Assembly: GCA_943789465.1 (NCBI GenBank)
Contig: CALSUF010000002.1
Coordinates: 186,001-250,000, forward strand
Direction: 5' to 3'
Length of the DNA: 64,000 bases
Origin: an uncultured Flavobacteriaceae bacterium
GTDB taxonomy: Bacteria > Bacteroidota > Bacteroidia > Flavobacteriales > Flavobacteriaceae
Of this stretch, positions 1 through 64,000 are shown piece after piece. The notes beneath the pieces are model-generated. The model saw nothing but the letters and a program-made list of their open reading frames with translations, did no database searches and had not been told where the DNA came from. Position 1 is the first letter of the stretch, and every line of letters begins with the position of its first letter. A program made the translations under genes and the position numbers.

Positions 1-66
1 AAAAGTTGTACGATCTTCCCAAGCCATTTCAATAATTCGGTCAATTTCAATAACACCTAAATTCAT
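1..66 (-). CDS. TIGR03643 (DUF2805) family protein, N-terminal part
   Basis: The first 22 codons are visible; the gene continues beyond the left edge of the window. The peptide begins MNLGVIEIDRIIEMAWEDR, which I recognise as the N-terminus of the small TIGR03643/DUF2805 family, a protein of unknown function that often sits near photolyase or cryptochrome genes. Its ATG overlaps the stop codon of the upstream gene (ATGA), so the two are probably translationally coupled and form the end of the minus-strand photolyase cluster. Function is not known; the family assignment rests on a short fragment. Confidence 0.8.
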   Translation of the reverse strand, partial: MNLGVIEIDRIIEMAWEDRTTF

Positions 67-515
67 AATGCTGGAATTTTGTATTGTTCGTCAAATTGTA
101 TTTTTTCATTCAATAAAGATCTCAAAAATTTTTTATTTTCATAAAAATTTTTGGATTTTTTGAAATGTATAAATTTACCTTGGGCGTGAATACTCATTCC
201 ATCTGTTTTGTACAAGACTAAATGGTAAAATGGAATGGCCCACGTAAAGTTTCGTAGCCCTTTGGTAATGTGAATTAAAATGCCTTTTTTACGCATTTCG
301 ATATTTGCGTAATTTATATCAGAAACAGTGTTTAAAATGGAACTTAAATTAGGACTTACTTTGTCAACAATCATTCGTTTTGATCCAATACCACGCCGTT
401 TGATGGACTCAAATAAGGTATAAGGTTTTCCAACTAAATCATCAAATAATAGTTTGTGTTCCTTGTTGTAGTATGTTGTATCTAGAACCAATAGTAATGT
501 ATATACTTCAAACAT
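63..515 (-). CDS. conserved hypothetical protein of the photolyase cluster
   Basis: This is a protein of about 150 residues without a signal peptide or membrane helix. I do not recognise a named domain. It is rich in basic and aromatic residues, contains an IKRRGIGSKR segment near residue 40 and has a mixed alpha/beta look. I chose the ATG at 513-515 (MFEVYTLLL); an in-frame ATG two codons upstream (521) is equally possible. It lies about 60 bp downstream of the photolyase gene and overlaps the TIGR03643 gene by 4 bp, so it is likely co-transcribed with both. The context suggests a link to light or DNA-damage response, but that is inference only. Confidence 0.7.
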   Translation of the reverse strand: MFEVYTLLLVLDTTYYNKEHKLLFDDLVGKPYTLFESIKRRGIGSKRMIVDKVSPNLSSILNTVSDINYANIEMRKKGILIHITKGLRNFTWAIPFYHLVLYKTDGMSIHAQGKFIHFKKSKNFYENKKFLRSLLNEKIQFDEQYKIPAL

Positions 516-575
516 ACACAATGTTTAATTATTAAAAATAACAATTAAACAAATATTAACATTTAATATTGAAGC

Positions 576-2109
576 TTAAAAATTTTCTGGAGTTTCAATA
601 ACTTGTAAAGCTCTTGTTTTCATTGAATTTAGCTCCTCATTTGAAAATTTATTTAACACTGAATACATCATTTTCATACGAAAGTTATTAGCCAACTGAG
701 GACGTTTATCGTCCAGAAAATTCCAATACAGACTATTGAAAGGGCAAGCATTTTCTCCTAAACGTTCTTTGACATTGTATTGGCAGTCACTACAATAATT
801 ACTCATTTTGTTGATATAGCTACCTGACGATACATAAGGTTTCGTTGCAATCATACCGCCATCTGCAAACTGACTCATACCGCGGGTATTAGGAAGTTGG
901 ACCCATTCTAAGGCATCAATATAAATTCCTAAATACCAATCGTCTACTAAATCGGGATTGGTTTGGGTTAGCAATAGATAATTCCCGGTAATCATCAAAC
1001 GTTGAATGTGATGAGCATAAGCATTATCCAATGAATTATTAATTGTTTTACTTAAGCAATTCATTTTGGTATCCCCAGTCCAAAAGAATTCAGGAATGTT
1101 ATGGTTGTTTTCGAGTGTATTTAACGTCTTGTATTCAGGCATTTTTGACCAATACATTCCTCGCATATATTCTCGCCATCCAATCACTTGCCTTATAAAT
1201 CCTTCTACTTGAGATATTGAAATTTCTTCACTATTAGCTCGGTAATGTTTCAAGACAGCATCCACAATTTCTTTGGGACTGATTAGTTTTAGGTTCATTG
1301 CGAACGACAGACGCGAGTGGAATAAATATACTTCGTCGTTGTGTAAGGCATCTTGGTAGTCTCCAAAATGAACTAATAAATTTTGATTGAAATACTCCAG
1401 TTGTTGTAACGATTGTACTTTATTTATAGGGTATGAAAATGTAGAACTTTCAAAACGTCCAATAGTCTTGATGGCGCTAGAACGTAATGTGTTTAGAATA
1501 TCAGTAACAGGGTTTTTGAAATCTTTAAACGGAGGTATTCCTGGTGACCCTTTCCATTTATTACGATTACTTTTATCATAGTTCCATTCACCACCCTCAG
1601 GTATTGACCCTTGCATCAAAATGTGGTGTTTTGTTCGCATATATCTGTAAAAGCGTTCCATTAAATACTGCTTTTTTCCCTTAAAAAATACAGAAAGCTC
1701 ATCACGTGTCGTGTAAAAATGTTCTGTATCAACTTCTTTAAATACAATTGAAAGTGTTTTGCAAATAGCTTTGAGTTGGGTATCTAAACGGTATTCGTCT
1801 GGAGATTGGATACTCAAACGATTCAATGCCTTGACTGGAAATGATTTTATGAAGATTTTTTTCTAAATTCTGAAGGTTGGAGGAGTCATCCAAAGTCAAA
1901 TAAATAACCTTGTGACCTTTGGACTCTAGCTGTTTTGAGAAATCTCGCATCGCCGCAAAAAAACCAACTACTTTTTGAATGTGGTGTTTGACATAATCCG
2001 TTTCTTGTCGCATTTCAAACATACAATATACAGTTGAATCTGAAACAGATGTATACCATGAATGTTGAATATTTAGTTGATCTCCAAGTATAAGGCGAAG
2101 TGTTTTCAT
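576..2109 (-). pseudogene. (6-4) photolyase / cryptochrome-like gene with a single frameshift
   Basis: Two overlapping reading frames together encode one bacterial photolyase-related protein (COG3046, PhrB/FeS-BCP type): the N-terminal Rossmann part at 1738-2109 (starts MKTLRLILGDQLN) and the FAD-binding C-terminal part at 576-1826. The frames join around 1808-1809, where one extra G/C base turns an expected FEYQSPDEYRLD into FEYPISRR. The C-terminal part carries a Cys at MNCLSKT and CSDC plus ENAC downstream; the spacings (88, 3 and 13 residues) match the four [4Fe-4S] ligands known from Agrobacterium PhrB. The family repairs (6-4) photoproducts or acts as a blue-light sensor, using FAD, a lumazine antenna and the Fe-S cluster. 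Apart from the one base the gene looks intact, so a sequencing error or a very recent mutation are both possible. Confidence 0.85.
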
Positions 2110-2194
2110 TTTAAATAAATTAGTTTTATTTCAATTGCGATTTACTGAGTTGAAGTGTTCAAGCACTTGAAGACGTTGTTAAAACGATATTAGT

Positions 2195-2332
2195 TTAAAC
2201 TTTTTTTCGTTTACCACTGCATTTTTTGCTGCAATATTTAACAGATTCCCAGTTTTTCTCCCATTTTTTTCGCCATGTAAAAGGGCGTTGGCATTGTGAA
2301 CAAACTTTGGTTGGTAGAAACGTTTTTTTCAA
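2195..2332 (-). CDS. DUF2256 small zinc-ribbon-like protein
   Basis: This short gene of 45 codons starts with TTG (2330-2332) and is too short for a standard ORF list. The product begins [18 protein letters not shown], followed by a tryptophan- and lysine-rich middle (WRKKWEKNW) and a second Cys pair (YCSKKC). The CxxC...CxxxC layout is the hallmark of DUF2256, a family commonly found beside cryptochrome and photolyase genes. The start is fixed because no in-frame ATG exists and the peptide matches the family from its first residue. It begins 7 bp after the stop of the flavin reductase gene and precedes the photolyase, so it belongs to the same operon. The Cys pairs probably bind zinc; the function is unknown. 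Confidence 0.85.
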
Positions 2333-2339
2333 ATGCTAT

Positions 2340-2966
2340 TTACTTTATTTTTTTAGGTCTTTGGTATTCGATACGCTGTTTTAGTGAAGGTAGGGCATAG
2401 CCATCTAAACCATTTATGGCAACAACATTAGCTTTTGCTAAATTTACAAAACCGTCCTGTTCTACAATATCATCTTTTATATACAAGTCCTTAATTTCAG
2501 CAATAAGTTGTATGGTATTATTTGCCTTGATTATGTATTCTTCACAATAAGTAAGAGCCATTTGAATTGGTGCCCCTTTTACAAACGGCGCATGCCAATC
2601 ATTTTTATACTCTTCCTCTAATTTTGTTATGTCAAACTCAGAAACACCTTTATCATATTTAGCAGACGTATGGTGGGCTTGCTCAATGATATCTAAATGT
2701 ATATGGTTTACGGTAAATTGACCTGTTTCTTTAATGTTTTCGTAAGTGTTTCTTGGTACATCTGACACCGGTCTAAAAACAATACCTAGTAACGGCGGGT
2801 TGGAACCCAAGTGAGTCACAGAACTAAAAACAGCTACATTTGGAGTGCCATCATTTGATTTAGTTCCAATGAGATTTGCGGACTTAAATCCAGAACAACT
2901 GTTCATCATGTTTATTCTGTAAACGTGGTCTAAATCATCAAAATCTTGCCTTCTTAAGTGTAACAT
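2340..2966 (-). CDS. flavin reductase-like FMN-binding protein
   Basis: The protein has 208 residues and matches the flavin reductase-like split-barrel family (COG1853): it has the NMMNSCSGFKSANLIGT strand near residue 20, the NVAVFSSVTHLGSNPPLLG core (residues ~43-62) and the NTYENIKETGQFTVN segment (~73-87). Members bind FMN and reduce flavins with NAD(P)H or act as small oxidoreductases. No signal peptide is present, so it is cytosolic. It abuts the ABC1 kinase gene upstream (stop and start separated by no bases) and is followed by the DUF2256 and photolyase genes. A role in supplying or recycling reduced flavin near a flavin photoenzyme is plausible but inferred from context. Confidence 0.88.
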   Translation of the reverse strand: MLHLRRQDFDDLDHVYRINMMNSCSGFKSANLIGTKSNDGTPNVAVFSSVTHLGSNPPLLGIVFRPVSDVPRNTYENIKETGQFTVNHIHLDIIEQAHHTSAKYDKGVSEFDITKLEEEYKNDWHAPFVKGAPIQMALTYCEEYIIKANNTIQLIAEIKDLYIKDDIVEQDGFVNLAKANVVAINGLDGYALPSLKQRIEYQRPKKIK

Positions 2967-4277
2967 TTAGTAATTATTAAATTGATTAATTTTTACGGAC
3001 GATGCTTTTAAATCAAACATTAAGTTATAGAGACCAAAAAAGGTTCGGTTGATATATATGAAATGTTTGGAACCACGATTTCCGTTAAACTTTCGAAGTT
3101 CGGTACTTTTGCTATAACGTTCTGCTAAATTTTTAATTTTATCAAAAAACTCAGGGTTAGAAAAATCAAATATTGAGTCATGAAAAGGCAATGTAAACAC
3201 GCTAAGTAACTCATGAAACATGGCAGTAAAAAACACCAACTCTTCTGGTGTATCTGTTGGGGTTAAAATTTCTAATTCATATAGTTTTTTAGAGAATAAC
3301 TCTGGATTATCAATAATTTTTTTATCAGATAATTCAAAGTAAGGAATGTAAAATTCATCGGGGATGGATTTCATACAACCAAAGTCAAGAGCAATTAATT
3401 GTGCATCTTCATTTATCAAAAAATTTCCTGGATGAGGATCTGCGTGAACTTTTTTAAGTGTATGAATTTGAAACATATAGAAATCCCACAACGCTTGACC
3501 GAGTTGATTGGCCTTTTCTTTATCTGAATTGTATTTTGCAAATTCAGAAAGATGTTCACCTTTCATAAAGTCCATTGTGATGATGCGATCTGAGGAGTAT
3601 GTGTCGTAATATTCAGGGAATAATAAATTTGGAATATGCACACAAGCCTTCGCTATTTCTTTGCTTTGAGAAATTTCAAGCTTATAGTTAGTTTCTTCTA
3701 CAAGTTTATCCTCCACTTCTTGAAAATATTTATCAGAATCTTTTCCCTTTATATTGAACATTTTTATAGCTATAGGCTTCACCATGGCTAAGTCTGACTT
3801 GATGCTATCAGCAACTCCGGGGTATTGGATTTTCACAGCCAATTGTTTTCCATCTTTTTCAGCTTTGTGAACTTGTCCTATACTAGCAGCATTGACAGAT
3901 TCTGAATCAAATTCGTCAAAAATATGATTTGGATGTTGTCCAAAATAGTTTTTAAAAGTCTTAATCACTAATGGAGATGATAACGGAGGTACTGAAAATT
4001 GTGCAAGAGAAAACTTATCTACATACGCTTGAGGTAAAAGACTTTTTTCCATACTCAACATCTGCGCCACCTTTAAGGCACTTCCTTTAAGTTGTTTCAA
4101 TCCTGAATAAATATCTTCAGCATTGTTTTTATTGAGGTTTTCTTTGGCCTCTTCTTCTGTTTTTGTGATTTTTTCTCCGTAATATTTAAGGAAATTCACA
4201 CCCACTTTAGCACCCGTTGAAACGAGTTTTCCAGCGCGTTGTATTTTTGAAGTAGGTATTCTGTCGATTGACTTCAT
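2967..4277 (-). CDS. ABC1/AarF (UbiB-like) atypical kinase
   Basis: This 436-residue protein belongs to the ABC1/UbiB/COQ8 protein-kinase-like family (COG0661). It shows the family's N-terminal KxGQ-type element as GSALKVAQMLS (~residue 66), the nucleotide-binding lysine strand LAVKIQYPG (~147), the catalytic-loop HADPHPGNFL (~280) and the LDFG metal motif (~297). UbiB-family members support isoprenoid quinone synthesis or lipid transport; Bacteroidota have menaquinone only, so the exact role here is open. It is preceded by one base and then the TetR-like gene, so the two form a tight pair. No transmembrane segment is obvious. Confidence 0.9.
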   Translation of the reverse strand: MKSIDRIPTSKIQRAGKLVSTGAKVGVNFLKYYGEKITKTEEEAKENLNKNNAEDIYSGLKQLKGSALKVAQMLSMEKSLLPQAYVDKFSLAQFSVPPLSSPLVIKTFKNYFGQHPNHIFDEFDSESVNAASIGQVHKAEKDGKQLAVKIQYPGVADSIKSDLAMVKPIAIKMFNIKGKDSDKYFQEVEDKLVEETNYKLEISQSKEIAKACVHIPNLLFPEYYDTYSSDRIITMDFMKGEHLSEFAKYNSDKEKANQLGQALWDFYMFQIHTLKKVHADPHPGNFLINEDAQLIALDFGCMKSIPDEFYIPYFELSDKKIIDNPELFSKKLYELEILTPTDTPEELVFFTAMFHELLSVFTLPFHDSIFDFSNPEFFDKIKNLAERYSKSTELRKFNGNRGSKHFIYINRTFFGLYNLMFDLKASSVKINQFNNY

Positions 4278-4278
4278 A

Positions 4279-4935
4279 TTAATTCATGCTGATTTTTTCC
4301 TTTATTAAAAACTTTCCTAAATCAACTACGCTTTTTAACGGCGAAATATTAATTAAATCGAAACTTGCATTGATTGATTTTTCAATAAAAATATCTGTTT
4401 TCTCAAAAGATTTGGAAGTATCATCTAGCCAGAATTTTAGTGTCAACATCAATTGAATCCAGTAGGTTTCTTGTACCACACTGTCTTTTATTTGTTCTAA
4501 CTGTTTATTTTTAATTTGAAGTACTTCAATATCTAACTGATCAATGTAATTTAGGAATTTGGTGCGCAACCCTTTTAATTTTTTTAGGTTTTCGAGTTTG
4601 TTACTGCTTTCACTCAGAGCATAGACTACGTAACTTCTATTGGCTGTTAAGTTTTCAAAAAATGTAAAGTAAAAACTCAACAATTGATTTCTTGAATCGT
4701 AAGTCAGATAGTCCTTACTAGATTCTAGAGTATCTATTGTATTTGAAAAAAACAAACTAAATACCGAGCTTTCTAGAGATTCAAAATTTGCGAAAAACTT
4801 GTAAAAGTCAGCTTCATCAAAGCCATTGTTTTTTGAAAATGTGTATATTGATTTTGGAGCGTGGTTATGTTCTAAAACATACGCCATATAAAGTTTAATA
4901 AGTGCGTTTTGTGTGAGTGTAATTTTCTTTGCCAT
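4279..4935 (-). CDS. TetR/AcrR-like transcriptional regulator
   Basis: The protein has 218 residues with an N-terminal helix-turn-helix of TetR type (residues ~5-55, including APKSIYTFSKNNGFDEADFYKFF) and a divergent all-helical C-terminal domain that probably binds a ligand. In Flavobacteriia such proteins commonly stand directly before an ABC1 kinase gene, as here with a one-base gap. It is the first gene of the minus-strand cluster and so may autoregulate it. The DNA-binding region is less conserved than in classical TetR proteins, so the assignment rests on fold-like pattern and gene context. Confidence 0.75.
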   Translation of the reverse strand: MAKKITLTQNALIKLYMAYVLEHNHAPKSIYTFSKNNGFDEADFYKFFANFESLESSVFSLFFSNTIDTLESSKDYLTYDSRNQLLSFYFTFFENLTANRSYVVYALSESSNKLENLKKLKGLRTKFLNYIDQLDIEVLQIKNKQLEQIKDSVVQETYWIQLMLTLKFWLDDTSKSFEKTDIFIEKSINASFDLINISPLKSVVDLGKFLIKEKISMN

Positions 4936-5002
4936 AGAATTGATTGTTTATGACGTAAAAATACATTTTGTTCAAACAATCACTCTTATAATTAAACAAA
5001 TA

Positions 5003-5662
5003 TTAACATTTATCGTCACAACAGTTATCGCTTTTTACCAACCTACAACTAAATACAGCAAGAAACATCCCAACAAATGGAGCCGTAAGATATACCCATA
5101 AATGTGTGAAATTTCCAGAAACTAGGGCAGGTGCTAAAGAACGAATTGGGTTCATTGAGGCTTTTGTTAATGGTCCAGCAAACATAGCCTCCAAAAGAAT
5201 GACACTACCAATTGCAATTCCAGCAATAGGTCCAATTTCTTTACTTCCTGTAGAAACATTAATAATAACAACCATTAAGAAAAAACTTAATAGCAACTCA
5301 ATAATAAAGACTTTCATCGGCTCTATGGAAGGTATTGTGGCGCCCAAATCACTTTCAGGGAATAGAATGAGCAACACTAAAGAAGCAGCGAGGGCTCCTA
5401 TAAATTGAGATCCTATATATTTTGGGACTTCATGCCAACTGAATTTTTTAGCTACTGCAAATCCTACAGTCACCGCCGGATTAAAATGCGCTCCTGAAAT
5501 ATCTCCAAAGGCATAAATCATAGCCATCACAATAAGCCCCCAAGTAATAGCTACTCCTGGATGGGTGATTGTACCACCTGTAAAATCATTGATTACCATG
5601 GCACCACAACCACAAAAAATCATGCTAAAGGTTCCTATAATTTCAGCAATGTATTTTTTCAT
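5003..5662 (-). CDS. aquaporin / MIP-family channel, NIP-like filter, NPA/NPI
   Basis: This six-helix major intrinsic protein of about 219 residues starts at MKKYIAEIIGTFSM; the in-frame TTG six codons upstream overlaps a probable promoter box and was rejected. The first half-helix carries SGAHFNPAVT, the canonical NPA. The second reads TKASMNPIRS, so the Ala of the second NPA is replaced by Ile. The preceding LLEAMFAGPL resembles NIP/AqpM-type channels and puts a small residue where AqpZ has the filter His, which suggests a wider pore for glycerol or metalloids rather than strict water selectivity. The C-terminus is Cys-rich (NCCDDKC). These functional statements are inference from residue alignment by eye. 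Confidence 0.9.
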   Translation of the reverse strand: MKKYIAEIIGTFSMIFCGCGAMVINDFTGGTITHPGVAITWGLIVMAMIYAFGDISGAHFNPAVTVGFAVAKKFSWHEVPKYIGSQFIGALAASLVLLILFPESDLGATIPSIEPMKVFIIELLLSFFLMVVIINVSTGSKEIGPIAGIAIGSVILLEAMFAGPLTKASMNPIRSLAPALVSGNFTHLWVYLTAPFVGMFLAVFSCRLVKSDNCCDDKC

Positions 5663-5677
5663 TCTGTTATTTTTTTT

Positions 5678-5685
5678 CAAAGATA
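5678..5685 (-). promoter_or_regulatory. candidate -7 promoter box of the aquaporin gene
   Basis: On the minus strand the sequence TATCTTTG matches the Bacteroidota -7 consensus TAnnTTTG and lies about 15 bases before the chosen ATG. No convincing -33 TTG element was seen at the usual spacing, so the call is tentative. It explains why the TTG at 5678-5680 is an unlikely start codon. Confidence 0.35.
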
Positions 5686-5781
5686 CAACCTAATTTGGTG
5701 TTTATATAAACTTAAATTCATTAATGCACAAACAAACACTTGCAAAAAATAGCTTTATTTGCCCCTTTTTTACATGCCAAG

Positions 5782-5819
5782 AAAACTATTTATTTTTTAA
5801 ATACAGCTTAAATAGTTTT
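5782..5819. repeat. 11-bp inverted repeat upstream of the laminarin locus
   Basis: AAAACTATTTA at 5782-5792 is repeated in inverse orientation as TAAATAGTTTT at 5809-5819, with 16 bases between. No gene ends on the plus strand here and the aquaporin gene points away, so a terminator role is not obvious. It could be a regulator site or an RNA hairpin in a long leader. Confidence 0.5.
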
Positions 5820-5976
5820 TGAACTAAAATAAGTAGGAAGCTGCTACAAAAGATAGAATTACCATAAATAATATCTAATTTTAACTATACACTTGTTATT
5901 TGCTTGCTACACAATGCTAAAAATAGCTATACATCACCCCTACATCATACGGTAATATAGTAGGTTTTAAACACCT

Positions 5977-5994
5977 GTTCATTTTTTTATGAAC
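5977..5994. promoter_or_regulatory. GTTCAT-N6-ATGAAC palindrome, candidate operator
   Basis: A perfect 6-bp dyad GTTCAT/ATGAAC with a T6 spacer lies about 180 bases upstream of the first laminarin gene. Its size and symmetry suit a dimeric regulator, but it could also be a small hairpin with a T-rich loop. No regulator gene lies within the locus. Confidence 0.35.
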
Positions 5995-6174
5995 TTGATA
6001 TTCTTAGTTTTTTCACCTTGAATTTGTTAAATCAATTAAAAATTGAAATAATATTTGTTTTGTATGATTTTTGTAGAGTTTTTTTTATCACAAATACATT
6101 TTTTAGTTCCTATATTTAACAAAACTATTATTTGATTAAAAATATACTTAATAGTTAAATCCTATTATTTTTAA

Positions 6175-9100
6175 ATGAAACAAATTATGAAAAACACCTT
6201 TTTAAGATTAGTTCTTTTTTTAATTACAACCAGCGTTTTTGCTCAGGCAGATAAAGTTACAGTTGTTAACAATGAAGATGGAATGAAATTAGTAGTGAAT
6301 GGAGAAGACTTCATGATCAATGGAATGAATTGGGATTATTTCCCAATAGGTACTAATTATTCCTATAGCCTTTGGAATCAATCAGATGATGTCATCAAAG
6401 CAGCATTGGATGCAGAAATGGGCTTGTTAAAAAACATGGGGGTCAATGTTATAAGACAATACGTTGGTGCTCAGCCAAAATGGATACAATACATTTATGA
6501 GAACTATGGTATATATACCATGTTAAATCATTCTTTCGGTCGTTACGGATTGACCATAAATAATGCATGGGTTCCTGTAACAGATTATAGTGATCCAGAT
6601 ACCCAAGCACTTTTGATGTCTGAAGTTACTGAATTGGCTGAAACCTATAAAGACACTCCAGGATTGTTAATGTTTTTGTTAGGAAATGAAAACAACTACG
6701 GTCTTTTCTGGGCAGGAGCTGAAACAGAAGATTTTCCAGACGAAGAAGAAAAAAGAGATTTCATAGGAGAAGAACGTGGAAGACCAATGTATAAGCTCAT
6801 GAACGATGCTTCTATTAAAATGAAAAGTATTGATGCGTCTCATCCCATAGCAATCTGTAATGGAGATGTTTTGTTTATTGACATTATTGCTGAAGAATGT
6901 AAAGATGTTGATGTTTTCGGAACCAATATGTACCGTGGACCTTCTTTTACAGATGCATTTAAAATAGTAAAAGAAAAACTAGATATGCCCATTATGTTAA
7001 CGGAGTTTGGTGCAGATGCATTCAACGCTTTAAATAATGCTGAAGACCAAAAAATGCAGGCTTATTACATGGTTTCAAATTGGAAAGATATTTATGAAAA
7101 TGCTGCTGGTTTAGGGAAATCAGAAAATGCAATTGGTGGATTCACATTCCAGTTTAGTGATGGTTGGTGGAAATTTGGACAAACAAAAAACTTAGAAGTT
7201 CATGACAACAATGCCTCATGGTCTAATGGAGGGTATCAACTTGATTTTGCTCCTGGTAAAAATAACATGAACGAGGAGTGGTTTGGAATTTGTGCAAAAG
7301 GACCTACAAACTCAAGAGGGCTTTATACATTATACCCAAGAGCATCTTATTATGCTTTAAAAATAGCACACCAATTAAACCCTTATGAAGATGGTGTGAC
7401 TCCAGAATTTTTGACAACTCATTTTGACACTATTGAATTGATGGATGCAGTCCTTCGTGCAAGAGGAGATAAAGCAGCTTTAGGTGGTAGTGAAAAAATT
7501 AAGCTAAGCAATATGAGAGCTGAGTTTACAACCTTTAATACAGGCGGTTCACTTATTACCACACCAGAAAATGCAGATCCTAATTCGAACGGATATCCAA
7601 ACGAACTAGGTTTTGATCATATGCAATCGTATTTTATTGGAGTAGAAGGAAACCCTACCTCTAACATGCGTGCCAACGTGAATTTTAATATTCTTGGAAA
7701 TGTTGCTGAAAACCCAATTGACGAAATATTTTATGAAAATACCGGCCGTCCAATTGAAGTAAATACTGATGATGGAAATGTAACTATTACAGATCCAAAC
7801 AGAGTGAAAATTTACAATGCTGAATTTGATTGGAATGCTAAAGATTTTAATTTAAGAGGTTTTTACAGAACAGGCCATTACCACTGGGCTTACGAAGGAG
7901 ATTTCTTTAATTTATACAGAGAAGCTAACTATGGTCCAAACTTAGATTTATACAACGGAGAAATTTCAGGAATCGAGTTTGATGCTAAAGGCACTTTAAA
8001 TGGTTTAAAAGCCGCTTTTGGACCACAACTTTGGTGGGGAGCTAATCCAGCCGTACTTTTAAAGTATGGAAGAAATTTAGGTAATTGGGGTGTAGCTGCC
8101 GTTTACCACGAAGATATTGATGATGTTGGTAGAGCAGTAACTTCAATTGCAATACCACTTCCAAAAACACGTAGAGTCTCTTTAGCTTTCGAAAGACAAT
8201 TTGGAGCTTTTAATTTTGAAATCGGTGGTTTATGGGGTGGACAACCGTTAAACGGTCGTAAATTTCAAATAGCTGAAGGAACGACAGATAATTACGTTAT
8301 TTATACAGACGAAATCAATAATAAAGATAACTGGGGTGCTAAAGCAAAGTTATCTTATGAAAAAGGTCCTATTAAATGGTATGTACAAGGAGCAAGTATG
8401 GGCTTAGTAGCTAATGGAGGGTCTGACCAAACACAAACATTTACAGGCTGGAAACTAAAGGATACAGGAAGCGGTAACCAAAACAATTTCCTTTCTGGTT
8501 TTGCTTATACATTTGGTGATTTTCAAATCGCGCCTAACTTTTTATGGCAAAAGCCAATTGTTGCTGCTATGCCAAATGACTTAAACGGTGGCACAGGGCG
8601 TTTAAGAAATGTTCAAGATGATCCGTTTGCGGTGAGAGCCAATAGAGAAACTACCGCTGGAGAACTCTTATTTTCTTACGATCCTACTCCAGGTACATGG
8701 ATGTACGAATGGGACAACGACAGAGCTGAAGACGCAAAGTTTGCTTTCAATTTAGGTTTTGTTTACCGTCATCACCCAACAGCTCAAGATGCGGCAGTTG
8801 GATTCTTAGCAAATCGTACTTCCTTTGCGTTTCCAAATGCTGCTCCTGCACAAGATTTATGGGAAGCCCATTCTCGTATTGTGTCTAAACTAACTCCAGA
8901 CCTTGGATTTATTGCTAATTTTTATGCAGGTAATGCACAAGCAAACGGTAGCGATGAGCGTTTAATAGAGCGATTTGGTGGAGATGTTCGACTGATATAT
9001 AACAAATTAAAATTAACCCATACTTTCAAATTTAATGATTGGGGACCTTTTGATTACCACCGAGATTTTAACCTAACGTACCCAGTACAATTAATGTTAG

Positions 9101-9324
9101 ATTTATCGACTACCCTAGGAAAACCAGATTGGTTCATCCTTCCTAATACACAAGTTGGTGTACGTGGAACATGGCGTTCTATGAATGAAAATTCTCCTAG
9201 ATACTCCCCTAATTTTGTACCACCCAACACCTATCCAGCAATTCCACCCATCAGTTCTTTAGGATTTCCTAACGGAAGTGAATGGGAAATTAGAACATAT
9301 ATTCATATTAATATTGGAAAATAA
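6175..9324 (+). CDS. secreted clan GH-A glycosidase fused to an outer-membrane beta-barrel
   Basis: The protein has 1049 residues. Residues 1-23 form a Sec signal peptide ending in VFAQ. Residues ~30-420 form a TIM barrel of clan GH-A type (GH2/GH5/GH72-like): the acid/base Glu is probably E172 in LLGNENN and the nucleophile E277 in MLTEFGAD. From ~430 to the end the sequence is a long series of alternating amphipathic strands with aromatic girdles (for example GNWGVAAVYHED, RRVSLAFERQFG, FNLGFVYRHHP) and a final strand WEIRTYIHINIGK, which looks like a porin-type outer-membrane barrel. It is the first gene of the laminarin locus, 12 bp before a lipoprotein gene. A hydrolase or transglycosylase tied to a pore is my inference; no SusC/SusD is present nearby. 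The exact GH family is not settled. Confidence 0.8.
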   Translation: MKQIMKNTFLRLVLFLITTSVFAQADKVTVVNNEDGMKLVVNGEDFMINGMNWDYFPIGTNYSYSLWNQSDDVIKAALDAEMGLLKNMGVNVIRQYVGAQPKWIQYIYENYGIYTMLNHSFGRYGLTINNAWVPVTDYSDPDTQALLMSEVTELAETYKDTPGLLMFLLGNENNYGLFWAGAETEDFPDEEEKRDFIGEERGRPMYKLMNDASIKMKSIDASHPIAICNGDVLFIDIIAEECKDVDVFGTNMYRGPSFTDAFKIVKEKLDMPIMLTEFGADAFNALNNAEDQKMQAYYMVSNWKDIYENAAGLGKSENAIGGFTFQFSDGWWKFGQTKNLEVHDNNASWSNGGYQLDFAPGKNNMNEEWFGICAKGPTNSRGLYTLYPRASYYALKIAHQLNPYEDGVTPEFLTTHFDTIELMDAVLRARGDKAALGGSEKIKLSNMRAEFTTFNTGGSLITTPENADPNSNGYPNELGFDHMQSYFIGVEGNPTSNMRANVNFNILGNVAENPIDEIFYENTGRPIEVNTDDGNVTITDPNRVKIYNAEFDWNAKDFNLRGFYRTGHYHWAYEGDFFNLYREANYGPNLDLYNGEISGIEFDAKGTLNGLKAAFGPQLWWGANPAVLLKYGRNLGNWGVAAVYHEDIDDVGRAVTSIAIPLPKTRRVSLAFERQFGAFNFEIGGLWGGQPLNGRKFQIAEGTTDNYVIYTDEINNKDNWGAKAKLSYEKGPIKWYVQGASMGLVANGGSDQTQTFTGWKLKDTGSGNQNNFLSGFAYTFGDFQIAPNFLWQKPIVAAMPNDLNGGTGRLRNVQDDPFAVRANRETTAGELLFSYDPTPGTWMYEWDNDRAEDAKFAFNLGFVYRHHPTAQDAAVGFLANRTSFAFPNAAPAQDLWEAHSRIVSKLTPDLGFIANFYAGNAQANGSDERLIERFGGDVRLIYNKLKLTHTFKFNDWGPFDYHRDFNLTYPVQLMLDLSTTLGKPDWFILPNTQVGVRGTWRSMNENSPRYSPNFVPPNTYPAIPPISSLGFPNGSEWEIRTYIHINIGK

Positions 9325-9336
9325 AAAACTGTAAAA

Positions 9337-10788
9337 ATGAAAAATATAAAATTTATATATTCAAAAACGATGCTCCTCACGGGATTACTTTTTGTAATCA
9401 CCATGAGTTGTGAAAGAGAGATATCTGATCAATCAGAATTTGCAACCCTGTCAAAAACAGGAGAGATTTTCACAGACTCCCCAATTGGATTAGGGAGTGA
9501 TTTTTACTTCCCATATTCAGGTTCCAAAGCAAACGCTTGGTCAGTTGATGAAAGTGAAGGCTATGAAAGCTATGCTTCCATGCGATTTGATGTACCAAAT
9601 GCAAACGATCCTGAAGGAAGTTATGCAGGTGGTATATTGAGAGTTGATGGATCAGGGCGTGACCTTACAGAATTCGATGCACTTACCTTTTGGGCAAAAG
9701 CTTCACAGGGAGTAGTTATCGGAGAAATAGGTTTTGGGCAAGACTTTGGACTTAATAAATACCAGGTCAGTGAAATAAACATAAGCCTAGGTACTAACTG
9801 GCAAAAATACGTCATTCCAATCCCTGATCCGTCAAAACTATTTGATGAAAGAGGTATGTTTTGGTATTCGGCAGGAACTCAAAACACAGGGGGTAATGGC
9901 TACACTTTTTGGATTGATGAATTAAAATTTGAAAAGTTAGGAACTATTGGACAACCAAGACCCGCCATTGTCAATGGTGAAGATGTTGTTAAAAATGTCT
10001 TTGCGGGGATTGATTTAGAATTAACGGACCTTACACAAACATTCAATTTAGGTAATGGTCTAAACAAGACAGTTAGTATAGCACCAAGTTACTTTGATTT
10101 TTCATCTTCTGCTCCACATATAGCTTTTGTAAATGAATTTGGAGTAATTAATGTTAGTAATGGAACAGCAGTTATTACGGCGACTTTAGGCGGAGTAGAA
10201 GCCGAAGGATCTGTAACTGTAAATGCCGTTGGTGAGTTTGAACTGGCGCCAGCACCAACTAGAGACCCTAGTGATGTTATTTCTGTTTTTAGTGATACTT
10301 ACACAAATGTACCTGTAGACTTTTTTAATGGCTACTGGCAGCCTTATCAAACAACTCTTGGGGGTGAAATTATTATAAATGGACAAAATGTGCTTAAGTA
10401 TACGGACTTTAATTTTGTGGGTACTCAACTTTCAAACCCCATAGATATTTCGGAAATGACTCATTTTAGTGTTGATATATTAATGCCTGTAGTTTTGCCT
10501 ACTGATATTGACATGCTCATTGTTTTGAAGGCTGAGTCATCTTTACAACAACAGCGTATTGGTGGTCAAACTTATCAATGGTCTGATCAAACAGGAGATA
10601 TCAATGATACTGAAGCCAATGGAACTTTTGAAGAAGGTGGCGTATGGAAAACTTTTAAAATTCCTATTAGACCAACATCTGAAACTGGTTTGGATAAAAC
10701 AGCAGTCAATATCATTATCATTGAAAGGATAAAATCTTCTAACGTGACGGATTTACACGTCGATAATATGTATTTCTTCAAAGAATAA
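9337..10788 (+). CDS. surface carbohydrate-binding lipoprotein with Big_2-like domain
   Basis: A lipoprotein of 483 residues with lipobox FVITMSC (Cys at about residue 25) followed by ERE, an acidic pattern typical of surface-exported Bacteroidota lipoproteins. It has two jelly-roll, CBM-like modules: residues ~45-205, ending FWIDELKFEK, and residues ~305-483, ending LHVDNMYFFKE. Between them (residues ~205-295) is an Ig-like Big_2 segment with FGVINVSNGTAVITATLGG. No catalytic motif is visible. It lies between the glycosidase-barrel and the GH16 gene with short spacers, so it probably binds beta-glucan at the cell surface, taking the place of a SusE/F-type protein. The ligand is inferred from the neighbours. 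Confidence 0.78.
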   Translation: MKNIKFIYSKTMLLTGLLFVITMSCEREISDQSEFATLSKTGEIFTDSPIGLGSDFYFPYSGSKANAWSVDESEGYESYASMRFDVPNANDPEGSYAGGILRVDGSGRDLTEFDALTFWAKASQGVVIGEIGFGQDFGLNKYQVSEINISLGTNWQKYVIPIPDPSKLFDERGMFWYSAGTQNTGGNGYTFWIDELKFEKLGTIGQPRPAIVNGEDVVKNVFAGIDLELTDLTQTFNLGNGLNKTVSIAPSYFDFSSSAPHIAFVNEFGVINVSNGTAVITATLGGVEAEGSVTVNAVGEFELAPAPTRDPSDVISVFSDTYTNVPVDFFNGYWQPYQTTLGGEIIINGQNVLKYTDFNFVGTQLSNPIDISEMTHFSVDILMPVVLPTDIDMLIVLKAESSLQQQRIGGQTYQWSDQTGDINDTEANGTFEEGGVWKTFKIPIRPTSETGLDKTAVNIIIIERIKSSNVTDLHVDNMYFFKE

Positions 10789-10817
10789 TAATTAAGAAAC
10801 TATCAAAACAAGAAAAA

Positions 10818-11771
10818 ATGAATAAAAATAATAAAAAGACAATGCATAAAACAACAATGTTGTTTGCCACTTTTGCTTTTGTATCGATGATAAGCTTCAC
10901 TAGTTGTGACACGGATGAAACCCAAACGGTTGCCACCTTTACAAATCTAGTAATGGCAGATGAATTTGATGTAGAAGGAGCTCCTAATTCCGAATTTTGG
11001 AATTTAGATACAGGTACAGGCTTTGATGGATGGGGCAATAATGAATTGCAATATTATACAGACCGTCCCGAAAATGTAACTGTACAAAATGGACTGTTAG
11101 TAATATCTGCTTTAGAAGAAGATTATAACGGATCCTCTTTCACTTCAGCGAAATTAATTACAAAAGGAAAATTTTCACAAGCCTTTGGGCGCTTTGAAGC
11201 ACGTATCAAAGTACCAGGGGGATCAGGTCTTTGGCCAGCATTTTGGCTCTTAGGAGAAAACGATGATATAGACGGATGGCCTCAGTGTGGTGAAATTGAT
11301 ATTATGGAGTACCGCAGACAAGAACCTACAAAAGTAAGCGGTTCTATACACGGTCCTGGATACTCTGGTGAAACATCGCCACAAGGTCAAGTGACTAAAA
11401 GCTACGATTTAGGTAGTGCGCGTTACGACGACGATTTCCATGTTTTTGGAATCGAGTGGGGGTATCAATATATCAACTACTACATAGATGGTGTATTGTA
11501 CAATCAAATTACACCTGCTGATATTGCAGTCACACCAACCGATGCTGTTTACACATTAAATGATGGTGTGGAAGCTGTAGAAGCAACCGAAGATACTCCA
11601 GCTGTGGAAGCAGTTGAACCGACTGATGTCACTGGAGATTGGGTATTTAACAAACCATTCTATATCATCATCAACCTAGCAGTTGGTGGTAATTTTCCTG
11701 GAAATCCTGATATTGGAGAGACGTTTCCACAAAACATGCTAGTAGATTACGTAAGAGTATACAAACAATAG
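10818..11771 (+). CDS. GH16 endo-beta-1,3-glucanase (laminarinase), lipoprotein
   Basis: The protein has 317 residues with a lipobox ISFTSC (Cys ~30) followed by acidic residues (DTDET), suggesting surface anchoring. The GH16 fold is clear from VPGGSGLWPAFWLLG and the catalytic signature GEIDIME, with E159 as nucleophile, D161 and E164 as acid/base. The bulged EIDIME form is that of laminarinases. The last part, PFYIIINLAVGGNFPGNPD through DYVRVYKQ, is also canonical. An acidic, low-complexity insertion (VEAVEATEDTPAVEAVEPT, residues ~252-270) is unusual. It cuts beta-1,3-linked laminarin into oligosaccharides and sits between two binding lipoproteins in the same transcription unit. An in-frame ATG at 10842 is an alternative start. 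Confidence 0.95.
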   Translation: MNKNNKKTMHKTTMLFATFAFVSMISFTSCDTDETQTVATFTNLVMADEFDVEGAPNSEFWNLDTGTGFDGWGNNELQYYTDRPENVTVQNGLLVISALEEDYNGSSFTSAKLITKGKFSQAFGRFEARIKVPGGSGLWPAFWLLGENDDIDGWPQCGEIDIMEYRRQEPTKVSGSIHGPGYSGETSPQGQVTKSYDLGSARYDDDFHVFGIEWGYQYINYYIDGVLYNQITPADIAVTPTDAVYTLNDGVEAVEATEDTPAVEAVEPTDVTGDWVFNKPFYIIINLAVGGNFPGNPDIGETFPQNMLVDYVRVYKQ

Positions 11772-11792
11772 TAACAACTAATAAAAAAGACA

Positions 11793-14126
11793 ATGAAAAA
11801 TTTAATCAAAACAATTAAAAAAGTTTCACTACTCATTTTGGCAATCAGTTTTATCGGTTGTGATGATAATGATGGAGCAGTTCTACCACAACTTAAAGCT
11901 GGTTTCACGCATACAATTAATACTAACACAGGAACAGTAACTTTTATAAACACATCTACAAATGCTTCTATGTATGAGTGGAGTTTTGGAGATGAAAGTA
12001 CTTCTACGCTTATCAATCCAGTAAACGTATATGAAAACGGAACTTACTTGGTAGTTTTAAAAGCATCCAATGTAGCGGGAGATTTTGATATTTTTTCCGA
12101 TGAAATTACTATTTCAATCTCTGAAATTGCAGCTTTGCCAATGACGTTTGATATTGAAAATATTACCTATGAAGCAACTGTTTTTAATGGTACAAGCTTT
12201 GAAATTCTTGCAAATCCAGATCTTTCAGGCACAAATGCAGTAGAGTCTAACGTAGGAGCAATTACAAATAGCGGTGCTACGTACGAAGGTTTATTTTTTG
12301 AACTAGGGGCTCCTGTTGATTTAACGACTGAAAAGTCAATAAAGATGAATTTCTGGGCAAATGCTCCAATAGACGTTTTAATGAAACTGGAAGAAGGATC
12401 AGCAGCAGATACTGAAACAACTGCTAGTCACACAGGATCTGGATGGGAAGAAATTATTTTCACTTTTAATTCTGCTGCTAGCTATTCTAAACTTACTCTA
12501 TTTGTAGATGGCGCAGGGACATCCGATGGAACATTCTATTTTGACGATATTACTCAAGTAGCATCCCCTCTATCTCCTTGTGATGCTGAAACAGCAGAGT
12601 CACTTTCAGCTTCCGATTTGAATATAACTTTTATGTCAGATCCAACTGCGAGTATTACTTCAGATGGTGCAGGATTTAGTTGGATAGATAATCCAGATTC
12701 TGACAATACAGTAAACACCTCTTGTAAAGTTGGACAAATTGATAGAACTAGTGCTTCTCAGTACGCAAACAATCAAATAACCTTAGATGCGAAATTAGAT
12801 TTCAATTCAAATACAGGTTTTAAACTAAAAGTATGGTCACCAACAGCTGGTACAAATGTATTATTAAAATTAGAAGATCAGACTAATTCAGCGATATTTA
12901 AAGAAGTGTCAGCAATTACTTCAGCAGATAGTGCTGGAGCATGGGAAGAGCTCACATTTGATTTTGGAAGTGCAGATTCTAATAAGTTTGACAAAGTTGT
13001 ACTATTTTTTGAATTAAATTCTATGACTGAACAAACTTACTACATCGACGACCTAATGCTTTACGGCGAAGGTAATGGCGGCGGCGGCGGCGGCGACACA
13101 TGTGATTCTGAAACAACACAATCTGTTAGTGCTTCAAACTTTAATTTAACATTCCAAAATGATCCAACTGCAAGTATTACCTCAGATGGTGCAGGATTCG
13201 CTTGGATCAATAATCCAGATTTTGATAATGTAGTAAATACTTCATGTAAGGTTGGACAAATTGATAGAACAAGTTCTGCACAATATGCAAACAATCAAAT
13301 AGATTTAGATGCGAAATTAGATTTCAATTCAAACACAGGTTTCAAACTAAAAGTATGGTCACCAACAGCAAGCACAAATGTGTTATTAAAGTTAGAAGAT
13401 CAAACAAATGCAGGAACATTTAAAGAGATTTCGGCAACAACTTCAGCTACGAGTGCTAATGAATGGGAGGAGCTTACCTTTGAATTCCAAAGTACAGATT
13501 CTAATAAGTTCGATAAAATTGTAGTATTTTTTCAGCTAGGAACAACGATACAAGAAACCTATTATATAGATGACTTAAAATTATACGGAAACGGTGGAAA
13601 TGGCGGCGGCGGCGGTAATGGTGATTGCCCTGAGCCTCCAGCTGGAGAATTGTTGGCTAATGGAGATTTTGAAGCTGGAGATGTAGGTTGCTGGCAATTT
13701 TTCCCAGGCACAACTATTTCTACAACCATAAATAACGGAGGTAGTCAATCAGCAGAAATTCAAGGATCAACAGGAGTTGCTGTAGGTCTTAAGATGGAAC
13801 GTTTTGGAACAGGTTTAGTGACTCCAAATACATCTTACACAGTTTCTTTTGACATTATCGCTTCTGATGTATTGGGTGAAGGTGGACTTGTAAAAGCATT
13901 TGCATTCTCTGAAGGTGCTGATGGTGGAACTGTAGCGGCAACGCAACACGTTCTTACAGACAATACCACGTCTGTATCAACAACAGCTTGGGAAACTAAA
14001 ACATTCACGTTTACAACTCCTGGAAACGCAAATCAAGTTGAAGGAGGCTTATCCTTTTTAATTGAAATCGTTAATAGTGCAGCAAGATTGAATGTGGATA
14101 ACATATCCGTAAGAGTAACACCTTAA
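11793..14126 (+). CDS. multimodular beta-glucan-binding lipoprotein (PKD plus CBM-like modules)
   Basis: A 777-residue lipoprotein with lipobox ISFIGC (Cys 23) followed by DDND, a strong surface-export type signal. The modules in order are a PKD domain (~33-110, containing YEWSFGDEST), a jelly-roll module (~112-255), two near-duplicate jelly-roll modules (~263-427 and ~437-600, each ending in YYIDDL..LYG), glycine-rich linkers, and a C-terminal CBM4/9-like module (~610-777, starting GELLANGDFEAGD). No catalytic residues are recognisable. It closes the first half of the laminarin locus and probably acts as a surface glycan-binding protein. Binding of laminarin is inferred; the multiplicity of modules suggests avidity for a polymer. 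Confidence 0.85.
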   Translation: MKNLIKTIKKVSLLILAISFIGCDDNDGAVLPQLKAGFTHTINTNTGTVTFINTSTNASMYEWSFGDESTSTLINPVNVYENGTYLVVLKASNVAGDFDIFSDEITISISEIAALPMTFDIENITYEATVFNGTSFEILANPDLSGTNAVESNVGAITNSGATYEGLFFELGAPVDLTTEKSIKMNFWANAPIDVLMKLEEGSAADTETTASHTGSGWEEIIFTFNSAASYSKLTLFVDGAGTSDGTFYFDDITQVASPLSPCDAETAESLSASDLNITFMSDPTASITSDGAGFSWIDNPDSDNTVNTSCKVGQIDRTSASQYANNQITLDAKLDFNSNTGFKLKVWSPTAGTNVLLKLEDQTNSAIFKEVSAITSADSAGAWEELTFDFGSADSNKFDKVVLFFELNSMTEQTYYIDDLMLYGEGNGGGGGGDTCDSETTQSVSASNFNLTFQNDPTASITSDGAGFAWINNPDFDNVVNTSCKVGQIDRTSSAQYANNQIDLDAKLDFNSNTGFKLKVWSPTASTNVLLKLEDQTNAGTFKEISATTSATSANEWEELTFEFQSTDSNKFDKIVVFFQLGTTIQETYYIDDLKLYGNGGNGGGGGNGDCPEPPAGELLANGDFEAGDVGCWQFFPGTTISTTINNGGSQSAEIQGSTGVAVGLKMERFGTGLVTPNTSYTVSFDIIASDVLGEGGLVKAFAFSEGADGGTVAATQHVLTDNTTSVSTTAWETKTFTFTTPGNANQVEGGLSFLIEIVNSAARLNVDNISVRVTP
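12579..13071 (+). repeat. tandem CBM-like module, copy 1
   Basis: This ~490-bp segment of the binding lipoprotein is repeated at 13101-13590. Both begin with a CD(A/S)ET peptide, contain DPTASITSDGAGF and KLDFNSNTGFKLKVWSPTA, and end with YYIDDL. Several stretches are identical at the DNA level, so the duplication is recent. A (GGC)n glycine linker follows. Confidence 0.85.
13101..13590 (+). repeat. tandem CBM-like module, copy 2
   Basis: This is the second copy of the duplicated module of the binding lipoprotein. It is followed by another glycine-rich linker and the CBM4/9-like C-terminal module. Differences from copy 1 cluster near the end (GTFKEISATTSATSANEWEE against IFKEVSAITSADSAGAWEE). 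Confidence 0.85.
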
Positions 14127-14163
14127 TAATCATTTATCAATAAAAATGATCTAAAACGCTAAT

Positions 14164-14208
14164 AAAAGGTTAGAGTAAACTTTTTAAATACCTAACCTTT
14201 TCTATTTT
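14164..14208 (+). terminator. Rho-independent-like terminator splitting the laminarin locus
   Basis: AAAAGGTTAG (14164-14173) pairs with CTAACCTTTT (14192-14201), followed by a T-rich run. It lies 38 bases after the stop of the binding-lipoprotein gene and about 115 bases before the phosphorylase gene, so the outer-membrane half and the import/catabolic half are probably separate transcription units. Confidence 0.65.
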
Positions 14209-14322
14209 TGAAATCACAAATTAACTTTTAAAACACAACCAACTTTAAGTAGTTAAATAGATATTAAAAATTATAAAGCCTCACAAAATTATCAGGAAGA
14301 GGTTTATTGACAAAAAAATTAA

Positions 14323-17300
14323 ATGACAAAGAAAGCTATTTTTTTAGGAAAAAATAAAGACACAAATCAGGTTAAAGATATAGATGGAACTTTAGTTAAC
14401 ATTGATAACGAAGTCTATTATAAGATTTCTAACAGTGATAAAATGAGACCATTTTTCATGAGTATCGTTAGTGATTCCAATCACTGGATGTTTATTTCAA
14501 GTAATGGAAGTTTAACAGCTGGAAGAAAAAACTCTGAATTCGCGTTATTTCCATATTATACGGATGATAAAATTACGGAAGCTGCTGAAATTACAGGAAG
14601 TAAGTCTATTTTTCAAGTAGTCAAAAATGATGAAATTCATTTATGGGAACCTTTTTCAGATCGTTTTGCTGGAAAATATCAAACCACTCGAAATTTATAC
14701 AAAAATGAGTATGGTAATAAAGTGTTATTTGAAGAAATCAACCACGATTTAGAGCTTACTTTTCAATACCAGTGGAATTCAACAAATACGTTTGGATTTA
14801 TAAAAAAATCAAAGCTTATCAATAACTCAACTTCAAAAGTTGACATAAATGTATTGGATGGTATTCAAAACATTTTGCCTTATGGTGTAGGAAGTGATTT
14901 ACAAAATGCAAGTAGTAATCTTGTTGACGCTTACAAAAGAAGTGAGTTGGAGCAAATTTCTGGATTAGGAATCTATGCTTTAAGTGCCATCATTGTAGAT
15001 AAAGCGGAGCCTAGTGAAGCTTTAAAAGCAAATATTGTTTGGTCTTTAGGTTTAGACAATTCTAAACACCTACTATCTTCATTACAACTAGATAGTTTTA
15101 GAAAACAACAAGAACTCTCTCAAGAAACTGACGTTAAAGCTGAAAAAGGAGCTTATTTCATCAATTCTCAAATTGTATTGTCAGCACAAGAAGATAAAGA
15201 ATGGATGCTTGTTGCAGAAGTCAATAAAAACCACTCTGCGATTGCAAAACTGATCAATCAAATTAAAACAAACGATGGTTTATGGGAACTGATCAACCAA
15301 AAAATTGAAAAAGGAACATCACGTCTTATTGCTTTAAATGCAGCTTCAGATGGGCTACAACTTTCGGCTGACAAATTTAGAGATACTCGTCATTTTGCAA
15401 ACACCTTATTCAATATTATGAGAGGTGGTATTTTTGATGATAATTATCAAATTGAAAAGTGGGATTTTAAAAATTACCTTTCAAAAGCCAATAAAAAAGT
15501 ATCAAGAACAACAGAAGACAGTGTAGGTAAACTTCCTGAAATTTTCTCACTTTCGGTATTACAAGAATTAGCTCATGAAGTAGATGACACCAATTTTAGA
15601 CGTTTGTGTTTTGAGTATATGCCATTAAAATTTAGCCGTCGACATGGTGATCCTAGTCGTCCTTGGAATAAATTTTCAATCAACACCAAAAGTGAAATTG
15701 ATGGTTCAAAAATATTAGATTACGAAGGAAACTGGCGCGATATATTTCAAAACTGGGAAGCTTTAGCACATTCATATCCTGCGTTTATTGAGAGTATGAT
15801 TCATAAATTTTTAAATGCTACTACTTTTGATGGTTACAATCCTTACCGAGTAACCAAAGGCGGTTTTGATTGGGAAACCATTGAGCCAGACGATCCATGG
15901 TCGTATATTGGCTATTGGGGAGATCATCAAGTAATTTATTTACTTAAATTTTTAGAGTTTATAGAAAAACATCAACCCGAAAAATTAGCAACGCTTTTTG
16001 ATAAAGACTTGTTTGTATATGCAAATGTACCTTACAAAATTAAAAGTTATGAAGCCCTACTTGAAAACCCAAAAGATACTATCGAATTTGATGAAGCATT
16101 AGATCTCAAAATTAGAGAACAACGTGTAGAGCTTGGAGCTGATGGTGCTTTACTTCGAGATGAAAATCGATTTATTGTTAAAGTTAATTTCATCGAAAAA
16201 ATTCTTGCAACAACACTAGCAAAATTTTCAAATTTTATCCCTGAAGGAGGAATTTGGATGAATACACAACGTCCAGAATGGAACGATGCCAACAACGCCC
16301 TTGTAGGAAGTGGTGTTTCTATGGTAACCTTGTATTACCTGAGACGTTTTATGAAATTCTTTGATACAGTTATAGATCAATCTAATTTGGAAACTGTTGA
16401 GGTTTCTAAAGAACTAGTAACATTCTTCAATGCGATTTTATCAACTTTTAAGGATCATCAAAATTCACTTTCAGGACGCATCAATGACACAGAAAGAAAA
16501 CTAATTTTAGATGCTTTGGGAGCAGCAGGTAGCTCTTATAGGAATCAAGTTTACACACACGCATTCTCTGGAAGAAAAGAAACTATTTCTATTAGCGATT
16601 TAAAAGATTTTATTACAATTAGTCTTCAATACTTAGAACATTCAATCAGCGTCAACAAACGAGAAGATAATTTATACCACGCGTATAATTTAATGACAGT
16701 AAATGACGATAACAGTGTTTCAATTTCATATTTAGATGAAATGTTAGAAGGACAAGTTGCTGTGTTAAGTTCAAAATATTTATCGAGCGAAGAGTCATTA
16801 TCTGTGCTGAATGCAATGAAAAGTAGTAAACTTTTCCGTCCAGACCAATACAGTTATCTATTATATCCTTATAAAGAATTAAAAGGATTTATAGAACGAA
16901 ACACGATTTCAGCTGCCGCTATTTCAACATCAAAATTGTTACAACAATTAGTCGCCGATGAAAACTTACAAATTTTAGAGAAAGATGTCAACGGTGCCTA
17001 TCATTTCAATGGCAACTTTAAAAATGCAAATGATCTTAAAGCAGCCTTGGAAGAACTTTCCGAATCGTCTTATACAGAATTAATTAATCAGGATACTCAA
17101 AAAATTCTTCAGATTTTTGAAGATGTATTTAATCATAAATCTTTTACAGGACGTTCAGGTACATTTTATGGTTATGAAGGTTTAGGGTCTATTTATTGGC
17201 ATATGGTTTCTAAGCTACAATTGGCAGTTTTAGAAACTTGTACAGCAGCAATAGATTCAAATCAAAATGCAGTAATTGTTGGAAGTCTATTAGAACATTA

Positions 17301-17796
17301 TTACGAAATCAATGCAGGCATTGGAGTTCACAAGTCACCAAAATTATATGGAGCTTTCCCAACCGATCCTTATTCACATACACCAGCCGGAAAAGGCGCT
17401 CAGCAACCCGGAATGACTGGTCAGGTTAAAGAAGATGTTTTATCGCGTTTTGGAGAACTAGGTGTTACTATTTCTGACGGAAAATTAGGCTTTAATCCTT
17501 GTTTATTACGTAAAAATGAATTTTTACAAGAAAGTAAAATATTTCATTATATCGCTCTACCAAAAAAGCAAGATAGTATTTTGATTTCCAAAGATTCTTT
17601 ATGTTTTACCTACTGTCAAGTTCCTGTAATTTATACGATTGCAGAAGAAGATGGCTTAACAGTTAATTTGAATAACGGGAAAACAAAAACATTTGAATCA
17701 TTAAGCCTAGATACAGAAACAAGTGGACAAGTATTTAGCCGTAATGGAGAAATTATTCAAATAAATGTACACATTAAAAGTACTCGATTAAAATAA
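14323..17796 (+). CDS. GH149-like beta-1,3-glucan phosphorylase
   Basis: The protein has 1157 residues with no signal peptide, so it acts in the cytoplasm. Its length and layout (an N-terminal beta-sandwich ~1-300, a long (alpha/alpha)6 barrel, and a C-terminal beta domain) match the GH149 beta-1,3-oligoglucan phosphorylases. PEWNDANNALVG contains the probable catalytic Asp (D655), equivalent to the WND of GH94-type phosphorylases; YWGDHQVIYLLKFLE is another conserved block. The enzyme would convert laminari-oligosaccharides plus phosphate to alpha-glucose-1-phosphate. It heads the second transcription unit, followed closely by GH17, GH30 and transporter genes. GH94 or GH161 relatives are alternatives, but length and context favour GH149. 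Confidence 0.82.
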   Translation: MTKKAIFLGKNKDTNQVKDIDGTLVNIDNEVYYKISNSDKMRPFFMSIVSDSNHWMFISSNGSLTAGRKNSEFALFPYYTDDKITEAAEITGSKSIFQVVKNDEIHLWEPFSDRFAGKYQTTRNLYKNEYGNKVLFEEINHDLELTFQYQWNSTNTFGFIKKSKLINNSTSKVDINVLDGIQNILPYGVGSDLQNASSNLVDAYKRSELEQISGLGIYALSAIIVDKAEPSEALKANIVWSLGLDNSKHLLSSLQLDSFRKQQELSQETDVKAEKGAYFINSQIVLSAQEDKEWMLVAEVNKNHSAIAKLINQIKTNDGLWELINQKIEKGTSRLIALNAASDGLQLSADKFRDTRHFANTLFNIMRGGIFDDNYQIEKWDFKNYLSKANKKVSRTTEDSVGKLPEIFSLSVLQELAHEVDDTNFRRLCFEYMPLKFSRRHGDPSRPWNKFSINTKSEIDGSKILDYEGNWRDIFQNWEALAHSYPAFIESMIHKFLNATTFDGYNPYRVTKGGFDWETIEPDDPWSYIGYWGDHQVIYLLKFLEFIEKHQPEKLATLFDKDLFVYANVPYKIKSYEALLENPKDTIEFDEALDLKIREQRVELGADGALLRDENRFIVKVNFIEKILATTLAKFSNFIPEGGIWMNTQRPEWNDANNALVGSGVSMVTLYYLRRFMKFFDTVIDQSNLETVEVSKELVTFFNAILSTFKDHQNSLSGRINDTERKLILDALGAAGSSYRNQVYTHAFSGRKETISISDLKDFITISLQYLEHSISVNKREDNLYHAYNLMTVNDDNSVSISYLDEMLEGQVAVLSSKYLSSEESLSVLNAMKSSKLFRPDQYSYLLYPYKELKGFIERNTISAAAISTSKLLQQLVADENLQILEKDVNGAYHFNGNFKNANDLKAALEELSESSYTELINQDTQKILQIFEDVFNHKSFTGRSGTFYGYEGLGSIYWHMVSKLQLAVLETCTAAIDSNQNAVIVGSLLEHYYEINAGIGVHKSPKLYGAFPTDPYSHTPAGKGAQQPGMTGQVKEDVLSRFGELGVTISDGKLGFNPCLLRKNEFLQESKIFHYIALPKKQDSILISKDSLCFTYCQVPVIYTIAEEDGLTVNLNNGKTKTFESLSLDTETSGQVFSRNGEIIQINVHIKSTRLK

Positions 17797-17811
17797 TACT
17801 TATAAGACATT

Positions 17812-19092
17812 ATGAGAAAAATAACATCCATATTAAATTTAATACTGCTTGTTTTTCTTGTAATGTCCTGTAAAGAAAGTCAGCCAAAAAAAAATATACA
17901 AAACGATCAAATACATAAAGAAGTGACTGCTAAAGATATATTAGGAAATTCAAACTACTTAGCAATCTCATATGGTGGCTATCGAAAATCATCTAGAGAT
18001 TTTCAGCCCACTGTTGGAGAGCTAAAAGAAGATATGAAAATTCTTCACGCTATGAACATCCGAATATTACGTACGTATAACGTTCAATTAGCACATACTT
18101 CAAACATTTTGAAAGCTATACGCGAATTGAAAAATGAAGATCAATCTTTTGAAATGTATTTGATGCTAGGAGCTTGGATAGATTGTTTGAATGCTTGGAC
18201 TGATAGACCTGTAAACCATAATGTCGAAAGCGCGCAGAACTCGGAAGAAATTGACCGTGCAGTAGCCTTAGCAAATGAATATCCAGATATCGTAAAAGTT
18301 ATTGCGGTTGGAAACGAAGCCATGGTAAAATGGGCGACCTCTTATTTTGTGCAACCTAATATTATTTTAAAATGGGTTTCACATTTACAAGCGTTAAAAC
18401 AAACAGGAAAGTTATCTAAAGACATTTGGATTACGAGTTCCGATAATTTTGCATCATGGGGTGGAGGTGACCCTCAATATCATACAGAAGATCTTACAAA
18501 ATTAATAAAAGCTGTCGACTACTTATCTGTTCATACGTATCCAATGCACGATACACATTATAATCCTGTTTTTTGGGGTGTTTTTGGAGAAGAAACTCAA
18601 CTATCCAGTTTGAAACGAATTGATATTGCTATGAATCGTGCAAAAAATTATGCGATTTCTCAAACGGATAGTGTAGCCAAATACATCAAAAGTTTAGGCA
18701 TAAAAAAACCAATTCATATAGGAGAAACAGGTTGGGCGAGTGCTTCAAATGGTTTTTACGGCTCTAAAGGTTCAAAAGCTACTGATGAGTATAAGGAAGG
18801 CATTTTTTATGACAATATGCGCCAATGGACAGATCAAGATAATATGTCTTGTTTCTATTTTGAAGCTTTTGATGAACCTTGGAAAGATGCTCATAATAAA
18901 GGTGGATCTGAAAACTATTTTGGTTTATTCACAGTAGATGGTAAAGCTAAATATGTGCTCTGGGACTTAGTAGATCAAGGCGTTTTTGATGGGCTGACTC
19001 GGAACGGAAAACCAATCACGAAAACCTATAATGGTAACAAAGAAGCTTTATTGCTTGAAGTTGAATTACCACCAGTTAAAAATAAATTATAA
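17812..19092 (+). CDS. GH17 beta-1,3-glucanase lipoprotein
   Basis: The protein has 426 residues with lipobox LVMSC (Cys ~20) followed by KES, that is, without the acidic surface-export pattern, so a periplasm-facing lipoprotein is likely. The GH17 barrel spans about residues 50-400. The acid/base is E169 in AVGNEAM and the nucleophile E305 in IGETGWAS. The C-terminal FYFEAFDEPWK block is typical of bacterial GH17. It probably cuts beta-1,3-glucan oligosaccharides, and in relatives acts on laminarin after side-chain removal. It lies 15 bp after the phosphorylase gene and 24 bp before GH30. Confidence 0.93.
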   Translation: MRKITSILNLILLVFLVMSCKESQPKKNIQNDQIHKEVTAKDILGNSNYLAISYGGYRKSSRDFQPTVGELKEDMKILHAMNIRILRTYNVQLAHTSNILKAIRELKNEDQSFEMYLMLGAWIDCLNAWTDRPVNHNVESAQNSEEIDRAVALANEYPDIVKVIAVGNEAMVKWATSYFVQPNIILKWVSHLQALKQTGKLSKDIWITSSDNFASWGGGDPQYHTEDLTKLIKAVDYLSVHTYPMHDTHYNPVFWGVFGEETQLSSLKRIDIAMNRAKNYAISQTDSVAKYIKSLGIKKPIHIGETGWASASNGFYGSKGSKATDEYKEGIFYDNMRQWTDQDNMSCFYFEAFDEPWKDAHNKGGSENYFGLFTVDGKAKYVLWDLVDQGVFDGLTRNGKPITKTYNGNKEALLLEVELPPVKNKL

Positions 19093-19116
19093 TTAATCTC
19101 ATAAAATATAAATACT

Positions 19117-20595
19117 TTGAAAATTTATCATTTTTTAATTTTATCACTAATGCTCACAGGGTGTACCTCCAAACAATTATTAGAAGTTACAGTGTATGAA
19201 ACTTCTGCAAACGGAAACAAGTTAGCTGAAATTTCAGAATTTGAAACTTCTGAAAATCCCTCTAAAATTCAATTGAATCCTGAAGTAACATTCCAAACCA
19301 TCACAGGTTTTGGCGGATCATTTACAGAATCTTCTGCGTATTTACTAAATCGTTTAAGTAAAAAAAATAGAGACACTATATTAAACGCTTACTTTAGTGA
19401 AGATGGCGCCAACTATACGCTAACACGTACTCATATAAGTTCTTGTGATTTTTCATTAAATAATTATACTTATGCGCCAATCGCCGACGATATGGAGCTT
19501 AAACATTTTAGTATCGAAGAAGATAAAGATGATTTAATCCCCATGATAAAAGATGCAATGGCAATCTCAAAAGAGGGTTTTAATATCATTGCATCGCCTT
19601 GGACAGCCCCGCCATGGATGAAAGACAATAAAAACTATGTGGGTGGTAAATTATTACCAGAGTATTACAGTTCGTTTGCGTTATATTTTTCTAAATATTT
19701 AGAATCCTACAAAAACGAAGGGATTGATATTTGGGGACTAACTCCCGTAAATGAGCCTCACGGAAATGGTAACAATTGGGAGAGTATGCACTTTTCACCA
19801 GAAGAAGAAACAGACTTTGTTCAAAATCATTTAGGGCCAAAACTTGAAGAAGTAGGGAAAGCAGATATTAAAATCTTAGGCTATGACCAAAACAGAGATG
19901 GTTTAAAAGAGTGGGTAGATGTAATGTATAAAGATCAAGCGTCCTCTAAATACTATGCAGGAACTGCTATTCATTGGTATGAAAGCACCTATGATTTTTT
20001 CCCTAAAGCATTACAATATGCACATGACAAAGCACCAAACAAATATTTAATCGAAACTGAAGGGTGTGTCGATTCAGAAATACCAAAATGGCAAGATGAC
20101 AAATGGTATTGGTCTAAAGAAGCAACAGATTGGGGCTACGACTGGAGAGAACCAGCCAAAAAATATTTACACCCAAAATATGCGCCTGTTAACAGATACG
20201 CACGCGATATTATAGGCTGTCTAAATAATTGGGTAGATGGTTGGGTAGACTGGAACATGGTTTTAGACAGACAAGGGGGACCAAATTGGTTTAAAAACTG
20301 GTGTGTGGCTCCAATAATTGTCGACCCAGATAACGATCAAGTATACTTTACGCCACTCTACTACACGATGGCACATTTTAGTAAATACATCCGACCGGGT
20401 GCAAAAGTCATTGGTTTAGATAAATCGGATGCAGACTTACAAGTTACTGCGGCACAAAATCCAGATGGATCTATCGCAGTAGTCGTTTTTAACGAAGGAA
20501 AAGAACTAAAATCTTTTGAACTTTCTTTAGGAAAAACGTCAAAATTAATAACCATACAACCCCAAGCAATTCAAACTATAGTAGTACCAAAATAA
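19117..20595 (+). CDS. GH30 beta-1,6-glucosidase/glucanase lipoprotein
   Basis: The start is a TTG (19117) directly before the lysine of the signal peptide; the lipobox is LMLTGC (Cys 16). The 492-residue product has the GH30 hallmarks GFGGSFTESSAYLL (~66-79) and SSCDFSLNNYTY, the acid/base E213 in TPVNEPHG and the nucleophile E315 in ETEGC, and a C-terminal beta-sandwich. Related flavobacterial GH30 enzymes remove beta-1,6-linked glucose branches of laminarin, clearing the backbone for GH17. The residues after the lipid Cys are not acidic, so a periplasmic location is inferred. It sits between GH17 and the transporter fusion. Confidence 0.93.
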   Translation: MKIYHFLILSLMLTGCTSKQLLEVTVYETSANGNKLAEISEFETSENPSKIQLNPEVTFQTITGFGGSFTESSAYLLNRLSKKNRDTILNAYFSEDGANYTLTRTHISSCDFSLNNYTYAPIADDMELKHFSIEEDKDDLIPMIKDAMAISKEGFNIIASPWTAPPWMKDNKNYVGGKLLPEYYSSFALYFSKYLESYKNEGIDIWGLTPVNEPHGNGNNWESMHFSPEEETDFVQNHLGPKLEEVGKADIKILGYDQNRDGLKEWVDVMYKDQASSKYYAGTAIHWYESTYDFFPKALQYAHDKAPNKYLIETEGCVDSEIPKWQDDKWYWSKEATDWGYDWREPAKKYLHPKYAPVNRYARDIIGCLNNWVDGWVDWNMVLDRQGGPNWFKNWCVAPIIVDPDNDQVYFTPLYYTMAHFSKYIRPGAKVIGLDKSDADLQVTAAQNPDGSIAVVVFNEGKELKSFELSLGKTSKLITIQPQAIQTIVVPK

Positions 20596-20636
20596 CACAT
20601 ACACAAACTAACACACAAACTAAAAACTAATTCATT

Positions 20637-22985
20637 ATGTCTAACCAATCTAACCAAGTTCCGTTAGGGCAAAAAATAGCCTTCGGACTAGGAATGCTTG
20701 CCAATCAAATGTTTCCAGCAGCTCTGGGAATTTTTATGGTAGTACTCGTCCAAAATTTAGGATTCCCTGGGTGGATGTGGGGCATCATTTATTTTTTTCC
20801 ACGAATATTTGATTCTTTTACAGATCCTATCATGGGATTTATATCAGATAACACAAAATCAAGATGGGGGAGACGAAGACAATATGTGTTTATTGGCGCT
20901 ATAGTGATGGGAATATCTTTTGCCATTATGTGGCAATTATTTAAAGATAGCGGAGTTGATTATAACTTTGTGTATTTTATGTTTTGGTCTTTCGTCTTTT
21001 ATTTGGGACTTACTATTTTTAGTGTGCCTTATGTTGCGATGGGCTATGAGATGAGTGACGATTTTCACGAACGAACAAGTATCATGGCAGTTGCTCAATG
21101 GATAGGTCAGTGGGCATGGGTCATTGCTCCTTGGTTTTGGGTCATTATGTATATTAACGGAGATGATGGTTGGTTTGCAACTGCGGAAGAGGCAACACGA
21201 ACCTTAGCTATATGGGTTGGTATTATTTTGATGTTTGTTGCTATGGTTCCAGCGCTATTTATTAAGAGTAAATCGACTTTAGATGAAGATTATGCAGACT
21301 TATCACTTAAAAACATAAGAGGTAGTTTTAATGAAATTAAATTAGGTTTTAAAGAAGCCTTACAAATTAAGCCTTTCCGTAAATTGTGTATTTCAACATT
21401 TTTGATTTTTAATGCCTTTAATACCGTTGCTACATTTACTTTCTTCGTCATTGTATATCAATTGTTTAATGGAGATGCAGAAGCTGCAAATGCAGGGTAT
21501 TGGCCGTCATTATTTGGTTGTTTAGGAGCACTGTCAACAACATTTATTGTTATTCCTATTGTGACTTGGATGTCCCGGAAGTTAGGAAAGAAAAATGCAT
21601 TTTTATTATCTCAAGGGATTTCTATAATTGGATATATTCTATTATGGTTTTTATTGATCCCTGGTAAACCTTATATGTTCATTTTTGCACTTCCTTTCTT
21701 TTCTTTTGGAATTGGAAGTTTATTTACTCTGATGATGTCTATGACATCAGATGTAATTGATTTAGATGAGTTGAATACTGGAAAGCGTAGAGAAGGTATT
21801 TTTGGAGCAATCTACTGGTGGATGGTAAAATTTGGTTTTGCGATTGCTGGTGCTTTAAGTGGTATCATACTGTCTGTTATTGGTTTTCAAGAAGGAGTTG
21901 CTTCAACCGATCAAGAAGGAGCTATCATCGGTTTACGTGCATTCTTTTCTGGTTTTCCAATATTAGGAACTTTAATCGCAATGTGGATAATGCGTGATTA
22001 TGACCTAACAGAAGAAAAAGCAGTAGAAACTAGTGCTATATTGTCTAGACGAAAAGAGACCCCAACAACTTACTACCAAACCGATAAACTCGCGTCGTTG
22101 CTAAGCTCTGATTTAAAAATAGATAACTCTTCTGATACTGATTTTTCATCAAAAACAGATGCGGAAATTAAAGCCTTATTTTCCAAAACATTAAATAATG
22201 GTTTGCACGGCTTGTGTTTTAGTCCGTATTTAGAAGGACAAAACATTGGAGATCAATTATCTGAATCTCAAATTACTAAACGTATGGAAGTCATTGCTCC
22301 TTATACTCAATGGGTACGTTCATTTTCTTGTACTGATGGAAATGAGCTCATTCCAAAAGTGGCACAACAAAAAGAGCTTAAGACCATGGTTGGTGCTTGG
22401 ATTGGAGATGATAAAACTCAAAACGAAAAAGAGATCAAAGCACTCATAAAGCTTGGAGAATCTGAATTGATTGATATTGCAGTTGTAGGAAATGAAACTT
22501 TGATGCGTGGAGAGCTTAGCGAAGAAGAATTACTTGCTTACATTAACAGAGTAAAAAAAGCATTACCTAGTATTCCTGTTGGTTATGTTGATGCCTATTA
22601 TCAGTTTGAAAAAAGATCAAAACTTATAGATGCATGTGATGTTATTTTAGTAAATTGCTACCCGTTTTGGGAAGGCTGTAATATCGAGCAATCTTCTATC
22701 TATTTAAAGCAAATGTATGCTGTTACACAACAGTTTGCAAAAGGAAAACCAGTAATAATTACAGAGACAGGTTGGCCAAACAAAGGAGATAGTTTACAAT
22801 CAGCAAAACCAACAGAAAGTAATGCAATGAAGTATTTTATTGATTCGTCCAATTGGGCGAAAAAAAATGAAATACCATTATTCTATTTTTCATCATTTGA
22901 TGAGTCTTGGAAAGTACATCACGAAGGGGATGTAGGAGCTCGATGGGGAATTTGGGATAAAAATGAAAAATTAAAATTTAGCTAA
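20637..22985 (+). CDS. MFS/GPH sugar transporter fused to a cytoplasmic GH17 domain
   Basis: The protein has 782 residues. Residues ~1-460 form a 12-helix glycoside-pentoside-hexuronide cation symporter: FDSFTDPIMGFISDNTKSRWG and GRRRQYVFIGA form the conserved loop 2-3 region, and DVIDLDELNTGKRREG the loop 10-11 motif. After a linker of about 60 residues, residues ~520-780 are a full GH17 barrel with acid/base E620 (VVGNETL) and nucleophile E710 (TETGWP). The reading frame is continuous, so this is a true fusion as sequenced. Because such transporters have cytoplasmic termini, the GH17 domain should face the cytoplasm and could cut laminari-oligosaccharides as they enter. The GH17 part is a paralogue of the next gene. 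Confidence 0.9.
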   Translation: MSNQSNQVPLGQKIAFGLGMLANQMFPAALGIFMVVLVQNLGFPGWMWGIIYFFPRIFDSFTDPIMGFISDNTKSRWGRRRQYVFIGAIVMGISFAIMWQLFKDSGVDYNFVYFMFWSFVFYLGLTIFSVPYVAMGYEMSDDFHERTSIMAVAQWIGQWAWVIAPWFWVIMYINGDDGWFATAEEATRTLAIWVGIILMFVAMVPALFIKSKSTLDEDYADLSLKNIRGSFNEIKLGFKEALQIKPFRKLCISTFLIFNAFNTVATFTFFVIVYQLFNGDAEAANAGYWPSLFGCLGALSTTFIVIPIVTWMSRKLGKKNAFLLSQGISIIGYILLWFLLIPGKPYMFIFALPFFSFGIGSLFTLMMSMTSDVIDLDELNTGKRREGIFGAIYWWMVKFGFAIAGALSGIILSVIGFQEGVASTDQEGAIIGLRAFFSGFPILGTLIAMWIMRDYDLTEEKAVETSAILSRRKETPTTYYQTDKLASLLSSDLKIDNSSDTDFSSKTDAEIKALFSKTLNNGLHGLCFSPYLEGQNIGDQLSESQITKRMEVIAPYTQWVRSFSCTDGNELIPKVAQQKELKTMVGAWIGDDKTQNEKEIKALIKLGESELIDIAVVGNETLMRGELSEEELLAYINRVKKALPSIPVGYVDAYYQFEKRSKLIDACDVILVNCYPFWEGCNIEQSSIYLKQMYAVTQQFAKGKPVIITETGWPNKGDSLQSAKPTESNAMKYFIDSSNWAKKNEIPLFYFSSFDESWKVHHEGDVGARWGIWDKNEKLKFS

Positions 22986-23005
22986 CAGTAATTTACATAT
23001 TAGAA

Positions 23006-23923
23006 ATGTCGTACAGAGAAGAATCCTATTACAAGCCAAAAAACGATTACAGTCAAATTGCTACGAAAGGTATAGAAGCCTCTAAAGATTCGTTAGAAGA
23101 TTTAAAAAACCAATGGCGTAAAACCATCCAAGATGGTATGCATGGTATTTGCTTTAGTATGTATGAAGATGGCCAAAAACCAGGTGATGAAATTAGTATG
23201 GCTCAAGTAGAGCGCCGTGTTAAAATTTTAAAACCCTATGTAGGAGCTATCCGTTCATTCTCCTGTACAGAAGGAAATGAATTTGTTCCAGTTGCGGCCA
23301 AAAAGCATGGTTTAAGAACATTAGTTGGTGCGTGGCTTGGTGATGATAAAGAAGAAAATGAAAAAGAGATTGAAGGTCTAATTAAACTAGCAAAAGCAGG
23401 ACATGTAGATGTCGCTGCAGTTGGTAATGAGGTTTTATACCGTAACGACTTAACCCTAGAGGAATTAGTAGCTTATATGAAACGTGTAAAAGAAGCCTTA
23501 GCTGGATTAGACATCCCAATTGGTTATGTAGATGCATATTATGAGTTTTCTCGTCATCCAATTATTGTAGAGCACTCAGATGTTATTTTAGCAAACTTAT
23601 ACCCTTATTGGGAAGGTTGCCCGATAGATTATTCATTAGGACATATGCAAGCTATGTATGGTCAAGTTGTAGATGCAGCACAAGGCAAGCCAATTATTAT
23701 TACAGAAACAGGCTGGCCAAGTCAAGGAGGTGGTTTAAGAGGAGCTATTGCTAGCGAAAAAGCTGCAATGAAATATTATATTGACACCATGCGATGGACC
23801 AAAGAAAACGATATTCCTAATTTCTATTTCTCATCTTTTGACGAGTCATGGAAAGTAGGACCCGAAGGAAAAGTAGGTGCTTATTGGGGACTCTGGGATA
23901 AAAATGAGAAATTGAAGTTTTAA
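23006..23923 (+). CDS. cytoplasmic GH17 beta-1,3-glucanase
   Basis: The protein has 305 residues without a signal peptide or lipobox (starts MSYREESYYKPKNDYSQ). The GH17 domain shows acid/base E142 in AVGNEVL and nucleophile E234 in TETGWPSQ, and ends YWGLWDKNEKLKF. It aligns along its whole length with the C-terminal domain of the preceding transporter fusion, with well over half of the residues identical by eye, so one arose from the other by duplication. It ends the laminarin transcription unit and is followed by a strong terminator. Its likely substrates are imported beta-1,3-gluco-oligosaccharides; transglycosylation is an alternative. Confidence 0.92.
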   Translation: MSYREESYYKPKNDYSQIATKGIEASKDSLEDLKNQWRKTIQDGMHGICFSMYEDGQKPGDEISMAQVERRVKILKPYVGAIRSFSCTEGNEFVPVAAKKHGLRTLVGAWLGDDKEENEKEIEGLIKLAKAGHVDVAAVGNEVLYRNDLTLEELVAYMKRVKEALAGLDIPIGYVDAYYEFSRHPIIVEHSDVILANLYPYWEGCPIDYSLGHMQAMYGQVVDAAQGKPIIITETGWPSQGGGLRGAIASEKAAMKYYIDTMRWTKENDIPNFYFSSFDESWKVGPEGKVGAYWGLWDKNEKLKF

Positions 23924-23946
23924 CTTCAAACGTATTTTTCAAAATG

Positions 23947-24003
23947 AAAGGTTTTTTGTGCGCTAGAGCGATGATACTAGCGTTACTTAAAACCTTTTTT
24001 TTG
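23947..24003 (+). terminator. terminator of the laminarin locus
   Basis: AAAGGTTTT (23947-23955) pairs with AAAACCTTT (23989-23997), with an inner CGCTAG/CTAGCG dyad (23961-23966 and 23977-23982), followed by a run of T. It lies just after the last GH17 gene and ends the locus. Confidence 0.8.
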
Positions 24004-24086
24004 TAGTTACTACCAAAACAAATCCATTCTTATAGTAAGTAAACTCCGAAATATTTAGTAGATTTAAATTCTCAAATTTACTAAAA

Positions 24087-25625
24087 ATGCTTAAAAAAGT
24101 CTACGGAAGCGCCGTCTTTGGCGTAGAAGCGCATACCATTACAATCGAAGTAAATGTAGATAAGGGTATTGGATACCATCTGGTAGGATTACCTGATAAC
24201 GCCATTAAAGAAAGTAATTTCCGTATTGCGGCTGCACTTCAAAACAATGGGTACAAAATCCCTGGTAAAAAACTCATCATTAATATGTCGCCTGCCGACA
24301 TGCGTAAAGAAGGATCAGCCTATGACTTGCCTTTGGCTATGGGGATTTTAACTGCTTCTAATCAAATTAAAGAAGTCAACATTGATCGGTATGTTATTAT
24401 GGGAGAACTGTCTTTAGATGGAATGGTGCAGCCTATTAAGGGAGCGCTACCTATTGCTATTAAAGCTTTAGAAGAAGGTTTTGATGGTTTTATTCTCCCT
24501 AAAGAAAACGCCAAAGAAGCTGCTATCGTAAATGGTCTGAAAGTGTATGGCGTCGAACACATCTCTGAAGTGATAGATTACTTTCATAAAAATAAAGAAC
24601 TAGAACAAACTATTGTAGATACCCGTGCCGAGTTTCAAAAAAACTTAGAGCATCCCGAATTTGATTTTTCAGATGTGAAAGGGCAGGAGAGTATCAAACG
24701 TTGTATGGAAATAGCAGCAGCAGGAGGGCATAATATCATATTGATTGGACCACCAGGAGCAGGAAAAACCATGCTCGCCAAGCGCTTACCATCCATATTA
24801 CCACCGATGACTTTGCATGAAGCCTTAGAAACTACCAAAATACACTCTGTTGTGGGGCGTATTGGTGCTCAAAAGGGATTGATTGCTCAACGTCCGTTTC
24901 GATCGCCTCATCATACCATTTCAAATGTTGCTCTTGTTGGCGGTGGGAGTTATCCACAACCGGGAGAAATTTCACTATCTCATAATGGTGTATTATTTTT
25001 AGATGAGCTTCCTGAATTCAAGAGGGAGGTTCTAGAAGTGATGCGACAGCCTTTAGAGGACCGAGAAGTGACCATTTCACGTGCCAAGTTTACAGTGACC
25101 TATCCCTGTAGTTTTATGTTGGTTGCCAGTATGAATCCTAGTCCAAGTGGCTATTTCAATGACCCAAGTGCACCATTGATGTCTTCAGCATCCGAGATGC
25201 AGCGCTATTTAGGTAAAATCTCAGGACCTTTATTAGATCGTATAGATATCCACATTGAAGTGACCCCAGTACCATTTGAAAAACTGTCAGACGATCGCAA
25301 AGGCGAATCATCTGTCAATATTAGAAAACGAGTTACCAAAGCCCGTGAGCTGCAAACCAAACGCTTTTTAGATTCTGAGGTAGTACATTACAACGCACAA
25401 ATGAACACCAAACAAATTCGTAAATACTGCAAGTTAGATCCTGCGTCGATGCAGCTTTTAAAAACCGCTATGGAGCGTTTAAATCTATCAGCACGAGCCT
25501 ATGACCGCATCCTAAAAGTGTCCAGAACTATTGCTGATTTAGAAGGTGTATTGTCCATAGAAAGTTCCCATATTAGCGAAGCTATTCAATACCGAAGCTT
25601 AGATCGAGAAGGTTGGCTAGGGTAA
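24087..25625 (+). CDS. comM: YifB/ComM family Mg-chelatase-like AAA+ ATPase
   Basis: The protein has 512 residues, the usual family length. The N-terminal ChlI-type domain (~residues 15-140) is followed by an AAA+ core with Walker A GPPGAGKT near residue 222 and the Walker B LFLDELPEF near residue 308, plus the C-terminal Mg-chelatase domain. ComM is a hexameric helicase that promotes branch migration during integration of transformed DNA in naturally competent bacteria; YifB homologues are widespread. It stands alone on the plus strand between the laminarin locus and convergent minus-strand genes. Confidence 0.95.
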   Translation: MLKKVYGSAVFGVEAHTITIEVNVDKGIGYHLVGLPDNAIKESNFRIAAALQNNGYKIPGKKLIINMSPADMRKEGSAYDLPLAMGILTASNQIKEVNIDRYVIMGELSLDGMVQPIKGALPIAIKALEEGFDGFILPKENAKEAAIVNGLKVYGVEHISEVIDYFHKNKELEQTIVDTRAEFQKNLEHPEFDFSDVKGQESIKRCMEIAAAGGHNIILIGPPGAGKTMLAKRLPSILPPMTLHEALETTKIHSVVGRIGAQKGLIAQRPFRSPHHTISNVALVGGGSYPQPGEISLSHNGVLFLDELPEFKREVLEVMRQPLEDREVTISRAKFTVTYPCSFMLVASMNPSPSGYFNDPSAPLMSSASEMQRYLGKISGPLLDRIDIHIEVTPVPFEKLSDDRKGESSVNIRKRVTKARELQTKRFLDSEVVHYNAQMNTKQIRKYCKLDPASMQLLKTAMERLNLSARAYDRILKVSRTIADLEGVLSIESSHISEAIQYRSLDREGWLG

Positions 25626-25739
25626 TTATTATATATTAAACTATTAATTTAAGTAAATTACATAAGTAATTGAAATACAACTAATAAAACGACAACTATA
25701 AGAAAAAACTATAGTAATATTTAAACTGTTTTATTGAAA

Positions 25740-27116
25740 TTATCCTAAAAATTTAAAGAGTAGTTTTAGTTTTTTAAGCTTGTTTTTATAGGGCGCATAA
25801 CGGAGCGGAATGTCTAACCAATTACTTTTAATTACAATCCCTTTTTTGTGTGAAAACGTATCAAAACTAAGTCGCCCATGATACGCGCCTATTCCACTTT
25901 CTCCGACCCCACCAAAGGGCAATCTAGAGTTTCCAAAATGAATCATTGTATCGTTAACAGTGCCCCCTCCAAAGCTGTAAGTTTCAATCATTTTTTTGTA
26001 AAATGAAGCCTTCGATGAAAAGACATAAAACCCTAAAGGTTTTTCATACCGACTCAAAACAGAATAAATATCTCTTTCAGTTTCATAACTCAAAATAGGT
26101 AAAATAGGTCCAAATATTTCATCTTTCATCACTTCAGAATCAATTGAAGGCTCATCAATTAGCGTAGGAGCGAGGTAGCAATCTTCTGTGTCAAACTCCC
26201 CTCCGAAGACAACTCTAGAATCTTCTAGCATGTTTGTTAATCTTGATAAGTGTTCAGAATTGACAATACGAGGATAATCTGCTGATTTTTGCGGATTTTC
26301 TCCGTAAGCCATAATAATTTCAGATTTTAAATCAGATATCAACTGTGCTTTTACTGAGCTATGTACCAACAAATAATCAGGTGCTATGCAAGTTTGTCCT
26401 GCATTGACAAATTTACCCCATACCAAGCGCTTAGCTATTAATTGCGTTGACATGCTGTCATCTATTATACATGGGTTTTTACCTCCTAGCTCAAGAGTTA
26501 CAGGGGTTAAAAATGGTGCAGCAGCTTTGGCTACAATTTTTCCAACAGCAACACTTCCCGTGAAGAAAATATAATCCCAGCGCTCTTTTAAAAGTAAGGT
26601 TGTTTCTGGAATACCTCCTTGTATGACTTTGACATGTTCCGAAACAAACACAGTACTTAAGATGTCTTCCAGCAATTGTGAGGTATGTGTTGTATGTTCA
26701 CTCGGTTTTAGAACAACCGTGTTGCCTGCGGCAATAGCAGCAATAAGAGGTGCTACCGCCAATTGAAATGGGTAATTCCATGGAGCAATGATCAATACAG
26801 ATCCGTAAGGCTCGCTGTAGATGTAATCTCTTGAAGGAAAGTTAAGGCCTGCGGCTCTTACTTTTTTAGGTTTAGACCAAGAGTCAATATGTTTTAAAGT
26901 CGAATCAATTTCTGAAATAACCACACCAATTTCGCTAAAATAAGCTTCAAATTTAGATTTTTTTAAATCCTTGTAAACTGCTTCGTAAATAGCATCTTCT
27001 TTAGCAAGAATTTCTGAACGAAGTTTGGTTAGTAATTTCTTAAGCATCCCTACATCACGTGTGACGCGCGTTTTAAAATACTCTTTCTGGGTTTCTAAGA
27101 TCAGTTTTGCTTCCAT
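25740..27116 (-). CDS. aldehyde dehydrogenase family protein
   Basis: This 458-residue class 3-type aldehyde dehydrogenase shows APWNYPFQLAVAPLIAAIAAG (~114), VTLELGGKNPCIID with the general-base Glu (~208-221), and NAGQTCIAPDY with the catalytic Cys (~240). It oxidises aldehydes to acids with NAD(P)+. Like other short class 3 enzymes it has a C-terminal basic, hydrophobic tail (KLKKLKLLFKFLG) that may contact membrane, suiting fatty-aldehyde substrates. It lies 3 bp after the RluA gene on the same strand. The substrate cannot be fixed from sequence. Confidence 0.93.
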   Translation of the reverse strand: MEAKLILETQKEYFKTRVTRDVGMLKKLLTKLRSEILAKEDAIYEAVYKDLKKSKFEAYFSEIGVVISEIDSTLKHIDSWSKPKKVRAAGLNFPSRDYIYSEPYGSVLIIAPWNYPFQLAVAPLIAAIAAGNTVVLKPSEHTTHTSQLLEDILSTVFVSEHVKVIQGGIPETTLLLKERWDYIFFTGSVAVGKIVAKAAAPFLTPVTLELGGKNPCIIDDSMSTQLIAKRLVWGKFVNAGQTCIAPDYLLVHSSVKAQLISDLKSEIIMAYGENPQKSADYPRIVNSEHLSRLTNMLEDSRVVFGGEFDTEDCYLAPTLIDEPSIDSEVMKDEIFGPILPILSYETERDIYSVLSRYEKPLGFYVFSSKASFYKKMIETYSFGGGTVNDTMIHFGNSRLPFGGVGESGIGAYHGRLSFDTFSHKKGIVIKSNWLDIPLRYAPYKNKLKKLKLLFKFLG

Positions 27117-27119
27117 AGT

Positions 27120-27824
27120 CTATACGTGATTGATACACTCCTTCCATAACACTTCATTTGGAGGTGGTGCACTAATAGTTATTAATTGGTCATTTACAGG
27201 GTGCGTAAATGAAATGTTACGCGCATGAAGGTGTATACTTCCATCGGGGTTGCTTCGGTCGAACCCATATTTTAAATCCCCTTTTATAGGGCTTCCTATG
27301 GTGGATAGTTGACTTCTTATCTGGTGGTGTCTTCCTGTTTCAAGTTTTACTTCTAGAAGGTGATAGCGGTTCAAACTGTGAATTAGTTCATAGTGTAGAA
27401 TTGCTTTTTTGCTATGGTCCACTTCTTTGATGTAGGCTTTTGATTTATTATTTTTAGGATTTTTTTTAAGCCAATGAACGAGTGTATCTTTTGATTTTAA
27501 AGGCTTGTTTTTAACGACCGCCCAATAGGTTTTGGATATTTTTTTATTTAAAAATAATGCATTCATTCTTGTGAGCGCTTTTGAAGTTTTCGTAAACACG
27601 ACAATTCCAGTAGTGGGGCGGTCGAGTCTATGCGTGACTCCCAAATAAACAGCACCTGGTTTGTCGTACTTCTTTTTTATATAACCTTTCACAATATCAC
27701 TGAGAGGGGTATCTCTAGTTTTATCGCCTTGAACAAGATCTCCTGAGCGTTTATTGATGATGATCAAATGATTGTCCTCATGAAGAATTTGAAGGTTATC
27801 AATATTTGAAACAATCTTATCCAT
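27120..27824 (-). CDS. RluA-family RNA pseudouridine synthase
   Basis: The protein has 234 residues with the catalytic motif HRLDRPTTGIVVF (~residue 66, Asp nucleophile) and the downstream RHHQIRSQL element typical of RluA enzymes. It lacks an N-terminal S4 domain, as in the short RluA/TruC-like subgroup. It isomerises uridine to pseudouridine in rRNA or tRNA; the target site cannot be told from sequence. It is 4 bp after panB and 3 bp before the aldehyde dehydrogenase, so a panB-rluA-aldH operon is likely. Confidence 0.93.
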   Translation of the reverse strand: MDKIVSNIDNLQILHEDNHLIIINKRSGDLVQGDKTRDTPLSDIVKGYIKKKYDKPGAVYLGVTHRLDRPTTGIVVFTKTSKALTRMNALFLNKKISKTYWAVVKNKPLKSKDTLVHWLKKNPKNNKSKAYIKEVDHSKKAILHYELIHSLNRYHLLEVKLETGRHHQIRSQLSTIGSPIKGDLKYGFDRSNPDGSIHLHARNISFTHPVNDQLITISAPPPNEVLWKECINHV

Positions 27825-27828
27825 TTAT

Positions 27829-28647
27829 TTAATACTGTTCGTTTTCACTAGGAAAGTCAGAAGATTTTACATCATCAATATATTGATTGATTGCAGTGGT
27901 CATTTCTTCGTGTAAACTTAAATAACGACGTAAAAAACGTGGATGAAATTCTTGTGTCATTCCAAGCATATCATGCAATACCAATACTTGTCCATCAACA
28001 CCTCCACCGGCACCAATTCCTATAACAGGAATGCTGATGCTCTCAGCAACTTGTTGTGCCAAGGCAGCTGGGATTTTTTCAAGAACCAACGCAAAACAAC
28101 CTAAGCGCTCTAAAAGTTTTGCATCTTCAATTAACCGTAAAGCTTCTTCTTCTTCTTTGGCTCTTACTGTATATGTACCAAATTTATAGATTGATTGAGG
28201 AGTGAGCCCTAAATGACCCATGACAGGAATTCCAGCATTCAATATCTTTTTGATGGAATCTTTAATTTCTTTACCGCCTTCAAGCTTTACAGCATGTCCA
28301 CCACTTTCTTTCATGATTCGGATGGAAGATCGTAAGGCTTCTTTAGGATCACTTTGATAGGTTCCAAAAGGTAAATCAACAACTACCAACGCACGATCTA
28401 TGGCGCGTACAACTGATGAAGCATGATAAATCATTTGATCCAACGTAATGGGAAGTGTGGTTTCGTGACCTGCCATGACATTACTGGCAGAATCTCCTAC
28501 CAAAATCACGTCAATACCTGCGCCATCTACAATCTTAGCCATGGTGTAGTCATAGGCTGTGAGCATAGATATCTTTTCTCCTAAGGACTTCATTTCGATC
28601 AGCGACTTTACAGTGACTCTTTTGTATTCTTTTTTTGATGCAGACAT
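27829..28647 (-). CDS. panB: 3-methyl-2-oxobutanoate hydroxymethyltransferase
   Basis: The protein has 272 residues and is a full-length PanB. Conserved blocks include [19 protein letters not shown] (~33), [18 protein letters not shown] with the metal-binding Asp (~49), AVKLEGG (~118) and the [14 protein letters not shown] stretch (~138). It transfers a hydroxymethyl group from 5,10-methylene-THF to ketoisovalerate, giving ketopantoate for pantothenate and coenzyme A synthesis. The N-terminus carries a short family-typical extension. It is the first gene of a three-gene minus-strand run. Confidence 0.97.
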
Positions 28648-28890
28648 AATTGGTTATAATTTATGATAGAGTGTAAAAGTACTAAATTAGTGTATAAATT
28701 TAGCTTTTTGTATGATAACTAAGTAACATAATGAGTTAAATTGATAAAGCATATTCTTAAATCTATTGTTTTAGTGAGAATAAATTACAAAAAAGCCGAA
28801 AAATTAATTTCGGACTTTTAATGCTAGTTACTTAAAGGGTTAATGACGCTTTTGGATATTAGCAAATGTTAATGTCAGATATTGTTAGGA

Positions 28891-29341
28891 TTATCCAAGA
28901 CCACTTACATTATCAGCTGGGACCACTACGATTCTAAAAACAACGTCTTGTGTCCAAGTACGCCTATAAACGGTTTTCAAAATTAGCAGTGCCTTCTAAA
29001 AATAGCTCAACATCTGTTTGCGTAAAATCAAAATTGTAGTTGAGAGTCGCGCCAGTCAACAAAATACAGTGCTTTGCGGCAATAATCTCCAGACTTCTTG
29101 ACCGTTATCGGCTTCCCATAAAATATAAACTAAGTGACTATCATCAGTCATAAACGTCAAATTCGTAAGATTCTCAATTGATACGCTTGTTATCTGAATA
29201 TTAAAATCCACCACAGTTTCCAAATGCACTTGACACAATTAAGCCTCCATCTCGACCTGGAGGTCCATCTTCGCCAACGCAAGCAGTAAACAATAGCAAA
29301 TAGGGTGATAATAGAGTGTACATTTCTAATGTGTATTTCAT
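28891..29341 (-). pseudogene. decayed collagen-like lipoprotein gene
   Basis: Read on the minus strand from the ATG at 29339-29341, the peptide starts as a lipoprotein (a hydrophobic stretch ending LLFTACVGED) followed by a collagen-like GPPGRDGG. Frameshifts then interrupt it. Downstream fragments in other frames (VYILWEADNGQEVWRLLPQ and YNFDFTQTDVELFLEG) match a flavobacterial family of small collagen-motif lipoproteins of unknown function. Stops and shifts occur at least at four places, so the gene is dead as sequenced. The stretch 28648-28890 between it and panB shows nothing else recognisable. Confidence 0.75.
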
Positions 29342-29445
29342 TTATAATTATTCTTTTAACTACCAAAGCGTACCAAAGTTCTCAGTTTTCTAGTCATAAG
29401 AAGGTTTTATTTTCTTGAATCTGCCATCATGTCAGTCCTTTTGTA

Positions 29446-29462
29446 TTGGCACAATGATTGAC
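29446..29462 (+). promoter_or_regulatory. candidate sigma-54-like promoter of dnaK
   Basis: TTGGCACAATGATTGAC resembles the -24/-12 sigma-54 element (TGGCAC-N5-TTGC), with GG and the -12 dinucleotide ten bases apart, but the latter is GA rather than GC. It lies 47 bases before the dnaK ATG. No CIRCE repeat was seen. The call rests on pattern only. Confidence 0.4.
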
Positions 29463-29508
29463 TTATGGATTCTGTAATATTTAAATACAAAATTAAATTA
29501 TATAAATT

Positions 29509-31404
29509 ATGAGTAAAATTATTGGAATTGATTTGGGAACAACAAACTCTTGTGTTTCCGTCATGGAAGGAAATGAGCCCGTTGTCATCACAAATGCTGA
29601 AGGACAACGTACAACTCCATCTGTCATCGCTTTTGTGGATGGTGGTGAAATTAAGGTAGGAGATCCTGCGAAACGTCAAGCAGTTACCAACCCGACTAAA
29701 ACGGTGTATTCAATCAAGCGTTTTATGGGAAATAAATTCTCAGAATCGAAACAAGAAGTAGGTCGTGTCCCTTATAAAGTAGTGAAAGGTGACAACGATA
29801 CTCCACGAGTTGATATTGATGGTCGTTTATACACACCACAGGAATTATCAGCAATGGTACTTCAAAAAATGAAAAAAACTGCTGAAGAGTTTTTGGATCA
29901 AGAAGTTTCAGAAGCTGTGATTACAGTTCCGGCTTATTTTAACGATGCACAACGTCAAGCTACAAAAGAAGCTGGTGAGATTGCAGGTTTAAAAGTAAGA
30001 CGTATTATCAATGAGCCTACAGCAGCTGCATTGGCATACGGAATGGACAAAAAAGGAAAAGATCAAACCATTGTTGTTTTTGATTTTGGTGGAGGAACAC
30101 ACGATGTTTCTGTATTAGAATTAGGAGATGGCGTTTTTGAAGTCTTGGCTACGGATGGTGACACGCACCTAGGTGGAGATGATGTGGATGAAAAAATCAT
30201 CAACTGGTTAGCAGAAGAATTTAAAGCGGAAGAAAACTTAGATCTACGTGAAGACCCTATGGCGCTTCAACGTTTAAAAGAAGCTGCTGAAAAAGCTAAG
30301 ATTGAATTATCATCGTCTGCACAAACAGAAATCAACTTACCGTATGTAACTGCTACTGCTAGTGGTCCAAAACACTTGGTACGTTCATTGTCAAAAGCAA
30401 AGTTTGAACAATTAATTGACGACTTAGTAAAAAGAACAATTGCACCTTGTCAAACAGCTTTAAAAGCAGCTGGATTGTCAACAAGTGATATTGATGAAAT
30501 TATTTTAGTAGGAGGATCCACTCGAATCCCTGCGGTTCAAGAAGCGGTAGAAAAATTCTTTGGAAAGAAACCTAATAAAGGAGTAAATCCTGATGAGGTT
30601 GTAGCCGTTGGTGCTGCAATCCAAGGGGGTGTACTAACTGGAGATGTTAAGGATGTATTACTTTTGGATGTTACTCCATTATCATTAGGAATTGAAACAA
30701 TGGGGAATGTCATGACCAAATTAATTGAGTCTAACACAACTATTCCAACTAAAAAATCTCAAGTATTCTCAACAGCAGCAGACAATCAGCCTTCAGTTGA
30801 AATTCATGTCCTTCAAGGAGAGCGTGCAATGGCAGCTGATAACAAAACGATTGGACGCTTTCATTTAGATGGACTTCCTCCAGCACAGCGTGGAACGCCA
30901 CAAATTGAAGTAACATTTGATATTGATGCCAATGGTATTATTAAGGTTTCTGCTACAGATAAAGCGACCAACAAAACACAAGATATTCGAATAGAAGCAT
31001 CTTCGGGTTTAACGGAAGAAGAAATCGAGAAAATGAAACAAGATGCAGAAGCTAATGCAGATTCAGATGCGAAAGCTAAAGAAACAGCAGATAAGTTGAA
31101 TGCTGCAGATGGTATGATTTTTCAAACAGAAAATCAGCTCAAAGAATTTGGTGATAAACTATCGGATGATAAAAAACAACCAATTGAAGCTGCTTTAGAA
31201 GAATTGAAAGCTGCATACGAGTCCAAAGACATCGCTGTTATTGATCCAGCTTTAGAGAAAATCAACGAAGCATGGAAAGCAGCTAGTGAAGAAATGTACA
31301 AAGCACAAGAAGGTGCTCAAGGTACTCCTTCAGATGCTGCTCCAGAAACTGAGGCGTCTCAAGAAGACAACGTTGAAGATGTAGATTTCGAAGAAGTGAA
31401 ATAA
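29509..31404 (+). CDS. dnaK: molecular chaperone DnaK (Hsp70)
   Basis: The protein has 631 residues and is a canonical DnaK: the ATPase domain opens with [16 protein letters not shown], with phosphate loops [16 protein letters not shown] (~196) and [13 protein letters not shown] (~335), followed by the linker [16 protein letters not shown] and the substrate-binding and lid domains. The C-terminus ends in the acidic tail DVDFEEVK. It folds nascent and stressed proteins with DnaJ and GrpE, which are not in this window. It is monocistronic, ending at a perfect 10-bp terminator stem. One shift from the common GGGTFDVS to GGGTHDVS is seen. Confidence 0.99.
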
Positions 31405-31426
31405 AAGTAGTTTTTGTTTGATACAG

Positions 31427-31462
31427 AAAAGCACAATCAGTTTATGGTTGTGCTTTTTTTTT
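31427..31462. terminator. bidirectional terminator between dnaK and blh
   Basis: AAAAGCACAA (31427-31436) pairs perfectly with TTGTGCTTTT (31448-31457), with A and T runs on both flanks. It can stop dnaK transcription on the plus strand. The stem includes the last codons of the convergent blh gene, so it could also act on the minus strand. Confidence 0.85.
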
Positions 31463-32338
31463 GGAAAACATTCTTAACATTACAAAAGCATGTGGAAATG
31501 TAACTGCTGCTATAAATGCAAAAAACAACGAATAGAACTGTTTTTCGCTACTAAAAATTGCATATAAAATAACCATTCCTACTAAAGAAATAACCCAGTA
31601 AGGCAGTGCAGCTTTACAGTACTTTAAAGCAGAATCGGTTTTCACATCTCCATATATAAATGTGATTTGTTCTATTAAAGAAGGGATGCTGTGCCAAAGG
31701 ATAAAATAAATACTAAATCCCCATATTAAGGACGAGGATGAAAAAATTATTGCCAAAACGGCTAATGTGAATAGTTCTTTTAAGATTATTTGTATGGAAA
31801 GTCGTTTTGTTAAAAATTCAGTAAAAAGTACAATTCCTATAAAGCCACCTAAAATAGCGAGAACTATATTAACGTACAAATTAGCTATTTCATATCCTGT
31901 AATTTCAAAAACTATCAATTTTACTCCTGCATCGTTGAAATTAAACAACATAAACAAGACTAACATTCCGTAGGAAAAATAGAATGAAGATTTTAGCAAT
32001 GTCTTAGATGTAGAAAAACGGTGATCCCAGTGTTGTTCTCCAAAGTGGTAGGCACTAAATATAATGAACAGAACCATAGCGAGGGAAGGTGCCCAGTAGA
32101 AAATTAAAATTGCAATAGACACTATAAATAGATAAGCTGTTAAGAGTGCGAATTTGGAGTAATGTTTTATATTTTTCAAAATTTTATTAACAATTAGTAA
32201 ATCATTCGAACCGTGAATCATACCAAATGTAAAAATTAAAATAAAGCCCAATATGAGTTCAAAACTCTCTGGGACATGTGTATTTACCCATAGTCCTAAG
32301 AAGCTAGTAACGATTGAGAAATTGAAAATATTCTTCAT
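31442..32338 (-). CDS. blh: Brp/Blh-type beta-carotene 15,15'-dioxygenase
   Basis: This polytopic membrane protein of 298 residues has about eight hydrophobic helices and the family's conserved His and acidic residues: GMIHGSNDLLIV (~39), SAYHFGEQHWDH (~94) and WHSIPSL (~212). Blh enzymes split beta-carotene with O2 to two retinal molecules. It is divergent from the proteorhodopsin gene 110 bp away, the usual flavobacterial arrangement, and so supplies the chromophore. Carotenoid synthesis genes are not in the window. Confidence 0.93.
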   Translation of the reverse strand: MKNIFNFSIVTSFLGLWVNTHVPESFELILGFILIFTFGMIHGSNDLLIVNKILKNIKHYSKFALLTAYLFIVSIAILIFYWAPSLAMVLFIIFSAYHFGEQHWDHRFSTSKTLLKSSFYFSYGMLVLFMLFNFNDAGVKLIVFEITGYEIANLYVNIVLAILGGFIGIVLFTEFLTKRLSIQIILKELFTLAVLAIIFSSSSLIWGFSIYFILWHSIPSLIEQITFIYGDVKTDSALKYCKAALPYWVISLVGMVILYAIFSSEKQFYSLFFAFIAAVTFPHAFVMLRMFSKKKAQP

Positions 32339-32408
32339 AAAATAGTGTTAAATAAGTGGTCTGAGCCTACAAATTTACGAAATGCTCAACAATTAGTTTA
32401 ATTTTTTA

Positions 32409-32416
32409 TATATTTG
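32409..32416 (+). promoter_or_regulatory. candidate -7 promoter box of proteorhodopsin
   Basis: TATATTTG matches the Bacteroidota TAnnTTTG -7 element and lies 33 bases before the proteorhodopsin ATG. A clear -33 TTG partner is not evident at the standard spacing. Confidence 0.45.
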
Positions 32417-32448
32417 TTTAAACAATAAACTAACTAAATTTTTAAAAA

Positions 32449-33174
32449 ATGACAAATTTAATTTTACCTTTAGTAGCAAAAATGGATCCTACCGACTATG
32501 TAGGTTTTACATTCTTTGTTGGATGTATGGCAATGATGGCAGCATCTGCCTTTTTCTTTTTATCATTAAATCAGTTTGACAAAAAATGGAGAACCTCTGT
32601 TTTAGTATCTGGTTTAATTACATTTATTGCAGCTGTTCATTATTTCTACATGAGAGACTATTGGGCTACCAACATGGAGTCTCCAACATTTTTCCGTTAT
32701 GTAGACTGGATTTTAACCGTGCCATTGATGTGTGTTGAGTTTTATTTAATTCTCAAAGTTGCTGGCGCAAAAAAATCGTTACTTACTAAAATGATTGTGT
32801 ATTCAGTTATCATGTTAGTAACAGGATACCTAGGTGAGACTGTATATTCAGGAAGCGCAGCGCTTTGGGGCTTTTTATCTGCAGCAGCCTATTTTGCTAT
32901 AGCTTATGAAATATGGCTTGGTGGAGCAGCAAAATTAGCTAAAGAAGCTGGTGGCGATGTTTTAGCAGCACACAAAATATTATGCTGGTTTGTTCTGGTT
33001 GGATGGATTATTTATCCATTAGGATACTTAGTTGGAACAGCTGATGGCCAGTGGTATTCTTTCATGTCTGGAGTAGGACTTGATATGGATGTACTTTACA
33101 ACATTGCTGATGCGATTAACAAAATCGGATTCGGTTTAGTGATTTATAGCTTAGCAGTTAAGAAAACAGCTTAA
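32449..33174 (+). CDS. green-light proteorhodopsin (proton pump)
   Basis: This seven-helix microbial rhodopsin has 241 residues. Aligned to marine proteorhodopsin, it has H64 (His75), D86 (Asp97, proton acceptor), T90, E97 (Glu108, proton donor) and K225 in INKIGFG (retinal Schiff-base lysine), so it has the DTE motif of an outward proton pump. The spectral-tuning position (105) is M94, which predicts green absorption. The short N-terminus, without a long cleavable signal, is as in other flavobacterial proteins. Together with divergent blh it forms a phototrophy module; light-driven proton motive force could assist uptake and survival. Confidence 0.97.
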   Translation: MTNLILPLVAKMDPTDYVGFTFFVGCMAMMAASAFFFLSLNQFDKKWRTSVLVSGLITFIAAVHYFYMRDYWATNMESPTFFRYVDWILTVPLMCVEFYLILKVAGAKKSLLTKMIVYSVIMLVTGYLGETVYSGSAALWGFLSAAAYFAIAYEIWLGGAAKLAKEAGGDVLAAHKILCWFVLVGWIIYPLGYLVGTADGQWYSFMSGVGLDMDVLYNIADAINKIGFGLVIYSLAVKKTA

Positions 33175-33205
33175 GAAAAAAGAATTACAAGTAGATATTA
33201 AATTG

Positions 33206-33238
33206 AGGCTGTCTGAAAAGACAGCCTTTTTTTTTTTG
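33206..33238 (+). terminator. proteorhodopsin terminator
   Basis: AGGCTGTCT (33206-33214) and AGACAGCCT (33219-33227) form a 9-bp stem with a GAAA loop, followed by eleven T. This is a textbook intrinsic terminator 31 bases after the rhodopsin stop codon, isolating it from the menaquinone genes. Confidence 0.93.
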
Positions 33239-33311
33239 CACTTTTTTAACGTTATCGAATCATTGACTTCGCCTTTGGTTTTTGTAACTTTACACACAAA
33301 TCATACTAGAA

Positions 33312-33737
33312 ATGAGTCCAACTAAAGACCAGATTATAAAGGCTGCTACTGCCGCTTGCAAAGACACCTTAATGGAAACTCTTAACATCGAATTTGTTGA
33401 TGCTGGTGAAGACTTTGTAATTGCTAAAATGCCTGTTGATAAACGCGTATATCAACCCGATGGCGTATTGCACGGAGGTGCCACTGCTGCACTTGCTGAA
33501 ACTGTTGGAAGTTTTGCAGCACATATTTTTTTAGACACCAAAAACTATTTTGTGAGAGGTATTGATATCTCTGCCAACCATATCAAAAGCGTAAAAGAAG
33601 GTTATGTATATGCCAAAGCAACCTTTATTCATAGAGGTAGAACTATGCAGATTTTTAATATCGAAGTTACCGACGATCAAAATCAATTAGTGTCTTCTTG
33701 TAAACTAACCACCGTTTCACTTCCTAAAGAACGCTAA
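33312..33737 (+). CDS. PaaI-type hotdog thioesterase, probable DHNA-CoA thioesterase
   Basis: The protein has 141 residues with the hotdog-fold active-site block QPDGVLHGGATAALAETVGS (residues ~54-73), where the HGG helix and Glu are catalytic. It stands at the head of the menaquinone gene run, directly before menF, so hydrolysis of 1,4-dihydroxy-2-naphthoyl-CoA (MenI role) is the likely function. That substrate is inferred from position, since the family is broad. It starts 74 bp after the proteorhodopsin terminator. Confidence 0.88.
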   Translation: MSPTKDQIIKAATAACKDTLMETLNIEFVDAGEDFVIAKMPVDKRVYQPDGVLHGGATAALAETVGSFAAHIFLDTKNYFVRGIDISANHIKSVKEGYVYAKATFIHRGRTMQIFNIEVTDDQNQLVSSCKLTTVSLPKER

Positions 33738-33740
33738 TAG

Positions 33741-34856
33741 ATGACCTCGACTGATTTTTTCGATCAAATAGATAAAGCGATACAATCGAAAACAACCCTT
33801 TGTGCTTTTTTCAAAGCCTGAGAAACGTCAATAAAAGCATATATACAAACGAATACAGATACCTATAATATCAATGATTATTCAGAAAGTGGATTTGTAT
33901 TTGCTCCCTTTGATGTCTGAAAAAGACAGCTATTACATTCCCTTAGAGAATTCAACAGTCATAGAATTGGAGCATTTAGATTTTGAAGCTAAGCCTCATC
34001 AAATCATTTGATAGGCAATGACACAGTAGATCACTTCAAGTTGGTATCTACAGCTCATTGAACTATAAATTCAACAGATTTAGAAAAAGTGGTGCTTTCA
34101 AGAGTAATTAAAGTTTAATTTACAAGTTCAAATCCTATTGAAATTTTAAAAACGTTAGCACAAAACTATCCATCTGCGTTTACTTATTGTTGGTTTCATC
34201 CAGAAACAGGGTTTTGGTTAGGAGCATCTCCTGAAAGTCTTGTTAAAATTAGAAGGAAGATCACTCTCTACAATGGCACTTGCAGGCACTCAAACTTTTA
34301 ATCTTGACTGAAGAACGTTGAATGGGATATTAAAAATAGAGAGAACATGCCTTTGTAACGGATTATTTAGTGGATAGTACTCTCCAATTATTTAGAGCCT
34401 ATAAAAATTTCTGGACCACAGACATTCAAAGCAGGTGAATTATTCACCTTCAAACCACGTATACTGGACGCTCTAAAATCAACTGATCATAGTTTAAAAG
34501 ATTTATTAAAGTCAATGCATCCTACACCAGCTGTTTGTGGTACATCCTAGACAAATGGCATTTAGAATATATCTTTCAAATGAAGCTCTACGATCGAGAG
34601 TTTTATGCTGGATTTTTTGGAGAATTAAATATCCCTACGGAATCCAACTTTTAGAAACTCAAAAAAAAATATCGAAAATAGAGCCTATCAAACCGTTCGA
34701 AAATCGACACACCTTGCGGTGAATTTACGCTGTATGCAATTAAAAAACACCCTCGCAATTCTTTACAGTGGAGGTGGAATTACCAAAGACTCCGACCCCT
34801 TGACGGAATGTTTAGAAACTGAAAACAAGATTCAAACCATAAAAAAGGTGCTCTAA
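33741..34856 (+). pseudogene. menF: isochorismate synthase (menF) remnant
   Basis: No long frame is open, but fragments in all three plus-strand frames line up with a chorismate-binding enzyme: an N-terminal FFDQIDKAIQSK and SGFVFAPFDV, a middle TGFWLGASPESL, ALAGTQTF and LKSMHPTPAVCG, and a C-terminal ILYSGGGITKDSDPL ending at TAA 34854-34856. The overall length (1116 bp, ~370 codons) equals an intact flavobacterial MenF, so decay is by many point changes and small indels rather than deletion. In-frame TGA, TAG and TAA codons arise by substitution in several places. MenF makes isochorismate, the entry step of menaquinone synthesis. It lies 3 bp after the thioesterase gene and 67 bp before menD. 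Confidence 0.85.
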
Positions 34857-34923
34857 ACCTTTAGGAAATATTTATTATTTCATTTCAATTTAAACCCTAA
34901 AATTTAAATAACTTTGTGGGTCA

Positions 34924-36604
34924 ATGATACAGTCAAAACAGCCACTAGCACAATCAATTATACAGCTTTGTAAAAGTCATAATATTCAACATATTGTGAT
35001 TTCTCCAGGGAGTCGAAATGCTCCATTAACGATAGGGTTTACAAATCATGATTTTTTTGAATGTTATAGTATTGTTGACGAACGTTCTGCTGGTTTTTTT
35101 GCTTTAGGTATAGCACAACAATTACAACAAGCCGTGGCGTTGGTATGTACTTCGGGAAGTGCACTTGTTAACTATTACCCTGCAGTTACAGAAGCGTTTT
35201 ACAGTCGAATCCCTCTTGTTGTGATTTCTGCAGATCGCCCTGAACATCTTATAAATATAGGAGATGGTCAAACCATTATGCAGCCCCATATTTTTGGTGC
35301 TCATATTTTGTATGAAGCAAACCTAAAACAATATCTTAAAAAGTCTTTTTTTAATTTTGTAAATAAGAATGATTCACTTATTGATAAGGCACTTCATATT
35401 GCAACATCCAATAAAGGCCCTGTGCATATAAACGTTCCATTTTCAGAACCTTTATATGATACTGTCAATGAGTTTTTAGTTCAACCTGAGTTGATTAAAA
35501 TTAAAAAAAAGACAGCTTCCTTTTCTATTTCAAATTCAGATGCTAAAAAATGGAGCTCCTCTAAACGAAAAATGGTTTTAGTTGGAGTAAACCCTCCAAA
35601 AAGTGTTCAAGAAATTTATTTAAAATTAATTGCAAATGACCCTTCTGTAATCGTACTTACAGAAACAACGTCAAATCTAAATCATTCTAACTTTTTTTCT
35701 AGCATAGACCAATTAATCACTCCCTTTAGATGCCACGGATTTTGACTCACTTCAACCTGACTTATTGCTCACTTTTGGTGGGATGGTTGTGTCTAAAAAA
35801 ATCAAAACATTTTTACGTTCTAATCCTCCTAAAACGCATTGGCATATTGACCCTGTTATTGCAAATGATACATTTTTTTGTTTAACCAAACATTTTAAAT
35901 GTTCAGTCAATACGTTTTTCGCAAAACTAAATCTCTCATCAATCCCCCTCCCCACAAGCATCTATTTTGAGACATGGAACTCTATTAAAATGCGACGAAT
36001 TCAAAAGCATAACGAGTACGTTAAATCGATTCCATTTAGTGATTTTAAGGTATTTGACAGTGTTTTGAGTCAGATTCCAAACAACTACATGGTTCAATCA
36101 AGTAATAGCTCTACCATACGTTATTTGCAATTATTTGAACTAAATCCTTCTCTAACGGTGTTTTGTAACAGGGGCACCAGTGGAATTGACGGATCTACAA
36201 GTACAGCCATTGGTGCCGCCTGTGTATCCCAACAATCTACGGTTTTTATTACAGGAGATTTGAGTTTTTTTTATGATAGTAATGCTTTGTGGAATCATTA
36301 CATTCCTTTAAATTTTAGAATAATAATAGTCAACAATAGGGGTGGAGGAATCTTTAGAATTTTACCAGGAAATAAAAACTCCGAAAATTTCAGTACATTT
36401 TTTGAAACGAATCATTTGCTCGATGCAGAGCCCATTTCTAAACTCTTTGATTTAGAGTACACATCTGCCTCATCTAAGGAGGAGTTAGATACAGCTTTAG
36501 TTGATTTTTACAAACAAAGTTCACGCCCAAAAATTTTAGAAGTTTTTACACCTTCTTCTATAAACGATCAAATTTTACTCTCTTATTTTGATTTTATCAA
36601 ATAA
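34924..36604 (+). pseudogene. menD: menD (SEPHCHC synthase) interrupted by a single frameshift
   Basis: Two frames, 34924-35745 (273 codons) and 35765-36604 (279 codons), form one MenD of about 555 residues. Near 35725-35727 one extra T in CCCTTTAG breaks the frame; without it the text reads TPLDATDFDSLQPDLLLTFGGM without gap. The first half has SPGSRNAPLTIGF and VDERSAGFFALGIAQQ (ThDP pyrimidine-domain Glu region); the second half has the ThDP/Mg motif GDLSFFYDSNALWN. MenD joins isochorismate and 2-oxoglutarate using ThDP. Everything but one base is preserved, so a sequencing error or very fresh mutation is likely. Ribosomes could also make two halves, the second starting at ATG or TTG near 35765, but this is not known for MenD. 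Confidence 0.88.
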
Positions 36605-36714
36605 AATTTCAATTTTCAAATTTTTAAAGTGACTTATTTATAATTACAGTGTCTCATATTTATGAAAGGTGTCTGATTTTTTTGACTCTAACATTTAATT
36701 AAATAAGCCAGATT

Positions 36715-37056
36715 ATGAATAAAAGAGATGAACTTATGGTTGATTATGTCAATGATTTAAGAAATAAATGCAGTGTAGATCCAGATTTGAAATTACTAAA
36801 AAGAGTAGCTGTTGGGTGCGGTCCAGCAATTTATACAAAAAACTCTAGTATGATTACAGGGGTTAGAGCATCTGAACTAAATACCATTAGAAATAGATTT
36901 TTGATTAAAAAATTAGGGCTTTCAAAAAATGACAAACTAGATGAAGGAATCGATACAGTTATGAAACAATACGGGGAGTCTAATCGTTATAAATTTCGTG
37001 TTGTCGTTTATTATTTATTAACAAAGCATTTTAAAAAAGAATTGGTCTATGGATAG
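36715..37056 (+). CDS. DUF2853 family protein
   Basis: This small cytosolic protein of 113 residues matches DUF2853 (KRDELMVDYVNDL at the start, LLKRVAVGCGPAIY in the middle, YYLLTKHFKKELVY at the end). Crystal structures of the family are all-helical; its function is unknown. It lies 110 bp after menD and about 90 bp before the S1 protein gene, and probably has its own promoter, as the upstream stretch is AT-rich with a repeated GTGTCT word. Confidence 0.9.
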   Translation: MNKRDELMVDYVNDLRNKCSVDPDLKLLKRVAVGCGPAIYTKNSSMITGVRASELNTIRNRFLIKKLGLSKNDKLDEGIDTVMKQYGESNRYKFRVVVYYLLTKHFKKELVYG

Positions 37057-37149
37057 ATAAACCAATCCCAAATAAAGTAATTTTTTAGCATCATAATTTG
37101 TTGTGACGCTTTATTTATTTTCTCCCTCTATTATTCTTACCTTTGTAAC

Positions 37150-37986
37150 ATGATACACATAGGAGACTACAACAAGCTTACAATTTTGCGCGATACTGAG
37201 CCAGGATTGTTTTTAGGAGATGATGAAGATCAAGAAGTTTTACTCCCAAATCGCTATGTTCCCGAAGAATTTGAAATTGATGGCACTATTGAAGTGTTTG
37301 TCTATTTAGATAACGAAGAACGCCTCGTTGCTGTAACAGATCATCCATATATTAAAAAAGGTGAATTTGCTCTTCTTCGCTGTAATAATGTTAACGAATT
37401 TGGAGCATTTCTAGATTGGGGATTGGTGAAAGAATTGTTTTGTCCTTTTAGGGAGCAAGCATTCCCTATGAAAGCAGGTGGTTGGTATTTAGTCTATTGT
37501 TACTTAGATGAAACTTCGGAACGCCTTGTAGCATCAAGTAAAACAAATCGTTTTCTTGACAATAAAGAATTAACCGTAGTAGCATTTGATGAAGTTGATT
37601 TAATCGTATCTCACCCTTCTGATTTAGGAATGAACGTCATTGTTAATAAAATTCACTCAGGTTTAATCTTCAATCAAGATTTATTCAAAGACATTAGTAT
37701 CGGAGATAAACTCAAGGGAATTGTTAAGAAGATACGTCCAGGAAATAAATTAGACATCACTCTTGAAAAAATTGGTTACAGGAATATTGAGCCTAATGCT
37801 CAATTTATATTGGAATTTTTAGAAAACAATGATAATGGGTATTTAAAGCTAACTGATAAATCTTCGCCTGAAGCTATCAAAACAACGGTTCAAATGAGTA
37901 AGAAAAGTTTTAAAAAGGCGATAGGAACACTTTATAAACAACGTCGCATCCGAATCGAATTGGATGGAATTTATTTAACGACCTAA
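37150..37986 (+). CDS. CvfB-like S1 RNA-binding protein
   Basis: The protein has 278 residues with the CvfB/YitL layout: an S1-like N-terminal domain (GDYNKLTILRDTEPGLFLGD), a second S1 domain (~70-140 with NNVNEFGAFLDWG), a third S1 domain (~150-215, IRPGNKLDITLEKIG) and a C-terminal winged helix (~225-278, MSKKSFKKAIGTLYKQRRIRIE). CvfB homologues bind RNA and affect virulence or stress genes in Firmicutes; the flavobacterial role is unknown. It is 13 bp before menB, so it may share a transcript with the later menaquinone genes. Confidence 0.9.
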   Translation: MIHIGDYNKLTILRDTEPGLFLGDDEDQEVLLPNRYVPEEFEIDGTIEVFVYLDNEERLVAVTDHPYIKKGEFALLRCNNVNEFGAFLDWGLVKELFCPFREQAFPMKAGGWYLVYCYLDETSERLVASSKTNRFLDNKELTVVAFDEVDLIVSHPSDLGMNVIVNKIHSGLIFNQDLFKDISIGDKLKGIVKKIRPGNKLDITLEKIGYRNIEPNAQFILEFLENNDNGYLKLTDKSSPEAIKTTVQMSKKSFKKAIGTLYKQRRIRIELDGIYLTT

Positions 37987-37998
37987 AACTGTAATTTT

Positions 37999-38838
37999 AT
38001 GTCAAGTATACAATGGAAAACTGTTAAAGAATACGAAGATATTACATATAAAAAATGTAACGGCGTAGCCCGTATAGCATTTAATCGACCTGATATTAGA
38101 AATGCTTTTAGACCCAAAACAACACTTGAGTTATACCAAGCATTTTATGATGCTAATGAAGATACCAGTATTGGAGTTGTTTTATTAAGCGCTGAAGGAC
38201 CTTCTTCTAAAGATGGTGTCTATTCATTTTGCAGCGGAGGAGATCAAAAAGCACGAGGTCATGAAGGTTATGTTGGTGAAGATGGGTACCACCGGTTAAA
38301 TATTTTAGAAGTACAACGCCTCATTCGGTTCATGCCAAAAGCGGTTATTGCAGTCGTACCAGGTTGGGCAGTTGGCGGTGGTCATAGTTTACATGTTGTA
38401 TGTGATTTGACATTAGCGAGTAAAGAACACGCTATTTTTAAACAAACAGATGCCGATGTTACCAGTTTTGATGGTGGTTACGGATCCGCTTATCTAGCAA
38501 AAATGGTGGGTCAGAAAAAAGCCCGTGAAATCTTTTTCTTAGGTAGAAATTACAATGCTCAAGAAGCATTTGATATGGGCATGGTAAATGCGGTTGTACC
38601 ACATGCAGAATTAGAATCAACAGCCTATGAGTGGGCGCAAGAAATTTTAGCAAAATCTCCTATATCAATTAAAATGCTCAAGTTTGCGATGAACCTTACT
38701 GATGATGGAATGGTTGGTCAGCAAGTTTTTGCTGGGGAGGCCACCAGACTTGCCTATATGACGGATGAAGCCAAAGAAGGTCGTGATGCATTTTTAGAAA
38801 AACGACCGCCTAACTTTGAAAAAAAATGGATACCATAG
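37999..38838 (+). CDS. menB: 1,4-dihydroxy-2-naphthoyl-CoA synthase
   Basis: This crotonase-family protein of 279 residues shows the MenB marks FCSGGDQKARG (oxyanion hole and bicarbonate-site Gly region, ~75-85), VPGWAVGGGHSLHV (~117-130) and TDADVTSFDGGYGSAYL (~151-167), the last being the loop with the catalytic Tyr and Asp. It closes o-succinylbenzoyl-CoA to DHNA-CoA. The stop codon is one base before the menA ATG, so the two are coupled. It is intact, unlike menF and menD upstream. Confidence 0.97.
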   Translation: MSSIQWKTVKEYEDITYKKCNGVARIAFNRPDIRNAFRPKTTLELYQAFYDANEDTSIGVVLLSAEGPSSKDGVYSFCSGGDQKARGHEGYVGEDGYHRLNILEVQRLIRFMPKAVIAVVPGWAVGGGHSLHVVCDLTLASKEHAIFKQTDADVTSFDGGYGSAYLAKMVGQKKAREIFFLGRNYNAQEAFDMGMVNAVVPHAELESTAYEWAQEILAKSPISIKMLKFAMNLTDDGMVGQQVFAGEATRLAYMTDEAKEGRDAFLEKRPPNFEKKWIP

Positions 38839-38839
38839 T

Positions 38840-39742
38840 ATGAAGCAAGTTAATGCATGGATTTCTGCATGTCGATTGAGAACATTACCACTGTCAATTT
38901 CGGGGGCGATTGTAGGTTCTGGTATTGCGTATTCTAGAGGTTTTTTTGATAGTTCTGTATTTGCTTTAACAATTGCTACAACTTTAAGCTTACAAATTCT
39001 ATCCAATCTAGCCAACGACTATGGCGACGGAATAAAAGGAACTGATAACGAAAATCGTATAGGGCCTGAACGCGCATTACAAAGCGGAAAAATTAGTCCA
39101 AAACAGATGCGAAATGCTATTATTTTCAATGTCATTAGTTGTCTAATTTTGGTCGTTAGTTTAATTTATACAGCTTTTGGAGCAAAACAATTTCTAACCT
39201 CTTTAGTGTTTATATGTCTTGGAGTTTTAGCCATTGTTGCTGCGATCAAATATACGGTTGGCGCTTCAGCATATGGTTATAAAGCTTTAGGGGATGTTAT
39301 GGTGTTTTTATTTTTTGGTTGGCTGAGTGTTTTAGGAACGTATTTTTTATATTCCAAACAAATAGACTTTTTGATGTTATTGCCAGCGAGTACCATTGGC
39401 CTGTTAAGTACAGGAGTTCTCAACTTGAACAATATGCGAGATATTGAGTCTGACAGACTCTCTAATAAGCAAACTTTAGCAGGATATTTTGGATCTAAAC
39501 GATCAAAAATATACCATCAGTTGTTGGTTGTGTTTAGCATGGTACTAATAGGGTTCTATTCGTTTTTAACGATGAACAGTTCTATGTATTTTTTGATAAT
39601 TGCTTTCATACCTTTTTTGGTTCATTTGAACATTATTCGCAACACAATAAACCCAAAAGATTACGACCCTCAACTCAAAGTATTAGCCTTGTCGACATTT
39701 TTACTAGCAATAATTTTTAGTATCTGTCATATCGTTGTTTAA
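38840..39742 (+). CDS. menA: 1,4-dihydroxy-2-naphthoate octaprenyltransferase family (MenA)
   Basis: The protein has 300 residues and about eight to nine membrane helices. The UbiA-family first Asp-rich motif is NLANDYGDGIKGTDN (~55-69) and the second is NNMRDIESDRLSNKQTLA (~202-219). It attaches the polyprenyl chain to DHNA at the inner membrane to give demethylmenaquinone. I chose the ATG at 38840 (MKQVNAWISACRLRTLPLS); an in-frame TTG at 38816 would overlap menB and is unlikely. Confidence 0.95.
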   Translation: MKQVNAWISACRLRTLPLSISGAIVGSGIAYSRGFFDSSVFALTIATTLSLQILSNLANDYGDGIKGTDNENRIGPERALQSGKISPKQMRNAIIFNVISCLILVVSLIYTAFGAKQFLTSLVFICLGVLAIVAAIKYTVGASAYGYKALGDVMVFLFFGWLSVLGTYFLYSKQIDFLMLLPASTIGLLSTGVLNLNNMRDIESDRLSNKQTLAGYFGSKRSKIYHQLLVVFSMVLIGFYSFLTMNSSMYFLIIAFIPFLVHLNIIRNTINPKDYDPQLKVLALSTFLLAIIFSICHIVV

Positions 39743-39801
39743 AAATTTTACAGCTATTAATGTAACGTAAACTCATGAAATTAATTTTTCAGTTTTAAAA
39801 T

Positions 39802-40836
39802 ATGAAGGCCACTTATTTCAAATATCAACTTCAGTTCAAGCTAGCAAGCGGTACCTCTCGTGGAATTTTAACTCATAAAGACACTTGGTTTATCCAAATT
39901 GAATTGAATTCACTAAAAGGAATAGGAGAGTGTGGAATGTTTAAAGGGTTGAGTATCGATGACCGCCCAGATTTTGAAACTAAACTTGCTTGGGTTTGTG
40001 AAAACATTGATTTAGGACTGGAAGTATTACTCGCAGATTTGGTTGAATTTCCTGCAATTCAGTTTGGATTAGAAATGGCGTTTCAATCGATAAAACAAAA
40101 GTCACTTTTTGAATTATTTCCATCAGATTTTACAAATGGAAAAAACTCGATTCCTATCAATGGGTTGATATGGATGGGGGATAAGCGATTCATGAAACAA
40201 CAAATCAAAGATAAACTAGCTTTAGATTTTTCATGTATAAAACTAAAAATAGGAGCGATAGATTTTGATAAAGAATTAGAACTTATCAAATCAATTCGTA
40301 ACGAATTTGATGCGCAAACAATTGAAATTCGTGTTGATGCTAACGGCGCTTTTAAACCCAATGAAGCTCTTGAAAAATTAAAACGATTGTCCGACTATAA
40401 ATTACATTCAATTGAACAACCTATTCAACAGGGACAGCCTTACGAAATGAGCAAATTATGTGCTGAAACGCCGCTTCCAATAGCCTTAGACGAAGAATTA
40501 ATAGGTGTATTTTCTGTAACAAACAAAGAGATATTGCTACAAACTATCATGCCTCAATATATTATTTTAAAACCAACCTTAGTTGGGGGGTTTAAAGGCA
40601 GTCAAGAATGGATAGATATCGCAGAGTCAAAAGATATAGGCTGGTGGGTAACTAGTGCTTTGGAAAGTAATGTTGGGCTCAATGCGATTGCGCAGTGGAC
40701 TTATACGTTAGAGAGTCAACTTCCTCAAGGATTAGGGACTGGAGGTTTGTTTACCAATAATATTCAAGCTCCTTTGGTAGTTGATTCTGGGCAGTTATTT
40801 TATGATCAAAAAACAAAGTGGAATTTAAAATTTTAA
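39802..40836 (+). CDS. menC: o-succinylbenzoate synthase
   Basis: The protein has 344 residues and belongs to the enolase superfamily. The catalytic lysine motif is CIKLKIGA (~147-154), the metal ligands lie in IRVDANGAF (~175-183), SIEQPIQQG (~205) and LDEEL (~229-233), and a second base is near YIILKPTLVGG (~253). It dehydrates SHCHC to o-succinylbenzoate in menaquinone synthesis. It is followed 3 bp later by a CPBP protease gene and then menE, so transcription is shared. Confidence 0.94.
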   Translation: MKATYFKYQLQFKLASGTSRGILTHKDTWFIQIELNSLKGIGECGMFKGLSIDDRPDFETKLAWVCENIDLGLEVLLADLVEFPAIQFGLEMAFQSIKQKSLFELFPSDFTNGKNSIPINGLIWMGDKRFMKQQIKDKLALDFSCIKLKIGAIDFDKELELIKSIRNEFDAQTIEIRVDANGAFKPNEALEKLKRLSDYKLHSIEQPIQQGQPYEMSKLCAETPLPIALDEELIGVFSVTNKEILLQTIMPQYIILKPTLVGGFKGSQEWIDIAESKDIGWWVTSALESNVGLNAIAQWTYTLESQLPQGLGTGGLFTNNIQAPLVVDSGQLFYDQKTKWNLKF

Positions 40837-40839
40837 TTT

Positions 40840-41796
40840 ATGTATATAAAACAAGCATTTAATATCAAACACGATTGGTGGCTGTACATCGCTGGTATAG
40901 CAATTATTATAATAGCTGTAATCTTAGGACAAATTCCATACACCTTTATTTTAATTGCAAAAGCTGTTGAAACTGGGTTGGACCTTCAAAAACTAGATAT
41001 GAGTCAAACAATGACCTTATTAGACTCTAATTTGAATTTATTTCTGATGTTGCTCTCCTTTGCTGCAGGATTGTTGGGAATCTTTTTTGTGGTTAAAACA
41101 CTTCACAAACAATCGATACGAAGTTTAACGACCTCCAGATTAAAAATTGATTGGAAGCGATTTTGGTTTGCATTTTTATTTTGGGGAATTATTTCTAGTG
41201 GATTGGTTTTAATTGATCATTATATGTCCCCAGAAAATTATGTGTTTAATTTTAAATTAGTGCCTTTCTTGATTTTGGCAGCTATCGCTATAGTGTTCGT
41301 GCCACTTCAAACAAGTTTTGAAGAATATCTATTTAGGGGTTATTTGATGCAAGGGATAGGTGTGCTATGTAAAAATAAGTGGGTGCCTTTGGTAATTACA
41401 TCTGTTTTGTTTGGGCTCCTTCATATTGCCAACCCTGAAATTGATAAGTTGGGTTACATATTATTAGTCCATTATATTGGTACGGGCTTCTTTTTAGGGA
41501 TTATTACTTTAATGGATGAAGGACTGGAATTAGCCTTAGGTTTTCATGCTGCAAACAACCTATTCACCGCACTTTTGGTCACTGCAGATTGGACGGCTTT
41601 TCAGACAAATTCGGTTCTTATAGACATATCAGACCCAGCAGATATTGAATCTTCAGAAATCTTTTTTTCTGTATTGATTGTATATCCAATTTTGATATTC
41701 ATTTTTGCAAAGGTCTATAAATGGACCAATTGGAAAGATAAACTAACAGGTTCAGTAACTAAAAATCAATTATCAACTACAAGCTCGTTAAAATAA
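40840..41796 (+). CDS. CPBP-family intramembrane metalloprotease
   Basis: The protein has 318 residues with about eight hydrophobic segments. The three CPBP/Abi motifs are complete: FEEYLFRGYL (EExxxR, ~165-174), FGLLHIANP (~195) and FHAANNLF (~234). Members include Rce1-like prenyl-protein proteases; most bacterial ones have unknown targets. Its insertion between menC and menE with 3-bp and 0-bp spacing recurs in flavobacterial menaquinone clusters, as far as I recall, which hints at a link with membrane quinone metabolism. That link is inference. Confidence 0.9.
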   Translation: MYIKQAFNIKHDWWLYIAGIAIIIIAVILGQIPYTFILIAKAVETGLDLQKLDMSQTMTLLDSNLNLFLMLLSFAAGLLGIFFVVKTLHKQSIRSLTTSRLKIDWKRFWFAFLFWGIISSGLVLIDHYMSPENYVFNFKLVPFLILAAIAIVFVPLQTSFEEYLFRGYLMQGIGVLCKNKWVPLVITSVLFGLLHIANPEIDKLGYILLVHYIGTGFFLGIITLMDEGLELALGFHAANNLFTALLVTADWTAFQTNSVLIDISDPADIESSEIFFSVLIVYPILIFIFAKVYKWTNWKDKLTGSVTKNQLSTTSSLK

Positions 41797-42858
41797 TTGA
41801 CTCAAACAATTACATATACAAACCCACACTCTTCATTTAAACTAGAAGGAGTTTTTTATGACAAGACAGGTTTATCATATCTTGCTGAGCGTTTAATATC
41901 AGAGGGAGAATCCTATCAAGTTTCCTTGGGTCATTTTATACAGCAATGGATTGATTCGAGCCCTGAAATTAATCTTCAAACATCTGGATCTACTGGAACA
42001 CCAAAAACCATTTTGATGTCCAAACAAGCGATGGTTAATTCTGCTATTACAACGGGAAATTACTTCAAATTGAAGCCTGGTGATTCTGCCTTGTCCTGTT
42101 TGCCTTTTGAATACATAGCAGCTAAAATGATGTTTGTAAGAGCTTATGTTTTAGGATTAGAAATGGATTGTGTAAATCCAAGCTCTAAACCTTTAAAGGA
42201 CCTGAAAAGAAGTTATGATTTTTGCGCAATGGTTCCTTTACAATTAGAAAATTCTATAGAATATTTACATCACATTAAAACCATTATTGTTGGAGGCGCA
42301 AAAGTATCTAAAGCCCTCATGTCAAAACTCGTAAATTCACCTTCTGCTATTTATGAAACTTTTGGTATGACAGAAACTGTAAGTCATATAGCAGTTAAAA
42401 ATATTAGCAAATCAAAGGATGCCTTTGAGGTTTTACCTTCGGTGTCTATTGGGGTTGATACCCGAAACTGTTTATTTATAAAAGCACCTCACATCATTTC
42501 AACACTAATTCAAACGAATGATGTTGTGAATCTTACTTCTAAAACGACCTTTGAATGGATAGGTCGATTCGATACCATTATAAATTCTGGTGGTATAAAA
42601 ATAGCCCCTGAACAATTAGAACATCAGTTGGAAGGTTTTATTGAAGAACGTTTTTTTATAGCATCTCAAAAAGATAATTCTTTAGGCGAAATCATCATTA
42701 TTGTGATTGAACGCTCGATACCTTATAAAAACTTAAGTTTTGATGCTTTAGAGCCGATAAAACGTCCAAAGCATACTTACTATGTTGATGCGATTAAGGA
42801 AACTGTTTCTGGGAAAATTAAACGTCAAGAGACTTTGGACTTAGTTACACTTGAATAA
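41797..42858 (+). CDS. menE: o-succinylbenzoate-CoA ligase (short form)
   Basis: This AMP-binding enzyme has 353 residues, shorter than the ~450 of E. coli MenE but usual for Flavobacteriia. It starts with a TTG that directly follows the stop of the CPBP gene. The P-loop-like motif is LQTSGSTGTPKTILMSK (~58-74), the adenylate motif IYETFGMTETVSHIA (~185-199), and the C-terminal WIGRFDTIINSGG (~249). It makes o-succinylbenzoyl-CoA, the MenB substrate. Its 3' end overlaps the convergent carboxylase gene by 14 bp. Confidence 0.93.
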   Translation: MTQTITYTNPHSSFKLEGVFYDKTGLSYLAERLISEGESYQVSLGHFIQQWIDSSPEINLQTSGSTGTPKTILMSKQAMVNSAITTGNYFKLKPGDSALSCLPFEYIAAKMMFVRAYVLGLEMDCVNPSSKPLKDLKRSYDFCAMVPLQLENSIEYLHHIKTIIVGGAKVSKALMSKLVNSPSAIYETFGMTETVSHIAVKNISKSKDAFEVLPSVSIGVDTRNCLFIKAPHIISTLIQTNDVVNLTSKTTFEWIGRFDTIINSGGIKIAPEQLEHQLEGFIEERFFIASQKDNSLGEIIIIVIERSIPYKNLSFDALEPIKRPKHTYYVDAIKETVSGKIKRQETLDLVTLE

Positions 42859-44473
42859 CTCCCATATTAAAGGCTTTTTCAATAGGGGCATGGTTTGCTG
42901 CTTCAATACCCATACTGATCCAATCTCTTGTATCTGTAGGATCGATAACGGCGTCCGTCCATAAACGAGCAGCAGAATAGTAAGGGGAAACTTGTTGGTC
43001 GTAACGAGACTTAATTTCATCAAATAGTTCAGCCTCTTTTTTGGGTGTAATGGTTTCACCTTTCTTTTTTAGTGAAGCAGTTTCAATTTGTAACAATACT
43101 TTAGCAGCGCTATTTCCGCTCATAACAGCTAAGGCTGCACTTGGCCATGCAATAATAAGTCGTGGATCGTATGCCTTACCACACATTGCATAATTTCCTG
43201 CGCCATAGCTATTTCCTATGATCACAGTAAATTTTGGAACTACACTATTGCTAAGCGCATTTACCATCTTAGCTCCGTCTTTAATGATTCCACTGTGTTC
43301 ACTTTTACTACCTACCATAAACCCAGTAACATCTTGTAAAAATACTAAGGGTATGTTTTTCTGATTACAATTCGCGATAAATCTTGTCGCTTTATCTGCA
43401 CTATCGTTATAAATAACGCCACCGAACTGCATTTCACCTTTGGCATTTTTGACAAGTTTTCGTTGATTTGCCACAATTCCAACCGCCCATCCTTCTACAC
43501 GAGCATAGGCTGTAATAATTGTTTTTCCGTAATCCGCTTTATATTCTTCAAATTCAGAACCATCCACTAAACGCTTAATGATTTCATACATATCATATTG
43601 GTCTGCTCTAGATTTTGGTAAAAGTCCATACAAGTCTTCAGCGTTTTCTTTTGGTTTTTTAGCAGGAACTTTACTAAAGCCTGCTTTATCAAAATCGCCA
43701 ATCTTATCTATGATCGATTTGATTTTATCCAACGCATCTGCATCATTTTTAGCTTTATAATCGGTCACACCACTTATTTCGCAATGGGTTTTAGCTCCAC
43801 CCAAAGTTTCATTATCGATAGACTCTCCAATAGCTGCTTTTACCAAATAACTTCCTGCCAAAAAGATACTTGCAGTCTTATCTACGATAATTGCCTCGTC
43901 GCTCATGACTGGCAGGTAAGCACCTCCAGCTACACAGCTGCCCATGATTGCAGAAATTTGAGTAATCCCCATACTGCTCATTTGAGCGTTGTTTCTAAAA
44001 ATACGTCCAAAGTGTTCTTTATCTGGAAAAATTTCATCTTGCATCGGTAGGTAGACCCCTGCCGAATCAACTAAATAGATAATCGGTAGTTTGTTTTCCA
44101 TAGCAATCTCTTGCGCTCTAAGATTTTTTTTAGCAGTAATTGGAAACCATGCACCCGCTTTTACAGTGGCGTCATTAGCAACAACCACACACTGTTTTCC
44201 TTTGATATATCCAATTTTTACAACAACACCTCCTGATGGGCACCCTCCATGTTCTGTATACATGCCATCTCCAGCAAAGGCACCAACTTCAATTGATTTT
44301 GACTTCGAGTCTAATAAATAATCAATACGTTCTCGTGCAGTCATTTTTCCTTTAGCGTGTTCTTTTTCAATTTTGGGTTTTCCACCTCCTAATTTAACTT
44401 GCGCCAAACGTTTATTTAAATCTGTTGTGAGTAATTTATTATAATCTTCGTTTTTGTTAAAGTTTAAATCCAT
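42845..44473 (-). CDS. acyl-CoA carboxylase, beta (carboxyltransferase) subunit
   Basis: The protein has 542 residues and matches the biotin-dependent carboxyltransferase family (propionyl- or methylcrotonyl-CoA carboxylase beta). It has KGKMTARERIDYLLD (~50), GGAYLPVMSDEAIIV (~198) and the C-terminal-half GNSYGAGNYAMCGKAYDPRL (~425). I chose the ATG at 44471-44473 (MDLNFNKNEDY); an ATG 48 bases upstream gives a non-conserved extension. The alpha (biotin carboxylase) subunit is not adjacent. The conserved HGGCPSGG region favours methylcrotonyl-type activity in leucine degradation, but the substrate cannot be fixed by reading alone. Confidence 0.93.
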   Translation of the reverse strand: MDLNFNKNEDYNKLLTTDLNKRLAQVKLGGGKPKIEKEHAKGKMTARERIDYLLDSKSKSIEVGAFAGDGMYTEHGGCPSGGVVVKIGYIKGKQCVVVANDATVKAGAWFPITAKKNLRAQEIAMENKLPIIYLVDSAGVYLPMQDEIFPDKEHFGRIFRNNAQMSSMGITQISAIMGSCVAGGAYLPVMSDEAIIVDKTASIFLAGSYLVKAAIGESIDNETLGGAKTHCEISGVTDYKAKNDADALDKIKSIIDKIGDFDKAGFSKVPAKKPKENAEDLYGLLPKSRADQYDMYEIIKRLVDGSEFEEYKADYGKTIITAYARVEGWAVGIVANQRKLVKNAKGEMQFGGVIYNDSADKATRFIANCNQKNIPLVFLQDVTGFMVGSKSEHSGIIKDGAKMVNALSNSVVPKFTVIIGNSYGAGNYAMCGKAYDPRLIIAWPSAALAVMSGNSAAKVLLQIETASLKKKGETITPKKEAELFDEIKSRYDQQVSPYYSAARLWTDAVIDPTDTRDWISMGIEAANHAPIEKAFNMGVIQV

Positions 44474-44558
44474 CGTACGTATCTTTGTGGTAACAAAAAT
44501 AACATTATTCTTTGGTTTCAAGTTTTTGTTTAACGAACAATTATAAATATATTTATGT

Positions 44559-45287
44559 ATGGTATTAGTTTTTCATAGTGCTGCATCTAGAGGATTTGCA
44601 AATCATGGATGGTTACAAGCCAATCATTCTTTTAGTTTTGCGAATTTTTATAATCCTGAAAAAATGAATTTTGGAGTGTTAAGAGTTTTGAACGATGATT
44701 TAATAGCTCCAGGAATGGGGTTTGAAACACACCCTCACAATAATATGGAAATTATTACGATTCCACTTTCTGGACTTTTGAAACATAAAGATTCTATGGG
44801 AAACTATTGGGAAGAGGTAAAAGCAGGGGAGGTTCAAGTGATGTCTGCTGGTACAGGAATTCATCATTCGGAAATTAATGGATCCATTTTGGAGCCCTTG
44901 AGCTTGTTTCAAATTTGGATCTTACCTAACAAAAACAATGTCACACCTCGATACGATCAACGCTATTTTGAACAATCTCCCAAAGGTGAATTACAGATTC
45001 TTGTATCATCAATTGATGACATATCCACAGAAAATTCGAGTTTAAAAATCCATCAAGATGCTCAAATTTCCCGAATTAATTTATCGACAAATACAACTTT
45101 TGAATATGTTTTAAAGTCTTCTAATCACGGAGTTTATGTGATGCAAGTATTTGGAACTTCAAAAATTGAAACAACAAAATTAAAAGCACGTGATGCAGTA
45201 GAAATTTCTGAAATTAAAGATTTTGAAATCGAAGCTAAAGAGGATTCTCAACTCCTATTTATAGAGGTTCCTGTAACTTTTACTTAA
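44559..45287 (+). CDS. pirin family protein
   Basis: The protein has 242 residues with the bicupin pirin fold. Metal-binding residues lie in ETHPHNNMEIITIPLSG (~56-72) and GTGIHHSEIN (~99-108). Prokaryotic pirins are iron proteins; some, like YhhW, have quercetinase activity, and others regulate enzymes. It is divergent from the carboxylase gene and is followed by a small membrane protein and ettA. No specific substrate can be inferred. Confidence 0.95.
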   Translation: MVLVFHSAASRGFANHGWLQANHSFSFANFYNPEKMNFGVLRVLNDDLIAPGMGFETHPHNNMEIITIPLSGLLKHKDSMGNYWEEVKAGEVQVMSAGTGIHHSEINGSILEPLSLFQIWILPNKNNVTPRYDQRYFEQSPKGELQILVSSIDDISTENSSLKIHQDAQISRINLSTNTTFEYVLKSSNHGVYVMQVFGTSKIETTKLKARDAVEISEIKDFEIEAKEDSQLLFIEVPVTFT

Positions 45288-45342
45288 AGCTAAACGTGTT
45301 TCAATCAAATTAACGATATTTGTAATTATAAAAAATTTAGAC

Positions 45343-45525
45343 ATGACAATGAATAAAAATACAGTACTGGCTTGGGCCACATATATAATGATATTTGTAG
45401 GAATTACGCTAATTGCTTTAGGAGCTTTTAGATACGATGATGTAGCTGGATGGGGTTTTGCAGCAGTAGGTATCGGATTTTTCGCAAATGCTTGGGTGTT
45501 TAATGCTTTAAAAGGACGTGTATAA
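45343..45525 (+). CDS. CAL67264-type small membrane protein
   Basis: This 60-residue protein has two hydrophobic helices (WATYIMIFVGITLIALGAF and WGFAAVGIGFFANAWVF) around a short acidic loop and ends with a basic tail. It matches the flavobacterial family named after CAL67264, found next to ettA. The start MTMNK could also be MNK two codons on. Its stop overlaps the ettA start by one base (TAATG), so the two are translationally coupled. The function is unknown. Confidence 0.9.
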   Translation: MTMNKNTVLAWATYIMIFVGITLIALGAFRYDDVAGWGFAAVGIGFFANAWVFNALKGRV

Positions 45526-47216
45526 TGAGTGATGATAAAAAAATTATTTTTTCAATGTCTGGACTGACAAAGTCCTATCAAAGTTCAAATACACCTGTTT
45601 TAAAAAACATATATCTTAGCTTCTTTTACGGCGCCAAAATAGGAATTCTGGGACTCAATGGTTCTGGTAAATCAACTTTGCTTAAAATTATTGCTGGAGT
45701 AGATAAAAATTACCAAGGTGATGTTGTGTTTTCACAAGACTACTCAGTAGGTTACTTAGAACAGGAACCAAAACTAGATGAATCTAAAACAGTAATGGAA
45801 ATTGTTCGAGAAGGGGCAGCTGAAACGGTTGCTATTTTAGATGAATATAATAAAATCAATGATATGTTTGGGTTGGAAGAAGTGTATTCCGATGCGGACA
45901 GAATGGAAAAGCTAATGAACCGGCAAGCAGAGCTTCAAGATCAAATTGATGCAGCAAATGCGTGGGAATTAGACACAAAATTAGAAATTGCAATGGATGC
46001 TTTAAGAACTCCAGAGGGTTCTAAAAAAATATCTGTATTATCTGGAGGCGAGCGCCGTCGTGTGGCACTCTGCCGTTTATTGTTACAAGAACCGGATGTA
46101 TTATTATTAGATGAGCCTACCAATCACTTGGATGCAGAATCGGTTCATTGGTTGGAACATCATTTGGCGCAATATAAAGGTACTGTGATTGCAGTGACGC
46201 ATGACCGTTATTTCTTAGATAATGTCGCAGGTTGGATTTTAGAATTAGATAGAGGTGAAGGTATTCCTTGGAAAGGAAACTACTCTTCTTGGTTGGATCA
46301 AAAATCGAAGCGTTTAGCTCAAGAAAGTAAAACTGCCTCTAAGCGTCAAAAGACCTTAGAACGTGAATTAGACTGGGTACGTCAAGGAGCTAAAGGCCGT
46401 CAAACAAAGCAAAAAGCACGTTTGAAAAATTATGACAAATTAATGAATCAAGATCAAAAACAACTTGATGAAAAATTAGAAATATACATTCCTAATGGCC
46501 CCCGTTTAGGAACAAATGTTATTGAGGCTGAGGGTGTAAGTAAGGCGTATGATGATAAATTATTATATGACAACCTAAACTTTAATCTTCCTCAAGCAGG
46601 AATTGTTGGAATTATAGGCCCTAATGGTGCTGGAAAAACTACAATTTTTCGAATGATCATGGGAGAAGAAAATTCTGATAAAGGAAGTTTCAAATTGGGT
46701 GAAACTGCCAAAATCGCCTATGTGGATCAAAGCCATTCAAATATTGATCCTGAAAAATCTATCTGGCAAAATTTCAGCGATGAACAAGAGTTAATTATGA
46801 TGGGAGGGCGGCAAGTAAATTCTCGAGCCTATCTGAGTCGTTTCAACTTTACAGGAAGCGAGCAAAACAAAAAAGTGAGCATGTTATCTGGAGGTGAACG
46901 GAACCGTTTGCATCTGGCAATGACTCTCAAGGAGGAAGGAAATGTATTGCTATTAGATGAGCCAACAAATGATTTGGATGTAAACACTTTAAGAGCTTTG
47001 GAAGAAGGTCTTGAAAATTTTGCAGGCTGTGCTGTTGTGATCAGTCACGACCGTTGGTTTTTAGATCGAGTATGTACACATATCCTTGCATTTGAAGGTA
47101 ATTCTGAAGTCTATTTTTATGAAGGAAGTTTTAGTGAATATGAAGAAAATAAAAAACAACGTTTAGGTGGAGATTTGATGCCAAAGCGAATCAAATATAA
47201 AAAGTTAATTAGATAA
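45525..47216 (+). CDS. ettA: energy-dependent translational throttle protein EttA
   Basis: This 563-residue ABC-F protein has two ATPase domains: Walker A GLNGSGKST (~42) and GPNGAGKTT (~365), signature LSGGERRRVAL (~173) and LSGGERNRLHL (~456), and Walker B LLLDEPTNHLD and LLLDEPTNDLD. There is no membrane domain. The arm insertion in the first domain and the linker PtIM region (~245-320) fit EttA, which binds the ribosomal E site and gates translation by ADP:ATP ratio. The family is usually ~555 residues, so this length is normal. Confidence 0.96.
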   Translation: MSDDKKIIFSMSGLTKSYQSSNTPVLKNIYLSFFYGAKIGILGLNGSGKSTLLKIIAGVDKNYQGDVVFSQDYSVGYLEQEPKLDESKTVMEIVREGAAETVAILDEYNKINDMFGLEEVYSDADRMEKLMNRQAELQDQIDAANAWELDTKLEIAMDALRTPEGSKKISVLSGGERRRVALCRLLLQEPDVLLLDEPTNHLDAESVHWLEHHLAQYKGTVIAVTHDRYFLDNVAGWILELDRGEGIPWKGNYSSWLDQKSKRLAQESKTASKRQKTLERELDWVRQGAKGRQTKQKARLKNYDKLMNQDQKQLDEKLEIYIPNGPRLGTNVIEAEGVSKAYDDKLLYDNLNFNLPQAGIVGIIGPNGAGKTTIFRMIMGEENSDKGSFKLGETAKIAYVDQSHSNIDPEKSIWQNFSDEQELIMMGGRQVNSRAYLSRFNFTGSEQNKKVSMLSGGERNRLHLAMTLKEEGNVLLLDEPTNDLDVNTLRALEEGLENFAGCAVVISHDRWFLDRVCTHILAFEGNSEVYFYEGSFSEYEENKKQRLGGDLMPKRIKYKKLIR

Positions 47217-47218
47217 GC

Positions 47219-47404
47219 ATGTTAGAAATGCGTTCCGTTTGTGAGCACTGCGACAAAGCATTACCAACAGATAGTGGTGAGGCAATGATTTGTGCTTACG
47301 AATGTACGTTTTGTTATAAATGTGTTACAACAATTCTAAATAACAAGTGTCCTAATTGTGGGGGTACATTTGAAAAGCGTCCTGTTAAAATAACTACTTC
47401 TTAG
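47219..47404 (+). CDS. DUF1272 zinc-ribbon protein
   Basis: This 61-residue protein has three Cys pairs (CEHC, CTFCYKC, CPNC), typical of DUF1272 (starts MLEMRSVCEHCDKALP). It probably binds two zinc ions; the function is unknown. It lies 2 bp after ettA in the same direction. Its end overlaps the end of the convergent DUF6048 gene by 11 bp. Confidence 0.93.
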   Translation: MLEMRSVCEHCDKALPTDSGEAMICAYECTFCYKCVTTILNNKCPNCGGTFEKRPVKITTS

Positions 47405-48119
47405 CTTTTTTAAATAAAGGTACTAAGTAGCTGATATTGTAGCCAAAACCAACTCCAAAATTTCCGCTATCAAAAGTGCGCCCGAAACCTGGTATGTATA
47501 TATTTTCGAAATTATCGGGTTGCTTTTCAGATAAGCGTCCTTTAATTTGAACATTGACTCCCACAAAAATATTATTTAAAACTTCTGCTTTAAACCCAAA
47601 TACAAGTTCTAACCATGTTGCACTAAGGCCTTTAAATTTTTCACCTTCAGATATTAGAGTTTGTCCCCAAGTAGAGCTGCTGGTGTCATAAATTGTGTAA
47701 CTATTTAAAGTTTGATCGATATTAGAAATCCCAAAACGAAGTCCAGAATATACCATATTTTCCATCCCTATCCAATTGTTATACATGTTGTAATCTAATC
47801 CTACTTTCAGATAGGAGCCTTTAGCTGTACTGTTTAGGTACTCTGTAGATGTTGTTCGCTCTTCATTGCCTATTTCTCCAGCGATATACACTTTATCTGC
47901 AATACGATAGTCAGCATTTATTTCAAAGCCATTGTAATCTGATTCTAAATAAGTGCGCGCGAGTTTACTTAAGTCGATCCCAAGACGGAGTCCATATTTA
48001 TTTTTAACAATCAGACTGTCAACTGTTGGAATGCTATCTTGTTGTGCTTGAAGATTCATGCACAGACTCAAACACCCAATGATGCTAATGAAGTATTTTA
48101 ACATGGATTTCATTTTCAT
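47394..48119 (-). CDS. DUF6048 family outer-membrane-like protein
   Basis: The protein has 241 residues with a signal peptide (to about residue 25, LQAQ) followed by a short-strand, aromatic-rich beta-barrel-like region (GLRLGIDLSKLARTY, GSYLKVGLDYNMY, NFGVGFGYNISYLV). It matches DUF6048, which is paired with DUF6452 in Flavobacteriia, as here. An alternative start is MKSML two codons on. The start overlaps the end of the DUF6452 gene by about 30 bp, so translation is coupled. The two may form an outer-membrane pair; the role is unknown. Confidence 0.88.
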   Translation of the reverse strand: MKMKSMLKYFISIIGCLSLCMNLQAQQDSIPTVDSLIVKNKYGLRLGIDLSKLARTYLESDYNGFEINADYRIADKVYIAGEIGNEERTTSTEYLNSTAKGSYLKVGLDYNMYNNWIGMENMVYSGLRFGISNIDQTLNSYTIYDTSSSTWGQTLISEGEKFKGLSATWLELVFGFKAEVLNNIFVGVNVQIKGRLSEKQPDNFENIYIPGFGRTFDSGNFGVGFGYNISYLVPLFKKAKK

Positions 48120-48585
48120 TTATTATTTTAGTTATTAGTATTTCAGAACTAATCATCCATTGGTCTGTATCACTACTAATACTAAAAGTTTGTATATCAA
48201 AATTTGTTTTATAGCCACAAGCTCTTGAAACATACACGTTTTCAGTATCGTAGGTTATTTTTATCGTATCTGGATTTCCATTGGTTACACCATCTACTAC
48301 ATCATAACTTTTATAAAGTTTAAATTCGGTTAGAATGTCGTCCGTTTTTAAAGGGAGTGTAATGGAAGAGCGGGTCGTGACTATTTCATTATTGATTGGA
48401 ACATCAAGACCTTCAGCGTCAAGACCTATGGCAAAAAGTCCAGGGACTGCCAAAACTTCATCAGGAGCGGAGAGGTCATAAAATTCAATGACAAGTCGGG
48501 GAGTCGTCTGAGTGGTCCCAGAACAGATGTCGTCTTTTTCACAACTAAAAATGACGATTAAAAATAAACAAATAAACTTTTTCAT
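48085..48585 (-). CDS. DUF6452 family lipoprotein
   Basis: The protein has 166 residues with lipobox FLIVIFSC (Cys ~15) followed by EKDDIC, acidic as in surface-directed lipoproteins. The rest is beta-rich (PRLVIEFYD, RSSITLPLKTDD, SISSDTDQWMISSEILI) and matches DUF6452, the partner of DUF6048 downstream. It follows rlmD by 3 bp. Function is unknown; shared transcription with DUF6048 suggests the two act together at the outer membrane. Confidence 0.88.
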   Translation of the reverse strand: MKKFICLFLIVIFSCEKDDICSGTTQTTPRLVIEFYDLSAPDEVLAVPGLFAIGLDAEGLDVPINNEIVTTRSSITLPLKTDDILTEFKLYKSYDVVDGVTNGNPDTIKITYDTENVYVSRACGYKTNFDIQTFSISSDTDQWMISSEILITKIINENEIHVKILH

Positions 48586-48588
48586 GGC

Positions 48589-50010
48589 CTATTTTTTAGG
48601 GTTACGTTTTTCCAAAAGTACAACATTTTCTACGTGGTGCGTTTGTGGGAACATGTCTACAGCTTGCGTTTTACTGATTTTATAAACCGAATCTAACAAC
48701 GCCAAATCTCTTGCCTGTGTAGCACTGTTACAACTCACATATACGATTTTCTCCGGCGTAATTTTCAGTATTTGAGCAACCACATCTTTGTGCATTCCAT
48801 CTCTTGGAGGATCAGTAATGATCACATCTGGATGTCCATGTGTTTCTATGAACTCTGAATTGAAAACAGTTTTCATATCGCCTACAAAAAAATCTACATT
48901 ACCAATTTTATTTAAAACAGCATTTTCTTTAGCAGCACTTATAGCATCTGGGACAGATTCTACACCAATAACTTTTAGGGCATTTTTGGCAACAAATTGA
49001 GCAATGGTTCCAGTGCCTGTATACAGGTCATAAACTAATTCATTTCCAGTCAGCCCTGCAAAATCACGCGTTATTTTATACAGATTATAGGCTTGATCTG
49101 AGTTGGTTTGATAAAAAGATTTTGCATTAATCTTAAAACGTAAGCCTTCCATTTCCTCAAAAATATGATCTCGACCGTGATAGCATATAACTTCTTGGTC
49201 ATAAATAGTGTCATTCGCTTTACCATTAATAATATATTGTAGTGAAGTGATTTCTGGAAAGGTTGTTTTCAAATGGTCTAGTAGTGCGATTCTATTGGTC
49301 GTATCTTCTTTAAATAACTGAATAACAACCATCAACTCACCAATACTTGAATTTCTAATCATGAGTGTTCTTAGCACTCCTTTTTGTTGACGTGTATTAA
49401 AAAAAGGTATTTGATGTTCAATAGCAAAATCCTTAACGGCATTTCGAATAGCATTAGAAGGATCTCCTTGAAGCCAACATTTTTTAACATCTAATATTTT
49501 GTCCCACATTCCTGGAATATGAAAACCTAAGGCATTGCGATCTCCTAGATCTTCAGTAGAAGCGATTTCTTCAACTGTTAACCATCGGCTGTCACTAAAA
49601 GAGAACTCCATTTTATTGCGATAGAAGTATTGCTCTTTAGATCCCATAATAGGGGTGATTTTTGGTAATTCTAAATGCCCAATTCGAGTTAGGTTATTAA
49701 TAACTTCTTTTTCTTTGTAAAAAAGTTGATGTGAATAGTCCATGTGTTGCCATTTACAGCCTCCACAGGTTCCAAAATGTTCACAAACTGCTTCTGTACG
49801 TTTATCTGAGTATTTATGAAATGTAATTGCTTTTCCTTCGTAATATCCTTTACGCTGCTTGAATGTTTGCACATCAACAACGTCACCTGGTACTGCATTT
49901 GGTAAAAATATTACTTTTCCGTCAGGAGCCTTTGCAATGGTTTTGCCTTTTGCTCCGGCATCTATGATATCTAAATTTGTAAATACCTTGTTTTTATTTC
50001 GTCTACCCAT
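48589..50010 (-). CDS. rlmD: 23S rRNA (uracil-C5)-methyltransferase RlmD
   Basis: The protein has 473 residues with an N-terminal TRAM domain (~1-65), an Fe-S ligand set CEHFGTCGGCKWQH (~78-91), and a SAM domain containing VYDLYTGTGTIAQF (~318) and DVIITDPPRDGMHK (~385). The catalytic Cys is in VSCNSATQ (~418). It methylates U1939-type uridine in 23S rRNA; RlmCD-like dual specificity is possible in Bacteroidota. It leads the rlmD-DUF6452-DUF6048 run. Confidence 0.94.
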   Translation of the reverse strand: MGRRNKNKVFTNLDIIDAGAKGKTIAKAPDGKVIFLPNAVPGDVVDVQTFKQRKGYYEGKAITFHKYSDKRTEAVCEHFGTCGGCKWQHMDYSHQLFYKEKEVINNLTRIGHLELPKITPIMGSKEQYFYRNKMEFSFSDSRWLTVEEIASTEDLGDRNALGFHIPGMWDKILDVKKCWLQGDPSNAIRNAVKDFAIEHQIPFFNTRQQKGVLRTLMIRNSSIGELMVVIQLFKEDTTNRIALLDHLKTTFPEITSLQYIINGKANDTIYDQEVICYHGRDHIFEEMEGLRFKINAKSFYQTNSDQAYNLYKITRDFAGLTGNELVYDLYTGTGTIAQFVAKNALKVIGVESVPDAISAAKENAVLNKIGNVDFFVGDMKTVFNSEFIETHGHPDVIITDPPRDGMHKDVVAQILKITPEKIVYVSCNSATQARDLALLDSVYKISKTQAVDMFPQTHHVENVVLLEKRNPKK

Positions 50011-50038
50011 GAAGCAAAAATAGAATAAATGACAGCAT

Positions 50039-50063
50039 AATTCTAAGAAATCTATTTAGAATT
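50039..50063. promoter_or_regulatory. AATTCTAA/TTAGAATT dyad upstream of rocD
   Basis: A perfect 8-bp inverted repeat with a 9-base spacer lies about 85 bases before the rocD ATG, between divergent rlmD and rocD. Size and symmetry fit an operator, but no regulator gene is adjacent and chance is possible in AT-rich DNA. Confidence 0.3.
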
Positions 50064-50145
50064 CTTAAATTGCATCACAATATGGATGATTTCTCTCCAC
50101 TAAGAAGGAATAGTTATTTTATAAATTTTTTAATATCTAATTAAA

Positions 50146-51426
50146 ATGGCTATTTTAAATCAGATTACACCAAAAGAAGCTATTAATTTAGAGCACCAGT
50201 ATGGGGCTCACAATTACCATCCACTTCCAGTCGTATTGACTAGGGGGGAAGGCGTTTATGTCTGGGATGTTGAAGGAAAACGTTATTACGATTTTTTATC
50301 TGCGTATTCCTCAGTGAATCAAGGACATTGTCACCCAAGAATTGTAAATGCAATGATAGAGCAAGCACAAACGCTCACATTGACCTCACGAGCATTCCAT
50401 AACGATAAATTAGGTCCTTATGAAGAGTATGTCACCAAATATTTTGGGTTTGATAAAGTGCTACCAATGAACACGGGTGCTGAAGCTGTCGAAACCGCTG
50501 TTAAAATTTCTCGTAAATGGGCCTATGAAGTGAAAGGTATCCCAGAAGGAGAAGCACAAATTATCGTATGTGAAAACAACTTTCATGGAAGAACAACAAC
50601 GATCATTTCATTTTCAAATGATCCCGTAGCACGTGAAAATTTTGGACCTTTTACCGATGGATTTTTAAAGATTCCATACGATGATACCGATGCATTAGAA
50701 AACACGCTTAAAAACAATTCGAATATCGCTGGTTTTTTGGTAGAACCTATACAAGGTGAAGCTGGGGTCTATGTGCCAACGGAGGGTTATTTAGCAAAAG
50801 CAAAAGCTTTATGTGAAGCTTATAACGTATTATTTATAGCCGATGAAGTACAAACTGGAATTGCCCGTACAGGCCGCTTATTGGCGACTTGTGGCAATTG
50901 TGATTGTGCTCAAAAAGATTGTTCAGGAACTCCAGAAACAAAACCAGACATTTTAATTCTAGGTAAAGCTTTGAGTGGTGGCGTTTATCCAGTATCTGCT
51001 GTACTAGCAAATGATAGCGTTATGAAAGTTATTACTCCAGGTTCACACGGAAGTACGTTTGGAGGAAACCCTATTGCAGCAGCCGTTGCTATGGCAGCAT
51101 TGGATGTTGTTAAAGATGAGCAACTTACAGATAATGCAGACCGACTTGGAAAGTTATTTAGGTCCTTACTAAATGAGTATATCTCAACCAGTAAAATTGT
51201 GAAACTTGTTCGTGGAAAAGGCTTGCTAAATGCGATCGTTATTGATGATCATGAAGATAGTGATACTGCTTGGAATATTTGTTTGAACCTCAGAGATAAC
51301 GGTTTGCTAGCCAAACCCACTCATGGAAATATTATTCGTTTTGCACCTCCATTGGTAATGAATGAAGATCAGCTAATTGACTGTGTTAATATAATTATCA
51401 AGACCTTAAGGAATTTTGAAAACTAA
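50146..51426 (+). CDS. rocD: ornithine aminotransferase (ornithine--oxo-acid transaminase)
   Basis: The protein has 426 residues, a class III PLP aminotransferase with NTGAEAVETAVKISRKW (~108-124), the cofactor Asp in FIADEVQTGIARTG (~228-241), and the PLP lysine in ILILGKALSGG (~270). A Cys-rich insertion CGNCDCAQKDC (~247-257) precedes the lysine motif; I recall similar inserts in flavobacterial RocD, and it may bind a metal. The enzyme converts ornithine and 2-oxoglutarate to glutamate semialdehyde and glutamate. It is monocistronic with a strong terminator. Confidence 0.95.
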   Translation: MAILNQITPKEAINLEHQYGAHNYHPLPVVLTRGEGVYVWDVEGKRYYDFLSAYSSVNQGHCHPRIVNAMIEQAQTLTLTSRAFHNDKLGPYEEYVTKYFGFDKVLPMNTGAEAVETAVKISRKWAYEVKGIPEGEAQIIVCENNFHGRTTTIISFSNDPVARENFGPFTDGFLKIPYDDTDALENTLKNNSNIAGFLVEPIQGEAGVYVPTEGYLAKAKALCEAYNVLFIADEVQTGIARTGRLLATCGNCDCAQKDCSGTPETKPDILILGKALSGGVYPVSAVLANDSVMKVITPGSHGSTFGGNPIAAAVAMAALDVVKDEQLTDNADRLGKLFRSLLNEYISTSKIVKLVRGKGLLNAIVIDDHEDSDTAWNICLNLRDNGLLAKPTHGNIIRFAPPLVMNEDQLIDCVNIIIKTLRNFEN

Positions 51427-51457
51427 ATAAGTTTCAAAACAGGACTTATTAATTCTT

Positions 51458-51489
51458 AAAAACCACTCCAAAGTTGGAGTGGTTTTTTT
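51458..51489 (+). terminator. rocD terminator
   Basis: AAAAACCACTCCA pairs with TGGAGTGGTTTTT around an AAGT loop, followed by T and A. It lies about 30 bases after the rocD stop. The A run on the left lets it serve the minus-strand gene ending at 51513 as well. Confidence 0.9.
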
Positions 51490-51512
51490 ATTTGGTTAAT
51501 ATGAAGTAGTTG

Positions 51513-51824
51513 CTACCTTAAAAACAACATATTTAACCACTGTTCTTGAAATGCGTGATAACCATTTTTATAAATCCATATAGCTGATAAACTAAAGTAA
51601 ATTAGATTCACAGCTAAGGATATAAGAGCAGCTATTCTAGCAAGTTTCATAGTTCCTAAAGATCCTGTAAATCCTAATAAGTTTTCTTTTGCCTTTTTAA
51701 TTTTTTGATTGGCTTTATAAAAAGCTATAATAGAAAAAATAATTCCAATACCACCAAAACAGGCAGTAATTAAACTTACAAAAGATAGTATAAAAATAGG
51801 GGTACTAATTAAGCGTGTTTTCAT
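51513..51824 (-). CDS. small membrane protein related to CCC-motif family
   Basis: This two- to three-helix membrane protein has about 103 residues. It aligns with the CCC-motif protein at 53743-54066: same start (MKTRLISTPIFILSFVS against MKKQLNTTIIYVLSIVG), the same FGGIG/FGGLG turn, NQKIKKAKENL against NNKVKNATENP, and the second helix ARIAALISLAVNLIYF. The CCC triplet itself is replaced by ACFGG. I chose the ATG at 51824 by that alignment; an upstream ATG at 51860 gives an extra 12 residues. Function is unknown. It flanks gapN on one side while its paralogue flanks the other. Confidence 0.75.
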   Translation of the reverse strand: MKTRLISTPIFILSFVSLITACFGGIGIIFSIIAFYKANQKIKKAKENLLGFTGSLGTMKLARIAALISLAVNLIYFSLSAIWIYKNGYHAFQEQWLNMLFLR

Positions 51825-51923
51825 AGATAAGAGGCTTTTTGTCCCCATTATCAACGGCATACCATTTAATAAATGGTATAGTAGGTAGTTGTTTTTGGGG
51901 TGTTAATAAATATAAATGTACCA

Positions 51924-51968
51924 AAAAAAACAATCCCTTCTAAATTTTAGAAGGGATTGTTTTTTTTT
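51924..51968 (-). terminator. gapN terminator
   Basis: AAACAATCCCTTCTAAA pairs with TTTAGAAGGGATTGTTT over 17 bp, with long A and T runs outside both arms. It lies just after the gapN stop on the minus strand and could stop transcription in both directions. Confidence 0.92.
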
Positions 51969-51988
51969 GATATGAGTATAACTAAATT

Positions 51989-53575
51989 TTACAAGAGGTA
52001 CTCGGTACTTATAAAATTGGATTTACTAGATTCTAATAAATCTTTTAGTATAGTTTTATTCATTTCATTTTCTTTAGTTGCCACAAAGGTTCGTATTGAA
52101 AATGATCTCAATGCATCACGTACACTCAAGGTGCTAAATGCGGAGTCTTTTCTTCCTGTAAAGGGAAACACATCGGGACCACGTTGACAAGAACTATTTA
52201 AGTTTACTCGACACACAAGATTGACAAGTACATCAAATAAAGGCGCTAAAGTATCTGCATTTTCACCAAAAACACTTACCTGTTGTCCGTAATTGGATTC
52301 TGCCATATCGTCTAATACTTGCTGTACATCTGTAAAAGTAATGATTGGAATAACAGGCCCAAATTGCTCTTCTTTATATACGTCCATATCTTTAGTTACT
52401 GGATACAGTACTGCAGGGTAACTATAGTTTTCTGAAAGCTGACCTCCTTTTGAATTCAAAATATTTGCTCCTTTTGATTGTGCATCTTTGATTAATTCCT
52501 GAATATACGCAGGTTTGTTAGGTTCTGGAAGTGGCGTCAATTGAACGCTTTCTTCCCAAGGATTTCCAAATCGGAGAGCATCAACTTTTTCACAAAATCG
52601 TCTGTTAAATTCTTCGGAAATGCTTTCATGTACATAAAGTATTTTTAGTGCAGTACAACGTTGTCCATTAAAAGAAAGCGTTCCAGCAATACATTCGTTG
52701 ATTGCAAGGTCTAAATTGGCATCAGGTAATACGATTCCTGGGTTTTTAGCTTCTAGTCCTAAAACAGAGCGTAGGCGGTTAGCTTTTGGGTGGCTATTTT
52801 GCAAGGCATTAGCTGAGCTGCTATGTCCTATTAAAGCAAGAACATCTATTTTACCCGTTTCCATTATGGGAGTTGCTAAAACACGTCCACGTCCATACAA
52901 TACATTGACAACTCCTTTTGGAAAGCTGTTTTGAAATGCTTCTAAAAGAGGAGATAACAATAAAACTCCCAGTTTTGCAGGTTTAAACACTGTAGTATTC
53001 CCCATAATAAGTGCAGGAATTAGCAAAGCAAAGGTTTCATTTAAAGGATAATTGTAAGGACCTAAACACAATACGACTCCAATTGGCCCACGTCTAATAT
53101 GTGCATACACTCCAGAGTGTTTTTGAAATTTAGCAGAATTTCGATCCAGTTGCTTGTAGTCGTCTATGGTATCGTATATGTAATCAACTGTACGGTCAAA
53201 CTCCTTTTGAGAATCAGCAAGATTTTTTCCAATTTCCCACATCAGATATTTTACAACTGTAGCACGTTTGGTTTTCATTTGCTCCGCAAATTTTTCCATA
53301 CAGGCGATGCGATCGCCTACTTTCATGGTAGGCCATTCGCCTTGTCCATTATTATATGCGTTTGATGCGGCGTCTAAAGCTTCTAAAGCTTCCGTCTTTG
53401 TAAGTTCAGGAACGCTTCCTAAGAGTGTTGGCTGATAATTCTCAGTAGATGAAATGGTTGAATAGACTTCGGTCATCTTTCCAGACCATTCTTTTATTTC
53501 GCCATTTACCAAATAGGTTTTTTGCTCAACAAGCGTATTAATTTTGTAAGCTTCAGGAATGTTTTTAAAAGTCAT
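51989..53575 (-). CDS. gapN: NADP-dependent glyceraldehyde-3-phosphate dehydrogenase (non-phosphorylating)
   Basis: The protein has 528 residues, an aldehyde dehydrogenase superfamily member with [25 protein letters not shown] (~170), [18 protein letters not shown] with the base Glu (~274) and [15 protein letters not shown] with the catalytic Cys (~308). The sequence style matches GapN rather than general aldehyde dehydrogenases: it oxidises glyceraldehyde-3-phosphate directly to 3-phosphoglycerate, giving NADPH and bypassing ATP formation. It stands alone, flanked by CCC-family membrane proteins and hairpins. Confidence 0.9.
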
Positions 53576-53708
53576 GTAATTGGTCGTTAGTTTGTTTGAT
53601 AAAACTAATAAATTATTATGCTTAAATATCCTAATGAAACGTTAATCTTGGTTAAAAAGCTGTTTAGTGAAAGGGGATCAGTAAATTTATTCAATAATAT
53701 AATAGAAA

Positions 53709-53735
53709 TCACCCCCTAAATATTTAGGGGGTGAC
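53709..53735 (-). terminator. hairpin after the CCC-motif gene
   Basis: CACCCCCTAAATA and TATTTAGGGGGTG form a perfect 13-bp dyad with no spacer, so a few central bases form the loop. It lies 8 bp after the stop of the minus-strand CCC-motif gene. The T tract after it on the minus strand is poor (TTTCTATT), so termination strength is uncertain. Confidence 0.55.
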
Positions 53736-53742
53736 AATTGAA

Positions 53743-54066
53743 TTAAGAATTTTTTTCTATTTCTGCCATTATTTCCTGCCATTTTTCTAAACTCTCATCA
53801 AAGCCTCCAGAAAAAATCAGATATACTACATATATAAAATATAACACATTGATAATTAGTGATACTAAGGCAACAATTTTAGCGGTATTCATTGCGTTTA
53901 GATTCCCATCATAGTCATCAGGGTTTTCTGTAGCATTTTTAACTTTGTTGTTTGCTATTAGGAAAGCAGGACCAGATAATAAAAATCCGAGACCGCCAAA
54001 GCAGCAGCAGAGTAAGCCTACAATACTTAGCACATAGATGATGGTGGTGTTTAATTGTTTTTTCAT
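53743..54066 (-). CDS. CCC-motif membrane protein
   Basis: The protein has 107 residues with two hydrophobic helices: the first (IIYVLSIVGLLCCCFGGLGFL) contains the name-giving CCC and the second (ALVSLIINVLYFIYVVYLIF) follows a polar acidic loop (NATENPDDYDG). The C-terminal tail is acidic and cytosolic or periplasmic. The function is unknown. It lies 11 bp after the DUF2752 gene, a common pairing in Flavobacteriia as far as I recall, so co-transcription is likely. Confidence 0.9.
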   Translation of the reverse strand: MKKQLNTTIIYVLSIVGLLCCCFGGLGFLLSGPAFLIANNKVKNATENPDDYDGNLNAMNTAKIVALVSLIINVLYFIYVVYLIFSGGFDESLEKWQEIMAEIEKNS

Positions 54067-54077
54067 TTAATTTAATT

Positions 54078-54356
54078 TTAGAGATGTTTGATGGTGTAGC
54101 TAATTATTATGGTCGCAATTGATGTAATTGACAGCCAATTGATTCCTTTTCTGTAATTTTTGAATTTATAAAACCTAGTGAGTATTAAATATGCTAACAG
54201 TATCAATAAAGGGTATATGGCTGCATACATAAAAAAGGCATCAATGAAATGACCTTTCCATATTAAAACTAAAGATCTTTGAAAGCCACATCCCATGCAT
54301 TCAAACCCAAAAAGAGTTTTGCTTAAACATGGAATCATATAGTTTTCTAAAGTCAT
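54078..54356 (-). CDS. DUF2752 membrane protein
   Basis: The protein has 92 residues. CLSKTLFGFECMGCGFQRS near the N-terminus is the DUF2752 Cys motif (xCxxCGxxRS), followed by two or three hydrophobic helices (FFMYAAIYPLLILLAYLIL and WLSITSIATIIISYTI). The function is unknown. It precedes the CCC-motif gene in a two-gene unit. Confidence 0.9.
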   Translation of the reverse strand: MTLENYMIPCLSKTLFGFECMGCGFQRSLVLIWKGHFIDAFFMYAAIYPLLILLAYLILTRFYKFKNYRKGINWLSITSIATIIISYTIKHL

Positions 54357-54473
54357 TGCTTGTATTTTCGAATAGAATTTTCAAATTAAGAGAAATATTT
54401 TTGAAATAAAAAATGGTTATTGCTATTTATCATAAATTCAAAAACTGTAATTTTGATTTTTACACAAAAAGAG

Positions 54474-54674
54474 ATGTCAAAACGTAATCTTTATTATACC
54501 TGTTTGATATTAGGTGTTTTTCTTGTAATTTTCACAGAATTTCAAGACACTCCTGATTTGATGCTGCAAATAGGTGGGTTTTGTTTATTAATGCTATCTT
54601 TATATCAGTTGTCTAAAGGAATCAAAGAGTTACCAACAAAAGATTTTTATGTTGAAAATGAAGAAGAAGAATGA
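54474..54674 (+). CDS. small two-helix membrane protein upstream of the Smr gene
   Basis: The product has 66 residues from ATG 54474 (MSKRNLYYTCLILGVF); the frame is open further upstream, but that part is not conserved-looking. It has two hydrophobic stretches (CLILGVFLVIFTEF and LMLQIGGFCLLMLSLYQL) and an acidic tail (ENEEEE). The last codon overlaps the start of the Smr gene (ATGA), indicating translational coupling. Function is unknown; I did not recognise a named family. Confidence 0.8.
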   Translation: MSKRNLYYTCLILGVFLVIFTEFQDTPDLMLQIGGFCLLMLSLYQLSKGIKELPTKDFYVENEEEE

Positions 54675-55231
54675 AATTTGAAATCAATGATACAGTAGCC
54701 GTTTTGGATGATGACTTGTCAGGAGTGATTTCCAAGATTGAAGGTTCTGAAATTACGGTTGCGACTACAAATGGGTTTGAGTTAAAATTTCAAGCGAATG
54801 AGTTGGTCAAAATCAAAGATCCTCGAATGATGAGTAGTTCGCTATTTTTAAATAAGTCTCTGGAAAGTGTTTTATCTGAAAAGGCAACCAAAAAACGTAC
54901 AAACCCTCCCAAAGTTTCTTCAAAGGAACGTACACAACCAGCGATGGAAGTCGATTTGCATATCAACCAATTAGTTAAGAATTCTCGGGGAATGCAAAAT
55001 CATGAGATGCTTAATTTACAGATTGAAACCGCCAAACGACGCTTAGAGTTTGGGTTTCAAAACCGCATTCAACGCATTGTGTTTATTCATGGAGTAGGGG
55101 AAGGAGTCCTGAAATTAGAACTGGAGTATCTTTTCAAGCGTTATGAAGGTTTAAAATTTTACGATGCTAATTACCAAAAATATGGACAGGGGGCGACCGA
55201 AGTTTATATTTTTCAGTCAAAAACATCTTAA
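54671..55231 (+). CDS. Smr-domain protein (MutS2-like C-terminal)
   Basis: The protein has 186 residues: an N-terminal SH3-like beta domain (~1-60, VAVLDDDLSGVISKIEG), a basic linker (~70-90) and a Smr domain (~95-183) with VDLHINQL (DLH motif) and IVFIHGVGEGVLKLEL (HGxGxG motif). Smr domains bind and nick nucleic acid in MutS2-related proteins and in ribosome rescue. Stand-alone forms of this layout are common in Bacteroidota. It is coupled to a small membrane protein. Confidence 0.93.
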   Translation: MKFEINDTVAVLDDDLSGVISKIEGSEITVATTNGFELKFQANELVKIKDPRMMSSSLFLNKSLESVLSEKATKKRTNPPKVSSKERTQPAMEVDLHINQLVKNSRGMQNHEMLNLQIETAKRRLEFGFQNRIQRIVFIHGVGEGVLKLELEYLFKRYEGLKFYDANYQKYGQGATEVYIFQSKTS

Positions 55232-55235
55232 TAAG

Positions 55236-56096
55236 TTATTGTTTTTCGTAAGTCCCTAATTCAAAGCTATCAGTTGCTAAGATTGATAAATCGATATTTT
55301 CTAAAGTGACGTTGATTTTAAATGTGCGAGTAAACTCGTTGGCTCTCACAAAATTAACTGCGTAAGTATCCGAAACAGTATCATCTAGAAATCGTGCGAC
55401 TGCTGCTCCCGTGGCTAAGTCATCAAATAAATTACCATTATTGTTTTGATCTTCAAAATACGTAAGTGTGCCATCATTGTCATCATCTGTATCCAAATAA
55501 TCTGGAGTGCCGTCACCATCTGTATCCTGGGCATCCGAAAGATCACCATCGTTATTGGGATCTGGTTTCTCATTTAATGTGGGTACATTATCTCCATCAT
55601 CGTCACTGTCTTTGTAGTTTTCAATGCCGTCACCATCAGAATCTCCAACAAATTCTAGGTCATTTGGAACGCCATCATTGTCATCATCTATAAAAGTTGA
55701 TATAAAATTAGCGGTTCCGTTGTTTGCTGTATAACTATTATTTACAGAAACATTGGCATCTGGAATGTCTTCACAAATATAGTTGTTAGGGTCTCCTGTG
55801 TAGGTTCTGTATATAAATTTTATACTGGAATTATTTATGGACATTGATTCCATACTCCCAGAAACTTCAGGGTTAAGAATCCTGTCTGCCTGTGCATTGT
55901 TTGGAAATAAAAGTGTGAGCGATTCAAAAGGGTCCTCTTTAGTGTCGTATAAAATATAATTATTTGATGCAGCACTTCCACAAAGTGTGAGATTTTTGTC
56001 AAAATCTAATTCAACATTCAAAACATCTCCATCGTTACAAGACAAAAGAAAACTACAACAACATAGTAAGATTAATAAATATCGCATGCCAAACAT
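55236..56096 (-). CDS. thrombospondin type 3-like calcium-binding lipoprotein
   Basis: The protein has 286 residues with lipobox CCSFLLSC (Cys ~20) followed by NDGD. The N-terminal half is beta-rich and unrecognised. Residues ~137-215 hold a run of TSP3-type Ca2+ motifs (DDDNDGVPNDLEF, DSDGDGIENYKD, DTDGDGTPDYLD, DDDNDGTLTY). The C-terminal part looks like a beta-sandwich. The protein is probably anchored on the cell surface with the acidic repeats binding calcium; the role is unknown. MRYLL three codons on is an alternative start. Confidence 0.88.
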   Translation of the reverse strand: MFGMRYLLILLCCCSFLLSCNDGDVLNVELDFDKNLTLCGSAASNNYILYDTKEDPFESLTLLFPNNAQADRILNPEVSGSMESMSINNSSIKFIYRTYTGDPNNYICEDIPDANVSVNNSYTANNGTANFISTFIDDDNDGVPNDLEFVGDSDGDGIENYKDSDDDGDNVPTLNEKPDPNNDGDLSDAQDTDGDGTPDYLDTDDDNDGTLTYFEDQNNNGNLFDDLATGAAVARFLDDTVSDTYAVNFVRANEFTRTFKINVTLENIDLSILATDSFELGTYEKQ

Positions 56097-56186
56097 ATTT
56101 TGACAAAAATACAGGATTTGTTAATTAGTTTGAATATAATTTGCTAATAATTTTATTTGGTTATTTTTGTGTAAAACTAAATCTCT

Positions 56187-57341
56187 ATGAGTTCAATTTA
56201 TTTGGATAATGCGGCGACTACTCAAGTCAGAGATGAAGTGATCGATACGATGGCTTCTGTATTGAAATCCAATTATGGTAACGCTTCTTCTACTCATGGT
56301 TTTGGACGTTCTTCAAAATCAATTATTGAAAGTTGTCGCAAGCGGATTGCGTCCCACTTTAATGTATTAGCATCTGAAATCGTATTTACTTCAGGAGGAA
56401 CTGAAGCTGATAATTTAGTATTACAATCTGCTGTTAAAGATTTGAAAGTAACTCATATTGTTACTTCTAAAATAGAACACCATGCCGTTCTGCATACAGT
56501 GGAACAATTGGCATTAGATTATAAGATTAAAGTTAGTTATGTTACTGTTTTAGCAGATGGTACTATTGATTATTTACATCTTGAAACTTTGTTAGATTCA
56601 ACAGAAAAAACCTTAGTATCACTGATGCACATCAATAATGAAATAGGTACTATTTTAGACATTCAAAAAGTAGCAGATTTATGCAAGTCTAATAATGCTC
56701 TTTTTCATAGCGATTCCGTACAATCTGTTGGACATTACCATTTGGATTTACAAACAATACCCATTGATTTTTTAGCCGCCAGTGCTCATAAATTTCACGG
56801 ACCTAAAGGGATTGGTTTTGTGTTTATTCGAAAAAACTCAGGACTTAAACCCTTAATTTATGGAGGAATGCAAGAAAGAGGTGTTCGTGCGGGAACTGAA
56901 AGTATTCACGATATTGTGGGCTTAGACGCTTCTTTGGCATTATCTTATCAAAATTTAGAGGTTGAAAGGACTCAAGTAAAGGCCCTAAAAACATATTTTG
57001 TAGAAAAATTAAAAACAACTATTGATGGTGTTAAATTTAATGGTTGTTGTAGTGATAATAATAAAAGTACTTATACACTTGTAAATGTATGTTTACCTGT
57101 TTCAGAAGTGAACGCCCCCATGTTTCTATTTCAATTGGATTTAAAGGGGATAGCATGTTCAAAAGGGAGCGCTTGCCAGAGTGGAAGTGATAAAGGTTCT
57201 CATGTATTATCGCAAATTCTTTCTGAAGCTGATCTAAAAAAGCCATCCATACGATTTTCTTTTAGTATTTATAATACTAAAGAAGAAATTGATACGGTTG
57301 TAGAAACATTAAAAACCTTAATAAATCCAGCAATTTCTTAA
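56187..57341 (+). CDS. cysteine desulfurase (NifS/IscS-like)
   Basis: The protein has 384 residues. It starts with IYLDNAATTQVRDEV; the PLP lysine is in ASAHKFHGPKGIGF (~200), H in SKIEHHAVLHT (~97), and the catalytic Cys loop is CSKGSACQSGSDKGSHV (~318-334). The enzyme takes sulfur from cysteine for Fe-S cluster or thiolation pathways. The long Cys loop is IscS/NifS-like (class I). It is divergent from the TSP3 gene and convergent with the TonB receptor, overlapping its end by 4 bp. Confidence 0.95.
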   Translation: MSSIYLDNAATTQVRDEVIDTMASVLKSNYGNASSTHGFGRSSKSIIESCRKRIASHFNVLASEIVFTSGGTEADNLVLQSAVKDLKVTHIVTSKIEHHAVLHTVEQLALDYKIKVSYVTVLADGTIDYLHLETLLDSTEKTLVSLMHINNEIGTILDIQKVADLCKSNNALFHSDSVQSVGHYHLDLQTIPIDFLAASAHKFHGPKGIGFVFIRKNSGLKPLIYGGMQERGVRAGTESIHDIVGLDASLALSYQNLEVERTQVKALKTYFVEKLKTTIDGVKFNGCCSDNNKSTYTLVNVCLPVSEVNAPMFLFQLDLKGIACSKGSACQSGSDKGSHVLSQILSEADLKKPSIRFSFSIYNTKEEIDTVVETLKTLINPAIS

Positions 57342-59803
57342 AAACGCATTCCTAGCCTGACATTAAATACTCTCGGAGTTAAATAGTTAGGGATTGAGTA
57401 TTGACGTTTAGAGTATACATCTCTTACCCATGTATTTGTGATGGAGTTTTGAACATCAAACATGTTAAAAATCTCCAAACCAATTGACAATTCTTTGAAT
57501 GGTTTACGCCATCCTTTTTTATTTGAATCTTTAGCATCTACAATCACATAGGACATTCCAACATCGGCGCGTTTATAATCAGGTAAACGACTTTGGTAAT
57601 TGTATGGACTGGTATAACTAGGAGAGCCACCAGGGACACCTGTATTGTACACTAAGTTTAGGTACATTTTCATTTTTGGAAGTTTTGGCACATAATCCTG
57701 AAAAAGAATTCCAAATTTTAAACGTTGATCCGTTGGACGTGCAATAAATCCTTGACTGCTAATGTTTTCTTCTGTTTTTAGATATCCAAATGAAAACCAC
57801 GATTCTGTGCCTGGAACAAACTCCCCGTTTAAGCGTAAATCAAAGCCATAAGCATAAGCTTCTGCAATGTTTGAAGCATCATAACGTATGCGGACGTTTT
57901 CAACGGTGTATGGGTTGACATCCGATAGGTTTTTATAATAAGCTTCAGAAATGAGTTTAAAAGGACGTTTCCACATCTCAAAACTATATTCGTTGGCAAG
58001 TACCAAATGAAATGATTGTTGTGCTTTGACATTGCTATTTACAATGCCATCACTGTTTCTAAGTTCTCTATAAAAAGGGGGTTGGTAATAGAGTCCACCA
58101 CTCAAACGGAACAACATATCTTTATTCCAATCTGGTTTAATTGCCAATTGTACGCGTGTACTGAATACCGATTGAGATGTGTTTTTAATACCATCGCCTT
58201 GTACCGTCCATGCATGGTAACGCACTCCAGCATTGGCATAAACTTCATGGTTTCCGATCATGCTTCGTCGGTTCCATTGCCCATAGGCTTGCACGCGGTT
58301 TATCTGTGTATTGTTAGTTGCTCGAATATTTTTATAGGGTGCTAAAGGACCTTCGTATGCAGTGTAAGGTTGGTCGTTAAAACTGTCTAAATTTGGTGGG
58401 TTGATAGAAAACCCAGCGGAATCAATCACTTCCCATTCTACAATACGATCACGGATGTCTTCATGGGTGTATTTCACAGACCATTCAAAATTATGATCTC
58501 CAGATTTTAAATAGCCTTTGTGTTCTACATTTGTAATTAAGGCATCTAAATCGTTTCGAGCATGGTTAATTTGTGAACCAATGCCTTCTGAAAACTCAAC
58601 CTCTCCTAAACTTTCGTCTCCAATATTGCTATTCACTTCTCCCAAACGGTATTGCGCAAGAATGTCAAAATATTCTTGTTCGGTAGTGTGAAACGTAGAG
58701 GCAATTAATTTTAATGTTAAGTTTTCATTTGCAAAATAACTTCCTTTAAATGCGCCAAAATAGGTGTTGTATTTATCATTTTCCTGCCCTTCATAAAACA
58801 CTAATAAGGCCAATGGTTCCTGTAATGTTCCAAAATTTGTTTGGCGGGTTCGTGGTTGATAATTGTAATCATTGATCGCTAAATTCCCTAAAAAACTCAA
58901 ATGAAACTTATCTGAAAATTTATAAGTAAGGTAGGATTGTATATCTGCAAACTTTGGAGTGAAGTTAGTTTGAGTTTCTTTAGAATCTACCAATAAACTG
59001 TTGTCTCTGTAACGAAGTCCTAGTAATGCAGAAAATTTTGAGTCTTTGCTTATGCTTTCGGCTGTTAAGCTACCACCTAATAAACTTAAATCTGCTTGAA
59101 CTCCAAACTTAATAGGGGTTCTATAAGTAATATCTAATACAGAAGATAGCTTGTCACCATACTTTGCTTGAAAGCCACCAGCTGTAAAATCTAAATTTTG
59201 AACCATGTCCGTATTCACAAAACTGAGCCCTTCTTGTTGACCTGAACGCACCAAAAATGGACGGTAAACTTCTATTTCGTTTACATAAACGAGATTTTCA
59301 TCAAAATTCCCTCCTCTTACAGAATATTGAGTACTCAATTCATTTGAAATATTTACGCCAGGAAGTGTTTTTAATAAGTTTTCTACGCCAGGTTGTGCTC
59401 CCTTTATAGTACGAATAATTTGGGGTGAAATTGTTGTAATTCCTTCTAATTCTTTTCTTTTTGAACCTGTAATTACAACCGTTTCAATCTGTTCATAACT
59501 ATTTTTTAAAACGGGATTAAATTCTAATTCCTCTCCGTTTTTTAAATTAAAAGGTGCTTCTAAATACTTGTAGTTAATATGCGAAAATTGAATTTTTACT
59601 TTTGTATTCGCGGGTATTTTTAAAATATAAAACCCATTTATATTGGTTGTTGTACCATTATTGTCTGAGATTACATTGACACCCTCTATAGGCTCGTTGA
59701 GTTCATTAAGAACAATACCTCGCAAGGTAGCAGATTGCCCTGAAGCCATTGCTGGTAAAATTAAAATAAAGAATAAAATCTGGTATGCCGTGATTGATTT
59801 CAA
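57338..59803 (-). CDS. TonB-dependent receptor with carboxypeptidase-like N-terminal domain
   Basis: The protein has 821 residues: a signal peptide (to ~22, MASGQ), a CarboxypepD_reg-like domain (~25-105, LRGIVLNELNEPIEGVNV), a plug (~115-230, VENLLKTLPGVNISNE and YSVRGGNFDENLVYVNEI), and a 22-strand beta-barrel to the end (VFNVRLGMRF). No SusD partner is present and it is not near glycan genes, so this is a single receptor, probably for a cofactor, siderophore or peptide. It lies 12 bp after the M23 peptidase gene, so the pair is co-transcribed. Confidence 0.93.
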   Translation of the reverse strand: MKSITAYQILFFILILPAMASGQSATLRGIVLNELNEPIEGVNVISDNNGTTTNINGFYILKIPANTKVKIQFSHINYKYLEAPFNLKNGEELEFNPVLKNSYEQIETVVITGSKRKELEGITTISPQIIRTIKGAQPGVENLLKTLPGVNISNELSTQYSVRGGNFDENLVYVNEIEVYRPFLVRSGQQEGLSFVNTDMVQNLDFTAGGFQAKYGDKLSSVLDITYRTPIKFGVQADLSLLGGSLTAESISKDSKFSALLGLRYRDNSLLVDSKETQTNFTPKFADIQSYLTYKFSDKFHLSFLGNLAINDYNYQPRTRQTNFGTLQEPLALLVFYEGQENDKYNTYFGAFKGSYFANENLTLKLIASTFHTTEQEYFDILAQYRLGEVNSNIGDESLGEVEFSEGIGSQINHARNDLDALITNVEHKGYLKSGDHNFEWSVKYTHEDIRDRIVEWEVIDSAGFSINPPNLDSFNDQPYTAYEGPLAPYKNIRATNNTQINRVQAYGQWNRRSMIGNHEVYANAGVRYHAWTVQGDGIKNTSQSVFSTRVQLAIKPDWNKDMLFRLSGGLYYQPPFYRELRNSDGIVNSNVKAQQSFHLVLANEYSFEMWKRPFKLISEAYYKNLSDVNPYTVENVRIRYDASNIAEAYAYGFDLRLNGEFVPGTESWFSFGYLKTEENISSQGFIARPTDQRLKFGILFQDYVPKLPKMKMYLNLVYNTGVPGGSPSYTSPYNYQSRLPDYKRADVGMSYVIVDAKDSNKKGWRKPFKELSIGLEIFNMFDVQNSITNTWVRDVYSKRQYSIPNYLTPRVFNVRLGMRF

Positions 59804-59815
59804 ATTGATAAGGTG

Positions 59816-61504
59816 TTATTTTCTGTAAAACGTAGTTTCAAATGTAGAACTATTTCCAACATTATCGGTTACAATGATTTTTAAATTGTTTTTCGTGTCT
59901 TGAATAATTTCATCATTAAAATCATGAACAAGCGTTTGTGTTTTAGTGTCGTACTCCATTAAAATCCATTGATTATTGATAGTTGCTCTGTAATTTTTAA
60001 TTCCAGAAATTTGATCTGAAATTTTTATTTTTAGGTAACGGTAATTACTTATCCAACTTCCATTTTTAAAATTTATTGTTTTAATTTTTGGTTTTTCATC
60101 ATCAACTCCTAGAGTGTAATTTCCTAAATACTTGGTACGGGCAGTCAATGTGTTTCCACGTTTTTTAGTAGGGGTGTAATAGAGCTTATTGCCGTAACGA
60201 GATACACTAGCAATATATAGTTTATTTTTGTCTGTGCCTTTATACTGACTGATATCAAAATTTATGTTGATTGATTTCTGTAAAGGAATGCTTGGTTTGT
60301 GTAGTTTTAAAGTGTCATTAGTGACCTCAAAATTGATAGCAACATCTTCGTAAAAAGAATCCCTGTAAATTTGAACTTTGACATGGTCTTTTTCTAAAAT
60401 TGTTTCTTCTTTTGCAATGATTTGATGAAGATTCAAAGGCAAGGGCTTGGCTTCAGGTAGTTCTTTTTTCAAACCTTTAATAGGGATACTTAAATCTGAT
60501 TGGTTGCCTTTATAATCACTTACGGATATTTTGTATATTGAATTTGTATCTCCCTTTATAGATACCATTCCTTGAGTGGTGTGGCTTTTGAAAAGTTTCA
60601 AGGGATTGTTGCTTTGGATGAATAATTTTTGAATCCTTTTTTTGGTTTCAAAAAAGTAAGCATAATCAATATACCGGTTTAGGTGTTTTGTTTCATTAAA
60701 TGAAAAACGTTTGAAATCAACCTCTAAACAAGTGGTGCCATTAAAGGTTGTTTGGATATAATTAAGTCCATTTTTGTTGGCTGCAAAATCTTGTTTGTCA
60801 GTACTAATAATCCCAAAACCAATATCCCCAAAAGCCGTAATTTGTTCGGTTTTATATTGACCGTTTGGCAGTTTTATGATTCTGATTTTCACTCTTGATG
60901 TTTCACCGTTTATATGACTTCCATCAGATAATGGATATCCAAATAACTCATAGACTACAGGTTTTGTGGTGTCTTTGATCTCAAGACCAAATAACATGGG
61001 GTTCATGGGGCGTTCCTGCTTGTCTCTAATTTCAAAATGAAGATGCGGACCACCAGACCCACCTGTGTTTCCAGTATAAGCGATCATTTCTTTAGCTAAA
61101 ACTTTAAGTTCTTCGGCTTTTGGAAATAGTTCTAGTTCAAATGATTCATTGATATATTGTTGTTTTTTTACGTAGGCTTCAATAGTTGGAGAGTATTTTT
61201 GAAGGTGTGCATAAACTGTTGTGTAGCCATTTGGATGAGTGATATACAACGCTTTTCCATAGCCATAACGAGATATTTTAATCCGACTCACATAACCTGC
61301 CGCTGCAGCATACGTTTTGAATCCTTCTTTTCCTTGTGTTTTTATATCCAATCCAGAATGAAAATGATTCGAGCGGAGTTCTGCAAAAGTCCCTGATAGC
61401 ACCAATGTAATATCAAGAGGGCTTGAAAAATAATCTTGAGGATAGGGGGTTTGTGCGTTACAAAATTGAATTATGAATAAGATTGAAAATAAACTCGTTT
61501 TCAT
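59816..61504 (-). CDS. M23 family metallopeptidase
   Basis: The protein has 562 residues with a signal peptide (MKTSLFSILFIIQFCNAQ) and an M23 LytM domain at ~25-170: the zinc ligands lie in NHFHSGLDI (HxxxD) and GPHLHFEI (HxH), and the Tyr-rich YGKALYITHPNGYTTVYAHL is the middle block. The remaining ~390 residues look like beta-sandwich modules. M23 enzymes cut peptidoglycan cross-bridges; the large extension is usual in Flavobacteriia. I chose the ATG at 61502-61504 for the signal peptide; a longer frame starts at 61567. It precedes the TonB receptor. Confidence 0.93.
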   Translation of the reverse strand: MKTSLFSILFIIQFCNAQTPYPQDYFSSPLDITLVLSGTFAELRSNHFHSGLDIKTQGKEGFKTYAAAAGYVSRIKISRYGYGKALYITHPNGYTTVYAHLQKYSPTIEAYVKKQQYINESFELELFPKAEELKVLAKEMIAYTGNTGGSGGPHLHFEIRDKQERPMNPMLFGLEIKDTTKPVVYELFGYPLSDGSHINGETSRVKIRIIKLPNGQYKTEQITAFGDIGFGIISTDKQDFAANKNGLNYIQTTFNGTTCLEVDFKRFSFNETKHLNRYIDYAYFFETKKRIQKLFIQSNNPLKLFKSHTTQGMVSIKGDTNSIYKISVSDYKGNQSDLSIPIKGLKKELPEAKPLPLNLHQIIAKEETILEKDHVKVQIYRDSFYEDVAINFEVTNDTLKLHKPSIPLQKSININFDISQYKGTDKNKLYIASVSRYGNKLYYTPTKKRGNTLTARTKYLGNYTLGVDDEKPKIKTINFKNGSWISNYRYLKIKISDQISGIKNYRATINNQWILMEYDTKTQTLVHDFNDEIIQDTKNNLKIIVTDNVGNSSTFETTFYRK

Positions 61505-61664
61505 ATAAATAGGATAGAATGCTAATTTATACAATTGATCGTAATTAGAAAAATAAATAAAACTCATCTTGATAGTTTCAGCAAATAAATAAAAATTATA
61601 GGTAAAACAATTGTGTTATTAAATATGGAATGTTAAATTTGTGAAATAGGTATTGAAACTGTAA

Positions 61665-61955
61665 ATGAGCAAAATAGAGCTAATTGTCAATTCTTTAGAG
61701 CAAAAAGTGCAACGTGTTTTGCATGAGATGACTGAATTAAAAAAAGACAACGCGTTTTTAAAAGACGAATTACTCAAATCAAATGCTTTAAATTCTAAGT
61801 ATTTGGAATCACTTCAACAAAAAGAAGACGATTTTAAAACGCTCAAATTTGCAAATTCGATACTTGGCAGTGACGAAAGTAAAAGAGAAACAAAACTTAA
61901 AATTAATACTTTAATTAAAGAAATTGATGATTGTATATCAAAGCTATCAGATTAA
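61665..61955 (+). CDS. coiled-coil protein upstream of zapA
   Basis: The protein has 96 residues, nearly all alpha-helical and coiled-coil (SLEQKVQRVLHEMTELKKDNAFLKDELLKSN and onward), with no cysteine-rich or catalytic features. It lies 12 bp before zapA in the same direction. In Flavobacteriia such short coiled-coil genes stand before zapA, and a ZapB-like structural role in division is plausible, but that is inference; the gene is not recognisable by sequence. Confidence 0.85.
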   Translation: MSKIELIVNSLEQKVQRVLHEMTELKKDNAFLKDELLKSNALNSKYLESLQQKEDDFKTLKFANSILGSDESKRETKLKINTLIKEIDDCISKLSD

Positions 61956-61967
61956 AGTTTACAGTTT

Positions 61968-62270
61968 ATGAGTGAGCGGTTAAAAATAAAATTATCCATA
62001 GCCAATAGAGTATATCCATTGACTATCACTCCCGATCAAGAAGAAGGGCTTCGTTTAGCCGCTCAAAAAATTGATACAACTATAAAACAATTTGAGAAAA
62101 GTTACTCTGTTCAAGATAAGCAAGATGTGCTGGCCATGTGCGCCCTTCAGTTTGCAACTCAAAACGAACAAAAAACTATAGATAAAACTAGCTTAAATGA
62201 GGATTTAGAATCCCGTCTGATAGCTGTAAACGAATTATTAGACACTCATTTAAACAACAACGTTCTTTAA
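61968..62270 (+). CDS. zapA: cell division protein ZapA
   Basis: The protein has 100 residues with the ZapA N-terminal fold (LKIKLSIANRVYPLTITPDQEEGLRLAAQKIDTTI) and a coiled-coil C-terminal helix. ZapA tetramers bundle FtsZ filaments at the Z-ring. It follows the coiled-coil gene by 12 bp and precedes a probable 6S RNA and rny, a conserved neighbourhood. Confidence 0.94.
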   Translation: MSERLKIKLSIANRVYPLTITPDQEEGLRLAAQKIDTTIKQFEKSYSVQDKQDVLAMCALQFATQNEQKTIDKTSLNEDLESRLIAVNELLDTHLNNNVL

Positions 62271-62282
62271 ATAAAATTAGGT

Positions 62283-62455
62283 TACTGCCTATATTGATCA
62301 TTTTTTTGATAAACTCAACGGAAATTCTTTAAAAAAGAGTGCGTTTAAGTTGTAAAAGCATGCTGTCTTGTTACAGATCCTTGATCAGCTTTTCAACTCT
62401 AAATCTTGTATTTATGGAGTTTATACAAAATCCAGATTGATGTAGGCTTTTTTTT
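62283..62455 (+). ncRNA. ssrS: probable 6S RNA (ssrS, 6S-Flavo type)
   Basis: The gap between zapA and rny holds a ~173-base stretch that can fold into one long rod. Its ends pair (GCCTA at 62287 with TAGGC at 62443-62447), an inner arm pairs AACTC near 62313 with GAGTT near 62417, and the apical arm pairs AAGTTGTAAAAGC (62346) with GCTTTTCAACT (62388), leaving large internal bulges on both sides. A T run follows at once. A rod with a large central bubble is the 6S RNA shape that mimics an open promoter and binds RNA polymerase. In E. coli ssrS also follows zapA. No covariance search was possible. Confidence 0.75.
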
Positions 62456-62473
62456 TAAATTAAACTATCAACT

Positions 62474-64000
62474 ATGGAATCCAACATTATACTCATTGCT
62501 TTAGGTGCAGCTGTCTTAGGACTTATCTTAGGATTAGCAATCTCTAAAGTTCGAGAAAAAAGTAACGCCTCTCAACTTACAAAAAACGCGAAACGAGAAG
62601 CGAGTTCAATCATCTCAAAAGCAAAATCAGAAGGAGAGTCGACAAAAAAAGATAAAATATTTCAAGCTAAAGAACGTTTTTTAGAATTGAAGTCAGAACA
62701 TGAACAGGTTATTTTGTCCAGAGAAAAGAAAATGAGCGAAGCAGAAAAACGCACTCGAGACAAAGAGTCACAAATCTCTTCAGAACTTTCTAAAAACAAA
62801 AAATTATCAGTTGATATTGAATCTAAAATCAAGGATTATGATCATCGCCTCGAAATTTTAAATAAACGTAAAGAAGAAGTTGAAAAAGCGCATAAGAGTC
62901 AAATTAAACAACTGGAAGTTATTTCTGGTTTGTCTGCCGAAGATGCTAAACATCAACTTGTCGAGTCATTAAAGTCTGAAGCAAAAAATGATGCTATGGT
63001 CTTTATTCAAGATACGATGGAAGAAGCGAAACTAACGGCAGAACAAGATGCTAAAAAAATCATCATTAATACGATTCAACGCATTGGAACTGAAGAAGCA
63101 GTAGACAATTGTGTATCCGTATTCAATATAGAATCGGACGATGTTAAAGGTCGAATTATTGGTCGTGAAGGTCGTAACATTAGAGCTATTGAAGCTGCGA
63201 CTGGAGTTGAAATTATTGTAGATGACACACCAGAAGCAATCATTTTATCCTGTTTTGATTCGGTCCGAAGAGAAGTTGCTCGTTTGTCCTTACACAAATT
63301 GGTAACAGATGGTCGTATTCATCCGGCACGTATTGAAGAAATTGTAAAGAAAACACAAAAACAAATAGAACAAGAGATTATTGAAGTTGGAAAAAGAACA
63401 GTGATCGATTTAGGTATTCATGGTTTACATCCAGAACTCATTAAAACAGTTGGACGTATGAAATACCGTTCTTCTTATGGTCAGAATCTATTACAACACT
63501 CTAGAGAAGTAGCCAAACTTTGTGGGGTAATGGCAGCTGAATTAGGAATTAATCCAAAGCTTGCCAAACGTGCTGGACTGTTACACGATATCGGAAAAGT
63601 GCCAGACGCAGAAGCAGATATGGAAACACCTCATGCTATTTTAGGAATGCAGTGGGCCGAAAAGTACGGAGAAAACCCAGAAGTTTGTAATGCTATTGGG
63701 GCTCACCATGACGAAATTGAAATGAAATCGTTAATGTCTCCAATTGTACAAGTCTGTGATGCTATTTCAGGGGCGCGTCCAGGAGCACGACGTCAAGTTT
63801 TAGATTCGTATATCCAACGTCTAAAAGATCTAGAGGAAATTGCTTTTGGATTTAGTGGGGTTCAAAAAGCCTATGCGATTCAAGCCGGTCGTGAACTTCG
63901 TGTGATTGTAGAAAGTGAAAAAGTGACAGATGAAAAAGCAGGTAACTTATCATTTGAAATTTCTCAGAAAATCCAAACAGACATGACTTACCCTGGTCAA
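62474..64000 (+). CDS. rny: ribonuclease Y, 3' end outside the window
   Basis: The frame is open for 509 codons from ATG 62474 to the window end and lacks about ten residues of the usual ~520. The N-terminal helix ([20 protein letters not shown]) anchors it in the membrane, followed by a coiled coil (~25-165), the KH domain ([21 protein letters not shown], ~232-252) and the HD domain ([14 protein letters not shown] with HSREVAKL and HHDEIE). The enzyme starts mRNA decay by endonucleolytic cuts. No stop codon is seen. It lies 19 bp after the 6S RNA terminator run. Confidence 0.96.

Follow-up and report, generated by a model that had tools for sequence, protein, structure and literature searches.

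A MelB-like symporter fused to a probably cytoplasmic GH17 domain in a Formosa-type laminarin locus of an uncultured Flavobacteriaceae bacterium

Described MFS-GH17 proteins and the laminarin locus

Laminarin is a major carbon currency of the sea, and blooms show strong expression of loci of the kind considered here (PMC10108472, PMC6246565). Unfried et al. (2018; PMC6246565) described a fusion of an MFS transporter to a GH17 domain, FORMB_24740 or FbGH17B, from Formosa Hel1_33_131, and called the MFS-GH17 fusion common in marine Flavobacteriia. FbGH17B was assayed in that work. Its activity is that of an exo-beta-1,3-glucosidase that releases glucose from debranched laminarin and its oligosaccharides and hydrolyses the products of GH17A to glucose; the rate constants are those on debranched laminarin, not on the transported oligosaccharides. 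Coupled transport and hydrolysis were proposed, and the cited portion of the paper speaks of two enzymes as 'likely residents of the periplasm' without giving a side for FbGH17B. In 2023 MFS-GH17 fusions were reported again, in variant 1 laminarin PULs of Bacteroidetes and of SAR92, Luminiphilus and SAR86 (PMC10108472). These loci, compared by description, share with the present one a GH17 fused to an MFS transporter. Among active MAGs, 11 of 15 bacteroidetal and 7 of 18 gammaproteobacterial ones expressed such loci, most of which had at least one MFS-GH17 fusion (PMC10108472). The initial annotation of the DNA studied here held that no well-described fusion of this kind existed, a claim that these two papers contradict. 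Its term 'glucanase' also calls for amendment: the published activity of the ortholog is that of an exo-beta-1,3-glucosidase (PMC6246565).

Other arrangements are also on record. Muricauda has GH17, GH30 and MFS as separate genes (PMC13188888), and a cytoplasmic GH17 adjoins MFS and GH149 in another described case (PMC5827456). GH17 is absent from five Maribacter in the account cited from PMC11345257, and GH17 loci are presented in PMC6298971, the cited parts of which mention neither MFS nor fusion. MlGH17B of Muricauda lutaonensis (PMC11005184, PMC13188888) belongs to the same GH17 subgroup, is 53% identical to FbGH17B, and, as in the present setting, has GH17A, GH30 and MFS genes in its locus. 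Unlike the fusion, MlGH17B is the product of a separate gene and possesses Tyr136; it cleaves two residues from the reducing end and has transglycosylase activity. In its separateness, its Tyr and its activity it is nearer to the free GH17 encoded beside the fusion (23006-23923).

The window, a stretch of 64,000 nucleotides from an uncultured Flavobacteriaceae bacterium (contig CALSUF010000002.1), contains the following features.

10818-11771 (+), GH16 lipoprotein (Pfam; lipobox).
11793-14126 (+), PKD/CBM4_9 lipoprotein, probably a surface glycan-binding protein (family match; hydrophobic N-terminus).
14323-17796 (+), GH149 beta-1,3-glucan phosphorylase (NCBIfam GH149 above cut-off; no signal sequence).
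17812-19092 (+), GH17A-type endo-laminarinase (hydrophobic N-terminus; Pfam below cut-off; 82% identity to a congener protein identical to 6FCG).
19117-20595 (+), GH30 lipoprotein, FbGH30-like beta-1,6-glucosidase (Pfam GH30; lipobox).
20637-22985 (+), MFS-GH17 fusion gene, ortholog of FORMB_24740 (FbGH17B) (open frame; Pfam MFS_2 and Glyco_hydro_17; 88% identity to the Hel1_33_131 fusion).
20637-21992 (+), within the fusion, MFS symporter part (aa 1-452; 12 helices; cation-site Asp59/Asp63).
21993-22157 (+), within the fusion, linker (aa 453-507; helix 459-474, hinge 475-477; low conservation, near-constant length).
22158-22982 (+), within the fusion, GH17 barrel (aa 508-782; acid/base E620, nucleophile E710, and M623 where transglycosylases have Tyr).
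23006-23923 (+), separate GH17, 305 aa (no signal sequence; Tyr at the aglycone position; 54% identity to the fused GH17).

One congener genome (G006, locus L061) connects this locus to the published one. Its GH17A is identical to PDB entry 6FCG over 430 of 430 residues, and 6FCG is FbGH17A of Formosa sp. (PMC11005184); the genome is therefore identified as Hel1_33_131. The fusion that adjoins this GH17A is 88% identical to the window's fusion, which on this comparison is an ortholog of FORMB_24740/FbGH17B. The two differ at 12% of the sequence, with no architectural difference seen. Their neighbors also agree, with GH149, GH17A and GH30 before the fusion and a free GH17 after it. Release of glucose from debranched laminarin is published for the 88% identical ortholog only and would apply to the window's protein by analogy.

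The fusion is co-located with GH17A, GH30 and GH149 genes. Among 93 fused stretches (one genome counted twice), at least 82 have a separate GH17 and at least 59 a piece of GH149, both counts being lower bounds since many stretches are short. The GH16, PKD, GH17A and GH30 proteins have hydrophobic N-termini, three of the four with a lipobox pattern; the GH149 and the free GH17 have no hydrophobic N-terminus. Nine ORFs at positions 5680-24087 of the window were searched against families, and no susC/susD-like pair was seen by eye among the ORFs of that interval. Promoter and terminator scans were no richer than shuffled sequence (65 against 66.9 and 7 against 9.8, respectively).

The first gene of the locus (6175-9324, +) encodes 1049 aa with a GH2-type TIM stretch at aa 74-290 and about 600 further residues that have no family match and, by eye, resemble an outer-membrane barrel. 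Of the 60 genomes examined, 14 in addition to the window's own have a full-length relative (one of them in two pieces); five others match roughly its first third alone, with frames of 338-362 aa. This gene is possibly a second enzyme-transporter fusion of the laminarin locus. Elsewhere in the window, a photolyase/cryptochrome-like protein (by eye) at 576-2109 (-) lies in two overlapping frames, 576-1826 and 1738-2109; the split is a frameshift or a sequencing error.

The fused frame and its occurrence

The fusion ORF runs on the forward strand from an ATG at 20637 to a stop at 22983-22985 and encodes 782 residues with no internal stop. Pfam assigns MFS_2 to aa 16-459 (E 5e-66; 223.4 bits against a cut-off of 27) and Glyco_hydro_17 to the C-terminal part, the top stretch being aa 705-781 (E 1.4e-10; 41.8 bits against a curated cut-off of 28.2). 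With phmmer, aa 10-494 match MelB 4M64 (E 4e-15) and aa 549-773 match the GH17 beta-1,3-glucanosyltransferase 4WTP (E 3e-30). An AlphaFold2 model, calculated from an alignment of 63 fused proteins with the window's protein among them, has a mean pLDDT of 85.9, 12 long helices read as membrane helices, and a GH17 barrel at aa 508-782 with eight strands between 523 and 751. Foldseek matches the N-terminal part to MFSD2A and MelB and the C-terminal part to the GH17 transferase 4WTR (TM 0.87 by target). A plain hydropathy scan is less clear and returns 12 segments. Eleven of them lie in the MFS part, where helix II is missed; the twelfth (aa 600-618) is weak and lies inside the GH17 barrel. E620 and E710 are invariant in 9 of 9 fused proteins and, in a larger set that includes the window's protein, in 63 of 63. 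E710 aligns with the Glu that is replaced by Ala in 4WTR, a record titled as an active-site mutant. The C-terminal domain thus has the profile, the barrel and the two catalytic Glu residues of a GH17 enzyme.

Between the two domains the model places a helix (459-474) followed by a weak hinge (475-477), which together with a pTM of 0.62 gives no fixed or reliable domain docking. The linker is poorly conserved (mean top-residue frequency 0.49, against 0.79 and 0.69), yet its length from M452 to G525 is kept within 71-82 residues across the 63 fused proteins.

An assembly artefact might have joined two genes here, and MFS and GH17 genes often adjoin one another in relatives. The distribution of the fused frame speaks against this. 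A search of 148 genomes gave 65 with any match. The frame is fused, with the same open junction, in 8 of the genus's 11 other genomes; among these 8, G006 is a single contig of 2.7 Mb. The remaining congeners comprise one without a match (G003), one with two separate genes (G010) and one with the transporter and no GH17 in the stretch read (G011). Altogether 41 stretches were read (40 and the window), and 13 are fused, three of these repeating contigs of named loci. Among the best 80 of 548 confirmed relatives, 68 loci are fused, some with the frame ended by the contig, and 12 are unfused; this ratio is not a frequency, as taking the best 80 of 548 favors fusions. In a phylum sample of 392 genomes, 43 have a GH17 match at E 1e-20 or better, and in 16 of the 43 (the window's own genome counted) the GH17 lies in a frame of at least 780 aa. 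From this sample 37 stretches were taken, covering 36 of the 42 genomes besides the window's own; the six omitted gave distant matches (34% identity or less). The fused GH17 is also phylogenetically distinct from the free GH17 that adjoins transporters.

With this junction likewise open in 8 of the 11 congeners, a single-contig genome included, an assembly error at the MFS-GH17 boundary is very unlikely, and we give it next to no weight. The initial annotation had read one unbroken 782-codon frame joining a transporter to a GH17 barrel with both catalytic Glu, and these points are all borne out, as is the true fusion at the domain junction. The fusion is not essential, since in 12 of the best 80 of 548 loci no GH17 is fused to the transporter.

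The transporter part and the side of the membrane

MelB, the melibiose symporter (4M64, 7L16), has the fold and an aligned cation-site Asp pair in common with the fusion at about 20% identity; it is without an enzyme domain, and a different sugar is expected for the fusion. D59 and D63 of the fusion align with the helix II pair D55/D59 of MelB and are invariant in all 63 fused proteins. The score against TIGR00792 (GPH symporters) is 178.8 bits, under the NCBIfam cut-off of 231.35. Judged by homology, the MFS part is MelB-like and belongs, as a remote member, to the wider group; it is not filed as TIGR00792. The earlier label of a GPH-type symporter holds for the MelB likeness, the 12 helices and the Asp pair, but not for the subfamily profile.

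Several features bear on the location of the GH17 domain. Lys and Arg number on average 30.3 in the 177 residues assigned to the cytoplasmic side and 3.4 in the 66 assigned to the periplasmic side, a count over 63 fused proteins that was not blind to topology, the helix limits being those of the hydropathy scan with helix II and the end of helix XII placed by hand. The excess is on the assigned cytoplasmic side in 63 of 63 proteins and reversed in none. The termini of MelB are cytoplasmic. Among separate GH17 relatives whose N-termini are complete, none of 137 has a hydrophobic N-terminal stretch; such a stretch is present in 75 of 82 GH17A and 79 of 93 GH30 proteins; GH149 is without one in the window and in all eight complete examples.

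GH17 enzymes are often secreted, and a periplasmic GH17 domain would cut oligosaccharides before glucose or short products are taken up. The description by Unfried et al. (PMC6246565) of hydrolysis to glucose, 'product uptake' and periplasmic enzymes also points that way. We regard this placement as improbable in view of the charge distribution, the even number of helices, the homology to MelB and the signal-free GH17 relatives. These same features make a cytoplasmic location well supported, and the GH17 domain probably faces the cytoplasm. The cytoplasmic C-terminus of the initial annotation is upheld to that extent. Its further idea, an enzyme at the inner mouth of the channel that could pull import, is conjectural, the model with its pTM of 0.62 and weak hinge offering no fixed docking.

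Descent of the tethered GH17 and its proposed role

The fused GH17 domains are nearly all of one lineage. A FastTree phylogeny was calculated from 230 GH17 rows, 90 fused and 140 separate, of which 228 are distinct (89 fused and 139 separate; L120 and L177 are the same genome). Fused stretches repeating contigs of named loci (L065, L067, L068) and a long GH17 row (L134_5953) were left out, as were, of the 68 named fused loci, those with the GH17 ended by the contig (L149, L150, L152). In this tree 89 of the 90 fused rows form one clade (support 97) with no separate member, so that two changes of state are needed. IQ-TREE, applied to 63 rows hand-picked from the 230, also gives two changes, both forced by well-supported branches. 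The loci were found by similarity to the window's fusion, and free members distant from transporters could be missed; the searches of the 148 and the 392 genomes spanned whole genomes.

The exception is L186 (genome G188; 1881-4343, -), where a GH17 of the free, Tyr-type lineage is fused to an MFS transporter. It is the sole GH17 match of its genome at E 1e-20 or better and is probably a second, independent fusion event. Within the fused clade, 13 Burkholderiales-type loci are embedded among Bacteroidota sequences, and a further locus is from Balneolota; this suggests horizontal transfer of the fusion. The Burkholderiales-type loci (L108, L110-L113, L117, L121, L122, L126, L130, L134, L138 and L151) include Rubrivivax, Hydrogenophaga, Rhodoferax and Leptothrix. 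An incomplete fused frame, outside the tree, is found on a contig labelled Thermoanaerobaculia (L149). In three loci (L039, L163, L165) the fused GH17 lineage sits on another subtype of transporter, which shares 41-42% identity with the MFS part of the window's fusion. A transporter tree of 122 rows has fused and unfused members intermixed, with 8 changes, and this mixing suggests that the fused domain was lost repeatedly or that transporters were exchanged. Adjoining MFS and GH17 genes were considered as fission products of the fusion; this was rejected, since those separate GH17s belong to the free lineage.

The tethered and free enzymes mostly differ at the aglycone site. Tyr136 of the transglycosylase MlGH17B is tied to transfer activity, and FbGH17B has Met at that position (PMC11005184). 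The window's fusion likewise has Met (M623, three residues after the acid/base E620) and so lacks the Tyr of the transglycosylases MlGH17B and RmBgt17A; the window's free GH17 (23006-23923) has it. Across the alignment this column reads L 55, M 18, H 7, Y 5, F 3 and Q 2 in the 90 fused rows, and Y 123 and L 17 in the 140 separate rows. Among distinct rows Tyr is absent in 84 of 89 fused and present in 122 of 139 separate ones. The exceptions are the five fused rows that keep Tyr and 17 separate rows that lack it, 11 of them from Burkholderiales-type loci. The state follows ancestry, with 5 changes on the 230-row tree; because of this strong tie the pattern represents few events, not 230. It suggests that the tethered enzyme is a hydrolase, accompanied by a GH149 phosphorylase and a free transglycosylase.

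The reading that we consider likely is that of a Formosa-type laminarin-locus fusion in which a cation-coupled, MelB-like inner-membrane symporter and a cytoplasmic GH17 hydrolase import and cut beta-1,3-oligosaccharides. The GH16, GH17A and GH30 lipoproteins would debranch and shorten laminarin outside the cell and in the periplasm. The symporter would import linear, debranched beta-1,3-oligosaccharides by cation symport, and the tethered GH17 would cut them on the cytoplasmic side. The free GH17, of the transglycosylase type, and the GH149 phosphorylase may then finish the breakdown in the cytoplasm under such a division of labor. Kinetic coupling of import and hydrolysis, the hypothesis of 2018 (PMC6246565), may operate in this protein.

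The fusion might instead fix only the ratio, expression and membrane location of the two activities, with transport unaffected by hydrolysis. The many relatives with MFS and a separate GH17 as adjoining genes agree with a tether of this kind, as do the poorly conserved linker, its weak hinge and the lack of predicted docking. It is harder to reconcile with the near-constant linker length and with a fused GH17 lineage that was not found free (0 free against 89 fused rows), and we hold a tether without coupling to be rather unlikely. The single clade without separate members argues for selection for the tether.

A more tentative proposal, which we hold to be less likely than not, concerns the lineage itself. 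The fused GH17 would exist only tethered, as a reducing-end hydrolase that has abandoned transglycosylation and so traps each laminari-oligosaccharide on import, and the free GH17 would re-lengthen short products for GH149. The maltodextrin trio MalZ, MalQ and MalP provides an analogy.

The single-lineage pattern of the fused GH17 and its loss of the aglycone-site Tyr in most members are new here, and they give concrete ground for comparing the tethered GH17 with its free counterpart in a single locus. If the tentative proposal is true, the system would be a beta-1,3 counterpart of MalZ/MalQ/MalP in which the MalZ-like enzyme is joined to the transporter.
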